Shown here: positions 1-40,083 of the stretch, one piece after another
Position numbering within the stretch: the first letter of the stretch is position 1
Layout of the letters: the number at the start of each line of letters is the position of its first letter
From: a virus
Length of the DNA: 40,083 nt
Strand: one strand, 5' to 3'
Virus record (IMG/VR): IMGVR_UViG_3300032093_000322
Coordinates: 1 to 40,083 of that record
The notes under the pieces: generated by a model
Told to the model about the DNA's origin: nothing
Database searches by the model: none
The model's input: the letters and a program-made list of their open reading frames with translations, nothing else
Made by a program: the position numbers and the translations under genes

Positions 1-849
1 AGCAAGATTTTTACCACCGTGAGTTACGGTGTGTTCAGCTTTAGCAGTCATGGTTTCCATTTGGTGACCACCTTTGCCTTCCTTGCCTTTTGCATAAGCC
101 ATATCTGCATGACCCTTATATACATCATATTTATTTTTGCCTTGCTTTAATAATGGACCGCCGCCTTCTGCACTAGTAGCTTCTTTTAATTTCTTTTTCT
201 TGGCTTCCATTTCTTTTTTCTTCATTTCTGCTTTTTCTTTTGGAGACATTTTTTTGGAAGATTTTTTAGCTTCTTGTACTAAACGAGCAGTAACTCTTGC
301 TAATACAGTTTCTACGAGCGAATCTTCTGAAAGCTCTACGCTTTCATCCATTTCTTCTTCCTCTTCTTTTTTGTCATCTTTAGCTTTTTTAGCAGGCTTC
401 TTCTTTGCTTCTTCTAAATCTTCTTCTAATTCTTCTTTCATTTCTTCTTCGCCATCCGCAGTTGCTTCTTCGCCGCCACCAGCAGAAACTTTCATCTCTA
501 CACCAACCATATCAGCTAATTCTGCTAATTGATTAGCAATCTCTTCAATCTTACTTTCTACTGCCGAAGAATCTCCTGACATATCTGTTTCTGGTGATTC
601 ATCTTCTGGTTCTTCCATATCTGGCATATCAGCTGGTTCTTCCATAGAAGTAGCATCAGAAGATTCTTTGGAATCGTCTTCAGCTTCTTTCATATTTTTT
701 GGAAGATCATTTCCGAGAGGCAGTGATGGAGTCATGGCCTCATTAATTGCTGCTTTTTCTGAAACCACATTTTTAACTAATGGTTCTAAATTAGCTAAGG
801 TCATAAAACGACGAATCTGTGATTCGCTTAATAATTCTTTTTTGCTCAT
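1..849 (-). CDS. Acidic Lys/Glu-rich structural or scaffold-like protein (5' part; runs off the left edge)
   Basis: This open frame starts at the ATG at 849 and stays open for 283 codons to the window edge, so the C-terminus is missing. The ATG follows an AGGAGA ribosome-binding site. The protein starts MSKKELLSESQIRRFMTLA. A Glu/Asp/Ser/Met-rich low-complexity stretch (about residues 50-170) follows, then alternating acidic and Lys-rich helical blocks, then a Gly/Lys/His-rich tail. There are no membrane segments or catalytic motifs. Such charged, helical, low-complexity composition is typical of phage prohead core/scaffold or internal head proteins, but I see no diagnostic domain. It has its own candidate late promoter (893-902), separate from the sigma-like gene upstream, which suggests late expression. 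Structural role is an inference. Confidence 0.75.
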   Translation of the reverse strand, partial: MSKKELLSESQIRRFMTLANLEPLVKNVVSEKAAINEAMTPSLPLGNDLPKNMKEAEDDSKESSDATSMEEPADMPDMEEPEDESPETDMSGDSSAVESKIEEIANQLAELADMVGVEMKVSAGGGEEATADGEEEMKEELEEDLEEAKKKPAKKAKDDKKEEEEEMDESVELSEDSLVETVLARVTARLVQEAKKSSKKMSPKEKAEMKKKEMEAKKKKLKEATSAEGGGPLLKQGKNKYDVYKGHADMAYAKGKEGKGGHQMETMTAKAEHTVTHGGKNLA

Positions 850-892
850 GTATTATCTCCTAAGATATTGTATAAATACATACAATTTTAAA

Positions 893-902
893 ATAAATAG
901 TA
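893..902 (-). promoter_or_regulatory. Candidate late promoter motif TACTATTTAT
   Basis: Minus strand reads TACTATTTAT, 43 nt before the ATG at 849, inside the 88-nt gap after the sigma-like gene. The same 10-mer occurs at 3755-3764, 13766-13775 and 38143-38152. Between it and the gene lies a 7-bp hairpin (867-886, ATTGTAT/ATACAAT) whose loop region again reads TATTTATA. Promoter activity is inferred from recurrence and position. Confidence 0.5.
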
Positions 903-937
903 TTATTAGCTAGAAAAGGTCAAAATAAATGGACAAT

Positions 938-1207
938 TTAAATAAAATCATCGGTATTTATTATTTTGTTTTTATTTATTTTAAAAAGGGCTTCTTCTTC
1001 TATTTGTTTTACTCTGACGAAACTACATCCAATTCTTTCTGCAACATCTCTTAAAGTAAGATTTTTATTATTTAATTCTGATGCTTCTACTGTATATAGA
1101 ACGCAATTTAATTCAGATTCATAATTGATCCATTTTCTGCATTCTTTATTAGGACAAGAGACTTGTAATTTTTTACAAGCTTCTAAACAGCTTTTAAATT
1201 CACTCAT
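938..1207 (-). CDS. Small sigma-70 region 4-like protein
   Basis: An 89-residue protein. Residues about 50-80 (LTLRDVAERIGCSFVRVKQI plus EEEALFKI) match the helix-turn-helix of sigma-70 region 4.2, including the family pattern L-[RS]-E/D-V-[AG]-x-x-[LI]-G-x-S-x-x-R-V-[RK]-Q-I-E-x-x-A-L. In full sigma factors this element binds the -35 box and the beta flap. The N-terminus has four cysteines (C7, C11, C18, C23) that could bind a metal. Regions 2 and 3 are absent, so it cannot be a complete sigma factor. It could act like a phage late sigma/co-activator or a DNA-binding adaptor. The start at 1207 overlaps the upstream stop by 4 nt (ATGA), so translation is probably coupled. Confidence 0.7.
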   Translation of the reverse strand: MSEFKSCLEACKKLQVSCPNKECRKWINYESELNCVLYTVEASELNNKNLTLRDVAERIGCSFVRVKQIEEEALFKINKNKIINTDDFI

Positions 1208-1515
1208 ATATCCTCATTTTCTTTTTCTAAAATATCAAAAATATTAGCTATTTCATCTTTATCTAATCCAAATTCATCATTTGTTTTCTGTATTTCTTTA
1301 GAATCTTTTAAACGTTTTTTATGTGTTTTGGCATCTAAATTTTGTGAAGAATAAATATCTAAATAATTTCTAATTAAAGGATTATCTTCTAAATACCCTT
1401 TTACAAAAGCATTAAAAAACATTGTTTGCGACATACACTCATACTGAAGTTTGACTCTTAATCTAGCGTGATCATCTTCGCTAATTGTAAATTTCAAATC
1501 TTTTTTATTATCCAT
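1204..1515 (-). CDS. Ribbon-helix-helix-like small protein
   Basis: A 103-residue protein. Residues 6-45 (starting DLKFTISEDDHARLRVKL, then MSQTMFFNAFVKGYLEDNP) look like a ribbon-helix-helix fold: one beta strand, a polar turn with E-D-D-H, a first helix, a short turn before M-S-Q-T, and a second helix. That fold is used by Arc/MetJ-type repressors. The C-terminal half is a charged helical tail. The ATG overlaps the end of the GuaB-like gene by 8 nt, and its stop overlaps the start of the sigma-like gene, so the three are probably translated together. A role in transcription is an inference from fold and neighbour. Confidence 0.55.
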   Translation of the reverse strand: MDNKKDLKFTISEDDHARLRVKLQYECMSQTMFFNAFVKGYLEDNPLIRNYLDIYSSQNLDAKTHKKRLKDSKEIQKTNDEFGLDKDEIANIFDILEKENEDI

Positions 1516-2533
1516 GACGAATTAAAATGTGCGGAGAGCTTTCGATCTGTGCTGCGCTAGACTGTTTAATAAATTTAGCTTTGGAGCGTAGTTCAACCAA
1601 ATCTTTTGCTCCGCTATATGATAAACCACTACGAATATTTCTCGTAATATCTTCTAAGATATTTGGTAAGTGTCCTTTATATGCAACTCTAGAAGCTACA
1701 CCTTCAAAACTGGAATAGGTGCCTTTCCAATCCATTTGAGCTTCTTTACTAGCCATGCCACGATAAACTTTATATTGTTTACCATTTTCTTCAAAAACAT
1801 CACCGGGTGATACATCTGTGCCTGCTAACATAGAACCTAGCATAACAAAATCTGCTCCAGCAGCGAGAGATTTAACAATATCACCGGATGTTTTAATACC
1901 ACCATCGGCAATCATTCTTGCTCTTTTAGAGGTATTAGAGCATTCGGATACAGACGAAAATGTTGGAACGCCATGTCCTGTCTGAACTCTTGTGCTGCAA
2001 ATACTACCGCCACCAACACCAACACGTATGCTATCGGCACCCCAATCAGATAGACGCTCAAAAGCTTCTTTAGTGGCTACATTGCCTGCCATTACATGTA
2101 TCTTATAACCAAATTTTGCTCTTATGGCAGCAATAGCATTTTTTACTGATATATGATCACCGTGCGCTACATCTACACATAGAACATTGACACCAGCGTT
2201 TAGTAGTTTTTCTGCTCTTTCTAGAAAGTCTCCAGTGGATCCAACCGCAGCACCAACTGCACCAGCTTCATTATCTTTACAATATTTAACCATGTCGGCT
2301 TGTTGATCTGGCGTATTGTATCTATGAATAATTCCCAAACCACCAAGAATACTTATTTCACAGGCCATTACTTCTCCTGTAACTGTATCCATTGGACTTG
2401 AGATGATAGGTATTTGTAATTTGATTGTATCATCTAGCCAAGAAGAAATATTTGTTTGCTTTCTTGACTCGATATCAGAATATTGTGGAACTAGTAATAC
2501 GTCATCAAACGCCAGCGTTTCCTGTAGCTTCAT
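1508..2533 (-). CDS. guaB: IMP dehydrogenase / GMP reductase family protein lacking CBS domains
   Basis: A 341-residue TIM-barrel enzyme of the GuaB/GuaC family. It has the N-terminal segment TLAFDDVLLVPQYSDI, the catalytic-loop motif G-V-G-G-G-S-I-C-S-T-R with the active-site cysteine, the phosphate-binding D-G-G-I-K-T-S-G-D and G-A-D-F-V-M-L-G-S segments, and a YRGMASKEAQ flap. The C-terminus (KAKFIKQSSAAQIESSPHIL) resembles IMPDH more than GMP reductase. Bacterial IMPDH is about 490 residues with two CBS domains inserted near residue 120. Here that insert is missing (the chain passes straight from IIHRYNT to the next barrel strand), leaving a bare catalytic barrel. Likely role: committing IMP to guanine nucleotides (or the reverse, GMP to IMP) during infection. 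The usual Pro in the catalytic loop (GxGPGS) is Gly here. Confidence 0.85.
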   Translation of the reverse strand: MKLQETLAFDDVLLVPQYSDIESRKQTNISSWLDDTIKLQIPIISSPMDTVTGEVMACEISILGGLGIIHRYNTPDQQADMVKYCKDNEAGAVGAAVGSTGDFLERAEKLLNAGVNVLCVDVAHGDHISVKNAIAAIRAKFGYKIHVMAGNVATKEAFERLSDWGADSIRVGVGGGSICSTRVQTGHGVPTFSSVSECSNTSKRARMIADGGIKTSGDIVKSLAAGADFVMLGSMLAGTDVSPGDVFEENGKQYKVYRGMASKEAQMDWKGTYSSFEGVASRVAYKGHLPNILEDITRNIRSGLSYSGAKDLVELRSKAKFIKQSSAAQIESSPHILIRHG

Positions 2534-2756
2534 TGTTTCTCCGATCTTGATTGCATTTAGGGCAAAATAAATCTACACGTTTTTGTTCATTATATACTTC
2601 AACGTACCAAGACATTACCATCATCTTGTTCTTCTTGTCAAACGGTTCTTTGCATTTAACACAATTATTCGGTATGTTCAATATCATATTGGCTTGTTGA
2701 GCCATTGTATTTTCTAATTTTTTCTTTTTATTTCCAGTTCTACTTCTTGATCCCAT
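2505..2756 (-). CDS. Small zinc-ribbon protein, function unknown
   Basis: An 83-residue protein with a basic N-terminus (MGSRSRTGNKKKK) and two CxxC knuckles (CVKCKEPF and FCPKC) about 33 residues apart, the pattern of a zinc ribbon. An earlier in-frame ATG at 2780 exists. I chose 2756 because AGGT lies just upstream and the earlier start would overlap the previous gene more. It overlaps the GuaB-like start by 29 nt. The RNA- or DNA-binding possibility is inferred from the zinc ribbon and basic patch only. Confidence 0.65.
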   Translation of the reverse strand: MGSRSRTGNKKKKLENTMAQQANMILNIPNNCVKCKEPFDKKNKMMVMSWYVEVYNEQKRVDLFCPKCNQDRRNNEATGNAGV

Positions 2757-2955
2757 ATTTAGACCTATATTCCTCTCCACTCATAGTTGTATTAAGTAAA
2801 TAAATTTCTGGATAGACTAGATTGATATCTTGTTCTCTCGAATATACGATATAAGATTTATAATGGGTATTGACGGCTTCTTCTACGATAACATATATAT
2901 CATTAACAAAACCATCAAATTCAGATATTAATATATCGCCGGATTGATATGACAT
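2740..2955 (-). CDS. Hypothetical small beta-rich protein
   Basis: A 71-residue protein that I do not recognise. It is predicted to be mostly beta strands (SGDILISEFDGF, DIYVIVEEAV, YKSYIVYSRE, then NLVYPEIYLL) and might be a small barrel. Its ATG shares one base with the stop of the upstream leader protein gene (TAATG), a layout typical of translational coupling. Confidence 0.6.
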   Translation of the reverse strand: MSYQSGDILISEFDGFVNDIYVIVEEAVNTHYKSYIVYSREQDINLVYPEIYLLNTTMSGEEYRSKYGIKK

Positions 2956-3734
2956 TATTTCTTACCAAATAAAATTGTATCTTTTGGATCGGGCATTCTA
3001 TCTAATTCTATGTTTCTAAAACCTTTATGTAGTATTTTCAATGGACCCTGACTATCATTTATATTGAAATCTCTATTGATTTGATCAATGTAATTTTTAT
3101 AAAATTCGCTTCTTTCATTACCAACAAAATCTTTTATATTGTTCAGTTTTCTATAATTGAAAGCATACTCTGGATATTTTTTATTAATAAATTCTATAAA
3201 TTGTTCGCTACAAGAAACAACTCTTTCATTTGGCATATAAGGATTAGGAGGAAACACATCAGCTTTAAATTTTATTGGTGTATCGTAATCTAGAAAATTT
3301 GAAACCTTATCTTCAATATTTTGTTCTATAACTTTAAAGTTTTTTACTGGTACAAAAACATCTTCTAGTTGTCCATCTAAACCAACTAAATCATCATATC
3401 TACCATTTTGAATGGTTATTAACACATTATTTTCAGCGTCTGGTCCATTTTTTTGGATATTAGCATATGCTCTATTACGACCTTCATGATCTTTTACTTT
3501 ATAATATTGATTAACTACTAAAGATAAATCACCAGCTCTTGCATAATAGTAATCCATCTGTTGGACACTAAAACGCTTTTTTAAATAATCTCTCGTTTGT
3601 TGGTCTGTAGTTAATTTTAAAAAATCTGATGCCTTCATCCTTACAAGTACTTCATCATTTGTATCGCTTTCATTTAATACTTTATTTAATTCTTCTTTAA
3701 TAATATCCTTTAAATATGCTTTGTTGATTTTCAT
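2955..3734 (-). CDS. Leader-bearing protein A (MKIxK...IIxEEL N-terminus), probable late virion-associated protein
   Basis: 259 residues from the ATG at 3734, chosen over an upstream in-frame codon because GGAG lies 8 nt before it. The N-terminus MKINKAYLKDIIKEELNKVL is an amphipathic helix nearly identical in pattern to those of the proteins at 11717-12988 and 13010-13732, although the rest of the three proteins differs. Such a shared leader on unrelated bodies resembles T4 capsid-targeting sequences, which are cut by the prohead protease after [LI]-x-E. Here I12-K-E14 and L20-N-E22 fit that pattern. The body is mixed alpha/beta with no recognised domain. A candidate late promoter lies 20 nt upstream. 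Function unknown; virion packaging is inferred. Confidence 0.7.
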   Translation of the reverse strand: MKINKAYLKDIIKEELNKVLNESDTNDEVLVRMKASDFLKLTTDQQTRDYLKKRFSVQQMDYYYARAGDLSLVVNQYYKVKDHEGRNRAYANIQKNGPDAENNVLITIQNGRYDDLVGLDGQLEDVFVPVKNFKVIEQNIEDKVSNFLDYDTPIKFKADVFPPNPYMPNERVVSCSEQFIEFINKKYPEYAFNYRKLNNIKDFVGNERSEFYKNYIDQINRDFNINDSQGPLKILHKGFRNIELDRMPDPKDTILFGKK

Positions 3735-3754
3735 TATTATTTCTCCAAATAACA

Positions 3755-3764
3755 ATAAATAGTA
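3755..3764 (-). promoter_or_regulatory. Candidate late promoter motif TACTATTTAT
   Basis: An exact copy of the recurring 10-mer on the minus strand. It begins one base after the dUTPase stop codon and ends 20 nt before the ATG of leader protein A, so it would start a leader of only a dozen or so bases that still holds the GGAG site. Its position lets a late-type gene be expressed separately from the metabolic genes upstream. Confidence 0.55.
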
Positions 3765-4205
3765 TTATTTAGTGCCTGTGGAACCAAAACCGCCTTCTCC
3801 TCTAGCGTTTGCTGGTGTATCGAACTGTTCTACTAATTGTATTGCGCTTTCATTTACTCTATTAACTGTAAATTGTGCAATTTTATCATGATGTTTAATA
3901 GAAATAGTTTCATGTGTACTATTAAACATAATAATTCCCCAAGGACCAGTATAGTAGGCATCCACTAAACCAAGTGATACTAACTTTCCCTTACTAGACA
4001 TACCACTTCTACCGCGTATGTCGCAAGACCAACCGGGAGGAGGCATTATAGCCATACCTGTAGGAATAATTCTTGTTTGACCGGGAGATAGTAAAATTTC
4101 ATTATCTGGCGTGTCGGCATAAAGATCATATGCGGCATCTTCATTGTGTGCCTTAGAGGGCATTTTAGCAGTATCGGTTAATTTTTTGCATTGTAAAATA
4201 ATCAT
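3765..4205 (-). CDS. dut: dUTPase (deoxyuridine 5'-triphosphate nucleotidohydrolase)
   Basis: 146 residues, the normal length of trimeric dUTPases, with all five motifs: 1 (AAYDLYA), 2 (GRSGMSSKG), 3 (VDAYYTGPWGI), 4 (KIAQFTVNRV) and 5 (RGEGGFGSTG, the Gly-rich lid). It hydrolyses dUTP to dUMP, keeping uracil out of phage DNA and feeding dUMP to the ThyX encoded at 10099-10830. Motif 3 has Tyr-Tyr-Thr-Gly where many enzymes have D-Y-R/T-G. The gene follows dnaE by 9 nt with an AGGA site and should share its transcript. Confidence 0.95.
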   Translation of the reverse strand: MIILQCKKLTDTAKMPSKAHNEDAAYDLYADTPDNEILLSPGQTRIIPTGMAIMPPPGWSCDIRGRSGMSSKGKLVSLGLVDAYYTGPWGIIMFNSTHETISIKHHDKIAQFTVNRVNESAIQLVEQFDTPANARGEGGFGSTGTK

Positions 4206-4214
4206 TTTTATTTC

Positions 4215-7200
4215 CTATCCTAGTAATTTAAATGTATGTTTAATACTTCTTGTGCTCCAACCCCATTGTTCATCGTGCTCTAGTTTTGCTAGATATGGTC
4301 TATTTAACCACAACTTATCTTTTAATGGATCTACACCCCAGCATTTAATAGCTGTCATGGTATTAGTTGAATCAGTTACATTAAGTATCCAATAAATTTT
4401 ACCATTCTTAGTTTTCTTTTCTTCAATGTTTCTTGGAATGAACCAAACGACTTCTCCAAGTTCTTTTTCATAAGCACCAATTGCAGGAATATATTTCTCT
4501 TCTAGTCTTTTAACTATCTCAGGTGTCATAACCATACTAATTGGGTAAACTCCACTCAAAGAAACAATATTTTCTAGTTTTTCTTCATCTGTGAAATCAC
4601 CTTCAGGTTTATATTTTTCAATATTATCAGCAAATTTCTTTGGTGTTTTTGGACGATCAACAACGGCTGCAGACCAGAAATGTTTTAATCCAGTAAATCT
4701 ATTATCAACAAGTTTGCTTAATGCACCACTTCTTGTAAGAGCATCAAGCGCTTTCTTGTTTAGTTTACTATAGACTATATTTTCATTAAACAACAAATCG
4801 TCAATAGACTTAAATGGACGATGATTCATTATCTGTTCGATTGCTGTATCGCCAAGACCTTTAATAGAAGACAAAGGTTGAATTAGGGTTTTACCATCTA
4901 TATCAACTTCCCATTTCTTACCAGAACTATTAATATCTAATGTCTTGATAATAAAGTTATAGTTCTTGGCGAGGCTTATTGCTGCCTCTTTCCTATCTTC
5001 AGGTTCTTTATCCAAGAAGGCAGCAAGCCACTCAGCAGGGAAATAATGAAAGAGGTAAGCACACTGATAAGAAAGTATAGAATAACAAATAGCATGAGAA
5101 AGGTTAAAGCCGTATCCGCTGAAAAATTCCATAGTTTTCCAAAGATGTAATCCAGTACCTTCGGTGAGTCCTTTTTCTTTGCAGCCTGTGATAAACTTGC
5201 TGTAGAGCTTTTCTTTAACCTGAGACTCCTTTCCAGTGCCTTTTTTTGTGAGTACCTTTCGTAATTCGTTGCCTTCATCCAGCGAAATATCCTTGCCTAG
5301 TTTGTGCGCGAGAAGACTTAATTGTTCTTGAAAAACAATAAATCCATATGTTTCTTCTGTTACGTCTTTAACTAGTTCATGCACATAAGAAATAGACTCA
5401 GGATTTTTCTTTGCTTCAATATATTTTTCATGAACATTAGCAGATAATGGGCCGGGACGGAAAATAGACGTAATAGCGGCAATATCTACAATGTTTTTTG
5501 GTAACGCTTGCTTACAAAACTTCTGCGCTGCTGTATTTGTAAACTGAAATGTTCCACAGAAGTTACCTTCTTGAAAAACATATTTATAAACTGCTTCATC
5601 CTCAAGATTAATCTTGTTTGGATGTAGATTTTCATCATAGTACTTTTTCATATCTGCAAATGTAGGATTAGGAATATTATGATGACGCTTTAAAATATGC
5701 TCAACGCAAGTTTCAATCATTCTTAGAGAAGCTAGACCAAGGATATCAAACTTAATAAATCCAAGAGGTTCTAGATGACGAACCGTTTGTCCTTCAGTCC
5801 AAGGAGTTTGTGTTACACCACCGCTATTAATTAGCGGCATTTTTTGATCAAGATTATCTGCAAATAGCACACCGCCAGCGTGACGAGAAATACTGCGAAT
5901 TTGACCTTGTAGATTTTCTACATGGGTAGCAACATGTGGATATTTATTTAGATATTGTGTAAGACTTGGAGAATAATTCTTAAGCTCTTCCCAAGTTGGG
6001 TTATAAACACCAGCAGTTATCCCATGTTCTCTTTTAGCAACAGGGGTAGCTTCAAGCAACATTTTGCTTGTTACGTCATTAACTTCTGTAAAAGGTATTT
6101 CATACAGCTTGCTGATGTCTTTTACAAGCGAGCGAATTTGTAATGTATTATAGTTAGAAATTGGAACTACGGTGTTTTCACCGAATTCCTTGATAAACAT
6201 TTCTTTAACTTCCATTGGCTCTGCACAGTCATAATCAATATCTGGGAAGTCTTTGGCATTCTTACGAATAAATCTTGAGAACTGAAGTTTATATTTGATT
6301 GGATCAACCTGTGTAATTCCAAGCAAATATGACACAAGAGAACCAGCACCAGAACCACGACCAGATCCAACAAACTGATTATCAGATACCTTATCGCTAA
6401 TCTTTTTCATTGTAAGAAAGTATTTAGAAAAACCACGATCTTTAATCGTGTGCAATTCCTCTTTTAGTCTTTCAATGTAATTATTATCTTTGTATAGACC
6501 GGTATTCTTCAAAGCATCAACAGAAATTTTTGCCAAAGCGCTATCGGCAGTTTCGCCTTCTGGAATAACAAACGATGGAAGCTTGATAGCTGTGTCTGGG
6601 GTGTAATCTTCAATACGATTTTTTAGGATATCTGCGGTGCGTGCAATGCTTTCTTCTACTAGCTTATCGTCATAACTAAAACCTAGAGCACCAGAAAAAC
6701 GCTTATAGGTATCAAAAAGCTCATCGCCATTTTTGGGATACAGTTGATATTCCATCTCTTCTAATGTTCTTGGAAGAGCATCAATTTTAATTTCATCCTT
6801 ACGCTTGCCCATCCAACCAAGCAATTTATAAATCTCACGATCTTTCCACATATCAGGTGAAGGAAAGTGAGCATCACAAGTGCTAATAAGCTGGAAACCG
6901 TGAACCTTGGATAGTTCAATAATAAATTGATTTACAATGTGTTGCTCTTTATAGTTTGCCCACTGTAATTCACCATAAAAGCGATCACCAAAGATATCAA
7001 TCATATTTTTGACGGTATTTTCCATAGCTACATATACAGCTTTCTCACCTTTTTCAATATTGTCCCAATAGTCGTTAGACAGAACACCGCCAAGACATGC
7101 ACTAGAGGCTATCAAGCCTTCATTGTGCTTTTTTAGGCTATCATAATCCATACGTGGAAAACGATAAAAACTATCGCCACGATATGAATCACTAATAAGC

Positions 7201-7649
7201 TTAAAAAGATTATTTAATCCAGTTTGGTTTTGTGCAACCAGAACAAGGTGCGAACGACGGTTTAATGTCGAACGAATACCTTTTTTGGTTTCGCTTTCAT
7301 CTTCAACTACAAGTCCAACATCGTCGTCAACTTGTTTTGCAAGTTTTGCATCTTCTTTATGCTTAATGTGCTCTTGTTTCCATTGTTGGATAGAAGGATG
7401 AACATATGCTTCAATGCCATAAAGAACACGAAAATCGTTTTTGCCTTCTTCTTTCATTTTCTTAGCTTTCATAAAAGCATAAGAATAAGAATTCATGTTT
7501 CCATGTTCTGTAAATGCAAGACCATTTAGACCATTGCCATAAGCAAAATCCACATGCTCTTCTGGATATCCTAGTCCATCAAAGATACTAAAAGTGCTAT
7601 GGTTATGCAAAGAAACAAATGGAATACTAGGCTTTTTTCTTTCGCTCAT
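4215..7649 (-). CDS. dnaE: DNA polymerase III alpha subunit (C-family replicase)
   Basis: 1144 residues, close to bacterial DnaE length (about 1160). The N-terminal PHP domain (about 10-280) keeps metal-type residues: HNHSTFS (H15, H17), TEHGNM, YGIEAYV and TCDAHF. A Mn/Zn-dependent proofreading activity is therefore possible. The palm starts near VGSGRGSGAGSLVSYLLGI. The catalytic aspartates are in PDIDYD (D470, D472) with the third in IKFDILGL (D635). Downstream are the fingers, a helix-hairpin-helix-like part (IKGLGDTAIEQIM) and a C-terminal OB-like segment. This is likely the main replicase of the phage. No clamp loader, clamp or epsilon subunit is seen in the window, so host factors may be used. 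A second polymerase, a small PolA type, is encoded at 23234-24448. Confidence 0.96.
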   Translation of the reverse strand: MSERKKPSIPFVSLHNHSTFSIFDGLGYPEEHVDFAYGNGLNGLAFTEHGNMNSYSYAFMKAKKMKEEGKNDFRVLYGIEAYVHPSIQQWKQEHIKHKEDAKLAKQVDDDVGLVVEDESETKKGIRSTLNRRSHLVLVAQNQTGLNNLFKLISDSYRGDSFYRFPRMDYDSLKKHNEGLIASSACLGGVLSNDYWDNIEKGEKAVYVAMENTVKNMIDIFGDRFYGELQWANYKEQHIVNQFIIELSKVHGFQLISTCDAHFPSPDMWKDREIYKLLGWMGKRKDEIKIDALPRTLEEMEYQLYPKNGDELFDTYKRFSGALGFSYDDKLVEESIARTADILKNRIEDYTPDTAIKLPSFVIPEGETADSALAKISVDALKNTGLYKDNNYIERLKEELHTIKDRGFSKYFLTMKKISDKVSDNQFVGSGRGSGAGSLVSYLLGITQVDPIKYKLQFSRFIRKNAKDFPDIDYDCAEPMEVKEMFIKEFGENTVVPISNYNTLQIRSLVKDISKLYEIPFTEVNDVTSKMLLEATPVAKREHGITAGVYNPTWEELKNYSPSLTQYLNKYPHVATHVENLQGQIRSISRHAGGVLFADNLDQKMPLINSGGVTQTPWTEGQTVRHLEPLGFIKFDILGLASLRMIETCVEHILKRHHNIPNPTFADMKKYYDENLHPNKINLEDEAVYKYVFQEGNFCGTFQFTNTAAQKFCKQALPKNIVDIAAITSIFRPGPLSANVHEKYIEAKKNPESISYVHELVKDVTEETYGFIVFQEQLSLLAHKLGKDISLDEGNELRKVLTKKGTGKESQVKEKLYSKFITGCKEKGLTEGTGLHLWKTMEFFSGYGFNLSHAICYSILSYQCAYLFHYFPAEWLAAFLDKEPEDRKEAAISLAKNYNFIIKTLDINSSGKKWEVDIDGKTLIQPLSSIKGLGDTAIEQIMNHRPFKSIDDLLFNENIVYSKLNKKALDALTRSGALSKLVDNRFTGLKHFWSAAVVDRPKTPKKFADNIEKYKPEGDFTDEEKLENIVSLSGVYPISMVMTPEIVKRLEEKYIPAIGAYEKELGEVVWFIPRNIEEKKTKNGKIYWILNVTDSTNTMTAIKCWGVDPLKDKLWLNRPYLAKLEHDEQWGWSTRSIKHTFKLLG

Positions 7650-7650
7650 G

Positions 7651-7725
7651 TTATTTCCCGTTACAGTTACAGTAAGTCCAATCTTTGTGCCACCAACAAT
7701 CTTTATGATGAATATAAGGAATCAT
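7651..7725 (-). CDS. 24-residue Cys/His/Trp-rich microprotein
   Basis: A short frame reading MIPYIHHKDCWWHKDWTYCN then CNGK. It has a clear site (TTGGAG, 6 nt) before its ATG at 7725, and its stop lies one base before the dnaE ATG at 7649. Of 24 residues, 3 are Cys, 3 His and 3 Trp, far from what random AT-rich sequence encodes, and the HH, C, H, C, C spacing could hold a metal. It fills the only gap between two genes. It could be a small metal-binding protein or a leader peptide that couples translation into dnaE. No family is recognised. Confidence 0.5.
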   Translation of the reverse strand: MIPYIHHKDCWWHKDWTYCNCNGK

Positions 7726-7727
7726 AT

Positions 7728-7973
7728 TTACTCCAATGGATTAAGAATCTCATCAACCTTATCTAGTGAGGTCAACAAGTATTCTACATGATCGTTGATA
7801 TAAGTAAACTGCTTTCTTAATTCTTCATTCTTTGAATGTTCTGAGGCTACAAAAAAAGAATTAATAAAATCTTTTTGGTCTGGCGTTAAATCAAAATAAT
7901 AATTTGGAAAGTTAATCTTGCTTTTCAGAAACTGATTCAGATTGTTGTAGAATTTCTCGGCTTGGTTGTTCAT
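7728..7973 (-). CDS. Hypothetical small helical protein
   Basis: 81 residues, mainly helical and charged, ending in EYLLTSLDKVDEILNPLE; no family recognised. The ATG at 7973 lies inside the 3' end of the upstream gene (62-nt overlap) and is preceded by GAGGT at a suitable distance. The reading frame is intact and the stop is followed at once by the microprotein start. Confidence 0.6.
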   Translation of the reverse strand: MNNQAEKFYNNLNQFLKSKINFPNYYFDLTPDQKDFINSFFVASEHSKNEELRKQFTYINDHVEYLLTSLDKVDEILNPLE

Positions 7974-8811
7974 TTTCTAGATACCTCAGTTTTTTAAGTC
8001 TAGTAAAAAACCTGTAAGGCTTAATTAATTGTTTAGCATATTCACTACTAAGAAAGTTTCTATATGCATCCCAAGAACTAAGATCGTAATGCCAAGATAA
8101 TTCTACAACTTCTGATGTCTCTTTGTCAATACCTTTTAATGCGGTGGCTAAATCATAATTTTTAGTTTTTATTTTTCGTTTGTCATAATCTTCTATATCT
8201 CTTTTACGAAGTATATCTCTGCAAGAGAAATAGTCTTTTGCATTAAAAGAAAAATTCAAATGTAAATTGTCATGTACAGTTTTACCATCTTTACTAAATA
8301 ATATTTTTTGTTTATTAAACAATCTTGTTCTTATCTTCTTAGCTTCTTCAATTGAATTAAGGGAATATGGAAAAGAGCAATAGAATAATTCTGGTACTGT
8401 CCATTTAGTTAGGAAATATGAAGTACCATAGGCTATTTTAGCACCATACATTACGCTCCACCCAAGACAATCTCTTCTATCTCTATCTCTAGGATGAATT
8501 TGCACATAATAAATCGGTATATCTCTTCTAAGATTATATTTAGTTATATCTTTTTCTGCTGGGTCTATTATAAATTCACCAAGTCTTTTTTTGAGAAGCG
8601 GAATTGTACCAACGTGTGCAACAACCCATATTGTTTCACAGCCAACAGCAGCACATTCAAAAACAGCTTTTTCTACGGCTGTATAGTCTGGAGCGATTGG
8701 CATTAGACTATCGTGCCAAGGCATTTTATAAATGTCCTCTTGACCGGCCACTGGAACAATACCAGCTAAATGTAAAGCTTGTAATGGTTTAAATAAAGGT
8801 TCTGATAGCAT
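7912..8811 (-). CDS. Nucleotidyltransferase-like protein (GT-A/NTP-transferase-type N-terminus)
   Basis: 299 residues. The N-terminal 75 residues (LAGIVPVAGQEDIYKMPW, then DSLMPIAPDYTAVEKAV, CETIWVVAHVG) follow the layout of sugar-phosphate nucleotidyltransferases: a strand with G-I-[VI]-x-A-G, a later P-[IL] segment, a helix starting E-[KR]-A, then a strand and V-V loop. The diagnostic G-G-x-G-[TS]-R loop is degraded to A-G-Q-E-D, so catalytic activity is uncertain. The C-terminal half is charged and unrecognised. It overlaps both neighbours, the middle of a coupled set of unknown genes between thyX and dnaE. It might modify nucleotides or surface sugars, but the substrate cannot be read. 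Confidence 0.6.
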   Translation of the reverse strand: MLSEPLFKPLQALHLAGIVPVAGQEDIYKMPWHDSLMPIAPDYTAVEKAVFECAAVGCETIWVVAHVGTIPLLKKRLGEFIIDPAEKDITKYNLRRDIPIYYVQIHPRDRDRRDCLGWSVMYGAKIAYGTSYFLTKWTVPELFYCSFPYSLNSIEEAKKIRTRLFNKQKILFSKDGKTVHDNLHLNFSFNAKDYFSCRDILRKRDIEDYDKRKIKTKNYDLATALKGIDKETSEVVELSWHYDLSSWDAYRNFLSSEYAKQLIKPYRFFTRLKKLRYLENEQPSREILQQSESVSEKQD

Positions 8812-9571
8812 CTTGTTCGTGCTCTTGCCAATTCCAATTTAACATTTCTATATTAGGTTGTAAATCATGAAACATTATTTTACCATATGATACAACTTCT
8901 CTTCTATTATATCTAATATTAATTGGTCTGTGTTTAACAATGATGCCATTTTTTTTGCCTTTTATTCCAGCGTCTTTCATCATTTTTAAAACTTTGATTC
9001 TTACAATTCCTTGAGAATAATCCTCATGAAAAATATTTGTTGAATCTATTAAAGATACCGCCACACAATCTTTAGAATCGGGCCAATTATGCTGTCTAGC
9101 AGAATTATAAAAATATAATTCGGAAACTAATTCGTCATCGGATGTTAAGAGAGTGTGTTCATGATGCATACCACTTATTACATCAAAATAATCTTGAATT
9201 ATAACTTTATCATTTGTGTGTTCATGATTAGCTGGTAAACCTTCTACTTTATGAGAATCAGAAATATATAATTTATTATATTTAATTTTTAATAATAAAT
9301 TATCAACTGTAACTGCTTTAATAATATCGTCCTCTATTCTGACATTATCTATCTTATTAGCAAAAGGCATATAGCCAGTAAATGCTAGATTAAAAGCAAA
9401 CTTGTTCCAAAGCTCTATCCTATTTTCCCATCCCGGTGTTATATCAAAAGCTATTGGTTTTTGTAGTCTTGTATATATTACATGAGATTTATTATTGTAA
9501 CAATAAGACAGCGCATCTAGATCGCTACCAATAACTAATTTATCATATGATAGTTCTAAGATGCGCTGCAT
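8789..9571 (-). CDS. Hypothetical protein with Rossmann-like N-terminus
   Basis: 260 residues, not recognised. The start (DKLVIGSDLDALSYCYNN) looks like a beta-strand followed by a G-x-x-x-x-A loop and helix, as in dinucleotide-binding folds. The middle is rich in His (HKVEGLPANHEHT, GMHHEHT) and the C-terminus is basic. It overlaps the nucleotidyltransferase-like gene by 23 nt. Its 5' neighbour ends 1 nt before it, so these genes are likely translated in sequence. Fold is a guess from a short motif. Confidence 0.6.
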   Translation of the reverse strand: MQRILELSYDKLVIGSDLDALSYCYNNKSHVIYTRLQKPIAFDITPGWENRIELWNKFAFNLAFTGYMPFANKIDNVRIEDDIIKAVTVDNLLLKIKYNKLYISDSHKVEGLPANHEHTNDKVIIQDYFDVISGMHHEHTLLTSDDELVSELYFYNSARQHNWPDSKDCVAVSLIDSTNIFHEDYSQGIVRIKVLKMMKDAGIKGKKNGIIVKHRPINIRYNRREVVSYGKIMFHDLQPNIEMLNWNWQEHEQDAIRTFI

Positions 9572-9572
9572 G

Positions 9573-10106
9573 TTATTCCCAATAGACTACTTCGCCACGT
9601 TTATATTTTTTTAAGTTTACGTTTGCTTCATTTAGTTCTTCTGTGAAATGCTTATCATATATTTTAAAATAATTATTTGGTAATAAAGCAAAATTTCCTT
9701 GCTCTAATGCTAGCAAAGATAACGGTTTATGCTCTTGCGGGTACCGAGAGAATCCATCATTCCAATCAACAATTATTCCAGTGTGTCTAAATAAGTAATT
9801 TTCTTTAAGAACTTTGCCCGATAAACCATCAAGATATGGAAAATAATTGGTTGTAATTTCTGTGCCCATACAACCCCAAGGCTGTACATAGTTTAATTTA
9901 TCATTTACTTTATTATGATATAACGCAGATAGCGGTAATCCACTCCAATGAGCACCTGTTTGTAATTGTACATGCGTAAGCATTAGTTGACCAGACTTAC
10001 AAAATATACCGTGCAAAATGCCCTCTGTAAATCCAGAGGGCATTTCAGGACCAAGATAACTATTATCTACATAAACATAAAAATGATAGGGTAATGAACT
10101 ATGCAC
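9573..10106 (-). CDS. Hypothetical protein downstream of ThyX
   Basis: 177 residues if it starts at the GTG at 10106, which overlaps the last codons of thyX. A longer frame from 10223 would bury 125 nt in thyX and is less likely. The N-terminus (HFYVYVDNSYLGPEMPSGF) and the segment THVQLQTGAHWSGLPLSAL look like a folded beta-rich enzyme or binding protein, but I recognise no family. A 12-bp perfect hairpin lies within its first third (10016-10045). Confidence 0.55.
   Translation of the reverse strand: MHSSLPYHFYVYVDNSYLGPEMPSGFTEGILHGIFCKSGQLMLTHVQLQTGAHWSGLPLSALYHNKVNDKLNYVQPWGCMGTEITTNYFPYLDGLSGKVLKENYLFRHTGIIVDWNDGFSRYPQEHKPLSLLALEQGNFALLPNNYFKIYDKHFTEELNEANVNLKKYKRGEVVYWE
10016..10045 (-). 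repeat. Perfect 12-bp inverted repeat inside a coding region
   Basis: AAATGCCCTCTG and CAGAGGGCATTT flank a 6-nt loop. The stem is GC-rich against this background. On the minus strand it is followed by TTTTGCACGG, a weak T tract only. It could be an attenuator that lowers transcription after thyX. It also encodes MPSGF and TEGI, so chance plus coding constraint is possible. Confidence 0.5.
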
Positions 10107-10830
10107 TTTTATTCTCGTAATAAGCGTTAATTGTTTCTGGATAAAGCTTTTGGCAAATAGACAACATAGCCTTTGCAACAGCTTGTATCTCCCATTGTGC
10201 GCCTTCGTGCAAACGTAAATCAATAAACTTAAGAATATTATTTAGATTAGCACTTGCATAATATTCTGTATAAAGATTTTGTGGTAATACGCCACGCGCT
10301 TGCTCACGACAAACGCCTTTATTTAGCATCATATTATATATATCTAAAGACATTTTATGATATGCATCTACAAGACAATGCATATCTTCATCTTCGCATG
10401 GAATACATTTAAAAATATATCCATCGTCATATTTATAATCTCCAACTTCAGGATCTATTAATTGTTCAAGATTACTAGCTTGTCTATTATTAGAATGTTG
10501 TGTTCTAAAATGTTTTGGCTGATAAAACTCTAGACTTTCTGCGGTATATCTACGAGAGATTTCATTATAAGACCATGTACGATGTCTGTGATGCTGTGAA
10601 CGAATAAATAATGGTACCTTAACTCTAAAGGTAACAAAACAATGTTCAAGAACAGATGTATGGCGATGTTTAATCAAATAACGAATAAGTTTTTTATCTT
10701 TATCGTCTAATTGTTCTTTATGTACACCAAACGATACACGCGCACTATTAACAATAGTTAAATCATCGCCAACAAAATCCACAAGTTCTACTTTGCCAAT
10801 ATTATCATCATACAAATATACTGTTTCCAT
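10099..10830 (-). CDS. thyX: Flavin-dependent thymidylate synthase ThyX
   Basis: 243 residues, the usual size for ThyX. The signature R-H-R-x7-S is present in HHRHRTWSYNEISRRY, together with the upstream FRVKVPLFIRSQ strand and a C-terminal region LRLHEGAQWEIQAVAKAM. ThyX makes dTMP from dUMP using methylene-tetrahydrofolate, NADPH and FAD, with no sequence similarity to ThyA. In this genome dUMP would come from the dUTPase and the deaminase. The start at 10830 follows the GroES-like gene by 7 nt. Confidence 0.96.
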   Translation of the reverse strand: METVYLYDDNIGKVELVDFVGDDLTIVNSARVSFGVHKEQLDDKDKKLIRYLIKHRHTSVLEHCFVTFRVKVPLFIRSQHHRHRTWSYNEISRRYTAESLEFYQPKHFRTQHSNNRQASNLEQLIDPEVGDYKYDDGYIFKCIPCEDEDMHCLVDAYHKMSLDIYNMMLNKGVCREQARGVLPQNLYTEYYASANLNNILKFIDLRLHEGAQWEIQAVAKAMLSICQKLYPETINAYYENKSA

Positions 10831-10837
10831 TATTCAC

Positions 10838-11122
10838 CTATTCTAGAAAGATACCACAAACACTATGCTCTGGAACAAGATACATGAGCTTACCCATAAC
10901 TTTAACCTCTTCTACCATTTGCGATGGCACAAGAATAAGTTTATTTTTTAAACCATTGGTAGAATATTCTGAACCACCGCTGGCTTTAATAAGTCTCATT
11001 AATTTATGACTTTCAACCTTTTTGTAGTCTTCCGGTAAAAGGAAAGCAGAGGATTTCTCCTCTGCCTTTTGCTCTTCTACTGACTCTACCAAAAGATATT
11101 TATTCTTTGGATAGAATTCCAT
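10838..11122 (-). CDS. GroES-like co-chaperonin
   Basis: 94 residues, the length of GroES (97) and T4 gp31 (111). The order of segments fits the GroES barrel: an initial strand (NKYLLVESVEEQ), a loop with E-rich and LPEDY residues at the mobile-loop position, and a strand/loop with GLKNKLILVPSQM where GroES has its Gly-Asp-x-V strand. The C-terminus (YLVPEHSVCGIFLE) corresponds to the final dome/strand ending I-[LV]-A. Phage co-chaperonins partner with host GroEL to fold large capsid proteins. Sequence identity to GroES is low, so this rests on pattern and size. An 8-bp stem with a GAAA loop occurs in its coding sequence (11046-11065). Confidence 0.6.
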   Translation of the reverse strand: MEFYPKNKYLLVESVEEQKAEEKSSAFLLPEDYKKVESHKLMRLIKASGGSEYSTNGLKNKLILVPSQMVEEVKVMGKLMYLVPEHSVCGIFLE

Positions 11123-11131
11123 TTATGTCTC

Positions 11132-11395
11132 CTATGGCGCAGTTACAGTCTTGTATGCTTGCTCAAGCTGAGAGAAATCAGTTTGATCCTTCATAAGACG
11201 ATAAGCCTTCATGACGTTTTTCATTTCGTCTTTTGTTAGCCAACCGTTTTCTACATAGTTCTTACGCATATCTCGACGTTGTTCCTTGTATGGTTCCATA
11301 GCTTGCTCAATAGCGACCATAGCACGAACATAATCCTTGATACGCTCTTCCTTAGACTTTGGCTTATCAGTAACATTATCAACGCTGTATGACAT
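11132..11395 (-). CDS. Hypothetical small helical protein
   Basis: 87 residues, almost entirely helical and charged, with a conserved-looking core (MEPYKEQRRDMRKNY then VENGWLTKDEMKN). A strong GGAG site precedes the ATG. The arrangement of helix, Asn-Gly-Trp turn and helix loosely resembles small nucleoid-associated proteins of the GapR type, but I do not consider that established. It sits between two other small genes in the operon that begins at 11646. Confidence 0.6.
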   Translation of the reverse strand: MSYSVDNVTDKPKSKEERIKDYVRAMVAIEQAMEPYKEQRRDMRKNYVENGWLTKDEMKNVMKAYRLMKDQTDFSQLEQAYKTVTAP

Positions 11396-11403
11396 ATATT
11401 CTC

Positions 11404-11646
11404 CTAACGGTTAGATACTTTTTGGATTTCTCCAAGAAGGTAACGATACTTCTCTTCCAGTTTACCACGCTCTTGTGCTTCTTGCAAGTGATCCAACCTA
11501 ACTTTTATTCCTGAATCTTTATTATCGACTATAAGTTTACGGTAGAATCCAAAATCATCAGACATATAATATGATTCATGCGAAAATCGAATCTCATGAT
11601 TAGAACGCTTTGTTAATTCATTTTCAATAATTTTTAAATTAAACAT
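11404..11646 (-). CDS. Hypothetical protein, first gene after the promoter/terminator at 11.68 kb
   Basis: 80 residues starting MFNLKIIENELTKRSNHEI. I chose the ATG at 11646 because GGAGG lies 5 nt before it; a TTG 12 nt upstream would overlap that site. Not recognised. It is the first gene of a group (11646 to about 7.7 kb) that appears to begin from a sigma-70-like promoter in the preceding terminator hairpin. Confidence 0.65.
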   Translation of the reverse strand: MFNLKIIENELTKRSNHEIRFSHESYYMSDDFGFYRKLIVDNKDSGIKVRLDHLQEAQERGKLEEKYRYLLGEIQKVSNR

Positions 11647-11660
11647 AGCTTCCTCCAAAT

Positions 11661-11693
11661 AAAAACTGCACCATGCAATATAACATGGTGCAG
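11661..11693 (-). terminator. Rho-independent terminator after leader protein B
   Basis: Minus strand: CTGCACCATG, 8-nt loop, CATGGTGCAG, then TTTTTATTT. The 10-bp perfect stem and T tract lie 23 nt past the stop at 11717. The loop contains a -10-like TATATT (see promoter at 11677-11705). Confidence 0.85.
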
Positions 11694-11705
11694 TAATGTT
11701 GTAAA
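11677..11705 (-). promoter_or_regulatory. Sigma-70-like promoter nested in the terminator hairpin
   Basis: Minus strand TTTACA (11700-11705), 17-nt spacer, TATATT (11677-11682). Each box matches consensus at 5 of 6. The -10 lies in the hairpin loop, so a transcript starting about 7 nt on would begin in the right arm and could not form the terminator. It would express the 11646 gene and those after it. Inferred from sequence only. Confidence 0.55.
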
Positions 11706-11716
11706 GAAAAAATTAT

Positions 11717-12988
11717 TTATTTTTCTTCATCTGATATTTCTGAATCATCAAATTTGTCAGATTTTTTACCTAAAATAGATCTTAAAGATTTATTAAAATC
11801 ACTTAATTTATCATCTTCTGGTTCTGTTTCGGGCTTATCTATTTCTGGTGGCTCACCAGATGTTCTTTTAACAAATTCATCTTTACTGATTTTTTCAGTT
11901 TTCATGCTATTTTTAGAAAACTTTAAAGTTACAGTTTTAGGTTTTTGTTGTAATAATAAAGAATTTATAGCTTTATTGGTTTCTTCGGTCTTTTGAGAAC
12001 TAGTACCGTCTTTTTTAAATTCATCAAAACCTAAATCATTATAGGTAAAATAAGTTGCTGAAGCATCTATAATTTCATACTCTTCTGGATTGTCTTTAGA
12101 TGGTCTAGTAATACCTGTAATTATTAAAGATACAGGTACAAAACCATGATAATATCTTTCTTTTTTGATCTCTAATTTATCATCAACTATTTTTGATAAC
12201 TTTAAAGTTTTTTTATAATTATCAATACTTTCATTATAACTTTTTATAGCTTTTGGACTATCACCGTACTTTGTATCTCTTTCCCATTCTAAATGCTCAA
12301 TATATCTTTTAAAATCATCAAGATCATAGGAGTTTATATATTTTTGTTTATATTGTTCTGATTCTGCGCCAATTTTAAATCTCCAAAAAGCTCTTAAGAA
12401 AACTGATGGGTCATAATCTGTTAATTTTCTTGCTCTTTTTTCTGAATCGTATCTACCAGTTTTTATGGTACCTATATCTGGCTGCATTACTGGCGGCATC
12501 GGTACTGTTCTTTGTCCATATTCATCTTTATATTTATCTATTTCGTACCTTGGATCACCACCAGAACCTATTGTTGTACCATAATATTCATACTGTAATC
12601 CCGTTAAACCATTTAATTCAGGAACCATATCAATTATATTCTTTAAATAAGAATACATTACTCCTCTACTGTTGCCTCCATCTCCTATATTTACAACTTT
12701 TCTTGCAGCGGCAGTAAAGCGTTCCTCTTCTAATGTAGATTTATTAGAATCAAAATGGGTAACGGCACTAATAAATTCTTTTATCTGATCCGGGGTAAGA
12801 TTATATTCTCGTAATGTGCTGTTTTCTTGCTCATCGTCTAAAAGATAATAAAAGGTAATAGATTTATCTATTGGCTTTGGTTTAGCTTTAGGTTTAATTT
12901 TAGTAGGTGGTTTTTTTGGTGGTCCTTGAAGCTCTTTTATCAATTCTTCTAAAATTATTTTTTTTAAATATGATTTATGGATTTTCAT
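11717..12988 (-). CDS. Leader-bearing protein B (MKIxK...IIxEEL N-terminus)
   Basis: 423 residues. The N-terminus MKIHKSYLKKIILEELIKEL shares the leader of proteins A and C. It is followed by a Pro/Lys linker (residues 23-42) and a long body (about 45-360) with mixed helices and strands, then an acidic C-terminus ending DDSEISDEEK. No known domain or catalytic motif is apparent. It lies 21 nt after leader protein C and ends at a strong terminator, so the two form a two-gene late-type unit headed by the motif at 13766-13775. Leader cleavage after I12-L-E14 or I17-K-E19 is possible by analogy with T4 prohead protease sites. Function unknown. Confidence 0.7.
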   Translation of the reverse strand: MKIHKSYLKKIILEELIKELQGPPKKPPTKIKPKAKPKPIDKSITFYYLLDDEQENSTLREYNLTPDQIKEFISAVTHFDSNKSTLEEERFTAAARKVVNIGDGGNSRGVMYSYLKNIIDMVPELNGLTGLQYEYYGTTIGSGGDPRYEIDKYKDEYGQRTVPMPPVMQPDIGTIKTGRYDSEKRARKLTDYDPSVFLRAFWRFKIGAESEQYKQKYINSYDLDDFKRYIEHLEWERDTKYGDSPKAIKSYNESIDNYKKTLKLSKIVDDKLEIKKERYYHGFVPVSLIITGITRPSKDNPEEYEIIDASATYFTYNDLGFDEFKKDGTSSQKTEETNKAINSLLLQQKPKTVTLKFSKNSMKTEKISKDEFVKRTSGEPPEIDKPETEPEDDKLSDFNKSLRSILGKKSDKFDDSEISDEEK

Positions 12989-13009
12989 TATTTTTCTGAA
13001 GTTTATAAA

Positions 13010-13732
13010 CTATTCCGGTAATGCTAAAGAAGCAACTTTATTCTTTACAGCACCTTTTTTATAATCTGATATTAATATAGCCATTTTAGTTAATTGAAAT
13101 CCAAAATTTTCAGCATCTATCATAATTTGATCAGTTTGTTTAAGTTGTGATACATAAGAGGCATCTGAGCGAGCCATAAAACTTCCGGGTTGTACATATT
13201 TTTCATCTGCTGGTAGTTGTTCATCAAACTCATTCTTACCTGATTTATCGAAATTAGTAAATCTAGAGATATTAGCTTTTATTTTTTGTTTAATATCATT
13301 AATATCGATTTTTTTATCTTTATACATATTTTCAATTACTTTTTCAAATTCTGGTTTGTCCATGTTTTCTAAAACAGACTCAACAACATCTAGACCATAT
13401 GGTATGCTCATATATTCGTCTTTTTGACCGGGATAAACATATGCCCTATTAATACCACCTCGCGGTTTTAATCTAACAGATAAAGCGGTTTTAGCACTTG
13501 CAAATCGATCTCTTGCAGCTTCTTTTTGTCTCTCTCTTTCTTCTTCAGCGCTTTTTTCGGCAGCTATTTCTTCCTTTGATTTACCGGGTACAGGAACAAG
13601 TTTAGGAGCATTTGGATCTACGTATTCTGGCTCGGGGTCATCCAAGTAAGGAAGAGGAGCACCATATTCTTTAACTACTCGTTTTAATTCTTCATTAATA
13701 ACTTTATTTAAAAACTTTTTTGAAATTTTCAT
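13010..13732 (-). CDS. Leader-bearing protein C (MKIxK...VIxEEL N-terminus)
   Basis: 240 residues from the ATG at 13732, 6 nt after GGAG; an upstream in-frame TTG lies inside that site and was rejected. The leader MKISKKFLNKVINEELKRVV matches proteins A and B at M-K-I-x-K, L8, I12, E14-E15-L16. A Pro/Asp-rich linker follows (residues 23-60), then a Lys/Glu-rich helix (KSKEEIAAEKSAEEERERQ) and a mixed domain. First gene of the B/C unit. Its promoter-like motif lies inside a 13-bp hairpin after the RNR gene. Unknown function; a late, head-associated protein is the best inference. Confidence 0.7.
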   Translation of the reverse strand: MKISKKFLNKVINEELKRVVKEYGAPLPYLDDPEPEYVDPNAPKLVPVPGKSKEEIAAEKSAEEERERQKEAARDRFASAKTALSVRLKPRGGINRAYVYPGQKDEYMSIPYGLDVVESVLENMDKPEFEKVIENMYKDKKIDINDIKQKIKANISRFTNFDKSGKNEFDEQLPADEKYVQPGSFMARSDASYVSQLKQTDQIMIDAENFGFQLTKMAILISDYKKGAVKNKVASLALPE

Positions 13733-13750
13733 ATTTTTCTCCAATAAAAT

Positions 13751-13783
13751 GCCTAAAATACTAATATAAATAGTATTTTAGGC
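13751..13783 (-). terminator. Hairpin after the RNR gene, terminator-like
   Basis: A perfect 13-bp inverted repeat, GCCTAAAATACTA / TAGTATTTTAGGC with a 7-nt loop, lies 19 nt after the RNR stop. On the minus strand ATTTTATT follows. The stem is AT-rich and the T tract imperfect, so strength is uncertain. It holds the late-type motif in its left arm and loop. Confidence 0.6.
13766..13775 (-). promoter_or_regulatory. Candidate late promoter motif TACTATTTAT, inside a hairpin
   Basis: Exact copy of the 10-mer. Five bases are in the left arm of the 13751-13783 hairpin and five in its loop, 33 nt before the ATG of leader protein C. A transcript starting just downstream would lack the left arm, as in the nested promoters at 11677-11705 and 20301-20330. 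Confidence 0.55.
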
Positions 13784-13802
13784 AAGTAAAAACAAATATT
13801 TT

Positions 13803-15665
13803 TTATTTAATTGGACAAGCGCCGCCTTCACATTCAAGTGAACTTAATAAATCACCATCTCCTACACCATTATCAATATTAATTGGTTTAATTTTAGCAG
13901 ATAGTTTTTCATATTGTTCTTTGCTGATTTTTTCTTTTGGTGCTTGTTTAAAACCATGTTCGCTGTGACAAAGAAAAGAAATGGTCTTAAGATATTTAAG
14001 ATTATCTTTTAACCAAGTTTTTAATTCTTCAAGTTCACTTTGCTTATAATATACAGTTACAGATACAGCTTGGTCTGCCCAGTGTTTTTGTGCCATTTTA
14101 ACAACATCTAATTGTTTCCACGTAGTCCAATCTTCATCAGCTACAGGCGCGTTTTCTGGTGCGGCTACATAGAAATCTACAACTTGTGTATTATGGTCTA
14201 ATGTGCCATCAAAACGGATTGTTGGTTCCATATAATGACCGGCTTCACGTAATAATGGCAACAGGGGATCGCTACCAGCAAAACGTACACGCTGAATAAT
14301 ATAGCGTGAGTACGCTGGATGTACGCCTTCATAACAATCCATTACTTTGCTAATAGTGCCACTTGGTTTGATAACTGTAGTGCGAATACTTTCTGGGATA
14401 TTTAATTCCTTAGAATATTCTATATTTTCTTTTTGTATTGCCGCATAAGCGCGGTCAAGTGATTCTGGGTTAAATAGATCACTCTGTAGGCAACCAGTAA
14501 TACCAGTACCAATTCTGCGATTACGTTTAACAACAGCATCACATTTTGGTTGGTGATATTTTTCCATTGTTACGCGTTTACCCCAACGATGCATAAGTTT
14601 AGCAGCTTCTATAAATTCTTCTTCGTTTAATAGATTTGGTAGAGCAATTTCTTGAAGATTGCAAGGCTCACCATCTTCTAGTGTAGCTTCAGCGCAAGGA
14701 TTTACACCAATAGCACTATCTGCTTTTAATTCACCCATACGAGCAAATTTCTGGATATTCTTACGATTTACAATACCAAATGGCTCACCTTGTTCATAGG
14801 TTTTCCAAAATAGTGGATGCAAATCTTCTACATCGTCTACAACAACAGAATAATTTGCCATCGCACGTTGAGTAGGAATATTACCTAAATCCCAACGTTT
14901 AGCCTTTAAGTATTCCTTATCCCAAGGATCACCAAGAATAATAATAGCTGAACGACGAACGTTACCAGCTACAACCATTTCTCCAATTGAACAAAGAATA
15001 TCTGCTGCATCTACTGGACGTAAATGTTTGCCTTCACGGGATTTTAAAATAGCTACTAGTTTATCAACATAAGAAATTAAAGGTTTTGGACCGCTTGATG
15101 TTCCGCCGAACCCTTGGATCGGTTCACCAGCAGCACGAATACAAACCGTAGAATAAGAAAAGGATTTACCAGTAACAAAATATGATTCTAATACACGACG
15201 AGTTAATTCATTCCAACCTTCACGGGAGTCTGGAACAATAAAATCGGCATCTTTGCTATCTCTGTTTAAGATAGAAACATCTTTTTTTAATTTTGGTAGT
15301 TTACTGACAAAGCGATGTTCAACGCTCATGCCTACACCACCACCAAGCATTAGCAAATCCTGTGCTAATACAAAGTTATTCCATTCATCACTAGCTACAA
15401 ACCAACAATTGTTAAGAGCAACACCACCAAGTTTTTTATGACTTGGAGCGCCGCTATACCACCAACCACGCCCTGCTGGTCCAGCTTTACGATTAAGTAA
15501 ATAATAACGCAAACGCTCTATTTCTTTTGCTGATACATTATGTCCCTGAACATTACCAGATATAACACGCTCCACAGTATCATTCCAATTTTCAAGAACA
15601 CCAGTATCTTTACGAGCATACGTGCGTTTATAAACAACTTTTGCAAGGTTGGACCAGTTAGACAT
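13803..15665 (-). CDS. nrdJ: Class II (adenosylcobalamin-dependent) ribonucleotide reductase, monomeric type
   Basis: 620 residues, shorter than Lactobacillus RTPR (about 739). Its N-terminus (RTYARKDTGVLENWNDTV) resembles that monomeric triphosphate-reductase group. Active-site residues: C87 in NNCWF and C335 in EPCNLQEI as the redox pair, and the radical cysteine and glutamate in NPCAEATLEDG (C324, E326). The C-terminal CEGGAC (C612, C617) is the swinging dithiol that passes electrons from thioredoxin, encoded next door. Class II enzymes need vitamin B12 coenzyme but no oxygen or small subunit, and none is encoded here. It makes deoxynucleotides for phage DNA. The mature length argues that no intein or intron is present. 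Confidence 0.93.
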   Translation of the reverse strand: MSNWSNLAKVVYKRTYARKDTGVLENWNDTVERVISGNVQGHNVSAKEIERLRYYLLNRKAGPAGRGWWYSGAPSHKKLGGVALNNCWFVASDEWNNFVLAQDLLMLGGGVGMSVEHRFVSKLPKLKKDVSILNRDSKDADFIVPDSREGWNELTRRVLESYFVTGKSFSYSTVCIRAAGEPIQGFGGTSSGPKPLISYVDKLVAILKSREGKHLRPVDAADILCSIGEMVVAGNVRRSAIIILGDPWDKEYLKAKRWDLGNIPTQRAMANYSVVVDDVEDLHPLFWKTYEQGEPFGIVNRKNIQKFARMGELKADSAIGVNPCAEATLEDGEPCNLQEIALPNLLNEEEFIEAAKLMHRWGKRVTMEKYHQPKCDAVVKRNRRIGTGITGCLQSDLFNPESLDRAYAAIQKENIEYSKELNIPESIRTTVIKPSGTISKVMDCYEGVHPAYSRYIIQRVRFAGSDPLLPLLREAGHYMEPTIRFDGTLDHNTQVVDFYVAAPENAPVADEDWTTWKQLDVVKMAQKHWADQAVSVTVYYKQSELEELKTWLKDNLKYLKTISFLCHSEHGFKQAPKEKISKEQYEKLSAKIKPINIDNGVGDGDLLSSLECEGGACPIK

Positions 15666-15678
15666 TTTATATTACTCC

Positions 15679-15933
15679 CTATTGGTTAATAAATGTTTTT
15701 AAACGTTCTGCTGTAGCTCCACCGCTTATACGTGCTACTTCTTGATTATCTTTAAGTAGTACAAAAGTTGGAACAGCGCGAATATTATATTCTTCTGCTA
15801 CGTGCGCTTGTTCATCAACATCTACTAACTCATATTGTACTCCATTTGCGCTTTCTTTTAGAGTGTTAAAAACTGGCTTTGTGCGTTGACATGGAGCACA
15901 CCAAGTAGCTGAAAACATTATGATTTTTTTCAT
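15679..15933 (-). CDS. Thioredoxin
   Basis: 84 residues, a minimal thioredoxin fold. The active site is W-C-A-P-C (SATWCAPCQRTKPVF), and the cis-Pro comes in IRAVPTFVLLKDN. It is shorter than E. coli Trx (108), lacking the first strand/helix, as is common in phage versions. It lies 13 nt upstream of the class II RNR and is probably its reductant. The WCAPC motif is more glutaredoxin/short-Trx-like than the usual WCGPC. Confidence 0.93.
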   Translation of the reverse strand: MKKIIMFSATWCAPCQRTKPVFNTLKESANGVQYELVDVDEQAHVAEEYNIRAVPTFVLLKDNQEVARISGGATAERLKTFINQ

Positions 15934-15936
15934 ATT

Positions 15937-16239
15937 TTATTCCTTTTTATTTGGCACTTCTATGTGCCCTATTTTAGCATTTTTGTATAATGGATTCTTA
16001 ACGGCAAATTCTGCGGCAGTTTTTCCAATACTAAATTGGAAACCAAGAAATTTGGTACGATACCAATCAGTAAGCATATTTAATGCATTAAAAAATACTA
16101 ATCCAAATATCGGAGGATGCACTTTAATGTATTTTTTTACTGGTTTTTCTGTGCCTGCCAGAACAGCATCTTTTGATCCTGTTACTATTAATCTTTTTTG
16201 ATATCCAAATAATTTAAAAATAAAATCTATAGCTTTCAT
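15937..16239 (-). CDS. Hypothetical protein
   Basis: 100 residues from the ATG at 16239, which has AAGGA 7 nt upstream; an earlier in-frame ATG lies within the previous gene. It starts MKAIDFIFKLFGYQKRLIV, has one mildly hydrophobic stretch (HPPIFGLVFFNALNML) and ends with basic residues. No family recognised. It is 3 nt upstream of thioredoxin. Confidence 0.6.
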   Translation of the reverse strand: MKAIDFIFKLFGYQKRLIVTGSKDAVLAGTEKPVKKYIKVHPPIFGLVFFNALNMLTDWYRTKFLGFQFSIGKTAAEFAVKNPLYKNAKIGHIEVPNKKE

Positions 16240-16255
16240 TTTATATCCTTTCTTA

Positions 16256-16480
16256 TTAATCATTATCTTCAACAAAATGTGACATTATAAATCCAAAAAA
16301 CCCAATAGTTAAAGTAAGAGGAATAAATAATAATATTCCTTCTCTACTGTTTAAAATAAATTTTTTAGAACTTTCCATTTCTGGTTTTGTTGGTAAATAT
16401 AAATATCTTAACATCCTAAGAAATAGAAAAAAATTAAAGCATATATAAGTTGCAGCTAATGTATTTAATAAAATTTTCAT
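16256..16480 (-). CDS. Small membrane protein, two predicted transmembrane segments
   Basis: 74 residues. Hydrophobic segments at about 4-24 (LLNTLAATYICFNFFLFL) and 49-66 (ILLFIPLTLTIGFFGFIM) are separated by a charged loop (PTKPEMESSKK). ATG overlaps the helicase stop (ATGA). Likely an inner-membrane protein; function unknown. Confidence 0.6.
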   Translation of the reverse strand: MKILLNTLAATYICFNFFLFLRMLRYLYLPTKPEMESSKKFILNSREGILLFIPLTLTIGFFGFIMSHFVEDND

Positions 16481-17862
16481 GATGCTTTTTTCTCCTTCTT
16501 ATAATTTTTATATTTCTGCTTTAAACTCTCTTCTTGTTTTTTAGTAGCTTTCTCAATAATTTCTGTAGCAGTTTCTGCACTTTGAGAAAGTACCTTTATT
16601 TTAACATTACTTGTGTCCATAAATATAGGGAAAACTAATCCATCAGGGCCATTTCTATTTTTAGCTACAAATAATCTACCTTCGTTCATATTTTTATCTT
16701 TAATTGTTCTTGAGATAGTAAATATGAAATCAGCTACAAAGCATTTATTGAATGCTTCGGAAATACTTTCCATAGTGATTACTTCTGCATTTAATCCACT
16801 GCGGTTTGTTTGAGAAGCTGTCCAGAGTGTGCATTGATATACCTGTGCTAATCCACGCAATTCTTCATAGATGCTCTCAAGCTCAATCCGTTTCTCCTTT
16901 TGGGCGCTTATAGGTCTAATTAGATCGCCATAGTCTACAATTACCATATCAATACGAAAATCTTTGCGTTTTAGTTTTTCGAGATGGTGTTTGATGGTGT
17001 TAGTAGAGGCGGATTTAGTAGGATATTCTTTAATAATAAGCTTGCCCTTTACATCTTTGACGCCTTCCCAAACTATTTGCTTTTGATCTTTAACTTCTGC
17101 TAATTGGATACCTGTAATACAGGAATCATAACGCAGTGCAACAACCTTATCTTGAAGTTCTAAAGTGTAGTGGACTACATTTAATCCAGCTTGAAGTGCC
17201 ATAGCGCCAAGATGGACCAATGCCATACTTTTACCGGCACCAGTAGGAGCAATAACTACTCCTAATTCACCGCGCCCAAGTCCACCTTTAGAAATATTAT
17301 CAATTAATTCCCAACCAGTAGAAATTGGATTACGTGCTTTCAACTCAAAGCGTTTCTCAAAGTCAAGAATAAAATCATAGCCATGATTATTATCCGTTCC
17401 AAGCTTAAGAGCATCGTTAATGATTTTAGAGATTTCATCATAAGAAGAGTTTTGTATTAATCCTACGCTTTTAATCATAGCTTCTTTTAATTTCTGTTTC
17501 TTGCAGAAATCAAGAGAAATATCTTTTATATGCTGTTCACCTTCAACAGAAAACTCATTTGCACTAATTCTAGCATAATAGTCGCGTATTTGTTTTTGTA
17601 ATAGCTCATTTTCCTTATCTAAGTCTGTACGAAGAATAGTTGTAATTGTATCGCGGGTTGGATGCGTGCCATACTTTTTACGATAATCAAATATCTTTTC
17701 AACAAATACACGTAAGTATTTTAATTCAAGAAAATTAATATCTAGTACTTCACTAACTTGATCAGCAAATGCGCGATCATCAAGAATAAGCTGAACAAGA
17801 TTTTCTTGAAACTTTGTACCATATCTCTCAAATGTCGGTGCTTCATTTAAAAACTGGCTCAT
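16477..17862 (-). CDS. DnaB/gp41-type replicative DNA helicase
   Basis: 461 residues, the DnaB size. The N-terminal helical domain (1-170) is followed by a RecA-like ATPase. Walker A is APTGAGKS (205-212) after the DnaB-type sequence STGWELIDN. Walker B is in DMVIVDYGDLI, and later motifs include WTASQTNRSG (sensor Gln) and FIFTISRTIKDKNM with the arginine-finger region. The C-terminus is a Lys/Glu-rich helix. It unwinds DNA at the fork, hexameric, 5'-3'. No primase or helicase loader is seen in the window. Its stop overlaps the membrane protein gene. Confidence 0.93.
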   Translation of the reverse strand: MSQFLNEAPTFERYGTKFQENLVQLILDDRAFADQVSEVLDINFLELKYLRVFVEKIFDYRKKYGTHPTRDTITTILRTDLDKENELLQKQIRDYYARISANEFSVEGEQHIKDISLDFCKKQKLKEAMIKSVGLIQNSSYDEISKIINDALKLGTDNNHGYDFILDFEKRFELKARNPISTGWELIDNISKGGLGRGELGVVIAPTGAGKSMALVHLGAMALQAGLNVVHYTLELQDKVVALRYDSCITGIQLAEVKDQKQIVWEGVKDVKGKLIIKEYPTKSASTNTIKHHLEKLKRKDFRIDMVIVDYGDLIRPISAQKEKRIELESIYEELRGLAQVYQCTLWTASQTNRSGLNAEVITMESISEAFNKCFVADFIFTISRTIKDKNMNEGRLFVAKNRNGPDGLVFPIFMDTSNVKIKVLSQSAETATEIIEKATKKQEESLKQKYKNYKKEKKAS

Positions 17863-17863
17863 A

Positions 17864-18829
17864 TTAGCAATTCTCCAAAACTATTCTGTGCATATAGGCA
17901 AACAACTCCTCTAGATTAACTTCTCCAAAACCATCTTTCAACATCATTTTAATGATTTCGGTTTTATTAAATGTACATTCACTATTTTCTAATGTGTAAT
18001 TAATTTTTTGTACATCTTGTATAGAAACATTTGGTATTGCTAATTGCATAATTTTATAATTGTCAATTATTTGTTGTTCTGAATCAACAATACTCTGGTA
18101 TATTTTAATTTGTGATTCGCTGTTCCTACAATAATTTATTACATCATTAATCATTAGATTTTTTTGTTCTTTTAATATAGGAATTCTTTTAGCAATTGTT
18201 GGTATACCAGCACCTTGAACGCCGTCAATATTATCACTTTTATCACCAGAAATGGCTCGTACCAAACAGAAATTAGAAGGATGAATTCCATACTGTTCTA
18301 TAATTCTATTCGTATTAAGTACTTCTTCTTTAACTGGTCTATAAAGGATTGTATCATCATTACATAACTGTATAAAGTCCTTATCATTAGAAACAATAAT
18401 TTTGTTATATTTTTGAATAGTAGCATGCTGCACAATCACTGAGATTAGATCATCGGCTTCTACACTATCTAGAAGCAATTGTATAACCGGCATATTGTTT
18501 AAATATTCTGCCAATCTAGTCATCTGCCATATCTTATTTTTTAATTCTTGATTTTCGTCAAGCAATTGTACATTTCTATTAAGACGCAATGGCTTACGAC
18601 CATTCTTATAATTTTTATTCATTAATCTACGTTTAGTAGAACCACCTTTACCATCCCAACAAATAACAACTCTATTTGGATTAATAAATTTACAAAGCTT
18701 TTGTAAGCTTTTAATAAAACCTAAAACACCACCAATAGGATTACCATTGGTGGCGATGGAAGGATTAACTGTATAATTTCTTAAATACAAATTATTTGCA
18801 TCTATAACTAATACTTTTTTCTTATCCAT
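17864..18829 (-). CDS. 5'-3' exonuclease / flap endonuclease (T4 RNase H and PolI N-terminal family)
   Basis: 321 residues. The acidic metal-binding motifs of the FEN family are present: D10 in VLVIDANNLYLRN, WDGKGGSTKRR (the arch region start), SVEADDLI, VSNDKDFIQL and AISGDKSDNIDGVQGAG (the helix-hairpin-helix DNA-binding part). It removes RNA primers from lagging-strand fragments. In many phages it is separate from the polymerase, as here. It lies 1 nt from the helicase and shares its transcript. Confidence 0.93.
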   Translation of the reverse strand: MDKKKVLVIDANNLYLRNYTVNPSIATNGNPIGGVLGFIKSLQKLCKFINPNRVVICWDGKGGSTKRRLMNKNYKNGRKPLRLNRNVQLLDENQELKNKIWQMTRLAEYLNNMPVIQLLLDSVEADDLISVIVQHATIQKYNKIIVSNDKDFIQLCNDDTILYRPVKEEVLNTNRIIEQYGIHPSNFCLVRAISGDKSDNIDGVQGAGIPTIAKRIPILKEQKNLMINDVINYCRNSESQIKIYQSIVDSEQQIIDNYKIMQLAIPNVSIQDVQKINYTLENSECTFNKTEIIKMMLKDGFGEVNLEELFAYMHRIVLENC

Positions 18830-18836
18830 TTAATCC

Positions 18837-19199
18837 TCAAAACTTATAAGTACCAATAACCTCATTATCAACAGTATAATAAACCTTACGAATACCACGT
18901 TCTTCCATAACCGCATGACACATAGCGCAAGGCTTACTCATGCGAGCGTCTTCGCCATTCTTTGAGCATCGTGCGACATACATAACAGAACCTTTTGTTA
19001 TATGTCTAGGAATATTCAAGATCGCCTTGATCTCGGCATGGTACGTTGCATTTCCTTTTTCTTCTGGGCGGTAATCCTTTCCAACTGAACAATACCGCTC
19101 TGAATTGATTCCCATGCCAACAATGGCACCACCGCGCACAAGAACCGCACCATGTCTAAAATTACCATAAGTAGAATTTCCAGCGAGTTTTTTAGCCAG
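18837..19199 (-). CDS. Cytidine/deoxycytidylate deaminase family protein with unresolved 5' end
   Basis: The zinc site is clear: H-A-E (TYHAEIKAI) and P-C-A-M-C. The only ordinary start in this frame is a GTG at 19139 (VRGGAIVGMG), which would cut off the first helix and strand of the fold. The same frame runs on upstream as LAKKLAGNSTYGNFRHGAVL, which fits the deaminase N-terminus, to a CTG at 19199 with GGAGG 10 nt before it. The frame stays open a little further, with no ATG, GTG or TTG. The frame +1 to it holds a short ORF with a strong ribosome site (19192-19305). Start at an unusual CTG, a +1 shift from that ORF, or a sequence error are all possible. Likely role: dCMP to dUMP for ThyX. 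Confidence 0.7.
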   Translation of the reverse strand: MAKKLAGNSTYGNFRHGAVLVRGGAIVGMGINSERYCSVGKDYRPEEKGNATYHAEIKAILNIPRHITKGSVMYVARCSKNGEDARMSKPCAMCHAVMEERGIRKVYYTVDNEVIGTYKF

Positions 19200-19305
19200 C
19201 TGGAAGATACCTCCGTACTTTCTTTGATGCTTCTCCTCCCTTCATCTGGCTGTCCTCAATGTTGCTGTGCTTCTTCACATAGCTCGTCGTCGCATCGGTA
19301 TCCAT
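19192..19305 (-). CDS. Short ORF overlapping the deaminase 5' end (probable N-terminus in another frame)
   Basis: 37 residues, starting MDTDATTSYVKKHSNIEDSQ and ending RRYLPAG. It has an excellent AAGGAG site and a consensus sigma-70 promoter just upstream (19331-19359), so it is probably translated. Skipping one base at the AAA-G near its Lys-Lys would continue into YGGIFQLAKK and the deaminase, giving a 155-residue protein of the expected size. Alone it has no recognisable function. Confidence 0.5.
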   Translation of the reverse strand: MDTDATTSYVKKHSNIEDSQMKGGEASKKVRRYLPAG

Positions 19306-19330
19306 ATCTTTCTCCTTTGAAAGTGTAAGC

Positions 19331-19359
19331 ATAATAGTACAACTAAACTGTGATGTCAA
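19331..19359 (-). promoter_or_regulatory. Sigma-70-type promoter
   Basis: Minus strand TTGACA (19354-19359, perfect), 17-nt spacer, TATTAT (19331-19336, 5 of 6). The -35 lies in the last codons of uvsE. It would drive the deaminase, exonuclease and helicase genes, probably early with host RNA polymerase. Confidence 0.65.
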
Positions 19360-20272
19360 ACTGTCTACGCATTTGTAGTACAGCAAGATTTTTCATCTTA
19401 GCCTCAACATCAACATCAATTAGATTATCACGAATAGCTGCCAGCTGTATATCAGGAACATAATGAATAAAATTAGAATGCGCTCTGCGCTCTGTATATG
19501 AACCATTTTCCATTCCCGGTTCAGTATTAGAAAGGTGCTGCAATGGCTTAATCTTACCCCATGTTTTGCTGGTTTCATAAAATGCATCTATGAAAGATAG
19601 ATCATCACTTCCAAAAGTATGGTGATGAGAATCAAGGACAATAGGAATACCGGTTTTTTCATGAACTTGAAGTAGTTGCTTAACATTATAACACCTTTCA
19701 TCATTCTCAAGAGTAAGACGGTTTTTTACGCTTTCTGGAAGCGTTCTAAAGATATCAACAATTTTGCTATTTCTATCTTTTTTGCCACCATGAATATTGA
19801 TTGCATAATAGGGAGTTTTTTCAAAACCCATCATATCAAAAATCCATGCATGATATTCAAGTTCACGAATAGAGTTTTGGATAACCTTATCGCTATCGCT
19901 TGAAATAACAGTAAATTGACCGGGATGACAAGTGACACGAATATTATGCGAATGAAACAAGCCACCAAGATATGCAAGCTTGTTTTTTAGCGATGCATCA
20001 TCTTTTGCAAGATGAGAACAAAACTCAAATAGAGGGAAAAGAGTGCTAGTAAGCCTGAAGGATTTAATATTATTTTCAATTAGTTTTGGAAATATTTGAA
20101 TATGCTGATCTACGTTATTATGATAAGTATCAATAATTCTTTGATCATTGTATTTGCCGTTTTTATAAGCTCCGAGTTGCAGCATTTTTTCATCAATAAG
20201 ATTGATAATTTCTTTATTGCCATTTCTTTTCGTTTTTTCTTCAACCCACTGGCAGCAAATACTAAGACTCAT
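19343..20272 (-). CDS. uvsE: UV DNA damage endonuclease (UvsE/UVDE family)
   Basis: 309 residues from the ATG at 20272, 5 nt after GGAGG; a longer frame reaches into the terminator hairpin and is rejected. The TIM-barrel signatures are present: SFRLTSTLFP, VTCHPGQFTV, YYAINIHGGKKDR, LTLENDERC and PIVLDSHHHTF, which supply His, Glu and Asp ligands for the metal cluster. UVDE nicks 5' to pyrimidine dimers and starts an excision repair path independent of UvrABC. It would protect phage DNA from sunlight. It follows recA, from which it is separated by a terminator with a nested promoter. Confidence 0.95.
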   Translation of the reverse strand: MSLSICCQWVEEKTKRNGNKEIINLIDEKMLQLGAYKNGKYNDQRIIDTYHNNVDQHIQIFPKLIENNIKSFRLTSTLFPLFEFCSHLAKDDASLKNKLAYLGGLFHSHNIRVTCHPGQFTVISSDSDKVIQNSIRELEYHAWIFDMMGFEKTPYYAINIHGGKKDRNSKIVDIFRTLPESVKNRLTLENDERCYNVKQLLQVHEKTGIPIVLDSHHHTFGSDDLSFIDAFYETSKTWGKIKPLQHLSNTEPGMENGSYTERRAHSNFIHYVPDIQLAAIRDNLIDVDVEAKMKNLAVLQMRRQFDITV

Positions 20273-20280
20273 ATAGCCTC

Positions 20281-20317
20281 CAAAAGAAAACCGCTCCAGT
20301 ATTCTACACTGGAGCGG
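20281..20317 (-). terminator. Rho-independent terminator after recA
   Basis: Minus strand CCGCTCCAGT, 7-nt loop, ACTGGAGCGG, then TTTTCTTTT. A 10-bp GC-rich stem lies 19 nt past the recA stop; the T tract overlaps the sequence before the uvsE ribosome site. Confidence 0.88.
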
Positions 20318-20330
20318 CAATATATGTCAA
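20301..20330 (-). promoter_or_regulatory. Sigma-70-type promoter nested in the recA terminator
   Basis: Minus strand TTGACA (20325-20330, perfect), 18-nt spacer, TAGAAT (20301-20306) in the hairpin loop. Transcription would begin in the right arm, so uvsE RNA made from here escapes the terminator that stops recA RNA. The 18-nt spacer is one longer than ideal. Confidence 0.55.
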
Positions 20331-20335
20331 CCGAC

Positions 20336-21481
20336 TTAGTTTAGATTTTCTTCTGCCTCTTCGCCTTCAATATTATAGTAATTCTTTGCATCGCCTTCAC
20401 GGGTATCAAATTTTACAATTACTTCTCGATCCATGATGTCAAGAACTGATTTTTTGAAAGCTTCGTCTTTGCTCATTAGTTCTTCCCAACCGCTTTGTTG
20501 GAATTTCTTTGGCGTACCTGCAACATCTAATTCGTACCATGCGCCCATTTGTTTAATAAACGGTTTAATGGCTTCAAAGATGCTTTCGTTATCCAATACA
20601 CCAACACTTCCGCCCCACATGATTTTGAAAAGACATTCACGACCAGCAGTACCAAAACGAGATTTTTCTAATCTTGCTTTGACTTCACTACCAATCTTAT
20701 AGCCGCGCTCATCAATAACATAGCTATCTTTTGCTTTTCTTCCAGTTAGCCAAACACGCAAGCTATAGGAATAGCTTAATGCTTTACCACCGGGAGTTGT
20801 GTATCTTTCACTATCTGTAGCATACTTAATATTTTGAACCTGTAGATTGGTCTTTAATTGATTTAAAATCAGAAGCGTGCTTTGACTATTGGCAATTGGT
20901 TGAATCAATTTAGATAAACCCTTTGCTAGAATGCGCGGTTTAACTGCCATAGAAGACTGTGGATCAAAATCACCTTCTAGATCTGTTTTACTTGGAGTTA
21001 ATGCCATAGAATCCCAAATAAACAACATTCTATTTTGATTATTCTTTAACAAGTCTTCGATACTTTCCAAAACAAATTCTACGCTTTCTGCTTGTGTATA
21101 AAGAACTTTAGAAATGTCACAACCAGCCTTAGTTAAGAACTCTGGATCGATTGCACTTTCACTATCAAAATAAATAACATCAATACCCATTTTTTGTGCA
21201 TTAGCTGCAATCTGTGCAGCCATGTAGGATTTACCAGAACCTTCCAATCCTGCAAGTTCTGTTACTTTACCTACTGGAATTCCTGCCAACTTTCCACGGC
21301 AGATAATTGAATCAAGCCATCTTGAACCAGTAGAGATCCAATCATTAACTTCTGTTGGATTATCTTCTTGTAAGTCAAAAGAAACTTCACGACCACTTTT
21401 TTTATTTAATAGTTCACGCAATTGATCAATTGATACTTTACCAGCAGATTCTTTTTTATTTTTTCCCGTTGCCATTGACAT
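20336..21481 (-). CDS. recA: RecA-family recombinase
   Basis: 381 residues. Walker A is GLEGSGKS (78-85). Walker B is MLFIWDSMALTPS, and the L2 region is in LLILNQLKTNLQVQNIKY. The TPGGKALSYSYSLRVWL segment is typical of RecA/UvsX, including the conserved G-G-x-A. It binds single-stranded DNA to promote strand exchange and recombination-dependent replication. The C-terminus is acidic (YNIEGEEAEENLN), as in RecA. ATG at 21481 is 5 nt after GGAG. It is next to the SSB gene, from which it is separated by a terminator. Confidence 0.95.
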   Translation of the reverse strand: MSMATGKNKKESAGKVSIDQLRELLNKKSGREVSFDLQEDNPTEVNDWISTGSRWLDSIICRGKLAGIPVGKVTELAGLEGSGKSYMAAQIAANAQKMGIDVIYFDSESAIDPEFLTKAGCDISKVLYTQAESVEFVLESIEDLLKNNQNRMLFIWDSMALTPSKTDLEGDFDPQSSMAVKPRILAKGLSKLIQPIANSQSTLLILNQLKTNLQVQNIKYATDSERYTTPGGKALSYSYSLRVWLTGRKAKDSYVIDERGYKIGSEVKARLEKSRFGTAGRECLFKIMWGGSVGVLDNESIFEAIKPFIKQMGAWYELDVAGTPKKFQQSGWEELMSKDEAFKKSVLDIMDREVIVKFDTREGDAKNYYNIEGEEAEENLN

Positions 21482-21493
21482 ATTATCTCCTAT

Positions 21494-21527
21494 AAAAAAT
21501 GGGGAACAGAATTTTCTCTGTTCCCCA
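21494..21527 (-). terminator. Rho-independent terminator after the SSB gene
   Basis: Minus strand TGGGGAACAGA, 6-nt loop, TCTGTTCCCCA, then TTTTTT, an 11-bp perfect stem 27 nt past the SSB stop. RecA needs its own promoter or readthrough. A weak TAAACA-17-TATACT lies just upstream of the stem. Confidence 0.88.
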
Positions 21528-21553
21528 AGTATACTCTACATATTACACTTTGT

Positions 21554-22318
21554 TTAGTTAGACATTAGCTCTGCAAACGCTTCATCTACTGGGCTTTTTG
21601 CCTTAACAGCAGCAGCATACTTTTCAGTAGTAGAAGAACCTTCTTCTGCCTCTTCATCAGTATTACCAGCTAGATGTTCATCTAAAATCTTGCCTACTTC
21701 ATCACTATTCTTACGTGTGTGAAGAGTTTCAAAATCTGGCAAAGATTCTAGAAGTTCTTTACACTCTGCGTCACTACCTTGACAAAGCTTACTTGTCTTA
21801 CGTGCAGGAGTTACCTTGGTAGTAGGATATGAAGCACCGGGAACCTTATTAGCAGCAATGGTCAAATCTGTACCATTAGCTGGATCTGTAATATCTCCAT
21901 AATCTGGATTTAGTACAAGATTGATAAGATCTTGGTACACAAGCTTACCATAGCCCCAGATCTTGATTCCTTCCTTCTCTTCTCCACGAACTACTACTGG
22001 AGAGAAAAAGCGTTGGCGTGGAAGAAACTTCTTAGCCATCTTTGCACTTTCTTCAGTCTTTTCTCTGTAGAGCTTGCTAGCAAAATCGCAAACCGCGCAT
22101 TCATCACCAAAGTTTTTCTTTGGGCAAAGGAATCCACCTTGTGAACCTACTTCGTAGTGAAACCAGTATTCCTTAAATGGATCGCCATCTGATGTTGGAA
22201 CGATTCGGAGAGAATACGTTTGCCCCTCTTTTGGACTCCAGAAGTTTGTTTTAGAACCGCCACCCTTGTTTTGCAATGCATTAAGCTTAGACTTCATTTT
22301 CTTTAGATCAATACCCAT
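21554..22318 (-). CDS. Single-stranded DNA-binding protein, T4 gp32-like
   Basis: 254 residues. The N-terminus (MGIDLKKMKSKLNALQNKGG) is basic, as in gp32's cooperative domain. The core has H54, C65, C74 and C77 (HYEV ... GFLCPKKNFGDECAVCDF), which matches the H-x11-13-C-x8-9-C-x2-C zinc site of gp32. The C-terminal 40 residues are acidic (HLAGNTDEEAEEGSS), the usual tail for partner proteins. It coats single-stranded DNA at the fork and works with RecA and the helicase. It starts 85 nt after the preceding gene, in a gap with a hairpin. Confidence 0.9.
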   Translation of the reverse strand: MGIDLKKMKSKLNALQNKGGGSKTNFWSPKEGQTYSLRIVPTSDGDPFKEYWFHYEVGSQGGFLCPKKNFGDECAVCDFASKLYREKTEESAKMAKKFLPRQRFFSPVVVRGEEKEGIKIWGYGKLVYQDLINLVLNPDYGDITDPANGTDLTIAANKVPGASYPTTKVTPARKTSKLCQGSDAECKELLESLPDFETLHTRKNSDEVGKILDEHLAGNTDEEAEEGSSTTEKYAAAVKAKSPVDEAFAELMSN

Positions 22319-22336
22319 TTTACTTCTCCTTTATAT

Positions 22337-22362
22337 ATCAACCGGCAAATCTCCCGGCTGAT
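22337..22362 (-). other. Hairpin before the SSB gene
   Basis: Minus strand ATCAGCCGG, 8-nt loop, CCGGTTGAT: 9 bp with one G-U pair, followed by ATATAAAGG, so not a normal terminator. It lies 12 nt before the ribosome site. gp32 in T4 is autoregulated at its mRNA leader; a leader structure here could play a similar role, by analogy only. The rest of the 85-nt gap shows nothing clear. Confidence 0.4.
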
Positions 22363-22403
22363 GGTTAGACTCTAACACGGTTTGTGTCGGAGTTACAACA
22401 TGC

Positions 22404-23234
22404 TTATAAACTTTGTATAAATTTGCTGTGTGCTACAACATAGCAATAATTAGTTTGATTTTTAGTTGAATATATTCTATATGATATTTTTGTATTGTCA
22501 ACTGCTTTATTTTTTAGTTGTTCTTTTATTACTTTAAATAGTTTGTTATCTGTTTTTAACACATTCTCATTTATGAAAAAATTATAACATTTATCATTTA
22601 TATTTTTAATATCAAAAAACATTTTTTCAATATTATTTTCTAGATCATACATACCAAAAGTAGAAATCCTAGATATGTCACTAGGTGGAAAATAATTTTC
22701 TATAATAGAATTCAAACTTTTTAATGAATTTATAGCACTATATGTTTTATAAATTAAATTCAAATGTTCTTCATACCAATCAGCAATTGGTATATCTCCC
22801 AAAAAAGTTTCTAATGTTTTAGAATCAAATAAAAATATTTCTTTAAAGACGCCAGATCTAGCATATTCTTGAAAAACATTAAATACAACTTTGTTTATTA
22901 ACAAACTTTCATTTCTTAAATAATCAATATCGGGTATAAGATATAATATAGATATATTTTTTTGTTTTATTTGTTTTAAAATTCTCAATGAAGCAGAAAC
23001 AACATCGCAATCACCGCTTGTAATAAAAAGAATATCATCACTAATATCAGAAAAAAATTCTGTCATATCTGGACAGTTTTTTTCGTATTCTTCGGGTGTC
23101 TTTTCTGTCTGTAAAGAAAAACAATTTTTACCGTCAATATTTTTATCAATTAATTTTACTTTGAAATTTTCATTATTTTCAAATAGCTCACCTATATCAC
23201 ATGATTTATTTCCTAAACAAATAATAGTTTGCAT
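22404..23234 (-). CDS. Divergent protein with tubulin/FtsZ-like pattern (speculative)
   Basis: 276 residues, no certain family. The N-terminus (TIICLGNKSCDIGELF) resembles the first strand and G-x-G-x-x-[GC]-N loop of FtsZ. Residues 66-100 (DDILFITSGDCDVVSASL then ILKQIKQKNISILYLIP) parallel FtsZ's strand, glycine signature loop and following helix and strand. The GGGTG[ST]G signature is degraded to T-S-G-D-C-D-V, so GTP binding is doubtful. A later YARSG/IPIADWYEEHLN part fits the region after the nucleotide site. Phage tubulins (PhuZ) centre DNA; that role is not supported by anything else here. Its ATG shares a base with the PolA stop (TAATG), so the two are coupled. Confidence 0.5.
   Translation of the reverse strand: MQTIICLGNKSCDIGELFENNENFKVKLIDKNIDGKNCFSLQTEKTPEEYEKNCPDMTEFFSDISDDILFITSGDCDVVSASLRILKQIKQKNISILYLIPDIDYLRNESLLINKVVFNVFQEYARSGVFKEIFLFDSKTLETFLGDIPIADWYEEHLNLIYKTYSAINSLKSLNSIIENYFPPSDISRISTFGMYDLENNIEKMFFDIKNINDKCYNFFINENVLKTDNKLFKVIKEQLKNKAVDNTKISYRIYSTKNQTNYCYVVAHSKFIQSL
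22474..22501 (-). promoter_or_regulatory. Possible sigma-70 promoter upstream of SSB
   Basis: Minus strand TTGACA (22496-22501), 16-nt spacer, TAGAAT (22474-22479), within the 3' end of the 22404-23234 gene. It would supply SSB about 150 nt downstream. Spacing is one short of ideal; the hexamers are good. Confidence 0.45.
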
Positions 23235-24448
23235 TATTCAACCTTTAAATTTAATTTTTTCATTTCACCAAAATTTTTTCCCGCTTTTACATTTACAGGA
23301 AAAATTCCATAAGGAGTGCTTTGAAGAATTTTAATGATATCAATAATTTGATTTTTTTCATCTTCTGTTAGATCCAAAACTAATTCGTCATGAATCATGA
23401 ATGCAACAAATGATTTTTTATTTTGTAAATATTCGTCTATCTTAATAGTTTGTCTATGAAACAAATCAATAAATGTTGATTGATTTAGATATGAAATAGC
23501 ATGGTACTCATCGGATTCAATAATTCTATTGTAAGGAGTATATACTTTATTGTCAATCCAGTATTTAGATTTTAATTTATTTTTATCAAATATTTTTGAT
23601 AAAATAAAATCATATTTAATAGCATTATATGAATTAGAGTTATATAGCCAAGAAGTGGTAGTTTCTTTTGCTTCTGCTCTAGTCAATTCGTTATTATAAA
23701 TATTTTCTACAGTCCATTGATGAAAATCACCAGATGGCTGCTCAACTCCAGCAAGAGCTAATGCAGTACGTATTTCAGCAGCATTCATATCAAAACTTAT
23801 GAACCAATCATTTGTTGGGATGAGTATGTTTCTAAATTGTTTTGGAAAAGTTAAAATTGGAAAACTATCTTTCTTAACCGTTAATCTTCCTGTGATGCTA
23901 CCAAAAATATTATAATCAATATGTCCTTGATTTTGAGAAATCTTTTTAAAAAAAGAATTTGCAGATTCTTTATAAAGTTTAGAATGCATATTTTCTATAT
24001 TAATATTTAATTTTCTGTATTTAATATCGGTAGTTAATTCAATAAACTTTTTATAAAACTCATATTCTACTGGTTTTTCATAATTTTGAAAAACATATTT
24101 AGTAATTTTATTTTTTATATCACAATAATTAATAAAAAATTTTGCAGGTATTAAATCAAAAAAACAATTTTCTTTAAAATTAATTTTAGATTCCTTACAA
24201 GCATTAATATGACACTTAAGCATATTATTTATTTTGTTCCAATCATTTTTTAAATGATCTGGGCAGACTTCATCTAGTGATTTTCCTTCACAAAAGATGT
24301 TTGCATAATCAATGTTTTTATTTTTTAAAAATGCAGAATAAGACCAAGTAGAAGAGATATCTTCTGGTAATTCTGAATTAAAATTTAATTTATCATTATA
24401 GTAAATACCAACACAGGTCTTTTTATTATCGAGTGTTTGAAATATCAC
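23234..24448 (-). CDS. Compact family-A DNA polymerase
   Basis: 404 residues, much shorter than PolI's polymerase-plus-exonuclease part. Motif A is SFDMNAAEIRTALALAG (D220, E225). The O-helix is R257-A-E-A-K261-E-T-T, with Trp-Leu-Tyr where the family has F-G-x-x-Y-G. Motif C is MIHDELVLD (H353, D354, E355). The template segment SITGRLTVKKDSFPIL is typical. No 3'-5' exonuclease domain is visible in the short N-terminal part. GTG start at 24448, 5 nt after AGAGG. Because the phage also has DnaE, this enzyme may do repair or primer replacement with the separate 5' exonuclease. The O-helix changes may alter activity. Confidence 0.88.
   Translation of the reverse strand: MIFQTLDNKKTCVGIYYNDKLNFNSELPEDISSTWSYSAFLKNKNIDYANIFCEGKSLDEVCPDHLKNDWNKINNMLKCHINACKESKINFKENCFFDLIPAKFFINYCDIKNKITKYVFQNYEKPVEYEFYKKFIELTTDIKYRKLNINIENMHSKLYKESANSFFKKISQNQGHIDYNIFGSITGRLTVKKDSFPILTFPKQFRNILIPTNDWFISFDMNAAEIRTALALAGVEQPSGDFHQWTVENIYNNELTRAEAKETTTSWLYNSNSYNAIKYDFILSKIFDKNKLKSKYWIDNKVYTPYNRIIESDEYHAISYLNQSTFIDLFHRQTIKIDEYLQNKKSFVAFMIHDELVLDLTEDEKNQIIDIIKILQSTPYGIFPVNVKAGKNFGEMKKLNLKVE
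23528..23556 (-). promoter_or_regulatory. Possible sigma-70 promoter inside polA
   Basis: Minus strand TTGACA (23551-23556), 17-nt spacer, TACAAT (23528-23533). It would serve the downstream tubulin-like gene, but it lies well inside a coding region and may be chance. Confidence 0.25.
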
Positions 24449-24456
24449 ATAAACCT

Positions 24457-25737
24457 CTAAAAAATAATATTATTTTCTGTTTCATTGCTAGCAGAATCAA
24501 TGGAAACATTTTGCTGCTGATTATTAGAAAAACCGGATATAAAACTGTAATGTTTGAAATAATTATTTATATATCTTGCTGCTGATTCAACTCTATTTAT
24601 TTTTAATAATTCACCAGCTTCTCTAACTATATTATTGAACTGTGTTTGTGTCAAGTTCTTGTTTGTCTCGTAATTTCTAAAAAAAGTGTATAGTCTTAGC
24701 CAAAATTGGTTTGGAAAATCATTTATAAATTGTTGAAATGTTACAGCTGGACGAGAAAAGTATTTTACATTAGAACTACAGAGTTCTTTATGAGATTGTT
24801 CATAGATATTATTATTCTCAATAAAAAAATTATAAGCTTTAAAAAATACAGTTTTTAATTCTAAAAGATCTTCTAAATATACTTTTTTATATCTAGTAGC
24901 AAACAATAAATCTAAACTGTCTATACCATAATCATCTAAATAGACTTTTGTGGCTGGAGAATTTAAATTAGCATATAATCTCCAAGGAACATTTTCGTCT
25001 ATACTAAAACCATGTCTTAAACAAGCTTCTGTAAATAAACTGAATCCCTGATCAGTAAAATAATTTTTAAATTTAATTTCATCATTATCCGCAGAATCAA
25101 ATGCTACATCAAAAACTAATCCACTTGGAAAAGAAAAAAAGTTAAAACAAATTACTGTATGTGATTTTGTTATAGGTAAAATTTTAACTTTATTAGTTAA
25201 AAAATTAATATATTCATGAACAAAAGTTTTGTGATCTTTTACTTTTGAATTAAGAACTCCATTCTGTTGTAAATTAAGTTTAAATTCTCTAGAAAGATAT
25301 TCGTGATGTAAATAAAATATATTATTAAAATCTTCATATGATTTATATATTTTTAAATCTTTATACGGGGTTGATAAACGAATTTTTTGCGAAAGAAGAC
25401 CATCATTTAACACTGTTTTCATATCAAAAAAAGCATCAGCAACAAAGTCTTGAATTTTTTGTTCTTGATTATTAAATGTACCAAAAGATTTAAAGTTTCT
25501 ATCTACATTTATAGGTAATATAACATCACCTTCATTGTCTATAAAGCCATATAAAGCGTTGTTTTTATATAAATTACCAAAAGGTATATTGTAAACAGAA
25601 GAGTCTTTAATATATCTTAAAGTTACTTGCTCATAAGCTGCTCTAGCTTCAAAAAGTATAAAAGTGCTTTGAGTACTATTTTTACTTAAAGCAGGAAAAT
25701 TATTTTTTTCAAAAGTAAAATCTATTGGTCTAGACAT
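24457..25737 (-). CDS. Putative baseplate or tail-associated structural protein
   Basis: 426 residues with no known domain that I can name. It starts MSRPIDFTFEKNNFPALSKN and is rich in Phe, Tyr and Asn. It has beta-like segments in the first half and helices in the second, with a Gln/Asn-rich C-terminus. It lies at the end of the tail module, 14 nt after the large hub-like gene and just before polA, so a virion role is likely from position and composition. A sigma-70-like promoter sits near its 3' end. Confidence 0.6.
   Translation of the reverse strand: MSRPIDFTFEKNNFPALSKNSTQSTFILFEARAAYEQVTLRYIKDSSVYNIPFGNLYKNNALYGFIDNEGDVILPINVDRNFKSFGTFNNQEQKIQDFVADAFFDMKTVLNDGLLSQKIRLSTPYKDLKIYKSYEDFNNIFYLHHEYLSREFKLNLQQNGVLNSKVKDHKTFVHEYINFLTNKVKILPITKSHTVICFNFFSFPSGLVFDVAFDSADNDEIKFKNYFTDQGFSLFTEACLRHGFSIDENVPWRLYANLNSPATKVYLDDYGIDSLDLLFATRYKKVYLEDLLELKTVFFKAYNFFIENNNIYEQSHKELCSSNVKYFSRPAVTFQQFINDFPNQFWLRLYTFFRNYETNKNLTQTQFNNIVREAGELLKINRVESAARYINNYFKHYSFISGFSNNQQQNVSIDSASNETENNIIF
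24626..24654 (-). promoter_or_regulatory. Sigma-70-type promoter for the replication block
   Basis: Minus strand TTGACA (24649-24654, perfect), 17-nt spacer, TATAGT (24626-24631, 5 of 6), within the last 200 nt of the structural gene and about 180 nt before polA. This would separate expression of polA and later genes from the late tail transcript. Confidence 0.5.
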
Positions 25738-25751
25738 GATCTATTTTATCC

Positions 25752-28700
25752 CTAACAATTATTTGTATTAGAATTTGGAAGTCTGGTTTTTCCACCAACA
25801 ACCCAAGCTTGATGATGGCAAGAAAGAACTGTTTCATAGCTTGATGGATCAACTGAAGTATTTACTCTAATAACCATATAATAACCACCTATGCCAATAT
25901 CATATTGAGCATTATTACCGAATATTACAGGATCGATATATATATAATCTCCCGGTCTAAATATATTATTACCAAATAATTTTATTTCTGAAGAGTACAT
26001 TTGTCTCAATCTGTTTGTTACCTTGCCTCCCTCTTGTAATGCTCGCGCTTCAGCTGCCAAAGGAACATCCGTTTTAGAAAAACTGATTGATTTTATCAAA
26101 CCGGCGTCTTTTCCAATTTGAAAATGATATATACCAGAACTTACGTCTTTGTCAAAATCTCCATTATTAATTTGTATAATTTGTGGTGCCGATAAGGAAT
26201 CAAAAATAAATAAATAATTTGCAAGAGCACTATTAGTTATTTCTTGAGATACTGGTTTAGCAAGATTACTTTTTCTAGAAAAAGAAGCTAATTTTTCTTT
26301 ATCTATTGCGCCAGAATAACTTGCGTCATTAAAACGATTTAGTATCGGTTCTTGATTGATACTATTACAAGGTAATGAAAAACCAAGATGTGACATTCTT
26401 ATTTTATTATTAATAGCTGCTTTTTTTCCAAAAACGCTTGGATTAATAGCAGGCTTTAATAAAAACTCTATTATGTCATTTATAAATTTTAATAAAGGAT
26501 AATTAGCTCTTTTTGGTTTAATAACTTTTTGATAAAAGAAATCATCAAATGCATCCATAGATATTGGTATATCAGCAATATTAAGTATTACCTCTTCTAC
26601 GTCTGCATCTACAGGAACCAAAAGATCATTTTCTTCAGCAGAAATATTTGTTGGTATATTTATTGGTATCTCACCTAAAATTATTTTAGGTCTTTCACCT
26701 TTAGCCCTGATAGTTTGTAAACATTCTGCAGCGATATCTATAATATCTCCAAGATAAACATATTTTATAGTAACATATTCTGAATTGTCTTTCTCTAATT
26801 CTGCTTGTTCTCTTGAACCGGGAACAGAATTAGATTGTTGAGGAGTAGATGAAAAACCAAGAACAGAACCTATAGATTTAACAGCAGTTATAAAACCACT
26901 TTCTTTTTTTTCTTTTTTTTGTTCTGGTGCATTAGTATTAGCAGTGGCAGAACCGTTTGGTAACTGTCTAACTGATATAGATTCATGATTTTTCAATCCA
27001 GCTTCTCTAATTTTTGCACCAGCTTGCAATCTAAATTGTAGTGCTCCAGTTATAGGTTTACCTTCTTTATCAACTCCTACAGCACTATTATGAATACCTA
27101 CTTTATATGCGTCTGGATAGCCAATATTACCAACCATCTCATCAATACCAATTAATTTTCTAAATAACTCTTCTTGAGCTAAATTTTTTAAATTATCTAA
27201 TTTTGTTTTTAAATCACCGGCTCTTTTATATATGTCATCATTAACTTTTTTTAAAGTTTCTTTATATATTGGTGGAGATAAATTTTGACATTTTATATTA
27301 GTAATTTTTGTTTGTCTTTCGGCATATAAATCATCTATTTCTTTTTGAGCATTTACAATTTCAGGATCTTTTGAAGTTATAGAAAAAATATTTAAATTGT
27401 AATCAGATAATATTGAATCTATGGTTGCTTGATAATTAATTTTTAAAGTAACAGTACCATCTTCATTAAAACCGATATCATGAGTTACAGGAGATAAATA
27501 AAAAATAATTTTTGCATTTTTTATAGCTTTTATATATGCTCTAGCATCTTCTGGTTTAAAATTATTTTTTAATAAATTTTGATAAAAAATCTCTGAAGGC
27601 TCTGCGTAACCTATTTCTGCTTTAATTCTAAAATATTGATCATTAGCTAATAATTTACCACCATTTCTTATATATCTTGAAGCGCCATTGATTAAATCAC
27701 TATAAGCAAAACTTCTATCTTTTAAACCACTAGGTTCACCATCAATAAATCTTGTATCCTTTTCAGTAATAGGGATTGTTTTAGTAAGCAATGCAATATC
27801 TTGAAAAAACAGTTCTAAACTTGCTTCTACGTGTGTGTTGGTTTCAGAAGGATTTGTGCCTTTATAAGCATATTGAAAAGATTTAATTCCACATCCATTC
27901 ATTTTTCCTTCACCTTTTAAAATTTTGTCTATCGTATCCGAAACAAATAAGCTATTTTCATTTTTATCTTTATAATCAACTGGCAAATCATCAAATGGTA
28001 TTCTCCAAGAATAAGATCTACCTATATTAGAATTTGAAGTCTTATATTCACCCATCAATTCAGGAAATAATACATAATATAATTTTATTGATGGTACCAA
28101 GCTGGATAAAATAACTGGTGGTATTTTATCAAAAAATAATGAAGTTTCGGTAGTCTTAAACAGAGCATTAGTCAATTCTAAATGTCCAACTTGCTGTGTT
28201 CTCATAACGGCAAAATTATTATAAGACTTTTTTCTTCTATCAATGTTACCAAAGCTAACTCTTGCACTATCATTAAGTAATTTATCGGCCATTATCATCA
28301 AAGCTGCTTGATAACCTAAACGTAATTTATTGGCTGCATCATCACCAGTAAGTTGTTCTTTAAGGGCCTCTTCTCTATCTTCTCTAGCTTTTTTTTGTTC
28401 TGGGGTTTCATCTAAAGAATTAGGAGCCGCGTTACTAACTACTGGTTGATTGTTGGGTGGCGTTGGAGGCGTACCGGGAACAACCGGGGGATTAATTGGT
28501 ACATTACCGCCTGTAGATCTAAATCCTAAATAGTTTTTTTGTTCTTCTGTTAAAGGTACATTTGCTGTTGCTGCTTGAAATATTTCATTTTGTTTTTTTT
28601 CAACCTTTACTTTACCTTCATTTATATCGACTCTTGTGTTATTAGCAGCTTTTTGTAATCTAAAAATAATCTTTTCAGAAAGATCTATTTTTTCTTGATC

Positions 28701-29000
28701 ATTTCCGCGAGCAAGAACTTCTAATTTTTCTTTTTCTGCTTTTATTTTTCGTTCAAAATTTTCTAATAATTTTTGATCAGCATCTAATTTTTTAAATTCC
28801 TGTGTTTCTCTTATTTGTTCATTAATTCTAACTCTAAGAGCACCTAAAGAATCAGCTGTAACCGCTGTAGAAGGTGTTTGTGGTTGTTCGGTTGGAGTTG
28901 TTGGAGGAGTATTTGCTTGTGGAGCAGCGTTCCCGCTACCGGGAGCAGGTTGTGGATTTGCATTTTGCGGTTGTTGAACGGGTTTTTTAGGTTCTGTCAC
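25752..29000 (-). CDS. Large baseplate protein, probable hub or wedge component
   Basis: 1082 residues, GTG start at 29000 with AGAGG upstream. A Pro/Gln/Asn/Thr-rich N-terminus (residues 1-50) precedes a coiled-coil-like Lys/Glu part (70-140). A second Pro/Asn-rich linker comes near 170-200, then a mainly beta body. The C-terminal 150 residues (IKSISFSKTDVPLAAEARAL, RPGDYIYIDPVIFG, YETVLSCHHQAWVV) look like the strand-rich end of phage baseplate hub proteins that bind the tail tube. No lysozyme or peptidase motif is visible. It lies next to a gp53-like wedge gene. Assignment is by position and pattern. Confidence 0.65.
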   Translation of the reverse strand: MTEPKKPVQQPQNANPQPAPGSGNAAPQANTPPTTPTEQPQTPSTAVTADSLGALRVRINEQIRETQEFKKLDADQKLLENFERKIKAEKEKLEVLARGNDQEKIDLSEKIIFRLQKAANNTRVDINEGKVKVEKKQNEIFQAATANVPLTEEQKNYLGFRSTGGNVPINPPVVPGTPPTPPNNQPVVSNAAPNSLDETPEQKKAREDREEALKEQLTGDDAANKLRLGYQAALMIMADKLLNDSARVSFGNIDRRKKSYNNFAVMRTQQVGHLELTNALFKTTETSLFFDKIPPVILSSLVPSIKLYYVLFPELMGEYKTSNSNIGRSYSWRIPFDDLPVDYKDKNENSLFVSDTIDKILKGEGKMNGCGIKSFQYAYKGTNPSETNTHVEASLELFFQDIALLTKTIPITEKDTRFIDGEPSGLKDRSFAYSDLINGASRYIRNGGKLLANDQYFRIKAEIGYAEPSEIFYQNLLKNNFKPEDARAYIKAIKNAKIIFYLSPVTHDIGFNEDGTVTLKINYQATIDSILSDYNLNIFSITSKDPEIVNAQKEIDDLYAERQTKITNIKCQNLSPPIYKETLKKVNDDIYKRAGDLKTKLDNLKNLAQEELFRKLIGIDEMVGNIGYPDAYKVGIHNSAVGVDKEGKPITGALQFRLQAGAKIREAGLKNHESISVRQLPNGSATANTNAPEQKKEKKESGFITAVKSIGSVLGFSSTPQQSNSVPGSREQAELEKDNSEYVTIKYVYLGDIIDIAAECLQTIRAKGERPKIILGEIPINIPTNISAEENDLLVPVDADVEEVILNIADIPISMDAFDDFFYQKVIKPKRANYPLLKFINDIIEFLLKPAINPSVFGKKAAINNKIRMSHLGFSLPCNSINQEPILNRFNDASYSGAIDKEKLASFSRKSNLAKPVSQEITNSALANYLFIFDSLSAPQIIQINNGDFDKDVSSGIYHFQIGKDAGLIKSISFSKTDVPLAAEARALQEGGKVTNRLRQMYSSEIKLFGNNIFRPGDYIYIDPVIFGNNAQYDIGIGGYYMVIRVNTSVDPSSYETVLSCHHQAWVVGGKTRLPNSNTNNC

Positions 29001-29003
29001 GCT

Positions 29004-29342
29004 TTAACCTCTTAAATAATTTACTACTAAATTCAATGGTTTGGGAATTAATATTATATCACCAGTTTTAACATGTGATTCAGTTGGTTTTTGGTTAAAT
29101 TTGGCTATTACCCACCAATCTCTTGGATCACCATAAAATATATCAGCTAATTTATAATATTTATCTCCTACCGACCAAATATGAGTAATAATTTGAATTT
29201 TTGATATCTCATTTCCGTTTGGAAATATATATCTTGGAGTTTCAAAAGTATTAATAAATTTAACATTTCTATTTCTAAATAATTCTTTATAAATATCAAG
29301 ATCATTTTTAAATATTTGTCTGTCTCTATAGCGGCTAATCAT
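29004..29342 (-). CDS. Baseplate wedge protein gp53-like, LysM-type domain
   Basis: 112 residues. The C-terminal half (WSVGDKYYKLADIFYGDPRD, WWVIAKFNQK, GDIILIPKPL) has the LysM-like pattern of T4 gp53 and of tail protein X: G-D-x-x-Y, two short helices with D-P-x-x-W-W, and a terminal strand G-D-x-I-x-[IV]-P. It probably joins wedge parts of the baseplate. The N-terminus has the YRDRQIFKND motif. It overlaps nothing and is 3 nt from the preceding gene. Confidence 0.85.
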   Translation of the reverse strand: MISRYRDRQIFKNDLDIYKELFRNRNVKFINTFETPRYIFPNGNEISKIQIITHIWSVGDKYYKLADIFYGDPRDWWVIAKFNQKPTESHVKTGDIILIPKPLNLVVNYLRG

Positions 29343-29345
29343 ATA

Positions 29346-30341
29346 TTATGTTCCTGAATTGTTTAGATTTATTTCTTTATTTTGATTATTACCAGTTACA
29401 ACGAAAATTTTAACTGGTTGTTTAGATTTAACTTTGTTATATAAATAATCTTGAGCTTTTTTAGAAAGTGCCAGTTCTTCTTTGCTAAGTTGGCCTGCTG
29501 TTTCTTTCCCAACCGTTAAAGCAAACGAATTGCTATCTGGATTATAATCATATCTAGAAATATCTACTGGGTTTTGACCAGTTGCATTACCACCAAGATT
29601 TTGTTTGAGGGCTTGCTGTATGGCATTTTCGGGAGTTATTTGTGGCGTAGGAGATGCACCTCTTTGTGCTCTTGCTCTATTACTCTGTTTTTGTTTTTCT
29701 AGTTCTTTTAAGTAATCTCCTAGTGTTTTATTTTGAGTTTTAAAGTTATCACTAGATTGATTTAGTAATGTGTTAATATCTGAATTGCTAATATATGGAA
29801 AAGACTTACCAGTTCTAGATTGATGCGCGGTATTTCTACCAAGTGGATGTTCGTGCAAAACCGTAAATGCAAGAGAGGCTTTAAATAATTTTGGATAAAT
29901 TTCATCTTTTGAATTAAATACACCAACAGTAAAATCAGGAGTAAAAGTAAATCCAGAATCAAAATAGCATAATAAACCTTGACTTGGACTTGTTGTATTA
30001 ACTAGCAAATTTGCATATTTTATTCTAAATAATGGTGGCGAAGATATTGTAGCTATACCTTGTCTAGCAGTGTCATTATAAACTGGATAAAGTCCAGAGA
30101 TAAGTTTTGAAATATTATCAAAATTATTTTTTGCTTCAAGAAAATCAGAACTTGGTACATCTATATCCATAGTAACTTTTCTAGCGGTATTTTGAAAAGT
30201 AGCTATCGCATCCATTTTACCAAAAACATTTTCTGTTTTCCATGTAGAAGAATATGAATCATTAAAGCTAGTAATATAAGCTTTAAAATTAAAACTTTCG
30301 TTTAAAGTAAAAGAATAAATTTGTATATTTTCAGTGCTCAT
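29346..30341 (-). CDS. Tail/baseplate structural protein
   Basis: 331 residues. The N-terminal 190 residues are beta-rich with a conserved-looking core (FNDSYSSTWKTENVFGKMD, PPLFRIKYANLLVN, FTVLHEHPLGRN), which looks like a tail-tube-related fold used by baseplate or tube-initiator proteins. The rest is a Gln/Asn/Lys-rich helical tail. It lies between tape measure and gp53-like genes, the usual place for hub or tube-initiator parts. No enzymatic motif. Exact role unknown. Confidence 0.65.
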   Translation of the reverse strand: MSTENIQIYSFTLNESFNFKAYITSFNDSYSSTWKTENVFGKMDAIATFQNTARKVTMDIDVPSSDFLEAKNNFDNISKLISGLYPVYNDTARQGIATISSPPLFRIKYANLLVNTTSPSQGLLCYFDSGFTFTPDFTVGVFNSKDEIYPKLFKASLAFTVLHEHPLGRNTAHQSRTGKSFPYISNSDINTLLNQSSDNFKTQNKTLGDYLKELEKQKQSNRARAQRGASPTPQITPENAIQQALKQNLGGNATGQNPVDISRYDYNPDSNSFALTVGKETAGQLSKEELALSKKAQDYLYNKVKSKQPVKIFVVTGNNQNKEINLNNSGT

Positions 30342-30356
30342 TGTTTTTATAACCTA

Positions 30357-32996
30357 TTATTCTAATTCCTTACTGCCTCTGTTTACAGAGTCTGCTACTG
30401 TTCTATCTTTTTTATCAATTTTTATATTTTTTGCTATCTCTTTACCATCTAAATATACATTCACTTGTATATTTTGCATACCGCTTTGAGATTTATTGAC
30501 ATTAGCTGCGCCTTGATTAGAAGCAGTTTGAACTGTTTCTTTAATAAATTCTTTTGATATATTTATTTTTTCTGTTGTAACTTTAGAAGCAGATTCAAGT
30601 ACTTTAGAAACAGAATTTATTGTTTCAACAAAGCTTCCAACGTCGCCAGTTGGCAACACCATACTTTGACTTATGGTGCTAATTTGTGCTGAAAAGTCCG
30701 ATATATTCGTATTTGTTTTAAAACCTGCCATAACTGTTGATAATTCTTTTAATCCTGATACTACTCTAGCAATATTTGTTGCCATAGTAACAAATACTTC
30801 ATTAACATTTTGCATATGTACCATGACACCGCCAATATCAGAAAAAAGGTCCATAGCTTCTTTTATATCTGCTTTTTTATCTGCCAATGTTCTTATAGCA
30901 TCAACAAATTTTGCCATACCAGCTGCAGCTAAAAATATACCGGCTCCTAACAACATTGCTCCAGCACCTATCGCCAACAAAACTAAAGAAGCTACATAGC
31001 CGGGTATCGTTAAAGCAGCCATGCCAGCTACAAATAATGCGAAAGTTGCAAGAAACCCAAGTAAATAACCAGAAACTTTAAAAGCTTGATCTCCTAAATT
31101 TTTAAATGCTTCTATCAATAATACTATACCCTTTGCTGCAAGCATTATGCCAGCACCAATACCAAGCGCAGCAAGACCAATTGAAACCATTACAGCAGCC
31201 AACGCTAATAAAACTATAGTCGCTATTACTAAACCAACGGCAACTTCTGGTGCAGCCGCAGCAGTACCAATAATCTTTAAACCTGCGGCAAAAGCTGTAC
31301 TAACTGTTGTTATTGTTGCAGCCAAACCAGCGCTTGCAACAGTACTCTGACCTGCAAAAGTTAAAAGACTTGTACCAGCTGTAATTATTGGAGCTATTAT
31401 AGAAGCAAAAGCTATTCCCATTGTTACAACAACGACAACTATAGCAGCAATTACTCCTATTATACCTCCGCTCATATCATTTAATTCGCTGAATGCGACA
31501 ACCATCTTTTTTACAAATTCTATGGCCGGTTTTAACCCTATAACAATTTTTGAAAAAACATTTTCTAATTGTTTACCTATTTCAGCTGCTTGTGTCATAG
31601 CTTCATTTAACTTTGCTTGAGTGGCTTCAGTCTTCATCTGTTCAATACGCATATCGCTAGTAGATGAATTAAAGTATCTAGCAGCATCACCAGCGTTTTT
31701 AAAACCTAGTGTTTGTGCGATACTTTTTTGTGTAGCGCGATCTAAATCTTCAAATTGTTTTCCAGATAAATCAAAACCTTGCTTTATCAAATCTATTCTT
31801 TCTTCTTCGGATGCTTGTACAAGTTCAAGAGAATTTAGATAGTTACCTCCTAACATAGAATTTAAAACTGCGGTTTTTTGTGCAGCGTTTTCAAAAGTGT
31901 CAAAACCTTCTGCTATAGATACTAAGTCATTTATTGACATACCAAGAGATTTTGCTTGCTTTTCTAAGCTATAAAATACATCAAGCGCTCTTTTACCGTT
32001 TGCAGCTAATAGTGGCATAACAGAAGAAAAATCTTTAATCATGGCTGCTGGTGCCATGCCGATTCCCTGTGCTGTTTTAGCCATCGTTTCTAATGTTGCA
32101 GATGCATCTTGACCAGCAATATTTAAAGTCTTAGTAAAGATATCAAAAACAGCACCAGATTCTGCAGCACTAACATTTAAATTCTCAAATTTAGCAGCGG
32201 TAGCCGATAATTGACTTTGTACTTGCGGTGTTTGATTAGTAAAACTAGCCATACTACCTACTAAAGCACCAGTAGATTTAGTTAAATCAGCGATTCCAAT
32301 GCCATATTGACTTAAATTCTGAACAGCACTGGCGTCTACCATGTCTTGCGCCAACATACCAGTTGTTCTAGCAAATTGTTCATTTGCACTAACTATACTA
32401 AGTAATTGACCTTTAATATTTGAATATATACCAGATAAAGTAAATGTTTTAACAATTTGACTGTTTAAAATATCATTTACAAATGAACGTCCAACTTGAG
32501 AAATTTCTTCTTGAGCTTTTTTTTGCAACAAAAGATTATCAAGATTTTTTTTAAGTTCTTTTAATTTATTTTTTTCTGTTTCTACTTGATTATTAGCATT
32601 TTTTATTATTTCTTCTTGCGCTACTATTTCTTCACTTGTAGAAGCATATCCTTGATCTTCTAATTCTTTTTTTCTTTTCAATGCCGCTTCCATAATCGGC
32701 ATTTGTTCACTAGAAATTTTTGTTAAATTTCCTAATTGCTCATTAATTTTGTTATTTGTTTCTGCTATTTGCTGTTTTGTTTTAGCAAAAGCAGAAATAG
32801 TTAACTCTAACTCTCCATTTATATTACGATATAAACCAGCAGTATTACCAAGAGATTGATTAATTTTTTCATTTTCAGATAAATTTAATGAATTTAATTC
32901 AAGAATCTCTTTAATAATTTTTTTTGTTTTTTCTGCTTGCTCATTTGAAGCAGCTGCAGCATTTGGATCTACGGTGGTTGGAGTCGTTGGAGCCAT
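30357..32996 (-). CDS. Tail tape measure protein
   Basis: 879 residues. The N-terminal half is helical and coiled-coil (residues 15-165, Lys/Glu/Gln-rich; then long amphipathic helices). The central part (about 530-700) has several long Ala/Gly/Ile/Val/Leu segments, for example ISVAAIVVVVVTMGIAF-like and GLAALGIGAGIMLAAKGIVL, typical of tape measure proteins that cross the host membrane. The length would set tail length. It follows the gp26-like chaperone and a terminator, with its own near-match late motif (33018-33027). The C-terminus ends in NRGSKELE. Confidence 0.92.
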   Translation of the reverse strand: MAPTTPTTVDPNAAAASNEQAEKTKKIIKEILELNSLNLSENEKINQSLGNTAGLYRNINGELELTISAFAKTKQQIAETNNKINEQLGNLTKISSEQMPIMEAALKRKKELEDQGYASTSEEIVAQEEIIKNANNQVETEKNKLKELKKNLDNLLLQKKAQEEISQVGRSFVNDILNSQIVKTFTLSGIYSNIKGQLLSIVSANEQFARTTGMLAQDMVDASAVQNLSQYGIGIADLTKSTGALVGSMASFTNQTPQVQSQLSATAAKFENLNVSAAESGAVFDIFTKTLNIAGQDASATLETMAKTAQGIGMAPAAMIKDFSSVMPLLAANGKRALDVFYSLEKQAKSLGMSINDLVSIAEGFDTFENAAQKTAVLNSMLGGNYLNSLELVQASEEERIDLIKQGFDLSGKQFEDLDRATQKSIAQTLGFKNAGDAARYFNSSTSDMRIEQMKTEATQAKLNEAMTQAAEIGKQLENVFSKIVIGLKPAIEFVKKMVVAFSELNDMSGGIIGVIAAIVVVVVTMGIAFASIIAPIITAGTSLLTFAGQSTVASAGLAATITTVSTAFAAGLKIIGTAAAAPEVAVGLVIATIVLLALAAVMVSIGLAALGIGAGIMLAAKGIVLLIEAFKNLGDQAFKVSGYLLGFLATFALFVAGMAALTIPGYVASLVLLAIGAGAMLLGAGIFLAAAGMAKFVDAIRTLADKKADIKEAMDLFSDIGGVMVHMQNVNEVFVTMATNIARVVSGLKELSTVMAGFKTNTNISDFSAQISTISQSMVLPTGDVGSFVETINSVSKVLESASKVTTEKINISKEFIKETVQTASNQGAANVNKSQSGMQNIQVNVYLDGKEIAKNIKIDKKDRTVADSVNRGSKELE

Positions 32997-33017
32997 AATA
33001 GTTTACCTGTTAATGAT

Positions 33018-33027
33018 ATAATTAGTA
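33018..33027 (-). promoter_or_regulatory. Late-type motif TACTAATTAT before tape measure
   Basis: A 9-of-10 match to TACTATTTAT on the minus strand, between the terminator and the tape measure ATG, 21 nt before it. Its place right after a terminator supports promoter function. Confidence 0.45.
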
Positions 33028-33030
33028 AGT

Positions 33031-33060
33031 AAAAAAAAAGTGAGCAGCATAGCTGCTCAC
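33031..33060 (-). terminator. Rho-independent terminator between the chaperone and tape measure genes
   Basis: Minus strand GTGAGCAGC, 3-nt loop, GCTGCTCAC, then nine T. A 9-bp stem, 4 nt past the stop of the out-of-frame extension at 33065, which supports that extension being the true end of the gene. Confidence 0.9.
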
Positions 33061-33064
33061 CTAG

Positions 33065-33247
33065 TTATTTTCTTGAAGCTTTTTTTATTTCATCCGATTC
33101 TTTTTTAAGTTGATCGGTTAGTTTTTCAACAAACCACTTTCTTAAACCAACTGGTAAATTGTAGCTTTCAAAAAGACTAAAGCCGCCATAATATTTAAGA
33201 TAAAAAAATTGTTCATAAATATTTTCTTGGTATTCACTACTTAAACC
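33065..33247 (-). CDS. Out-of-frame C-terminal extension of the gp26-like protein (probable programmed frameshift product)
   Basis: A 60-residue reading frame, beginning GLSSEYQENIYEQFFYLKYY and ending SDEIKKASRK, in the +1 frame relative to the upstream gene. It contains no ATG, GTG or TTG. In this frame an upstream TGA closes the frame just 4 codons before the shift site, so it can hardly be translated independently. The overlap has seven T (33248-33254): GAC TTT TTT T GGT. A +1 slip of tRNA-Phe on TTT keeps perfect pairing and joins D-F-F to G-L-S-S. The joined protein would be 345 residues. This arrangement, just before the tape measure gene, is that of phage tail assembly chaperones (G/GT). 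A -2 shift or transcript slippage would give the same frame. Confidence 0.75.
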   Translation of the reverse strand, partial: GLSSEYQENIYEQFFYLKYYGGFSLFESYNLPVGLRKWFVEKLTDQLKKESDEIKKASRK

Positions 33248-34103
33248 AAAAAAAGTCTGCTGTCAGCGGAACCTCCATCTCGGTGGAATATTCACATTTA
33301 GAACAAGTAAATGTATGATTTAAATCAACATTTGGAATAGTTTTTTGATATGTATTTCTTAGAAATTTAGCATCAACAGCAGGCATAGCATCAATTGCTT
33401 TATTTATTATATCTCTATCAATAAGCCCTTGAATACTAACGATCATTAGCTTTAATTGATCTAATAGAATGCTATCGTTAGTGTTATTTAGTTTCTTTTT
33501 ATTTTCTGATATTCTTATCAATTCTTTTTCATCATAACCATTTAATGCTCTGCAGACAACATTCCATTTTGTATTTGGAAGATCAAAAGAAAAAGTTCCA
33601 TTATCACTAATGTTTGCAACAACAGCTGTTTCTTCAGAAATTATTTTTTCTAGTTTTTCATTTAAATCAAATGAGTTTTTAACTTTTTCATAACACGATG
33701 GGCACGTAACTTGAGTTACATATATATTTCCATAAGCAGATATTCTTGCAGCTACAAGAATAGCATTTCTATCTTCTGTAGTTAAAGTATCTGAATTAAT
33801 ATTTTTATCTAAAACTAGTGATTGTATAAGTTTATCTAATACAACACCTTTTTTTAACAAATTACGAGAAGAAAGTATGTCTTCCTCCTTAGCTGTCATC
33901 TGTTTTATTTCTATACTATCCTTTCTATGCAATGGATGATGTTGAGGATAAAACATACCCTTTGAAGGTAGCAAAACAACCTCTGTTGGATTCATAAATT
34001 CCAATGGAGCTATTTTGTGTCCTTCAGAATTAATTGATTGTTGTAGGGGATTTGAATCTTGTTTTAATGGATTAGTACCCAATCTGTCTTCATTATTTCT
34101 CAT
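33237..34103 (-). CDS. T4 gp26-like baseplate/tail assembly chaperone, zinc-binding
   Basis: 288 residues ending in ADFFWFK. The N-terminus (about 30-95) includes PTEVVLLPSKGMFYP and IKQMTAKEEDILSS, segments typical of the gp26-type family. Two CxxC pairs (C134/C137 in TCPSCYE and C267/C270 in TCSKCEY) probably bind one zinc. In T4 gp26 helps build the baseplate hub. In tail-gene order this position, between tube and tape measure, belongs to the assembly chaperone, and its end overlaps the frame-shifted extension. Some of the chains would end at 33237 and others would be longer. Confidence 0.8.
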   Translation of the reverse strand: MRNNEDRLGTNPLKQDSNPLQQSINSEGHKIAPLEFMNPTEVVLLPSKGMFYPQHHPLHRKDSIEIKQMTAKEEDILSSRNLLKKGVVLDKLIQSLVLDKNINSDTLTTEDRNAILVAARISAYGNIYVTQVTCPSCYEKVKNSFDLNEKLEKIISEETAVVANISDNGTFSFDLPNTKWNVVCRALNGYDEKELIRISENKKKLNNTNDSILLDQLKLMIVSIQGLIDRDIINKAIDAMPAVDAKFLRNTYQKTIPNVDLNHTFTCSKCEYSTEMEVPLTADFFWFK

Positions 34104-34123
34104 TACAACCTACGCTTTCTTAT

Positions 34124-34681
34124 TTATATATCTTTATTAACTACAGTAGCATAATCATATGTTATTGTTAATGATACATCTACGAATTCATCACTAGCAT
34201 AATCTAGTTTACCATAATCTATGTTAGAAATAAAAGGATTAATTAAAGACCAAGTTTCTAAAATATTACCATTTTCATCAATTTGTATTAATTCTAATTT
34301 AGAACCAAAAGGTAAAGATGAAAAAGTTTTTGATAAACCGGGATTTAATATTTCTGATGTTTCTCCAGCCTGTGGTTGATTATTGGGCTGATAACCTCCA
34401 ACAGCAATTATTAAGTTTTGTAATACACTAGATAGAGATAAATTACCCTTTCTACTAACCACAGAAGCAAATTTAACGTTTATTGGTTTCCACTTTAAAA
34501 TACCGGGATATTTATGAACGTTATTTAATAATGTATGCTCGGTAACATTAATATCAAAGGATGGTTTATCGCATGATTTAAGCGCAAATTGCGATGAATC
34601 TAAACCATTATCAGTAAAATTAATGTACCACCTATACTGTCTTAATGGTTCAGGTAAAAAACTATTATTCCAAAAAGACAT
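34124..34681 (-). CDS. Tail tube-like protein, paralog 2
   Basis: 185 residues. It starts MSFWNNSFLPEPLRQYRWYI and shares pattern with the next gene upstream (FW-N, EPLRQ[YF]RWY). It has the beta-rich core of tube proteins, with a loop at KYPGILKWKPINVKF and late strands in YDYATVVNKDI. It may be a tube-initiator or terminator relative of the main tube protein. It lies 12 nt after its paralog. Confidence 0.85.
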   Translation of the reverse strand: MSFWNNSFLPEPLRQYRWYINFTDNGLDSSQFALKSCDKPSFDINVTEHTLLNNVHKYPGILKWKPINVKFASVVSRKGNLSLSSVLQNLIIAVGGYQPNNQPQAGETSEILNPGLSKTFSSLPFGSKLELIQIDENGNILETWSLINPFISNIDYGKLDYASDEFVDVSLTITYDYATVVNKDI

Positions 34682-34693
34682 ATTTAACCATTA

Positions 34694-35305
34694 TTAGTTT
34701 GATGTAGGTTCGGCTACTTCATCTAAACTAGCGCCGGGAGAAGTGCCATTACCATCTGCGGAGCTTTGTTTTAATTGAGCGCTATCATATCTAATGGTAC
34801 ATTGAATATCCACTATTTCTTCGCTTGCATAGTCAAGAGCACCAAACTGTACGCTAGTAAAGAATGGTTTTTTTAGAAGCCATTCTTCAATTGGCTTACC
34901 ATCAGAGCTAATCTGAATTATGGATATAGTATCACCAAGCGCTTTATTAAATTTTGGTTTACTAATGGTTCTATCCTCGCTATAGCTTGCTGGATATTGA
35001 TAACCTGCGCCCAATAAAACATTATATAAAACATCATCTACAGATGGCTTAAGAGTAGCAGCAATTGTCATATTAATGCTTTCCCACTCAAGACGACCGG
35101 GATAGTAATAAAAATGATTAAGGTATTTATGAGTTATTTCTGCAACTTTTGCTTTTGGTTTGTCAACCTTTTTTAATGCATATCTAACACTATCAATTGA
35201 ACTGTTATTAGATGTAGATACTGGACCACCGGCAGTATTGCCACCGAATACCATATACCATCTAAACTGTCTTAAAGGTTCTGCACCTGTATTCCAAAAA
35301 CCCAT
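34694..35305 (-). CDS. Tail tube protein, T4 gp19-like, paralog 1
   Basis: 203 residues. It starts MGFWNTGAEPLRQFRWYMVF. The beta-rich body (YYPGRLEWESINMTIAAT, FFTSVQFGALDYASEEIVDI) matches T4-type tail tube proteins, which stack as hexameric rings inside the sheath. A disordered Ser/Asn/Gly-rich C-terminus (DGNGTSPGASLDEVAEP) distinguishes it from paralog 2. Located just after the sheath gene, as is common for the main tube. A near-match late motif precedes it. Confidence 0.88.
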   Translation of the reverse strand: MGFWNTGAEPLRQFRWYMVFGGNTAGGPVSTSNNSSIDSVRYALKKVDKPKAKVAEITHKYLNHFYYYPGRLEWESINMTIAATLKPSVDDVLYNVLLGAGYQYPASYSEDRTISKPKFNKALGDTISIIQISSDGKPIEEWLLKKPFFTSVQFGALDYASEEIVDIQCTIRYDSAQLKQSSADGNGTSPGASLDEVAEPTSN

Positions 35306-35327
35306 TTATTTTTTCTCCTATGCTATT

Positions 35328-35341
35328 ATACTATATAGTAT
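35328..35341 (-). promoter_or_regulatory. Palindrome ATACTATATAGTAT, variant late motif
   Basis: A 14-bp perfect palindrome in the gap between sheath and tube genes; the minus strand core TACTATATAG matches TACTATTTAT at 8 of 10, 25 nt before the tube ATG. Promoter role inferred from similarity only. Confidence 0.35.
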
Positions 35342-35351
35342 GTATTTAAAA

Positions 35352-38090
35352 TTAATCTTCAAAACTTGCACCAGTAGGAGCAATTACGAAATCTATTGCT
35401 ATATATTCGATTGCGCGAGCTGGCTTTAACAATACTTTAGCATAAACAACATTTCTATCAATTAAATCAGGAGTAGTAGTAGTTTCATCTAATACTAATC
35501 TATAATCAGTTAAACCAAAACCAGCTTTTACACTAGCTAAGAACGGTTCTGCTTGATTCAAGAAACGTTTCCAAGTAACTTGAGTGTTTTGATCAAACAA
35601 AACAGTAGCAGCAAATCTGCTGATTTCTTTTTTAACATAGATCATCAAACGACGAACATTAATGCGGTCAAGGGCGCTTGGTGTTACTTGTAAAGTCTTT
35701 TGACCAAATATTACAATTCCTTCTGCGGGGAATGTTGCAATAGGATTAATGTTAGCATCGTAAAGTGTATCACGATCTTTAGAGGTTAATCTAAGAGCAG
35801 TTTGCAATACTGGTATACCAGCTGCACCGTTTGATAAACCACCGCGATTAAACCCTGCTGGTGCAAACCATAGCTCTGTAGAACGTTGTGCGCTTGAGAA
35901 TGTGCCCAAGGCTGCAATAGAAGGTGGTAACCAAACTTTATTACCAGTAGCAGTATCTTGTGCTAATACCCAAGGGAAGAAGGCACAACCATAGCTGCTA
36001 TTAATAGATCTTTGTTTTAAGTTACTTACAACAGTGCTAACCAATGGCTTAATACGAGGTGTTTCTGGGTCATAATCACCTTTAAGATCGATTATTGCTA
36101 ATGCATCACCACGGGCTTCGCACTTTTCTAACATTAGGGATGTTAAACCTTCATTTTCAATACCGGGAGCAGTAAGTAGGTTCATTTCTACTACCTCTGG
36201 ATCTGCAACACTCTCTATAGCTACTTTAATGCTATTATAGGCGTAGTTATTAATGTCTGTAGCGCCAGTTGGCAATTTGCGTTTGCAGAATGGATCTTTT
36301 TCTACTATGTCAACACCATCTGAACCACCAACTAATGGTAACACAAACTTATTAAATTTATTCAATACAGCATTAGATAAGCTATAAGAAGAACTGACAG
36401 CAGTTAAAGCTGAACCGGAATATCTATTACCTTCTGCCCAAGCAGCGTATTGATCATTAGAGCCAGTTAGTTTTACATCATCCAAACTAAACATAAATGA
36501 ATATTTAGATGTGGTAGAGGGTGCTGATGGGAAATTTACATGTTTTTCTTTTAATAGATCACGTAAATCTTCGTTGTATCTTCTTGTATCAGAAACGTTT
36601 GTTTTTAAACCCCAATAAATATCTAACAATGAAGGAGAAAGACTTTCTTGGCTAGATTCTAACAAAGGAATTTTTGGTAATGCAAAACTAGCAGTATAAG
36701 CATTATTACCAGTAACGGCAGTATTAATGAAACCAAATGCAGCAACATTAGAACCGTTATTACCGGCAACTGGTGAAACGTTATATTGTATTGGACCATA
36801 GAAACCAAATGGTAATAACGCTTGATCTAACAATCCAGCTTCTAAGTCAGCGTTTAATTCAATGCGTATATACTTGGAAAGATTATTGTATGTTCCATAT
36901 TCTACAAATGCTTTTTTAGTATAATCCCAAGTGGTATATTTATCACCAATACGTTTTGTTATAAAGTTTGGAGAATTAGCGTCAAGAGACAAACCAGTAA
37001 ATCTTTCAACATATACTGGTGAATTGTCTCTATCATCTATTTTTCTAATGCCTAATGTAAATGTACCATATTTATAAAACAAGTTTGGTGATTCTTTGAC
37101 ATCTTCAATAACTATCTTTAAGTTTTGTGCATTCCATTCACCTTCAGATAGTGCCTTTACTTTAAATAATTTTTGTACAGGGTATTCGCCAGTGCTGCTA
37201 GCAACGAATGACGAACTTAATCCAGTATGTTGCGAGACAACCCAACCACTTTCGGCAGTGGTAGCACCTTGTTTGTGATCAGAGAACTCTACGCTGCCAG
37301 TAACTAATTTAACTATAATACCAGCAACATTACTGGTAGTGTAGTTATTTAAGTTTTCTTTTACCCAAGTATAATAGGTATCACCTAAGAAATAATTTTT
37401 TACATTAGAACTTAAATTAGAGTTAGTAGCAACAGGGTTTGTATTTAATACACTACGGATATATCTCTTTTCACCTTCAGCGAAATTAATACTAGCGGTT
37501 TCGCTTTGTTGTGGATGAATTCTAAATTGTAAGTTTGGACCTTCCGCTCTAATCCAATTACCAACTACGTTAGTTAATTCAGATGTTCCATTTAAAGGTA
37601 AGCCACTAAGACCAACAGAATTTGTAGAGTAAATTATTGCAGCTAATGCGGCGCTGGCAGTGCCATTAGTTACAAAGCTATTTGTAGAGCTTTGTGAAAT
37701 ATCCATTACAAACAAACCATAAGCATCGCCGTGTTCCCAACCAGCCTTACCATCTGTATCACGATTGTCGTTTTCAAAACCACCTAAACGAACAAATGTT
37801 ACAGGATTAGAGTTTCTTAAGTAAGCTTGTGCGGCATAGGCACCATAAGTAGCACCCAAACGATTGCCTTCGCGCCAAACATCGCCTACTTGTCCACCAG
37901 CTACTGGTTCACCAAATACTTCAACAAAGTCTGAGTAACTTTGTACTTGTACTGGACGCATTATTGGTCCACGTAGAGAACGACCAATGATTACTGGTCC
38001 CATAGCTGCTGGTAATACTGGCAACTGTGAATTATCTATTTCATTTACAAATACGCCGGGGGATACAAATCTAAACTTGGACACTGACAT
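35352..38090 (-). CDS. Tail sheath protein, T4 gp18-like
   Basis: 912 residues, larger than T4 gp18 (659). The N-terminus (FVSPGVFVNEIDNSQLPVLP, GPVIIGRSLRGPIMRPVQV) is the sheath start, and the C-terminal domain (RINVRRLMIYVKKEISRFAA, WKRFLNQAEPFL, TTTPDLIDRNVVYAKV) is the conserved part that contacts the tube. The extra length lies mainly in the central Ser/Thr/Asn-rich region (about 150-540), probably surface domains. It drives tail contraction. An exact late motif is 52 nt upstream. Confidence 0.96.
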   Translation of the reverse strand: MSVSKFRFVSPGVFVNEIDNSQLPVLPAAMGPVIIGRSLRGPIMRPVQVQSYSDFVEVFGEPVAGGQVGDVWREGNRLGATYGAYAAQAYLRNSNPVTFVRLGGFENDNRDTDGKAGWEHGDAYGLFVMDISQSSTNSFVTNGTASAALAAIIYSTNSVGLSGLPLNGTSELTNVVGNWIRAEGPNLQFRIHPQQSETASINFAEGEKRYIRSVLNTNPVATNSNLSSNVKNYFLGDTYYTWVKENLNNYTTSNVAGIIVKLVTGSVEFSDHKQGATTAESGWVVSQHTGLSSSFVASSTGEYPVQKLFKVKALSEGEWNAQNLKIVIEDVKESPNLFYKYGTFTLGIRKIDDRDNSPVYVERFTGLSLDANSPNFITKRIGDKYTTWDYTKKAFVEYGTYNNLSKYIRIELNADLEAGLLDQALLPFGFYGPIQYNVSPVAGNNGSNVAAFGFINTAVTGNNAYTASFALPKIPLLESSQESLSPSLLDIYWGLKTNVSDTRRYNEDLRDLLKEKHVNFPSAPSTTSKYSFMFSLDDVKLTGSNDQYAAWAEGNRYSGSALTAVSSSYSLSNAVLNKFNKFVLPLVGGSDGVDIVEKDPFCKRKLPTGATDINNYAYNSIKVAIESVADPEVVEMNLLTAPGIENEGLTSLMLEKCEARGDALAIIDLKGDYDPETPRIKPLVSTVVSNLKQRSINSSYGCAFFPWVLAQDTATGNKVWLPPSIAALGTFSSAQRSTELWFAPAGFNRGGLSNGAAGIPVLQTALRLTSKDRDTLYDANINPIATFPAEGIVIFGQKTLQVTPSALDRINVRRLMIYVKKEISRFAATVLFDQNTQVTWKRFLNQAEPFLASVKAGFGLTDYRLVLDETTTTPDLIDRNVVYAKVLLKPARAIEYIAIDFVIAPTGASFED

Positions 38091-38142
38091 TCTCTAATTC
38101 TCCTTTGGGAGTCTACAAAAAATTGTAGTCTAAATACTTATT

Positions 38143-38152
38143 ATAAATAGTA
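38143..38152 (-). promoter_or_regulatory. Candidate late promoter motif TACTATTTAT before the sheath
   Basis: An exact copy of the 10-mer in the 95-nt gap after the 171-residue neck-type gene, and 52 nt before the sheath ATG. The sequence continues AATAAGTA, making an imperfect inverted repeat. A small CTACAA/TTGTAG hairpin lies between it and the ribosome site. Confidence 0.55.
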
Positions 38153-38185
38153 GTTCTTTTTTTGAAAATACTATAATTATTGTTT

Positions 38186-38701
38186 TTATTTGGAGTTAAA
38201 TACACTTTCACGCGCTCTAATACATTTAGCAGAAATCTCAAATAAATTATCGACTTGACCAAATAATAATTTTTCATCAATTGTATTAACTATCTCATAA
38301 AACTCTTTACCATACAGCACATAATCACCTATTCTTACATATAAATCTTGATCTTCGGTTAATCTGCGTTTATGAAAGTGAATAGTTAAAGAATTAACGC
38401 GATCAACTCCAAAAACATCAGTAGTAACTTTTGTTTTTTCCCAATTTATAAGTGCTTGAACTTTTACTGGATTTAAAAAAGTTTTTTTAATTGATTCACC
38501 ATATAAATTATATTCTGTATACTCACGACTTATTGGATAGTAAACAATAGTTTGACCTATTACTCGCTCAATTAACTCATCATTTACTTGTTTTACAAGA
38601 TCTCTTTCTTTTTGTCCAAGAAAGAGAGGTGGTGGAGGGGCTTCTGGTTGAGTAGAGATATTCTCTTCTTCTGGTGTTTTTGTTTTTTTATTTCTTGGCA
38701 T
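38186..38701 (-). CDS. Head completion or neck-type structural protein
   Basis: 171 residues. A charged, Pro-rich N-terminus (residues 1-27) precedes a beta-rich domain (QTIVYYPISREYTEYNLYG, SLTIHFHKRRLTEDQDLYV, IGDYVLYGKEFYEIVN). This resembles head-tail joining or tail-terminator proteins in T4-related phages; position between the adaptor-like gene and sheath fits. No catalytic motif. Assignment is from position and fold pattern. Confidence 0.65.
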   Translation of the reverse strand: MPRNKKTKTPEEENISTQPEAPPPPLFLGQKERDLVKQVNDELIERVIGQTIVYYPISREYTEYNLYGESIKKTFLNPVKVQALINWEKTKVTTDVFGVDRVNSLTIHFHKRRLTEDQDLYVRIGDYVLYGKEFYEIVNTIDEKLLFGQVDNLFEISAKCIRARESVFNSK

Positions 38702-38705
38702 TTAT

Positions 38706-39998
38706 CTATCCAACATAAATAATATTAGGATTAAATGCTTGAGTTTTAGAAGCATCATCCATCATTTTTGCACTATCTTCACCAATTTTCACATAAGTCA
38801 TTTCTGCTAACTGTGTTTTTAATTCTTCACGTAATTCTTTTTGTTCTTCCTTGCCTTCACTTATTAATTTATCGCCATTTAATGTAACATTTTCACCGGG
38901 AATAGGTATAGTTGCAAACTTGCTTCTAACTTGTCCTAGCATTTCTTTACAAAGAGCTAAACAAAAACGACGAATCCATTGTTTACCAATGCTATTAATT
39001 TTATCATATGCAATATTCTGAAATGGTAAAGTATTCATGTTGTTTACACCATAAACACCGCTATCTATTGTGCTACCATCTGAATTCTTTGTATTTTCAC
39101 TCCAAGCATCTGAAGAAACACTAAAGTCAAACCAAAATGATGAAGGTGAGGAAGCATTAGGAACAGGGAATATTCTTACTTTATTATTTCTTATTTGATA
39201 TGACCAATCGCTAACGCGAGTTTTTATTGCATCTTCATAAGCCATAGCTTGTAATTTATTTTGCCATGCTGGAATGATTTCAAATGTGCTATCGTCGGCA
39301 TATTGACCATATGTAGATAAATTACCAACTACATTAAGACCACCAAAATAACCATAAAAATTCCAAGAAGCACCAATTGTTTTATAATAAACTTTGTGTA
39401 TATTAATTCTTTTACCTTTTAAATCCCAACCATTTAATGCGGCTGATGCAGATACAGCGGCTTGTAGATCATAATCTTGAATGTCTGGCTGTGGAGCAAA
39501 AGATGCAGAATATATTGGCTCATTGCTGTTTAATGATGCAACGGTATTAACGCCCATAGCAATATTTTTAGCATATGTAAATTGCATTTTTGGAAATGCT
39601 AAATTTGCATTTAAAACATCATCTTTGTTGCTACCAGTTAATTGACCGTCGCTATTAAAAGAACCTGTGCTTTGTCCTAAAGCAAAAGGTAGAGCATTTT
39701 TTGATTGATGTAAATTAATTAAATAAGAATATTCTAAACATGCCTCTTCATAAGCTGTATGCACTTGATTTTCTACTAATTCTATATCTATAACATCTCC
39801 ACCAAGTTTTTTATAAACAAATGCAACCTGTTCAGCAGAACCTGTTTTATAAGAATTTATCTGTTCATTGGTCCAATAATTAGATGATATATAAACTGAA
39901 AAAGGCAAATTACCAGAAACAACGTTTGCCGTATTACCTGTAACTGGTAATATAACTTTACTAGATTTTGACGCTGGAGAAAACGTTGGTAGAGCCAT
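38706..39998 (-). CDS. Head-tail connector/neck protein, adaptor-like
   Basis: 430 residues. An N-terminal Ser/Thr-rich part, then helices including VHTAYEEACLEYSYLINLHQ, a helix-rich segment seen in phage head-tail adaptors. The middle is beta-rich and Asn/Ser-rich; the C-terminus is helical (KEEQKELREELKTQLAEM). It is first of the window's structural genes after a terminator and ends with NPNIIYVG. It probably sits in the neck like T4 gp13/gp14; exact equivalence cannot be decided. Confidence 0.65.
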   Translation of the reverse strand: MALPTFSPASKSSKVILPVTGNTANVVSGNLPFSVYISSNYWTNEQINSYKTGSAEQVAFVYKKLGGDVIDIELVENQVHTAYEEACLEYSYLINLHQSKNALPFALGQSTGSFNSDGQLTGSNKDDVLNANLAFPKMQFTYAKNIAMGVNTVASLNSNEPIYSASFAPQPDIQDYDLQAAVSASAALNGWDLKGKRINIHKVYYKTIGASWNFYGYFGGLNVVGNLSTYGQYADDSTFEIIPAWQNKLQAMAYEDAIKTRVSDWSYQIRNNKVRIFPVPNASSPSSFWFDFSVSSDAWSENTKNSDGSTIDSGVYGVNNMNTLPFQNIAYDKINSIGKQWIRRFCLALCKEMLGQVRSKFATIPIPGENVTLNGDKLISEGKEEQKELREELKTQLAEMTYVKIGEDSAKMMDDASKTQAFNPNIIYVG

Positions 39999-40018
39999 TA
40001 AAATAATTCCTCACGAAT

Positions 40019-40028
40019 ATAATAAGTA
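40019..40028 (-). promoter_or_regulatory. Late-type motif TACTTATTAT (variant)
   Basis: An 8-of-10 match to TACTATTTAT on the minus strand, 20 nt before the neck gene ATG and 26 nt after a terminator. Same spacing as the exact copy at 3755-3764. Confidence 0.35.
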
Positions 40029-40054
40029 GTTTTATTTATTAGCTTTTTACAAAT

Positions 40055-40083
40055 AAAAAACCCCTGCAACTACAGGTTGCAGG
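40055..40083 (-). terminator. Rho-independent terminator of the gene beyond the right edge
   Basis: Minus strand CCTGCAAC, 5-nt loop, GTTGCAGG, then GG and TTTTTT. The 8-bp stem reaches the window edge, so it may be longer. It would end transcription of a gene outside the window. Confidence 0.85.

Follow-up and report, generated by a model that had tools for sequence, protein, structure and literature searches.

In T4, the capsid-targeting sequence (CTS) is an N-terminal propeptide of 10-19 residues that is found on divergent internal proteins and is cut by gp21; residues 4 and 7 matter most for targeting and residues 8 and 10 for processing, and the internal proteins carried in this way are diverse and are injected (PMC9026906, PMC3012670). 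In phiKZ and SPN3US, the N-terminal propeptides of head and ejection proteins are removed after Glu by a gp21-related protease, and two paralogues have an identical N-terminus (PMC5694885). DarB of phage P1, an anti-restriction protein of the virion, has an N-terminal signal of fewer than 30 residues that suffices to package a reporter (PMC9024508). We asked whether a leader found on uncultured viral DNA belongs to the T4 class, with membership judged from sequence by whether a short N-terminal peptide is common to unrelated proteins of one phage, whether it ends in a gp21-type [L/I]-x-E site, and whether the phage encodes a gp21 (S77) protease.

The window, that is, the whole stretch of DNA analysed, is a 40,083-base IMG/VR virus fragment (IMGVR_UViG_3300032093_000322, positions 1-40,083). 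It carries T4-type tail genes (translations read; T4_baseplate by Pfam) together with apparent genes for a DnaE-type polymerase, ThyX, dUTPase, IMP dehydrogenase and ribonucleotide reductase (translations read; DnaE by tblastn). A sequence-only reading of this DNA had singled out three proteins, here called A, B and C, as sharing an N-terminal leader. The coordinates that it gave for them stand; as to orientation, A, B and C are encoded on the minus strand. The features are as follows, with a downward arrow at each predicted cut.

2955..3734, minus strand: protein A, a leader-tagged orphan of 259 aa; starts MKINKAYLKDIIKEELNKVLNE, then S
3734-3669, minus strand: leader of A, residues 1-22; predicted cut LNE22↓S23
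11717..12988, minus strand: protein B, a leader-tagged orphan of 423 aa; starts MKIHKSYLKKIILEELIKELQG, then P
within 11717..12988, minus strand: leader of B, about residues 1-19/22; predicted cut IKE19↓L20 or ILE14↓E15
13010..13732, minus strand: protein C, a leader-tagged orphan of 240 aa; starts MKISKKFLNKVINEELKRVVKE, then Y
within 13010..13732, minus strand: leader of C, residues 1-22; predicted cut VKE22↓Y23
35352..38090, minus strand: tail sheath protein, the anchor to contig L157 (protein 100% identical)
893-902, gene strand: copy of TACTATTTAT, intergenic
3755..3764, minus strand: TACTATTTAT, late-promoter candidate 20 nt upstream of A
13766..13775, minus strand: TACTATTTAT, late-promoter candidate upstream of the C-B unit
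38143..38152, minus strand: copy of TACTATTTAT before the tail sheath gene, a placement that related contigs keep

All three N-termini fit the proposed consensus M-K-I-x-K-x-[YF]-L-x-x-[IV]-I-x-E-E-L, and the [LIV]-x-E sites pointed out in the same reading were found in place. The first (IKE, ILE or INE) ends at residue 14 in each protein, and the second ends at residue 22 in A (LNE↓S) and in C (VKE↓Y) and at residue 19 in B (IKE↓L); the cleavage-type sites of B are weak only. A DNA pattern for the leader matched A, B and C and nothing else in the window (3 matches vs 0 in 100 window shuffles). By composition the leader is an amphipathic helix. AlphaFold models of A and B, made from single sequences without relatives, had pLDDT values of 34 and 36 and unusable folds; the only element drawn was a low-confidence helix from residue 4/5 to residue 20/22.

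Beyond the leader the three bodies proved unrelated, as had been claimed, with no Pfam family over the cut-off and no strong PHROG match. Relatives of the A body were not found in the cultured phages or viral contigs searched, those of the B and C bodies were not found in the viral contigs searched, and none of the three had a relative among the loci compared. The PHROG and Pfam matches of the bodies were weak, and the hits of C to GKAP and to a 'host range' protein did not convince.

The leader genes had also been assigned to units headed by a late motif, which we took as TACTATTTAT. Its four exact copies in the window are all intergenic and all on the gene strand, and its 9-mer core was found 4 times vs 1.4 expected. 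The copies before A and before the C-B unit, in which B starts 21 nt after C, bear the assignment out, promoter activity being inferred. The motif is tied to structural (late) genes by its place upstream of the tail sheath gene, which is kept in relatives: it precedes the sheath gene in six related contigs, and also one leader gene in contig L166. TACTATTTAT differs from the canonical T4 TATAAATA, which found no support as the late motif, its one-mismatch matches being near background. The copy of TACTATTTAT at 13766..13775 lies within an inverted repeat, which may double as the terminator of the upstream gene.

The leader is not confined to this window. In IMG/VR, the pattern M-K-I-x-K-x-x-L-x-x-[IV]-I-x-E-E matched at least 120 stretches, several per contig, with up to 4 leader matches in 9 kb among the matches listed; a codon-reversed control pattern gave 0 matches. 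With a slightly looser peptide search, the IMG/VR leader loci yielded 258 ORFs; these often come as arrays in which 5-8 short genes follow in tandem, each starting MKITKxQLxxIIKEE. At ≤2 mismatches, the richest whole records held 27 leader copies (289 kb) and 24 (242 kb), compared with 0-1 matches for a backward-pattern control, and in 12/12 large records all leader genes were on the strand of the prohead protease. No leader ORF was present in 1.05 Mb of random viral contigs. Bacterial and archaeal genomes gave only 11 leader stretches, several with many copies and all in metagenome-assembled genomes, where they are probably phage contigs. The leader was absent from T4, phiKZ, P1, lambda, P-SSM2 (whose sole match to the pattern contains a stop), P-HM2, HTVC008M, RM378, Mel-JY01 and Flavobacterium immuto, while an uncultured 484-kb phage had four near matches. 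A tblastn search of cultured phages with the 22-aa consensus leader returned nothing, possibly as a result of low-complexity masking.

Pooling the IMG/VR loci, the bacterial and archaeal genome loci and the window gave 284 non-redundant leader proteins. Their columns 1-15 are strongly conserved, the frequency of E peaks at 21-22 and conservation stops after 22; the common part comprises only residues 1 to about 15-22. Clustering the 275 bodies by BLAST gave 237 clusters, of which 214 were singletons, and two or more different bodies occurred at 66 loci. A short N-terminal peptide is thus common to unrelated proteins of one phage. In 106 tagged proteins only single matches stood out, to pentapeptide repeats, a GNAT domain and DUF5824; the pentapeptide-repeat and GNAT-domain bodies are compatible with anti-host roles and are not evidence for them.

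The protease of the T4 class accompanies the leader. PF03420 (gp21/S77 prohead protease) was detected in 24/36 leader records vs 1/44 random viral contigs of at least 20 kb (p=1.5e-10), and in all nine leader records above 140 kb. The comparison is somewhat weakened because the random contigs were shorter on average than the leader records. Eleven of the 12 leader records without S77 also lacked the gp23 T4 capsid gene, and in the remaining one (G032) the capsid gene is cut by the contig end; in G006 and G014 the T4 baseplate gene lies at the very contig end. The head locus of these three records is thus off the contig. Twenty leader records examined for an HK97-type (S78) protease had none. 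The window itself has no protease, and its contig ends before the head locus; a protease for its virus is inferred from the related contigs L162, L165 and L166 (sheath 49-62% identical), and in L162, whose sheath is 62% identical to that of the window, the S77 protease adjoins the head genes. Taken over the leader records and the relatives of the window, the requirement for a gp21 (S77) protease is fulfilled.

Contig L157, which overlaps the window, belongs to the same virus and has an identical tail sheath, carries its head genes upstream: a 133-aa protein with a diverged leader, a scaffold and a gp23-type capsid protein. The latter reads LLRE↓ATTMAGG where T4 gp23 has FLTE↓AEIGG. Among aligned capsid proteins, 38/44 have [L/I/V]-x-E at the T4 cleavage position, followed in 36 by A, S or T.

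This neighbourhood leaves room for a different role, possible in our judgement but unlikely, in which the tagged proteins are accessory parts of the prohead core or scaffold that dock, act in assembly and are then degraded or lost without being injected. A conserved small protein, MKKxELKxxIKPLxKECxxEVLIEEG, which resembles a diverged leader, lies between the gp21 protease and the scaffold in many records; this interval is the place of the T4 core genes, and true leaders flank the protease in some. Most tagged genes, however, stand well away from the head locus; they form tandem arrays that vary and have orphan bodies, a picture that fits accessory cargo better than an essential core.

If the leader were a capsid-targeting tag, a protease site should mark its end. 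An [LIV]-x-E with its Glu (P1) at residues 17-26 was present in 171/284 leader proteins (60%), vs 70.8±6.7 (maximum 94) when residues 16-27 of these proteins were shuffled locally 1000 times, and [LIV]xE[AGS] was present in 76 of 284 vs 16±3.8 (maximum 32). The position of the Glu peaked at residues 21/22, and A and G were enriched at P1'. Ten-residue windows further downstream had the motif in 38-50 of the proteins. In 41 leaders outside the first set, the downstream site was found in 23, vs 8.8±2.2 expected. The leader thus ends in a gp21-type [L/I]-x-E site.

A second possible site ends at residue 14. When residue 15 is A, S or T, residues 12-15 read I-x-E↓A, to be compared with FIAE↓A of T4. 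The downstream site was present in 158/241 leaders with E15 vs 13/43 with A, S or T at residue 15 (p=3e-5). Within RQL[RK] leaders the figures were 40/44 vs 4/19 (p=9e-8), and the exchange also appeared when only leaders from the same contigs were compared (p=3e-6). Independence of the proteins is assumed in all of these p-values. The 41 new leaders showed the same direction without reaching significance (17/26 vs 6/15, p=0.19), and 50/275 leader proteins (about 18%) had neither A, S or T at 15 nor [LIVMF]xE at 17-30. It seems from these sequences that each leader needs one good site, at either of two places, and this exchange is the strongest single argument that the leader may be processed.

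Such sites could in principle be a by-product of composition. The leader would then have nothing to do with the head but serve as a helix for localisation or docking, directed at a membrane, the replication compartment or a host target, an explanation that we consider improbable. An amphipathic helix rich in K, E, L and I yields [LIV]xE by chance, and 27% of the non-leader ORFs of leader contigs have one at 17-26, because of which the site alone is not diagnostic. Against this, local shuffles of the same composition gave less than half of the observed sites, and the enrichment of A and G at P1', the mutual replacement of the two sites and the strong linkage to S77 also speak against such a helix.

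DNA identity between leader genes of the same contig was at background upstream of the RBS and past codons 15/16, and third positions within the leader were only slightly more alike within contigs than between them, indicating that the leader is kept by selection on the peptide and not by recent copying. Although tandem arrays with similar starts might suggest recent gene duplication, or a DNA-level recombination or translation-initiation cassette without peptide function, this confinement of identity, the unlike upstream DNA, the third positions and the unrelated bodies leave that origin with next to no credibility.

We conclude, with good though not full confidence, that the leader is a lineage-specific CTS of the T4 kind that is removed by the prohead protease. 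The falsifiable predictions of the capsid-targeting tag first suggested by the sequence-only reading have held, namely the unrelated bodies, the gp21-type site, the site swap, the S77 linkage and the match to the capsid site; packaging is inferred. What the sequences establish is that the leader exists and ends sharply, that it carries a cleavage-type site whose position swaps, that it is linked to the protease and that the capsid protein has a matching site. In the mechanism that we propose, an amphipathic helix of 14-22 residues would dock the cargo on the prohead core during head assembly, and the gp21-type (S77) prohead protease would then cut after the Glu of [L/I/V]-x-E at the leader end; docking and cleavage are both inferred. 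The cut would free the cargo inside the head, if it is packaged as we infer, and the freed cargo would probably be ejected together with the DNA. Injection, like an anti-host function, is argued only by analogy with the T4 internal proteins. Virion proteomics data were not found for any leader-bearing phage, which we counted against the CTS reading. The leader proteins with neither site, the weak sites of B, the non-significant swap in the new leaders, the share of [LIV]xE in non-leader ORFs, the absence of this exact leader from the cultured T4-like phages examined and the lack of a protease in the window count against it too.

On a wider view, which we favour only slightly, a large and mostly uncultured T4-like lineage loads up to dozens of fast-changing effectors by means of an interchangeable head-export tag, and its injected repertoire goes far beyond that of T4. 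If the CTS reading is true, hundreds of orphan proteins of phages can be predicted by their tag to be cargo of the virion; these would most likely act early, against the host or its defences. Metagenomes could then be mined for injected phage proteins in a simple manner, and sequence alone would suffice to list what leader phages package and probably inject. For studies of how prohead cores recognise cargo, the leader may also provide new CTS sequences in which processing has two alternative sites. The string MKITK was not found in the relevant sense in the literature searched, which did not include subscription papers, and the titles and abstracts surveyed on CTS in marine or jumbo phages contained no description of the leader.

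Compared with the described systems, the leader stands apart from the propeptides of phiKZ and SPN3US, which are mostly longer than 100 residues, follow an A/S-x-E motif and include no short tag on dozens of bodies. It differs also from the P1 Dar N-termini, for which the authors found no consensus (PMC9024508). The T4 CTS (IPI, IPII, IPIII, Alt) resembles it in being a short N-terminal propeptide that starts M-K, occurs on otherwise unrelated proteins and ends in [L/I]-x-E, with a small residue next (MKTYQEFIAE↓A in NC_000866); T4 and the leader phages both have a gp21/S77 protease and a gp23 capsid. The M-K start, and in one class of leaders the I-x-E↓A end, are alike in the leader and MKTYQEFIAE, whereas the middle and the length differ, and the peptides are too short for homology to be judged. 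The leader has another sequence, is longer (14 or about 22 residues vs 10, the IPIII minimum), offers two alternative cut positions and is carried by up to 27 proteins per phage vs a handful in T4, a scale that is unusual. The kind, a CTS, is already known; what appears to be new is the sequence of the leader, its design with two sites and how many carriers one phage has.

Differing proteins of the locus L057 share a leader of a second type, M[RK]LLREYIRxLLxE, which is similar to the N-terminus of the gp21 protease itself, MSKELLREWYELC (L162:1330, a locus with a related tail sheath).
L057, ORF with second leader type, start MRLLREYIREMLTES
L057, ORF with second leader type, start MKLLREYIRELLKEE

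A conserved protein of 129-157 aa adjoins gp21 in L162 (3701-4099), in L157 (1613-2014), a contig overlapping the window, and in most head loci (L237-L258), and in these it begins M[KN]KxELKxxIKPLxKECIxEVLIEEG. This start is a putative diverged leader type, with a proline and the end [LIF]-x-E-[ED]-G. The protein is a candidate prohead core protein. A single phage, L243, has two gp23-type capsid genes in tandem, at 9111 and 11083, both with the predicted cleavage site LRE|A.

Many leader genes were also found on 101-kb and 306-kb contigs in GTDB bins labelled Halobacteriovorax and Methylococcaceae. These contigs probably belong to phages and ended up in the bins of bacterial genomes.
PBIO01000025, leader-rich contig (L125/L127)
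NHDW01000006, leader-rich contig (L124/L129/L131)

The window's phage appears to encode two polymerase types.
4215-7649, DnaE-type polymerase III alpha subunit
23234-24448, PolA-like polymerase fragment, identified by reading the translation only

The motif WACTATTTAT precedes the tail sheath and other structural genes in the window and in six fetched loci (L157, L158, L161, L162, L163 and L166).
893-902, WACTATTTAT copy in the window
38143-38152, WACTATTTAT copy in the window
It is a candidate late promoter of this phage lineage, and differs from the T4 late promoter, TATAAATA.

Follow-up and report, generated by a model that had tools for sequence, protein, structure and literature searches.

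Promoter-like boxes nested in terminator-like hairpins between genes of an uncultured water phage

The analysed window is a 40,083-nucleotide stretch of an uncultured water phage (IMG/VR virus record IMGVR_UViG_3300032093_000322, positions 1–40,083), in which the large genes are all encoded on the minus strand. A near-identity search of isolates returned no match to the window. The phage and its relatives have a tail sheath, a gp32-like protein, and T4-type baseplate proteins, and the nearest isolate by tail sheath is Microcystis phage Mel-JY01. T4-type records match these phages weakly; the phages carry a DnaE-like polymerase, and the best matches of this polymerase and of the reductase are outside the T4-type phages. 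Five intergenic terminators were identified on the coding strand of the window, at positions 33062, 21527, 20318, 13784, and 11694. Three of the five, at 20318, 13784, and 11694, are nested with a promoter-like sequence. The features of the sites are:

33038–33062, minus strand: ordinary terminator without a nested promoter
33027, minus strand: late-type variant TACTAATTAT, after the 33062 terminator
21528–21556, minus strand: promoter TAAACA-17-TATACT, its end flush with the left arm of the hairpin; predicted start at about 21520, in the left arm
21500–21527, minus strand: terminator hairpin of 12 bp with a T tail, upstream of uvsX (layout A)
20336–21481, minus strand: gene for a UvsX/RecA-type recombinase, following the 21527 site and preceding the 20318 site
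20325–20330, minus strand: -35 box TTGACA of a nested promoter
20301–20306, minus strand: -10 box TAGAAT, at the apex of the hairpin and 18 bp from the -35 box
20290–20318, minus strand: GC-rich terminator hairpin of 13 bp, then TTTCTTTT
19343–20272, minus strand: UV-damage endonuclease gene (UvdE/UvsE), downstream of the 20318 site
13750–13784, minus strand: terminator-like hairpin of 14 bp (4 G-C), loop TTTATAT, then TTTTATT
13766–13775, minus strand: late-type 10-mer TACTATTTAT within this hairpin, in its left arm and loop
13010–13732, minus strand: gene of about 240 amino acids without a confident family, downstream of the 13784 site
11700–11705, minus strand: -35 box TTTACA of a nested promoter
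11677–11682, minus strand: -10 box TATATT, forming the 6-nt hairpin loop, 17 bp from the -35 box
11665–11694, minus strand: GC-rich terminator hairpin of 12 bp with a loop of 6, then TTTTATTT
11656–11652, minus strand: GGAGG before the 80-amino-acid gene
11404–11646, minus strand: gene of 80 amino acids without a Pfam match, downstream of the 11694 site

The sites with sigma70-like boxes have two layouts. In layout B, represented by sites 11694 and 20318, the -10 box is positioned at the apex of the hairpin. Start sites were assumed to lie 7 nt past the -10 box, which places them at about 11669 and 20293, both within the right arm. A first-pass annotation of the window had claimed this arrangement for both promoters, and it is borne out by the coordinates. 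TATATT makes up the complete loop at 11694. At 20318 the longest pairing leaves a strict loop of only AGA, and the -10 box therefore spans the loop and the top pairs of the stem. The hairpin is followed by T's, GGAGG, and ATG at both sites. In layout A, represented by 21527, the -10 box is flush against the left arm, so that the start site falls inside that arm.

The third nested site, 13784, has a different character. According to the annotation, a late-type 10-mer occupies left arm and loop of a 13-bp hairpin; the placement is correct, and 14 bp were counted in the stem. The description of the terminators as GC-rich holds for 11694 and 20318, and not for the AT-rich stem of 13784. A weak sigma70-like match, TTTACT-16-TATATT, is also present at this site. 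The case of 13784 depends on a single late-type motif, which, with one mismatch allowed, is not in excess in the window (12 versus 17 in shuffled sequence). It is the exact form and the position of the 10-mer that stand out, not the total count. No orthologue of the downstream gene was found among the compared relative loci.

Terminators from relatives of the window were used to determine whether such nesting exceeds the chance expectation. The test set comprised 89 non-redundant gene-proximal terminators, and the control consisted of 116 hairpins that had no gene within 60 nt. Layout B was found in 12 of the 89 terminators (shuffled 1.65 ± 1.26, maximum 5 in 300 shuffles) and layout A in 24 (shuffled 2.62 ± 1.68, maximum 7), counts that include non-independent sites, since 41 cassettes represent 12 downstream-gene families and layout B occurs in only four of them. 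The control hairpins had no excess of either layout (B 3/116 versus 1.65; A 4/116 versus 2.88). The arrangement had first been described as a pattern of one window. The three nested sites stand, and the arrangement is also present in the relatives, where layout A is about twice as common as layout B. One cassette preceding the 80-amino-acid gene (L005) was filed by the script under layout A and by eye belongs to layout B (TTTACA-17-TACATT). Additional contigs added no useful information: they gave 0/2 in G004 (65% GC) and 1/1 in G009, and G006 is a near-copy of G003. Within the window, the probability of at least three nested sites among five terminators is about 6e-5 at the shuffled per-hairpin rate (1.65/89). 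This value includes 13784 on the basis of its weak sigma70-like match, and it was calculated after the sites had been seen.

AT-rich terminator loops could merely resemble -10 boxes, with no transcripts starting there. The window is AT-rich, its promoter-like sites are overall as numerous as in shuffled sequences, and a TAnnnT box is also found in about 13 of 89 shuffled loops. However, the comparison with shuffled loops that the annotation had proposed gives -10-like boxes centred in the loop in 25 of the 89 gene-proximal terminators, where shuffling yields 13.2 ± 3.0 (maximum 23 in 500 shuffles), whereas the loops of the gene-less hairpins have no excess (12/116 versus 13.2). The difference widens to 12 versus 1.65 once a -35 box is demanded. 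Given a -10 box in the loop, a -35 match of 4/6 or better is found at a spacer of 17 in 10 of 25 cases and, for every other spacer length between 8 and 35, in three cases at most. The position profile of -35 matches upstream of the hairpin has two peaks. Letters of both boxes are invariant among diverged orthologues, as described below. Pure chance was rejected on the enrichment over shuffles, and coincidental resemblance is a highly improbable explanation. The suggestion of design in the first-pass annotation is upheld by the enrichment, the preferred 17-bp spacer, the association with the following gene, and compensatory changes in the stems. In these sequence comparisons, a non-random origin of the nested geometry is well supported.

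Thirteen sequences of the uvsE site were aligned. The TTG of the -35 box, the TA...T of the -10 box, the T's of the tail, and a G of GGAG are invariant. In the stem, 90.9% of cells are paired and double changes occur in 6 of 11 pairs; the stem score is 0.415, compared to 0.210 in shuffled alignments (0/500) and at most 0.193 when the stem is slid. The promoter call is absent in 4 of the 13 sequences, even at a threshold of 4/6 per box. Poor matches to the -10 consensus (TACAAA, TAATCT) also occur among the cassettes. The site of the 80-amino-acid gene, also with 13 aligned sequences, has 88.8% paired cells, double changes in 4 of 11 pairs, and a score of 0.262 versus 0.145 shuffled (0/500). 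The hairpins have the sequence properties of intrinsic terminators, namely a GC-containing stem, a short loop, and a 3' U tract in the sense direction. The hexamers are 16–18 bp apart and conserved in relatives, as in promoters of the sigma70 type.

An inverted repeat across a -10 box could also be a DNA operator bound by a dimeric regulator of the phage or host, with termination incidental. T4-type phages commonly have -10-centred repeats that lack T tails (at least five T's after the stem in 3/31), and RB49 and KVP40 reuse one palindrome at several promoters, as would be expected of an operator. The tail in the family of the window is, however, one-sided: among layout B cassettes picked without a requirement for a T-rich tail, at least five of nine nucleotides are T after the stem in 11/13, whereas at least five of nine are A before the stem in 1/13. 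There are 5.78 T's per 9 nt after the stem in 36 cassettes from a scan that required a T-rich tail, and 2.86 before the GGAG of ordinary genes (n = 293). Furthermore, stems preceding different genes are no more alike within a contig (mean identity 0.417, n = 28) than across contigs (0.422, n = 578), unlike a shared operator. The directional tail and these identities led us to reject a shared operator, and regulator binding in general is an unlikely account of the sites. The same flush cassette precedes uvsX in some contigs and genes of 69–70 amino acids in others, with identity of up to 0.97.

From the observed layout, enrichment, conservation, and folding energies, we infer that transcripts terminate at the hairpins, that the promoters are active from the predicted starts, and that the locally started RNA escapes. 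The sites are probably self-exempting terminator-promoters. Transcripts from the upstream gene would end at the hairpin and U tract, and the promoter of the next gene would place its start within that hairpin too: in the right arm if the -10 box is in the loop and in the left arm if it is flush with the stem. The left arm would thus be missing from the local RNA, entirely or by half, so that the terminator could not form, and this RNA would continue past the U tract and the Shine-Dalgarno sequence into the gene. A single stretch of about 60 bp would reset transcription between genes. The predicted escape fits the folding energies. The full hairpins have median energies of -19.6 kcal/mol in layout A (n = 24) and -21.4 kcal/mol in layout B (n = 12), whereas RNA from the predicted start has medians of -4.0 and 0.0 kcal/mol, respectively.

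The local RNA of layout A keeps a stem of 4–6 bp, which could have a role of its own. This 5' stem, with about -4 kcal/mol, is what would be expected if the hairpins were processing sites or protected RNA ends, both the 3' ends of upstream messages and, in layout A, the 5' ends of local ones. Layout B retains no stem, and stability does not need a T tail; protection or processing is quite unlikely to account for the cassettes.

In T4-type phages, a strong sigma70-like promoter physically joined to a stem-loop defines the promoter-early stem-loop (PeSL). PeSL cassettes are alike within one genome, which permits recombination between them, and genes are swapped or inserted beside the cassettes. 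These 'composite conserved promoter-terminator motifs' are said to have been described by Arbiol in 2010 and Comeau in 2014. Because such cassettes have already been named, the idea of a combined element is not new in kind. The present cassettes share with PeSLs the strong sigma70-like promoter and stem-loop between genes. They differ in that they are not alike within a genome, in the T-rich tail that few of the T4-type cassettes have, and in using flush layout A in quantity. At the sequence level they resemble PeSLs and may be regarded as a variant of them.

Among strong promoter-like sites of RB49, Aeh1, KVP40, RB43, 44RR, and T4, 20/585 have -10-centred hairpins, compared to none in shuffles. 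In RB49, one cassette at 3192 (minus strand), located between gene 39 and RB49p005, combines consensus boxes with a 13-bp hairpin and a T tail. T4 was used as a negative control: the strict T-tail scan of 150 of its 169 kb detected neither layout among 15 hairpins, and a promoter-first scan without the tail requirement detected two hairpins centred on a -10 box. Similarly, neither layout was found among six gene-proximal hairpins of Mel-JY01, and the promoter-first scan found one of layout B and one of layout A among 146 strong promoters.

Two reports describe late promoters within translation-blocking hairpins at T4 e, I-TevI, and segB and at Aeh1 mobE, where the local RNA lacks the 5' arm (PMC2988022; PMC3014915). 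The removal of the 5' arm by a promoter inside the hairpin would be common to both systems, and the present hairpins could likewise conceal a ribosome site in long transcripts and not in local late ones. However, the hairpins of T4 and Aeh1 conceal the ribosome site and affect translation, whereas the present hairpins are terminator-like and leave it free. At all three nested sites of the window, GGAG is located 3' of the stem and the T tract, and pairing of the stem with the Shine-Dalgarno sequence is not seen. T4-style hiding of the ribosome site was rejected because GGAG is outside the stem, and a translational function is very unlikely.

A search of the open-licence literature for promoters inside terminators returned nothing on point. 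A report on the haloarchaeal virus HGTV-1 describes TATA-box and inverted-repeat motifs before many genes and likens them to PeSLs (PMC3950731). The recurring combination of promoter and inverted repeat is shared with the present phages; the HGTV-1 promoter is archaeal. Hairpins are also part of the promoters of the N4 virion RNA polymerase, which are short DNA hairpins read by the phage polymerase, whereas the -35 and -10 boxes of the present cassettes suit a sigma70-type enzyme.

If self-exempting terminator-promoters operate as proposed, a single 60-bp element would end one message and start the next, without its own terminator blocking the start. This would account for the avoidance of readthrough between tightly packed phage genes, and would allow the operon boundaries of uncultured phages to be located by a simple rule that needs only sequence. 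It would further offer a ready-made part for compact genetic constructs and a reading of T4-type PeSLs that is concrete and can be tested. It would also provide a place to ask whether a terminated polymerase restarts on the spot. We consider it a long shot that, after its release at the U tract, the polymerase remains on the DNA within about 15–30 bp of the embedded -10 box and restarts there, so that, besides insulation, the polymerase of the upstream gene is recycled into the next gene. If such recycling did occur, the two sigma70 layouts and the late-type version would point to a general operon-boundary rule of this phage lineage.

The 40,083-bp virus record in IMG/VR has the minus strand as the coding strand for every large gene. 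It encodes a DnaE-like polymerase, ribonucleotide reductase, tail sheath, tape measure, UV endonuclease, UvsX, a gp32-like single-strand binding protein, and a T4-type baseplate protein. A near-identity search of isolates found none close to the window at the DNA level, and the best isolates by protein comparison share <60% identity with it. In the related loci L028 and L040, the ribonucleotide reductase appears as two separate matches inside one open frame (1044 and 964 aa, respectively), which suggests an insertion in frame, for example an intein.

A promoter element is positioned at the hairpin apex in three of the five intergenic coding-strand terminators of the window. The three sites reported in the first-pass annotation are all present in the sequence, with small corrections: at 20.3 kb the -10 also extends over the top stem pairs, and at 13.75 kb the stem is AT-rich and 14 bp long.

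11694-11665, minus strand: hairpin at the 80-aa gene
20318-20290, minus strand: hairpin at the UV endonuclease gene (uvsE)
13784-13750, minus strand: hairpin with the late-type motif
21527, minus strand: terminator before uvsX, with TAAACA-17-TATACT flush with the left arm
33062, minus strand: terminator with the ordinary order, in which a late-type motif variant comes after the hairpin

Another strong hairpin with a T-containing tail lies within a coding frame (11043-11068) and is kept in the relatives L003, L004, L005, L006, L007, L012, L017, L022, and L069.

Relatives were collected in two protein searches (43 and 27 loci). The scan covered both strands of ten long contigs, including the window, and loci L003-L071, leaving out hairpins <80 nt from a contig end. 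The 326 terminator-like hairpins were reduced to 205 at 75% identity, of which 89 are gene-proximal, that is, ≤60 nt from an open frame with a Shine-Dalgarno-like sequence. Promoters were called with at least 4/6 matches in both the -35 and the -10, a total of at least 9/12, and a spacer of 16-18. In layout B the -10 is centred in the loop, and in layout A the end of the -10 falls between -3 and +6 nt relative to the start of the stem. Layout B occurs in 12 of the 89 gene-proximal hairpins versus 1.65 after shuffling, and layout A in 24 versus 2.62. Among the 116 hairpins that lack a nearby gene, there are 3 B versus 1.65 and 4 A versus 2.88. The picture is the same with a looser total of 8 (B, 15 versus 5.9; A, 32 versus 8.9) or a stricter one of 10 (B, 4 versus 0.24; A, 15 versus 0.42). 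Measured from the loop centre, -35 matches form two sharp peaks, and spacer 17 is prominent among 25 loop-centred -10 boxes. The counts are not independent, as the 41 cassettes left after removal of exact duplicates precede 12 gene families. Layout B is found in four families and layout A in nine; the sole layout A member of the one family with both is misclassed and reads as B by eye.

Reading of the loci places a B cassette before the UV endonuclease in 11 of the 27 loci found with that protein. One of the 11 is the same as the window and two duplicate each other; the cassette is absent from the remaining 16 loci, which are mostly more distant. Among 13 aligned sequences of this site, three of which came from other searches, the promoter letters, T tail, and GGAG are kept, and the stem varies by compensation. 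At the 80-aa gene, inspection by eye showed the hairpin, its apex occupied by a TA box, in 14/15 orthologues, including the window, and the stem covaries among 13 aligned sequences. This is the pattern that the constraints of a DNA promoter and an RNA hairpin on one sequence should leave. The nested terminator-promoter layout is real, conserved, and non-random.

The median energy of the full hairpin is -19.6 (A) or -21.4 (B) kcal/mol, versus -4.0 (A) or 0.0 (B) kcal/mol remaining when the same stretch begins at the predicted start, assumed to be 7 nt after the -10. When no tail was required, the T-rich tail was found on the 3' side only, and it is richer in T than ordinary sequence preceding GGAG. 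Thus, RNA from upstream, which would fold the full hairpin, should stop, and locally started RNA, lacking it, should run on; we infer the termination and start positions from sequence. Reinitiation following termination is mentioned in PMC11347151 and suggests a bolder possibility, namely that polymerase released at the U tract might restart at the embedded -10.

The window has four exact copies of the late-type 10-mer TACTATTTAT, all on the coding strand and 30-62 nt before gene starts.

902, minus strand: exact TACTATTTAT
3764, minus strand: exact TACTATTTAT
13775, minus strand: exact TACTATTTAT
38152, minus strand: exact TACTATTTAT
938-1207, minus strand: gene for an 89-aa protein that matches sigma-70 region 4 in Pfam (E 2e-5, just above the cut-off)

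Of the 37 exact copies in the ten contigs, 28 precede a start by 12-70 nt; for 200 permuted 10-mers the mean was 0.72 and the maximum 3. TACTATTTAT is therefore a real start-associated element. It is likely a late-type promoter motif of the lineage, without an evident -35, and the 89-aa protein is a candidate for the factor reading it. In the usual order, TACTATTTAT often comes after a terminator. Just 3' of the reductase gene in the window, L006, L013, and G003/L009, the left arm and loop of a hairpin contain (T/C)ACTATTTA(T/A); the stems differ, as do the lengths of the downstream frames.

Under the T-tail rule, T4 contains no such cassette (0/15 hairpins). When the tail was not required, -10-centred hairpins at strong promoters were found in RB49 (5/144), Aeh1 (4/125), KVP40 (3/94), RB43 (1/70), 44RR (5/57), and T4 (2/95), and none in two shuffles of each genome. 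The T tract is mostly absent from these T4-type hairpins (3/31), whereas 11/13 have it in the window's family. The promoter-early stem-loops (PeSLs) of T4-type phages are reportedly effective terminators. Arbiol 2010 and Comeau 2014 name PeSLs in their titles, and the T4-type -10-centred hairpins are very likely these elements. PMC2988022 and PMC3014915 describe a promoter within a hairpin that controls translation of T4 e and I-TevI. One -10-centred palindrome is repeated at early promoters of RB49 (36963, 39107, and 159230) and KVP40 (92002 and 141963) without T tails, and an operator or recombination repeat would fit it better than a terminator. The long related contig G001 contains three near-identical units of a promoter and a CCAGCCGCGC-GAAA-GCGCGGCTGG hairpin without a T tail (75778, 76497, and 77634, plus strand), opposite to most terminators; they are perhaps small RNAs.

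The nested layout varies on a composite element that is already known, and the mechanism proposed for it is clear and testable. In RB49 (NC_005066; L225), a cassette at 3192 on the minus strand, between gene 39 and RB49p005, has the consensus boxes TTGACA-16-TATAAT with the -10 as the loop of a 13-bp hairpin followed by a T tail, and provides a test bed in a culturable phage with a laboratory host.

What the first reader, a model, noticed from the sequence alone, without database searches (positions are those of the whole stretch)
33065..34103. Candidate programmed +1 (or -2) frameshift in the tail assembly chaperone
Seen: the gp26-like frame ends TTT TTT TGG TTT AAG TAG. A second 60-codon frame in +1 overlaps it, has no ATG/GTG/TTG, is closed by TGA four codons before the T7 run, and ends right before a terminator. 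Known: phage tail assembly chaperones before the tape measure gene often use frameshifts, mostly -1. Inference: the T7 run lets tRNA-Phe slip +1 with perfect pairing, giving a 345-residue fusion. A +1/-2 event in a T4-related gp26-like gene is unusual.
Basis: partly seen in the sequence, partly recalled or inferred. Interest (0 to 1): 0.85.

Follow-up and report, generated by a model that had tools for sequence, protein, structure and literature searches.

The report
+1 frameshift makes phage tail chaperone
In a large group of T4-related phages, a conserved slippery site (TTT or CTT followed by TGG) very probably makes some ribosomes skip one base, so that one gene yields both a short and a long form of a protein that helps build the phage tail; relatives make the same long protein by slipping the other way, or from a second gene copy.

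Summary
The minus-strand gene 34103-33237 (288 aa, Pfam T4_baseplate, gp26/gp51 family) ends GAC TTT TTT TGG TTT AAG TAG, and a start-less +1 ORF follows, to 33065. In this 32% GC window T7 runs are common, so the run alone proves nothing; homologs do. 171 viral loci (118 non-redundant clusters) all have the second part in +1, never in frame or in -1, and all 118 carry YTT_TGG. Variants TTC_TTT_TGG, TTT_CTT_TGG and TTC_CTT_TGG break the T run: they exclude transcriptional slippage as the shared mechanism and argue against -2, leaving a +1 slip of the P-site tRNA from YUU to UUU, as in prfB CUU_U but with sense codon UGG next. Synonymous codons upstream are strongly constrained (GGAGGU...CCG...GAC), with no RNA fold. 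The tail is homologous to cyanophage gp51 and, through it, to the C-terminus of T4 gp51. Most cyanophage and jumbo-phage relatives checked carry the pair in -1 behind a canonical T_TTT_TTY; T4 has two separate genes. That T4-like gp26/gp51 are tail assembly chaperones was already published (Vladimirov 2022, known to me only through citing papers). Apparently new: the conserved +1 version and the direction switch. No protein-level proof.

The parts
33237..34103 (-). Tail assembly chaperone, short form (TAC-N; gp26-like, 288 aa), including stop TAG 33239-33237
   Evidence: PF12322 E 1e-15; phrog_150 E 1.3e-14; Foldseek to T4-like baseplate hub proteins
33255..33276 (-). Conserved upstream RNA-level element GGAGGTTCCGCTGACAGCAGAC (SD-like GGAGGT at 33276-33271, 19 nt before the P-site codon; last base never T in homologs)
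   Evidence: synonymous bias GAG 99/102 (exp 28), CCG 92/118 (exp 11), GAC 88/88 (exp 26); base before the two slip-region codons 0/118 T (exp 67)
33246..33251 (-). Slip site TTT_TGG: P-site TTT 33251-33249 slips to 33250-33248; zero-frame A-site TGG 33248-33246; +1 A-site codon GGT 33247-33245
   Evidence: YTT_TGG in 118/118 clusters; T run 33254-33248
33065..33253 (-). +1-frame tail (gp51 tail; 62 aa FFGLSS...SRK, stop TAA 33067-33065), long form TAC-NC = 345 aa fusion
   Evidence: three helices, pLDDT 93; top BFVD match Gp51 of P-HM1
33031..33062 (-). Intrinsic terminator after the chaperone gene
   Evidence: a hairpin plus T run also follows the tail in homologs (read from the sequences)
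30357..32996 (-). Tape measure protein gene directly downstream (879 aa)
   Evidence: phrog_167 E 6.8e-10
34124..34681 (-). Tail tube protein (gp19-like) directly upstream
   Evidence: phrog_4542 E 7.7e-22

Best explanation
[quoted passage not shown] Most ribosomes make the 288-aa short form. A fraction, while the P-site tRNA sits on UUU (CUU in some relatives) and Trp codon UGG waits in the A site, lets the P-site tRNA slip one base forward to UUU; decoding resumes at GGU in the +1 frame and adds the gp51 tail, giving a 345-aa long form. By analogy with lambda G/GT, the short form would coat the tape measure protein and the tail would recruit tail tube subunits in a fixed ratio. Shown here: layout, conservation, coding in +1, slip-site pattern, upstream synonymous constraint, homology of the tail with gp51. 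Inferred: that slippage happens, its rate, the slow UGG step, the stimulating role of the upstream element, and the chaperone action.
For: Layout: +1 in 169/169 loci with both parts and 118/118 clusters; 58/58 distinct scored loci of the immuto clade have +1 as the longest downstream frame. Bracket: in the tightest cases the +1 frame opens only 5 nt before the slip codon, and the zero-frame stop lies 12-15 nt after its first base in 117 of 118. Slip pattern: TTT TTT TGG 98, TTC TTT TGG 13, TTT CTT TGG 5, TTC CTT TGG 2; third base of the P-site codon always T while the codon before it may end in C. The base before the two codons is never T: 0/118 (exp 67) and 0/47 (exp 22), which would prevent U_UUU_UUU. 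Synonymous constraint in codons -8 to -2 but not consistently in -24 to -9. The tail is under +1-frame protein selection. prfB precedent: CTTT, and TTTTTGA read by tRNA-Phe in 21 genomes (PMC12421855). Position between tail tube and tape measure. Tail homologous to gp51.
Against: No peptide or reporter data. The SD-like motif is 19 nt from the P-site codon, against 3 nt in prfB, and the immuto clade has other G-rich tracts, so the stimulator is unexplained. UGG is a sense codon and nothing here shows it is decoded slowly. Exceptions to YTT_TGG in the immuto clade: TTT CTA TGG (3) and TTT CTT TAC (1) of 47, and uncultured LR756508 with TTT CTA TTC. Many homologs (not the window) have possible start codons in the +1 frame.
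Confidence: 0.9

Rival explanations
1. A -2 ribosomal shift (as in phage Mu) rather than +1 joins the frames, adding one more residue.
For: Reaches the same frame; with TTT TTT T a -2 re-pairing is also perfect (sequence); -2 is used by phage Mu (PMC5009743).
Against: 15/118 clusters have TTC before the slip codon, so -2 lands on TCT or TCC; the A-site Trp tRNA could not re-pair either.
Confidence: 0.04
2. RNA polymerase slippage on the T7 run changes the message by one base.
For: A T7 run is present in 98/118 clusters; the +1 frame could be reached by a one-base loss or two-base gain.
Against: 20/118 clusters and 28/47 of the immuto clade have the run broken by C and keep the layout; the window holds 49 runs of 7 or more.
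Confidence: 0.03
3. The tail is a separate gene, started by translational coupling after the zero-frame stop.
For: Annotators treat it so in Mel-JY01 and in cyanophages; some -1 relatives have TAATG overlaps.
Against: The window's +1 ORF has no ATG/GTG/TTG, and 33/118 clusters have none up to codon 12 after the slip; the slip-site and synonymous constraints would be unexplained.
Confidence: 0.05
4. The second frame is an assembly error or a broken gene.
For: Homopolymer at the junction; a single metagenomic contig.
Against: Same layout in 171 loci from many assemblies and in isolates Mel-JY01, immuto and RM378.
Confidence: 0.005

Closest known systems
gp26/gp51 tail assembly chaperones of T4-like phages (PF12322; Vladimirov et al. 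2022, Virology 566:9, seen only through citing papers PMC10885494 and PMC12846349)
   Same: Same N-terminal family and a tail homologous to cyanophage gp51, which itself matches the T4 gp51 C-terminus (hhalign probabilities 95% and 96%)
   Different: T4 makes the two forms from two genes; here one gene and a +1 shift
Cyanophage and RaK2/Atu-like jumbo phage gp26-gp51 pairs with -1 layout
   Same: Homologous hub part; [quoted passage not shown]
   Different: Direction is -1, in most at a canonical T_TTT_TTC/T heptamer; no YTT_TGG
Bacterial prfB (RF2) programmed +1 frameshift
   Same: P-site YUU slips to UUU (CUU_U; rarely poly-T with tRNA-Phe, PMC12421855)
   Different: prfB has a UGA stop in the A site and AGGGGG 3 nt upstream; here sense codon UGG, and GGAGGU 19 nt upstream
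Lambda G/GT and other phage tail chaperone frameshifts (-1, -2 in Mu, very likely +1 in HSTV-2; PMC5009743)
   Same: Position before the tape measure gene, short and long forms
   Different: Direction and slip sequence; no detectable fold match to a solved chaperone (HK97 chaperone 2ob9 only at E 4.2)

Membership tests
Phage tail assembly chaperone (TAC-N / TAC-NC) | Gene lies between tail tube and tape measure genes | tested here: met
   gp19-like tube gene upstream, tape measure downstream
Phage tail assembly chaperone (TAC-N / TAC-NC) | Short and frame-shifted long form from overlapping ORFs | tested here: met
   by comparative genomics only; no protein evidence
Phage tail assembly chaperone (TAC-N / TAC-NC) | Homology to a recognised chaperone | tested here: met
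   PF12322, the T4 gp26/gp51 family; tail matches gp51 through cyanophages
Phage tail assembly chaperone (TAC-N / TAC-NC) | Binds tape measure and tail tube; absent from the virion; fixed ratio | not testable with these tools
   needs biochemistry
Programmed +1 ribosomal frameshift | Conserved P-site codon able to re-pair one base forward | tested here: met
   YTT followed by T in 118/118 clusters
prfB-type +1 frameshift | Stop codon UGA in the A site | tested here: not met
   TGG in 118/118 clusters
prfB-type +1 frameshift | SD-like tract 3 nt upstream of the slip codon | tested here: not met
   GGAGGT at -25 to -20; GGG codons at -10 and -4 in the immuto clade
Mu-type -2 frameshift | P-site tRNA re-pairs two bases back | tested here: not met
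   TCT/TCC landing in 15/118 clusters
-1 frameshift of cyanophage-type gp26/gp51 | X_XXY_YYZ heptamer and tail in -1 | tested here: not met
   tail in +1, never T at -4
Transcriptional slippage | Conserved long homopolymer | tested here: not met
   run broken in 20/118 clusters

The most novel reading that the evidence does not exclude
A distinct class of programmed +1 frameshift: it works at a sense codon (YUU_UGG) without stop codon, short SD spacing or RNA fold, is stimulated by a linear 5' mRNA element lying in the ribosome's exit channel, and arose within one homologous chaperone gene whose relatives shift -1 at nearly the same place, with the loss of one U before the two Phe codons (no U_UUU_UUY) as the hinge between directions.
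Probability: 0.4. Interest if true: 0.75.

Novelty: new variant of a known kind. Interest (0 to 1): 0.63.

Why it matters
One homologous gene pair (gp26/gp51) is expressed three ways in T4-related phages: +1 shift, -1 shift, or separate genes. That makes it a natural experiment on how frameshift direction evolves and on how the dose of a tail chaperone is set. It gives bacterial +1 frameshifting at a sense codon a large natural sequence set, with a conserved 5' element to dissect. It also corrects annotations: the tail is missing, shortened or split off in isolates such as immuto and Mel-JY01, and in cyanophages the gp51 regarded as 'reduced' (PMC3037559) is probably the far end of a shifted protein.

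Tried and rejected
Direct hhalign of the +1 tail with the T4 gp51 C-terminus: not significant; the link runs through cyanophage gp51. RNA structure: RNAalifold on 44 sequences gave no pairs, so a pseudoknot or hairpin stimulator is not supported, and a prfB-like SD spacing does not fit. PDB fold search of the N part: nothing significant. Bacterial genome scan with the tail: no relatives, so no host clue; no tRNA genes in the window. The SP-15/LIS04/GXN1 group also has its tail in +1, but with another junction (TTT/TTC then nCC CGA TTY); not pursued. Two early paper searches failed on term rules.

Full report
What is there. On the minus strand, 34103-33237 encodes 288 aa of the T4_baseplate family (PF12322 E 1e-15; phrog_150). 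It lies between a gp19-like tail tube gene and the tape measure gene. The frame ends GAC TTT TTT TGG TTT AAG TAG, and a +1 frame without ATG/GTG/TTG continues to 33065, directly before a terminator. Skipping one base gives 345 residues. T runs are common in this 32% GC window (49 of 7 or more), so conservation had to decide.

Conservation. Fourteen close viral loci, then 160 locus rows from profile scans (some the same contigs) were examined. In 169 loci with both parts the tail is in +1 every time. With isolates Mel-JY01 and immuto added, 171 loci fall into 118 non-redundant clusters, and every one has YTT_TGG: TTT TTT TGG 98, TTC TTT TGG 13, TTT CTT TGG 5, TTC CTT TGG 2. The tail evolves as protein in +1 (65% of differences at third positions). 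Rhodothermus phage RM378 also has TTT TTT TGG and a +1 tail.

Direction and mechanism. The invariant bases are the third base of the P-site codon and the TGG; the preceding codon may be TTC and the P-site codon CTT. A forward slip of YUU to UUU is possible in all 118; a -2 landing mispairs in the 15 clusters with TTC; polymerase slippage lacks a run in 20. Hence ribosomal +1. PMC12421855 describes the same slip in prfB (CTTT, and poly-T with tRNA-Phe in 21 genomes), but there with UGA and an SD tract 3 nt away.

Upstream element. Codons -8 to -2 show strong synonymous choice: GAG 99/102 (28 expected), CCG 92/118 (11), GAC 88/88 (26), plus G-ending Val, Thr and Ala codons; codons -24 to -9 do not. 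The core GGAGG occurs at -25 in 93/118 clusters, of 138 GGAGG in all these genes. In the immuto clade GGG is preferred at codons -10 (25/33, 2 expected) and -4 (29/45, 2.6 expected). No fold is predicted. The base before the two codons is never T in either clade (0/118, 67 expected; 0/47, 22 expected), which removes the U_UUU_UUY heptamer. I infer protection against -1 slippage; clusters with CTT as second codon would not need that, so the inference is incomplete. These counts treat clusters as independent, and shared ancestry inflates them; the unbiased neighbouring codons serve as control.

What the tail is. The AlphaFold model (three helices, pLDDT 93) has as top BFVD match Gp51 of Prochlorococcus phage P-HM1 (TM 0.74/0.85, E 0.096). 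Profile comparison gives 95.4% (p 1.9e-8) between the +1 tail and cyanophage gp51, and 96.0% (p 4.7e-9) between cyanophage gp51 and the T4 gp51 C-terminus; these are single pairwise comparisons. T4 gp26 and gp51 both match PF12322, and gp51 extends to the end of phrog_150 where gp26 stops. So T4 gp51 looks like the fused form and gp26 the short form, encoded apart. In cyanophages S-RS29, C48C1, P-RSM4, S-SKS1 and Syn1, and in DLP6, PhiW-14, Aeromonas phage 65, Vibrio K566 and CBB, the gp51 ORF is in -1 behind an in-frame T_TTT_TTC/T; the same holds in 121Q, PA5oct, Atu_ph07 and relatives. RHph_N34 has T_TTT_TTG and K441 no heptamer.

Against the literature. PMC3037559 (2010) noted that cyanophage gp51 is only about 20% as long as elsewhere, yet similar at the C-terminus. 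PMC3004832 called T4 gp51 essential and of unknown function. Vladimirov et al. 2022 identified T4-like chaperone genes; I could not read it. [quoted passage not shown] So the chaperone identity, the two-gene solution and probably -1 cases are known. I found no report of the +1 version or its 5' element in the papers held. PMC5009743 lists -1, -2 and +1 among tail chaperones, with +1 very likely in archaeal virus HSTV-2, so +1 as such is not unprecedented.

Limits. Everything is comparative; efficiency, the role of UGG and the function of the element are inferred.

Noticed in passing
window 2955-3755, 11717-12988, 13010-13744 (-): Three otherwise different proteins share a similar N-terminal peptide (MKINKAYLKDIIKEELNKVL, MKIHKSYLKKIILEELIKEL, MKISKKFLNKVINEELKRVV), perhaps a targeting or packaging signal.
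   Followed up: no
window 1508-21481 (-): T4-like tail genes sit with replication and nucleotide genes of other types: DNA polymerase III alpha, RecA, DnaB-type helicase, IMP dehydrogenase/GMP reductase, ThyX, B12-type ribonucleotide reductase.
   Followed up: partly
L179, L180, L181 (Listeria LIS04, Streptococcus GXN1, Bacillus SP-15): The homologous tail is also in +1 but behind another junction (TTT/TTC nnn nCC CGA TTY), a possible second kind of +1 site.
   Followed up: partly
L186, L183, L185, L198, L282-L284, L286-L299: gp26/gp51 pairs in -1, mostly behind T_TTT_TTC/T; in several the annotated gp51 start is an internal Met, so the long form is missing from annotations.
   Followed up: partly
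window 34124-35305 (-): Two adjacent ORFs resembling each other lie before the chaperone; the nearer one matches gp19-like tail tube proteins, the farther one was not searched.
   Followed up: no
+1 tail codons 12-14 after the slip (QFF): CAG TTC TTC is preferred over T-rich synonyms (z 6.6 to 9.1), perhaps to avoid a second slippery run.
   Followed up: no
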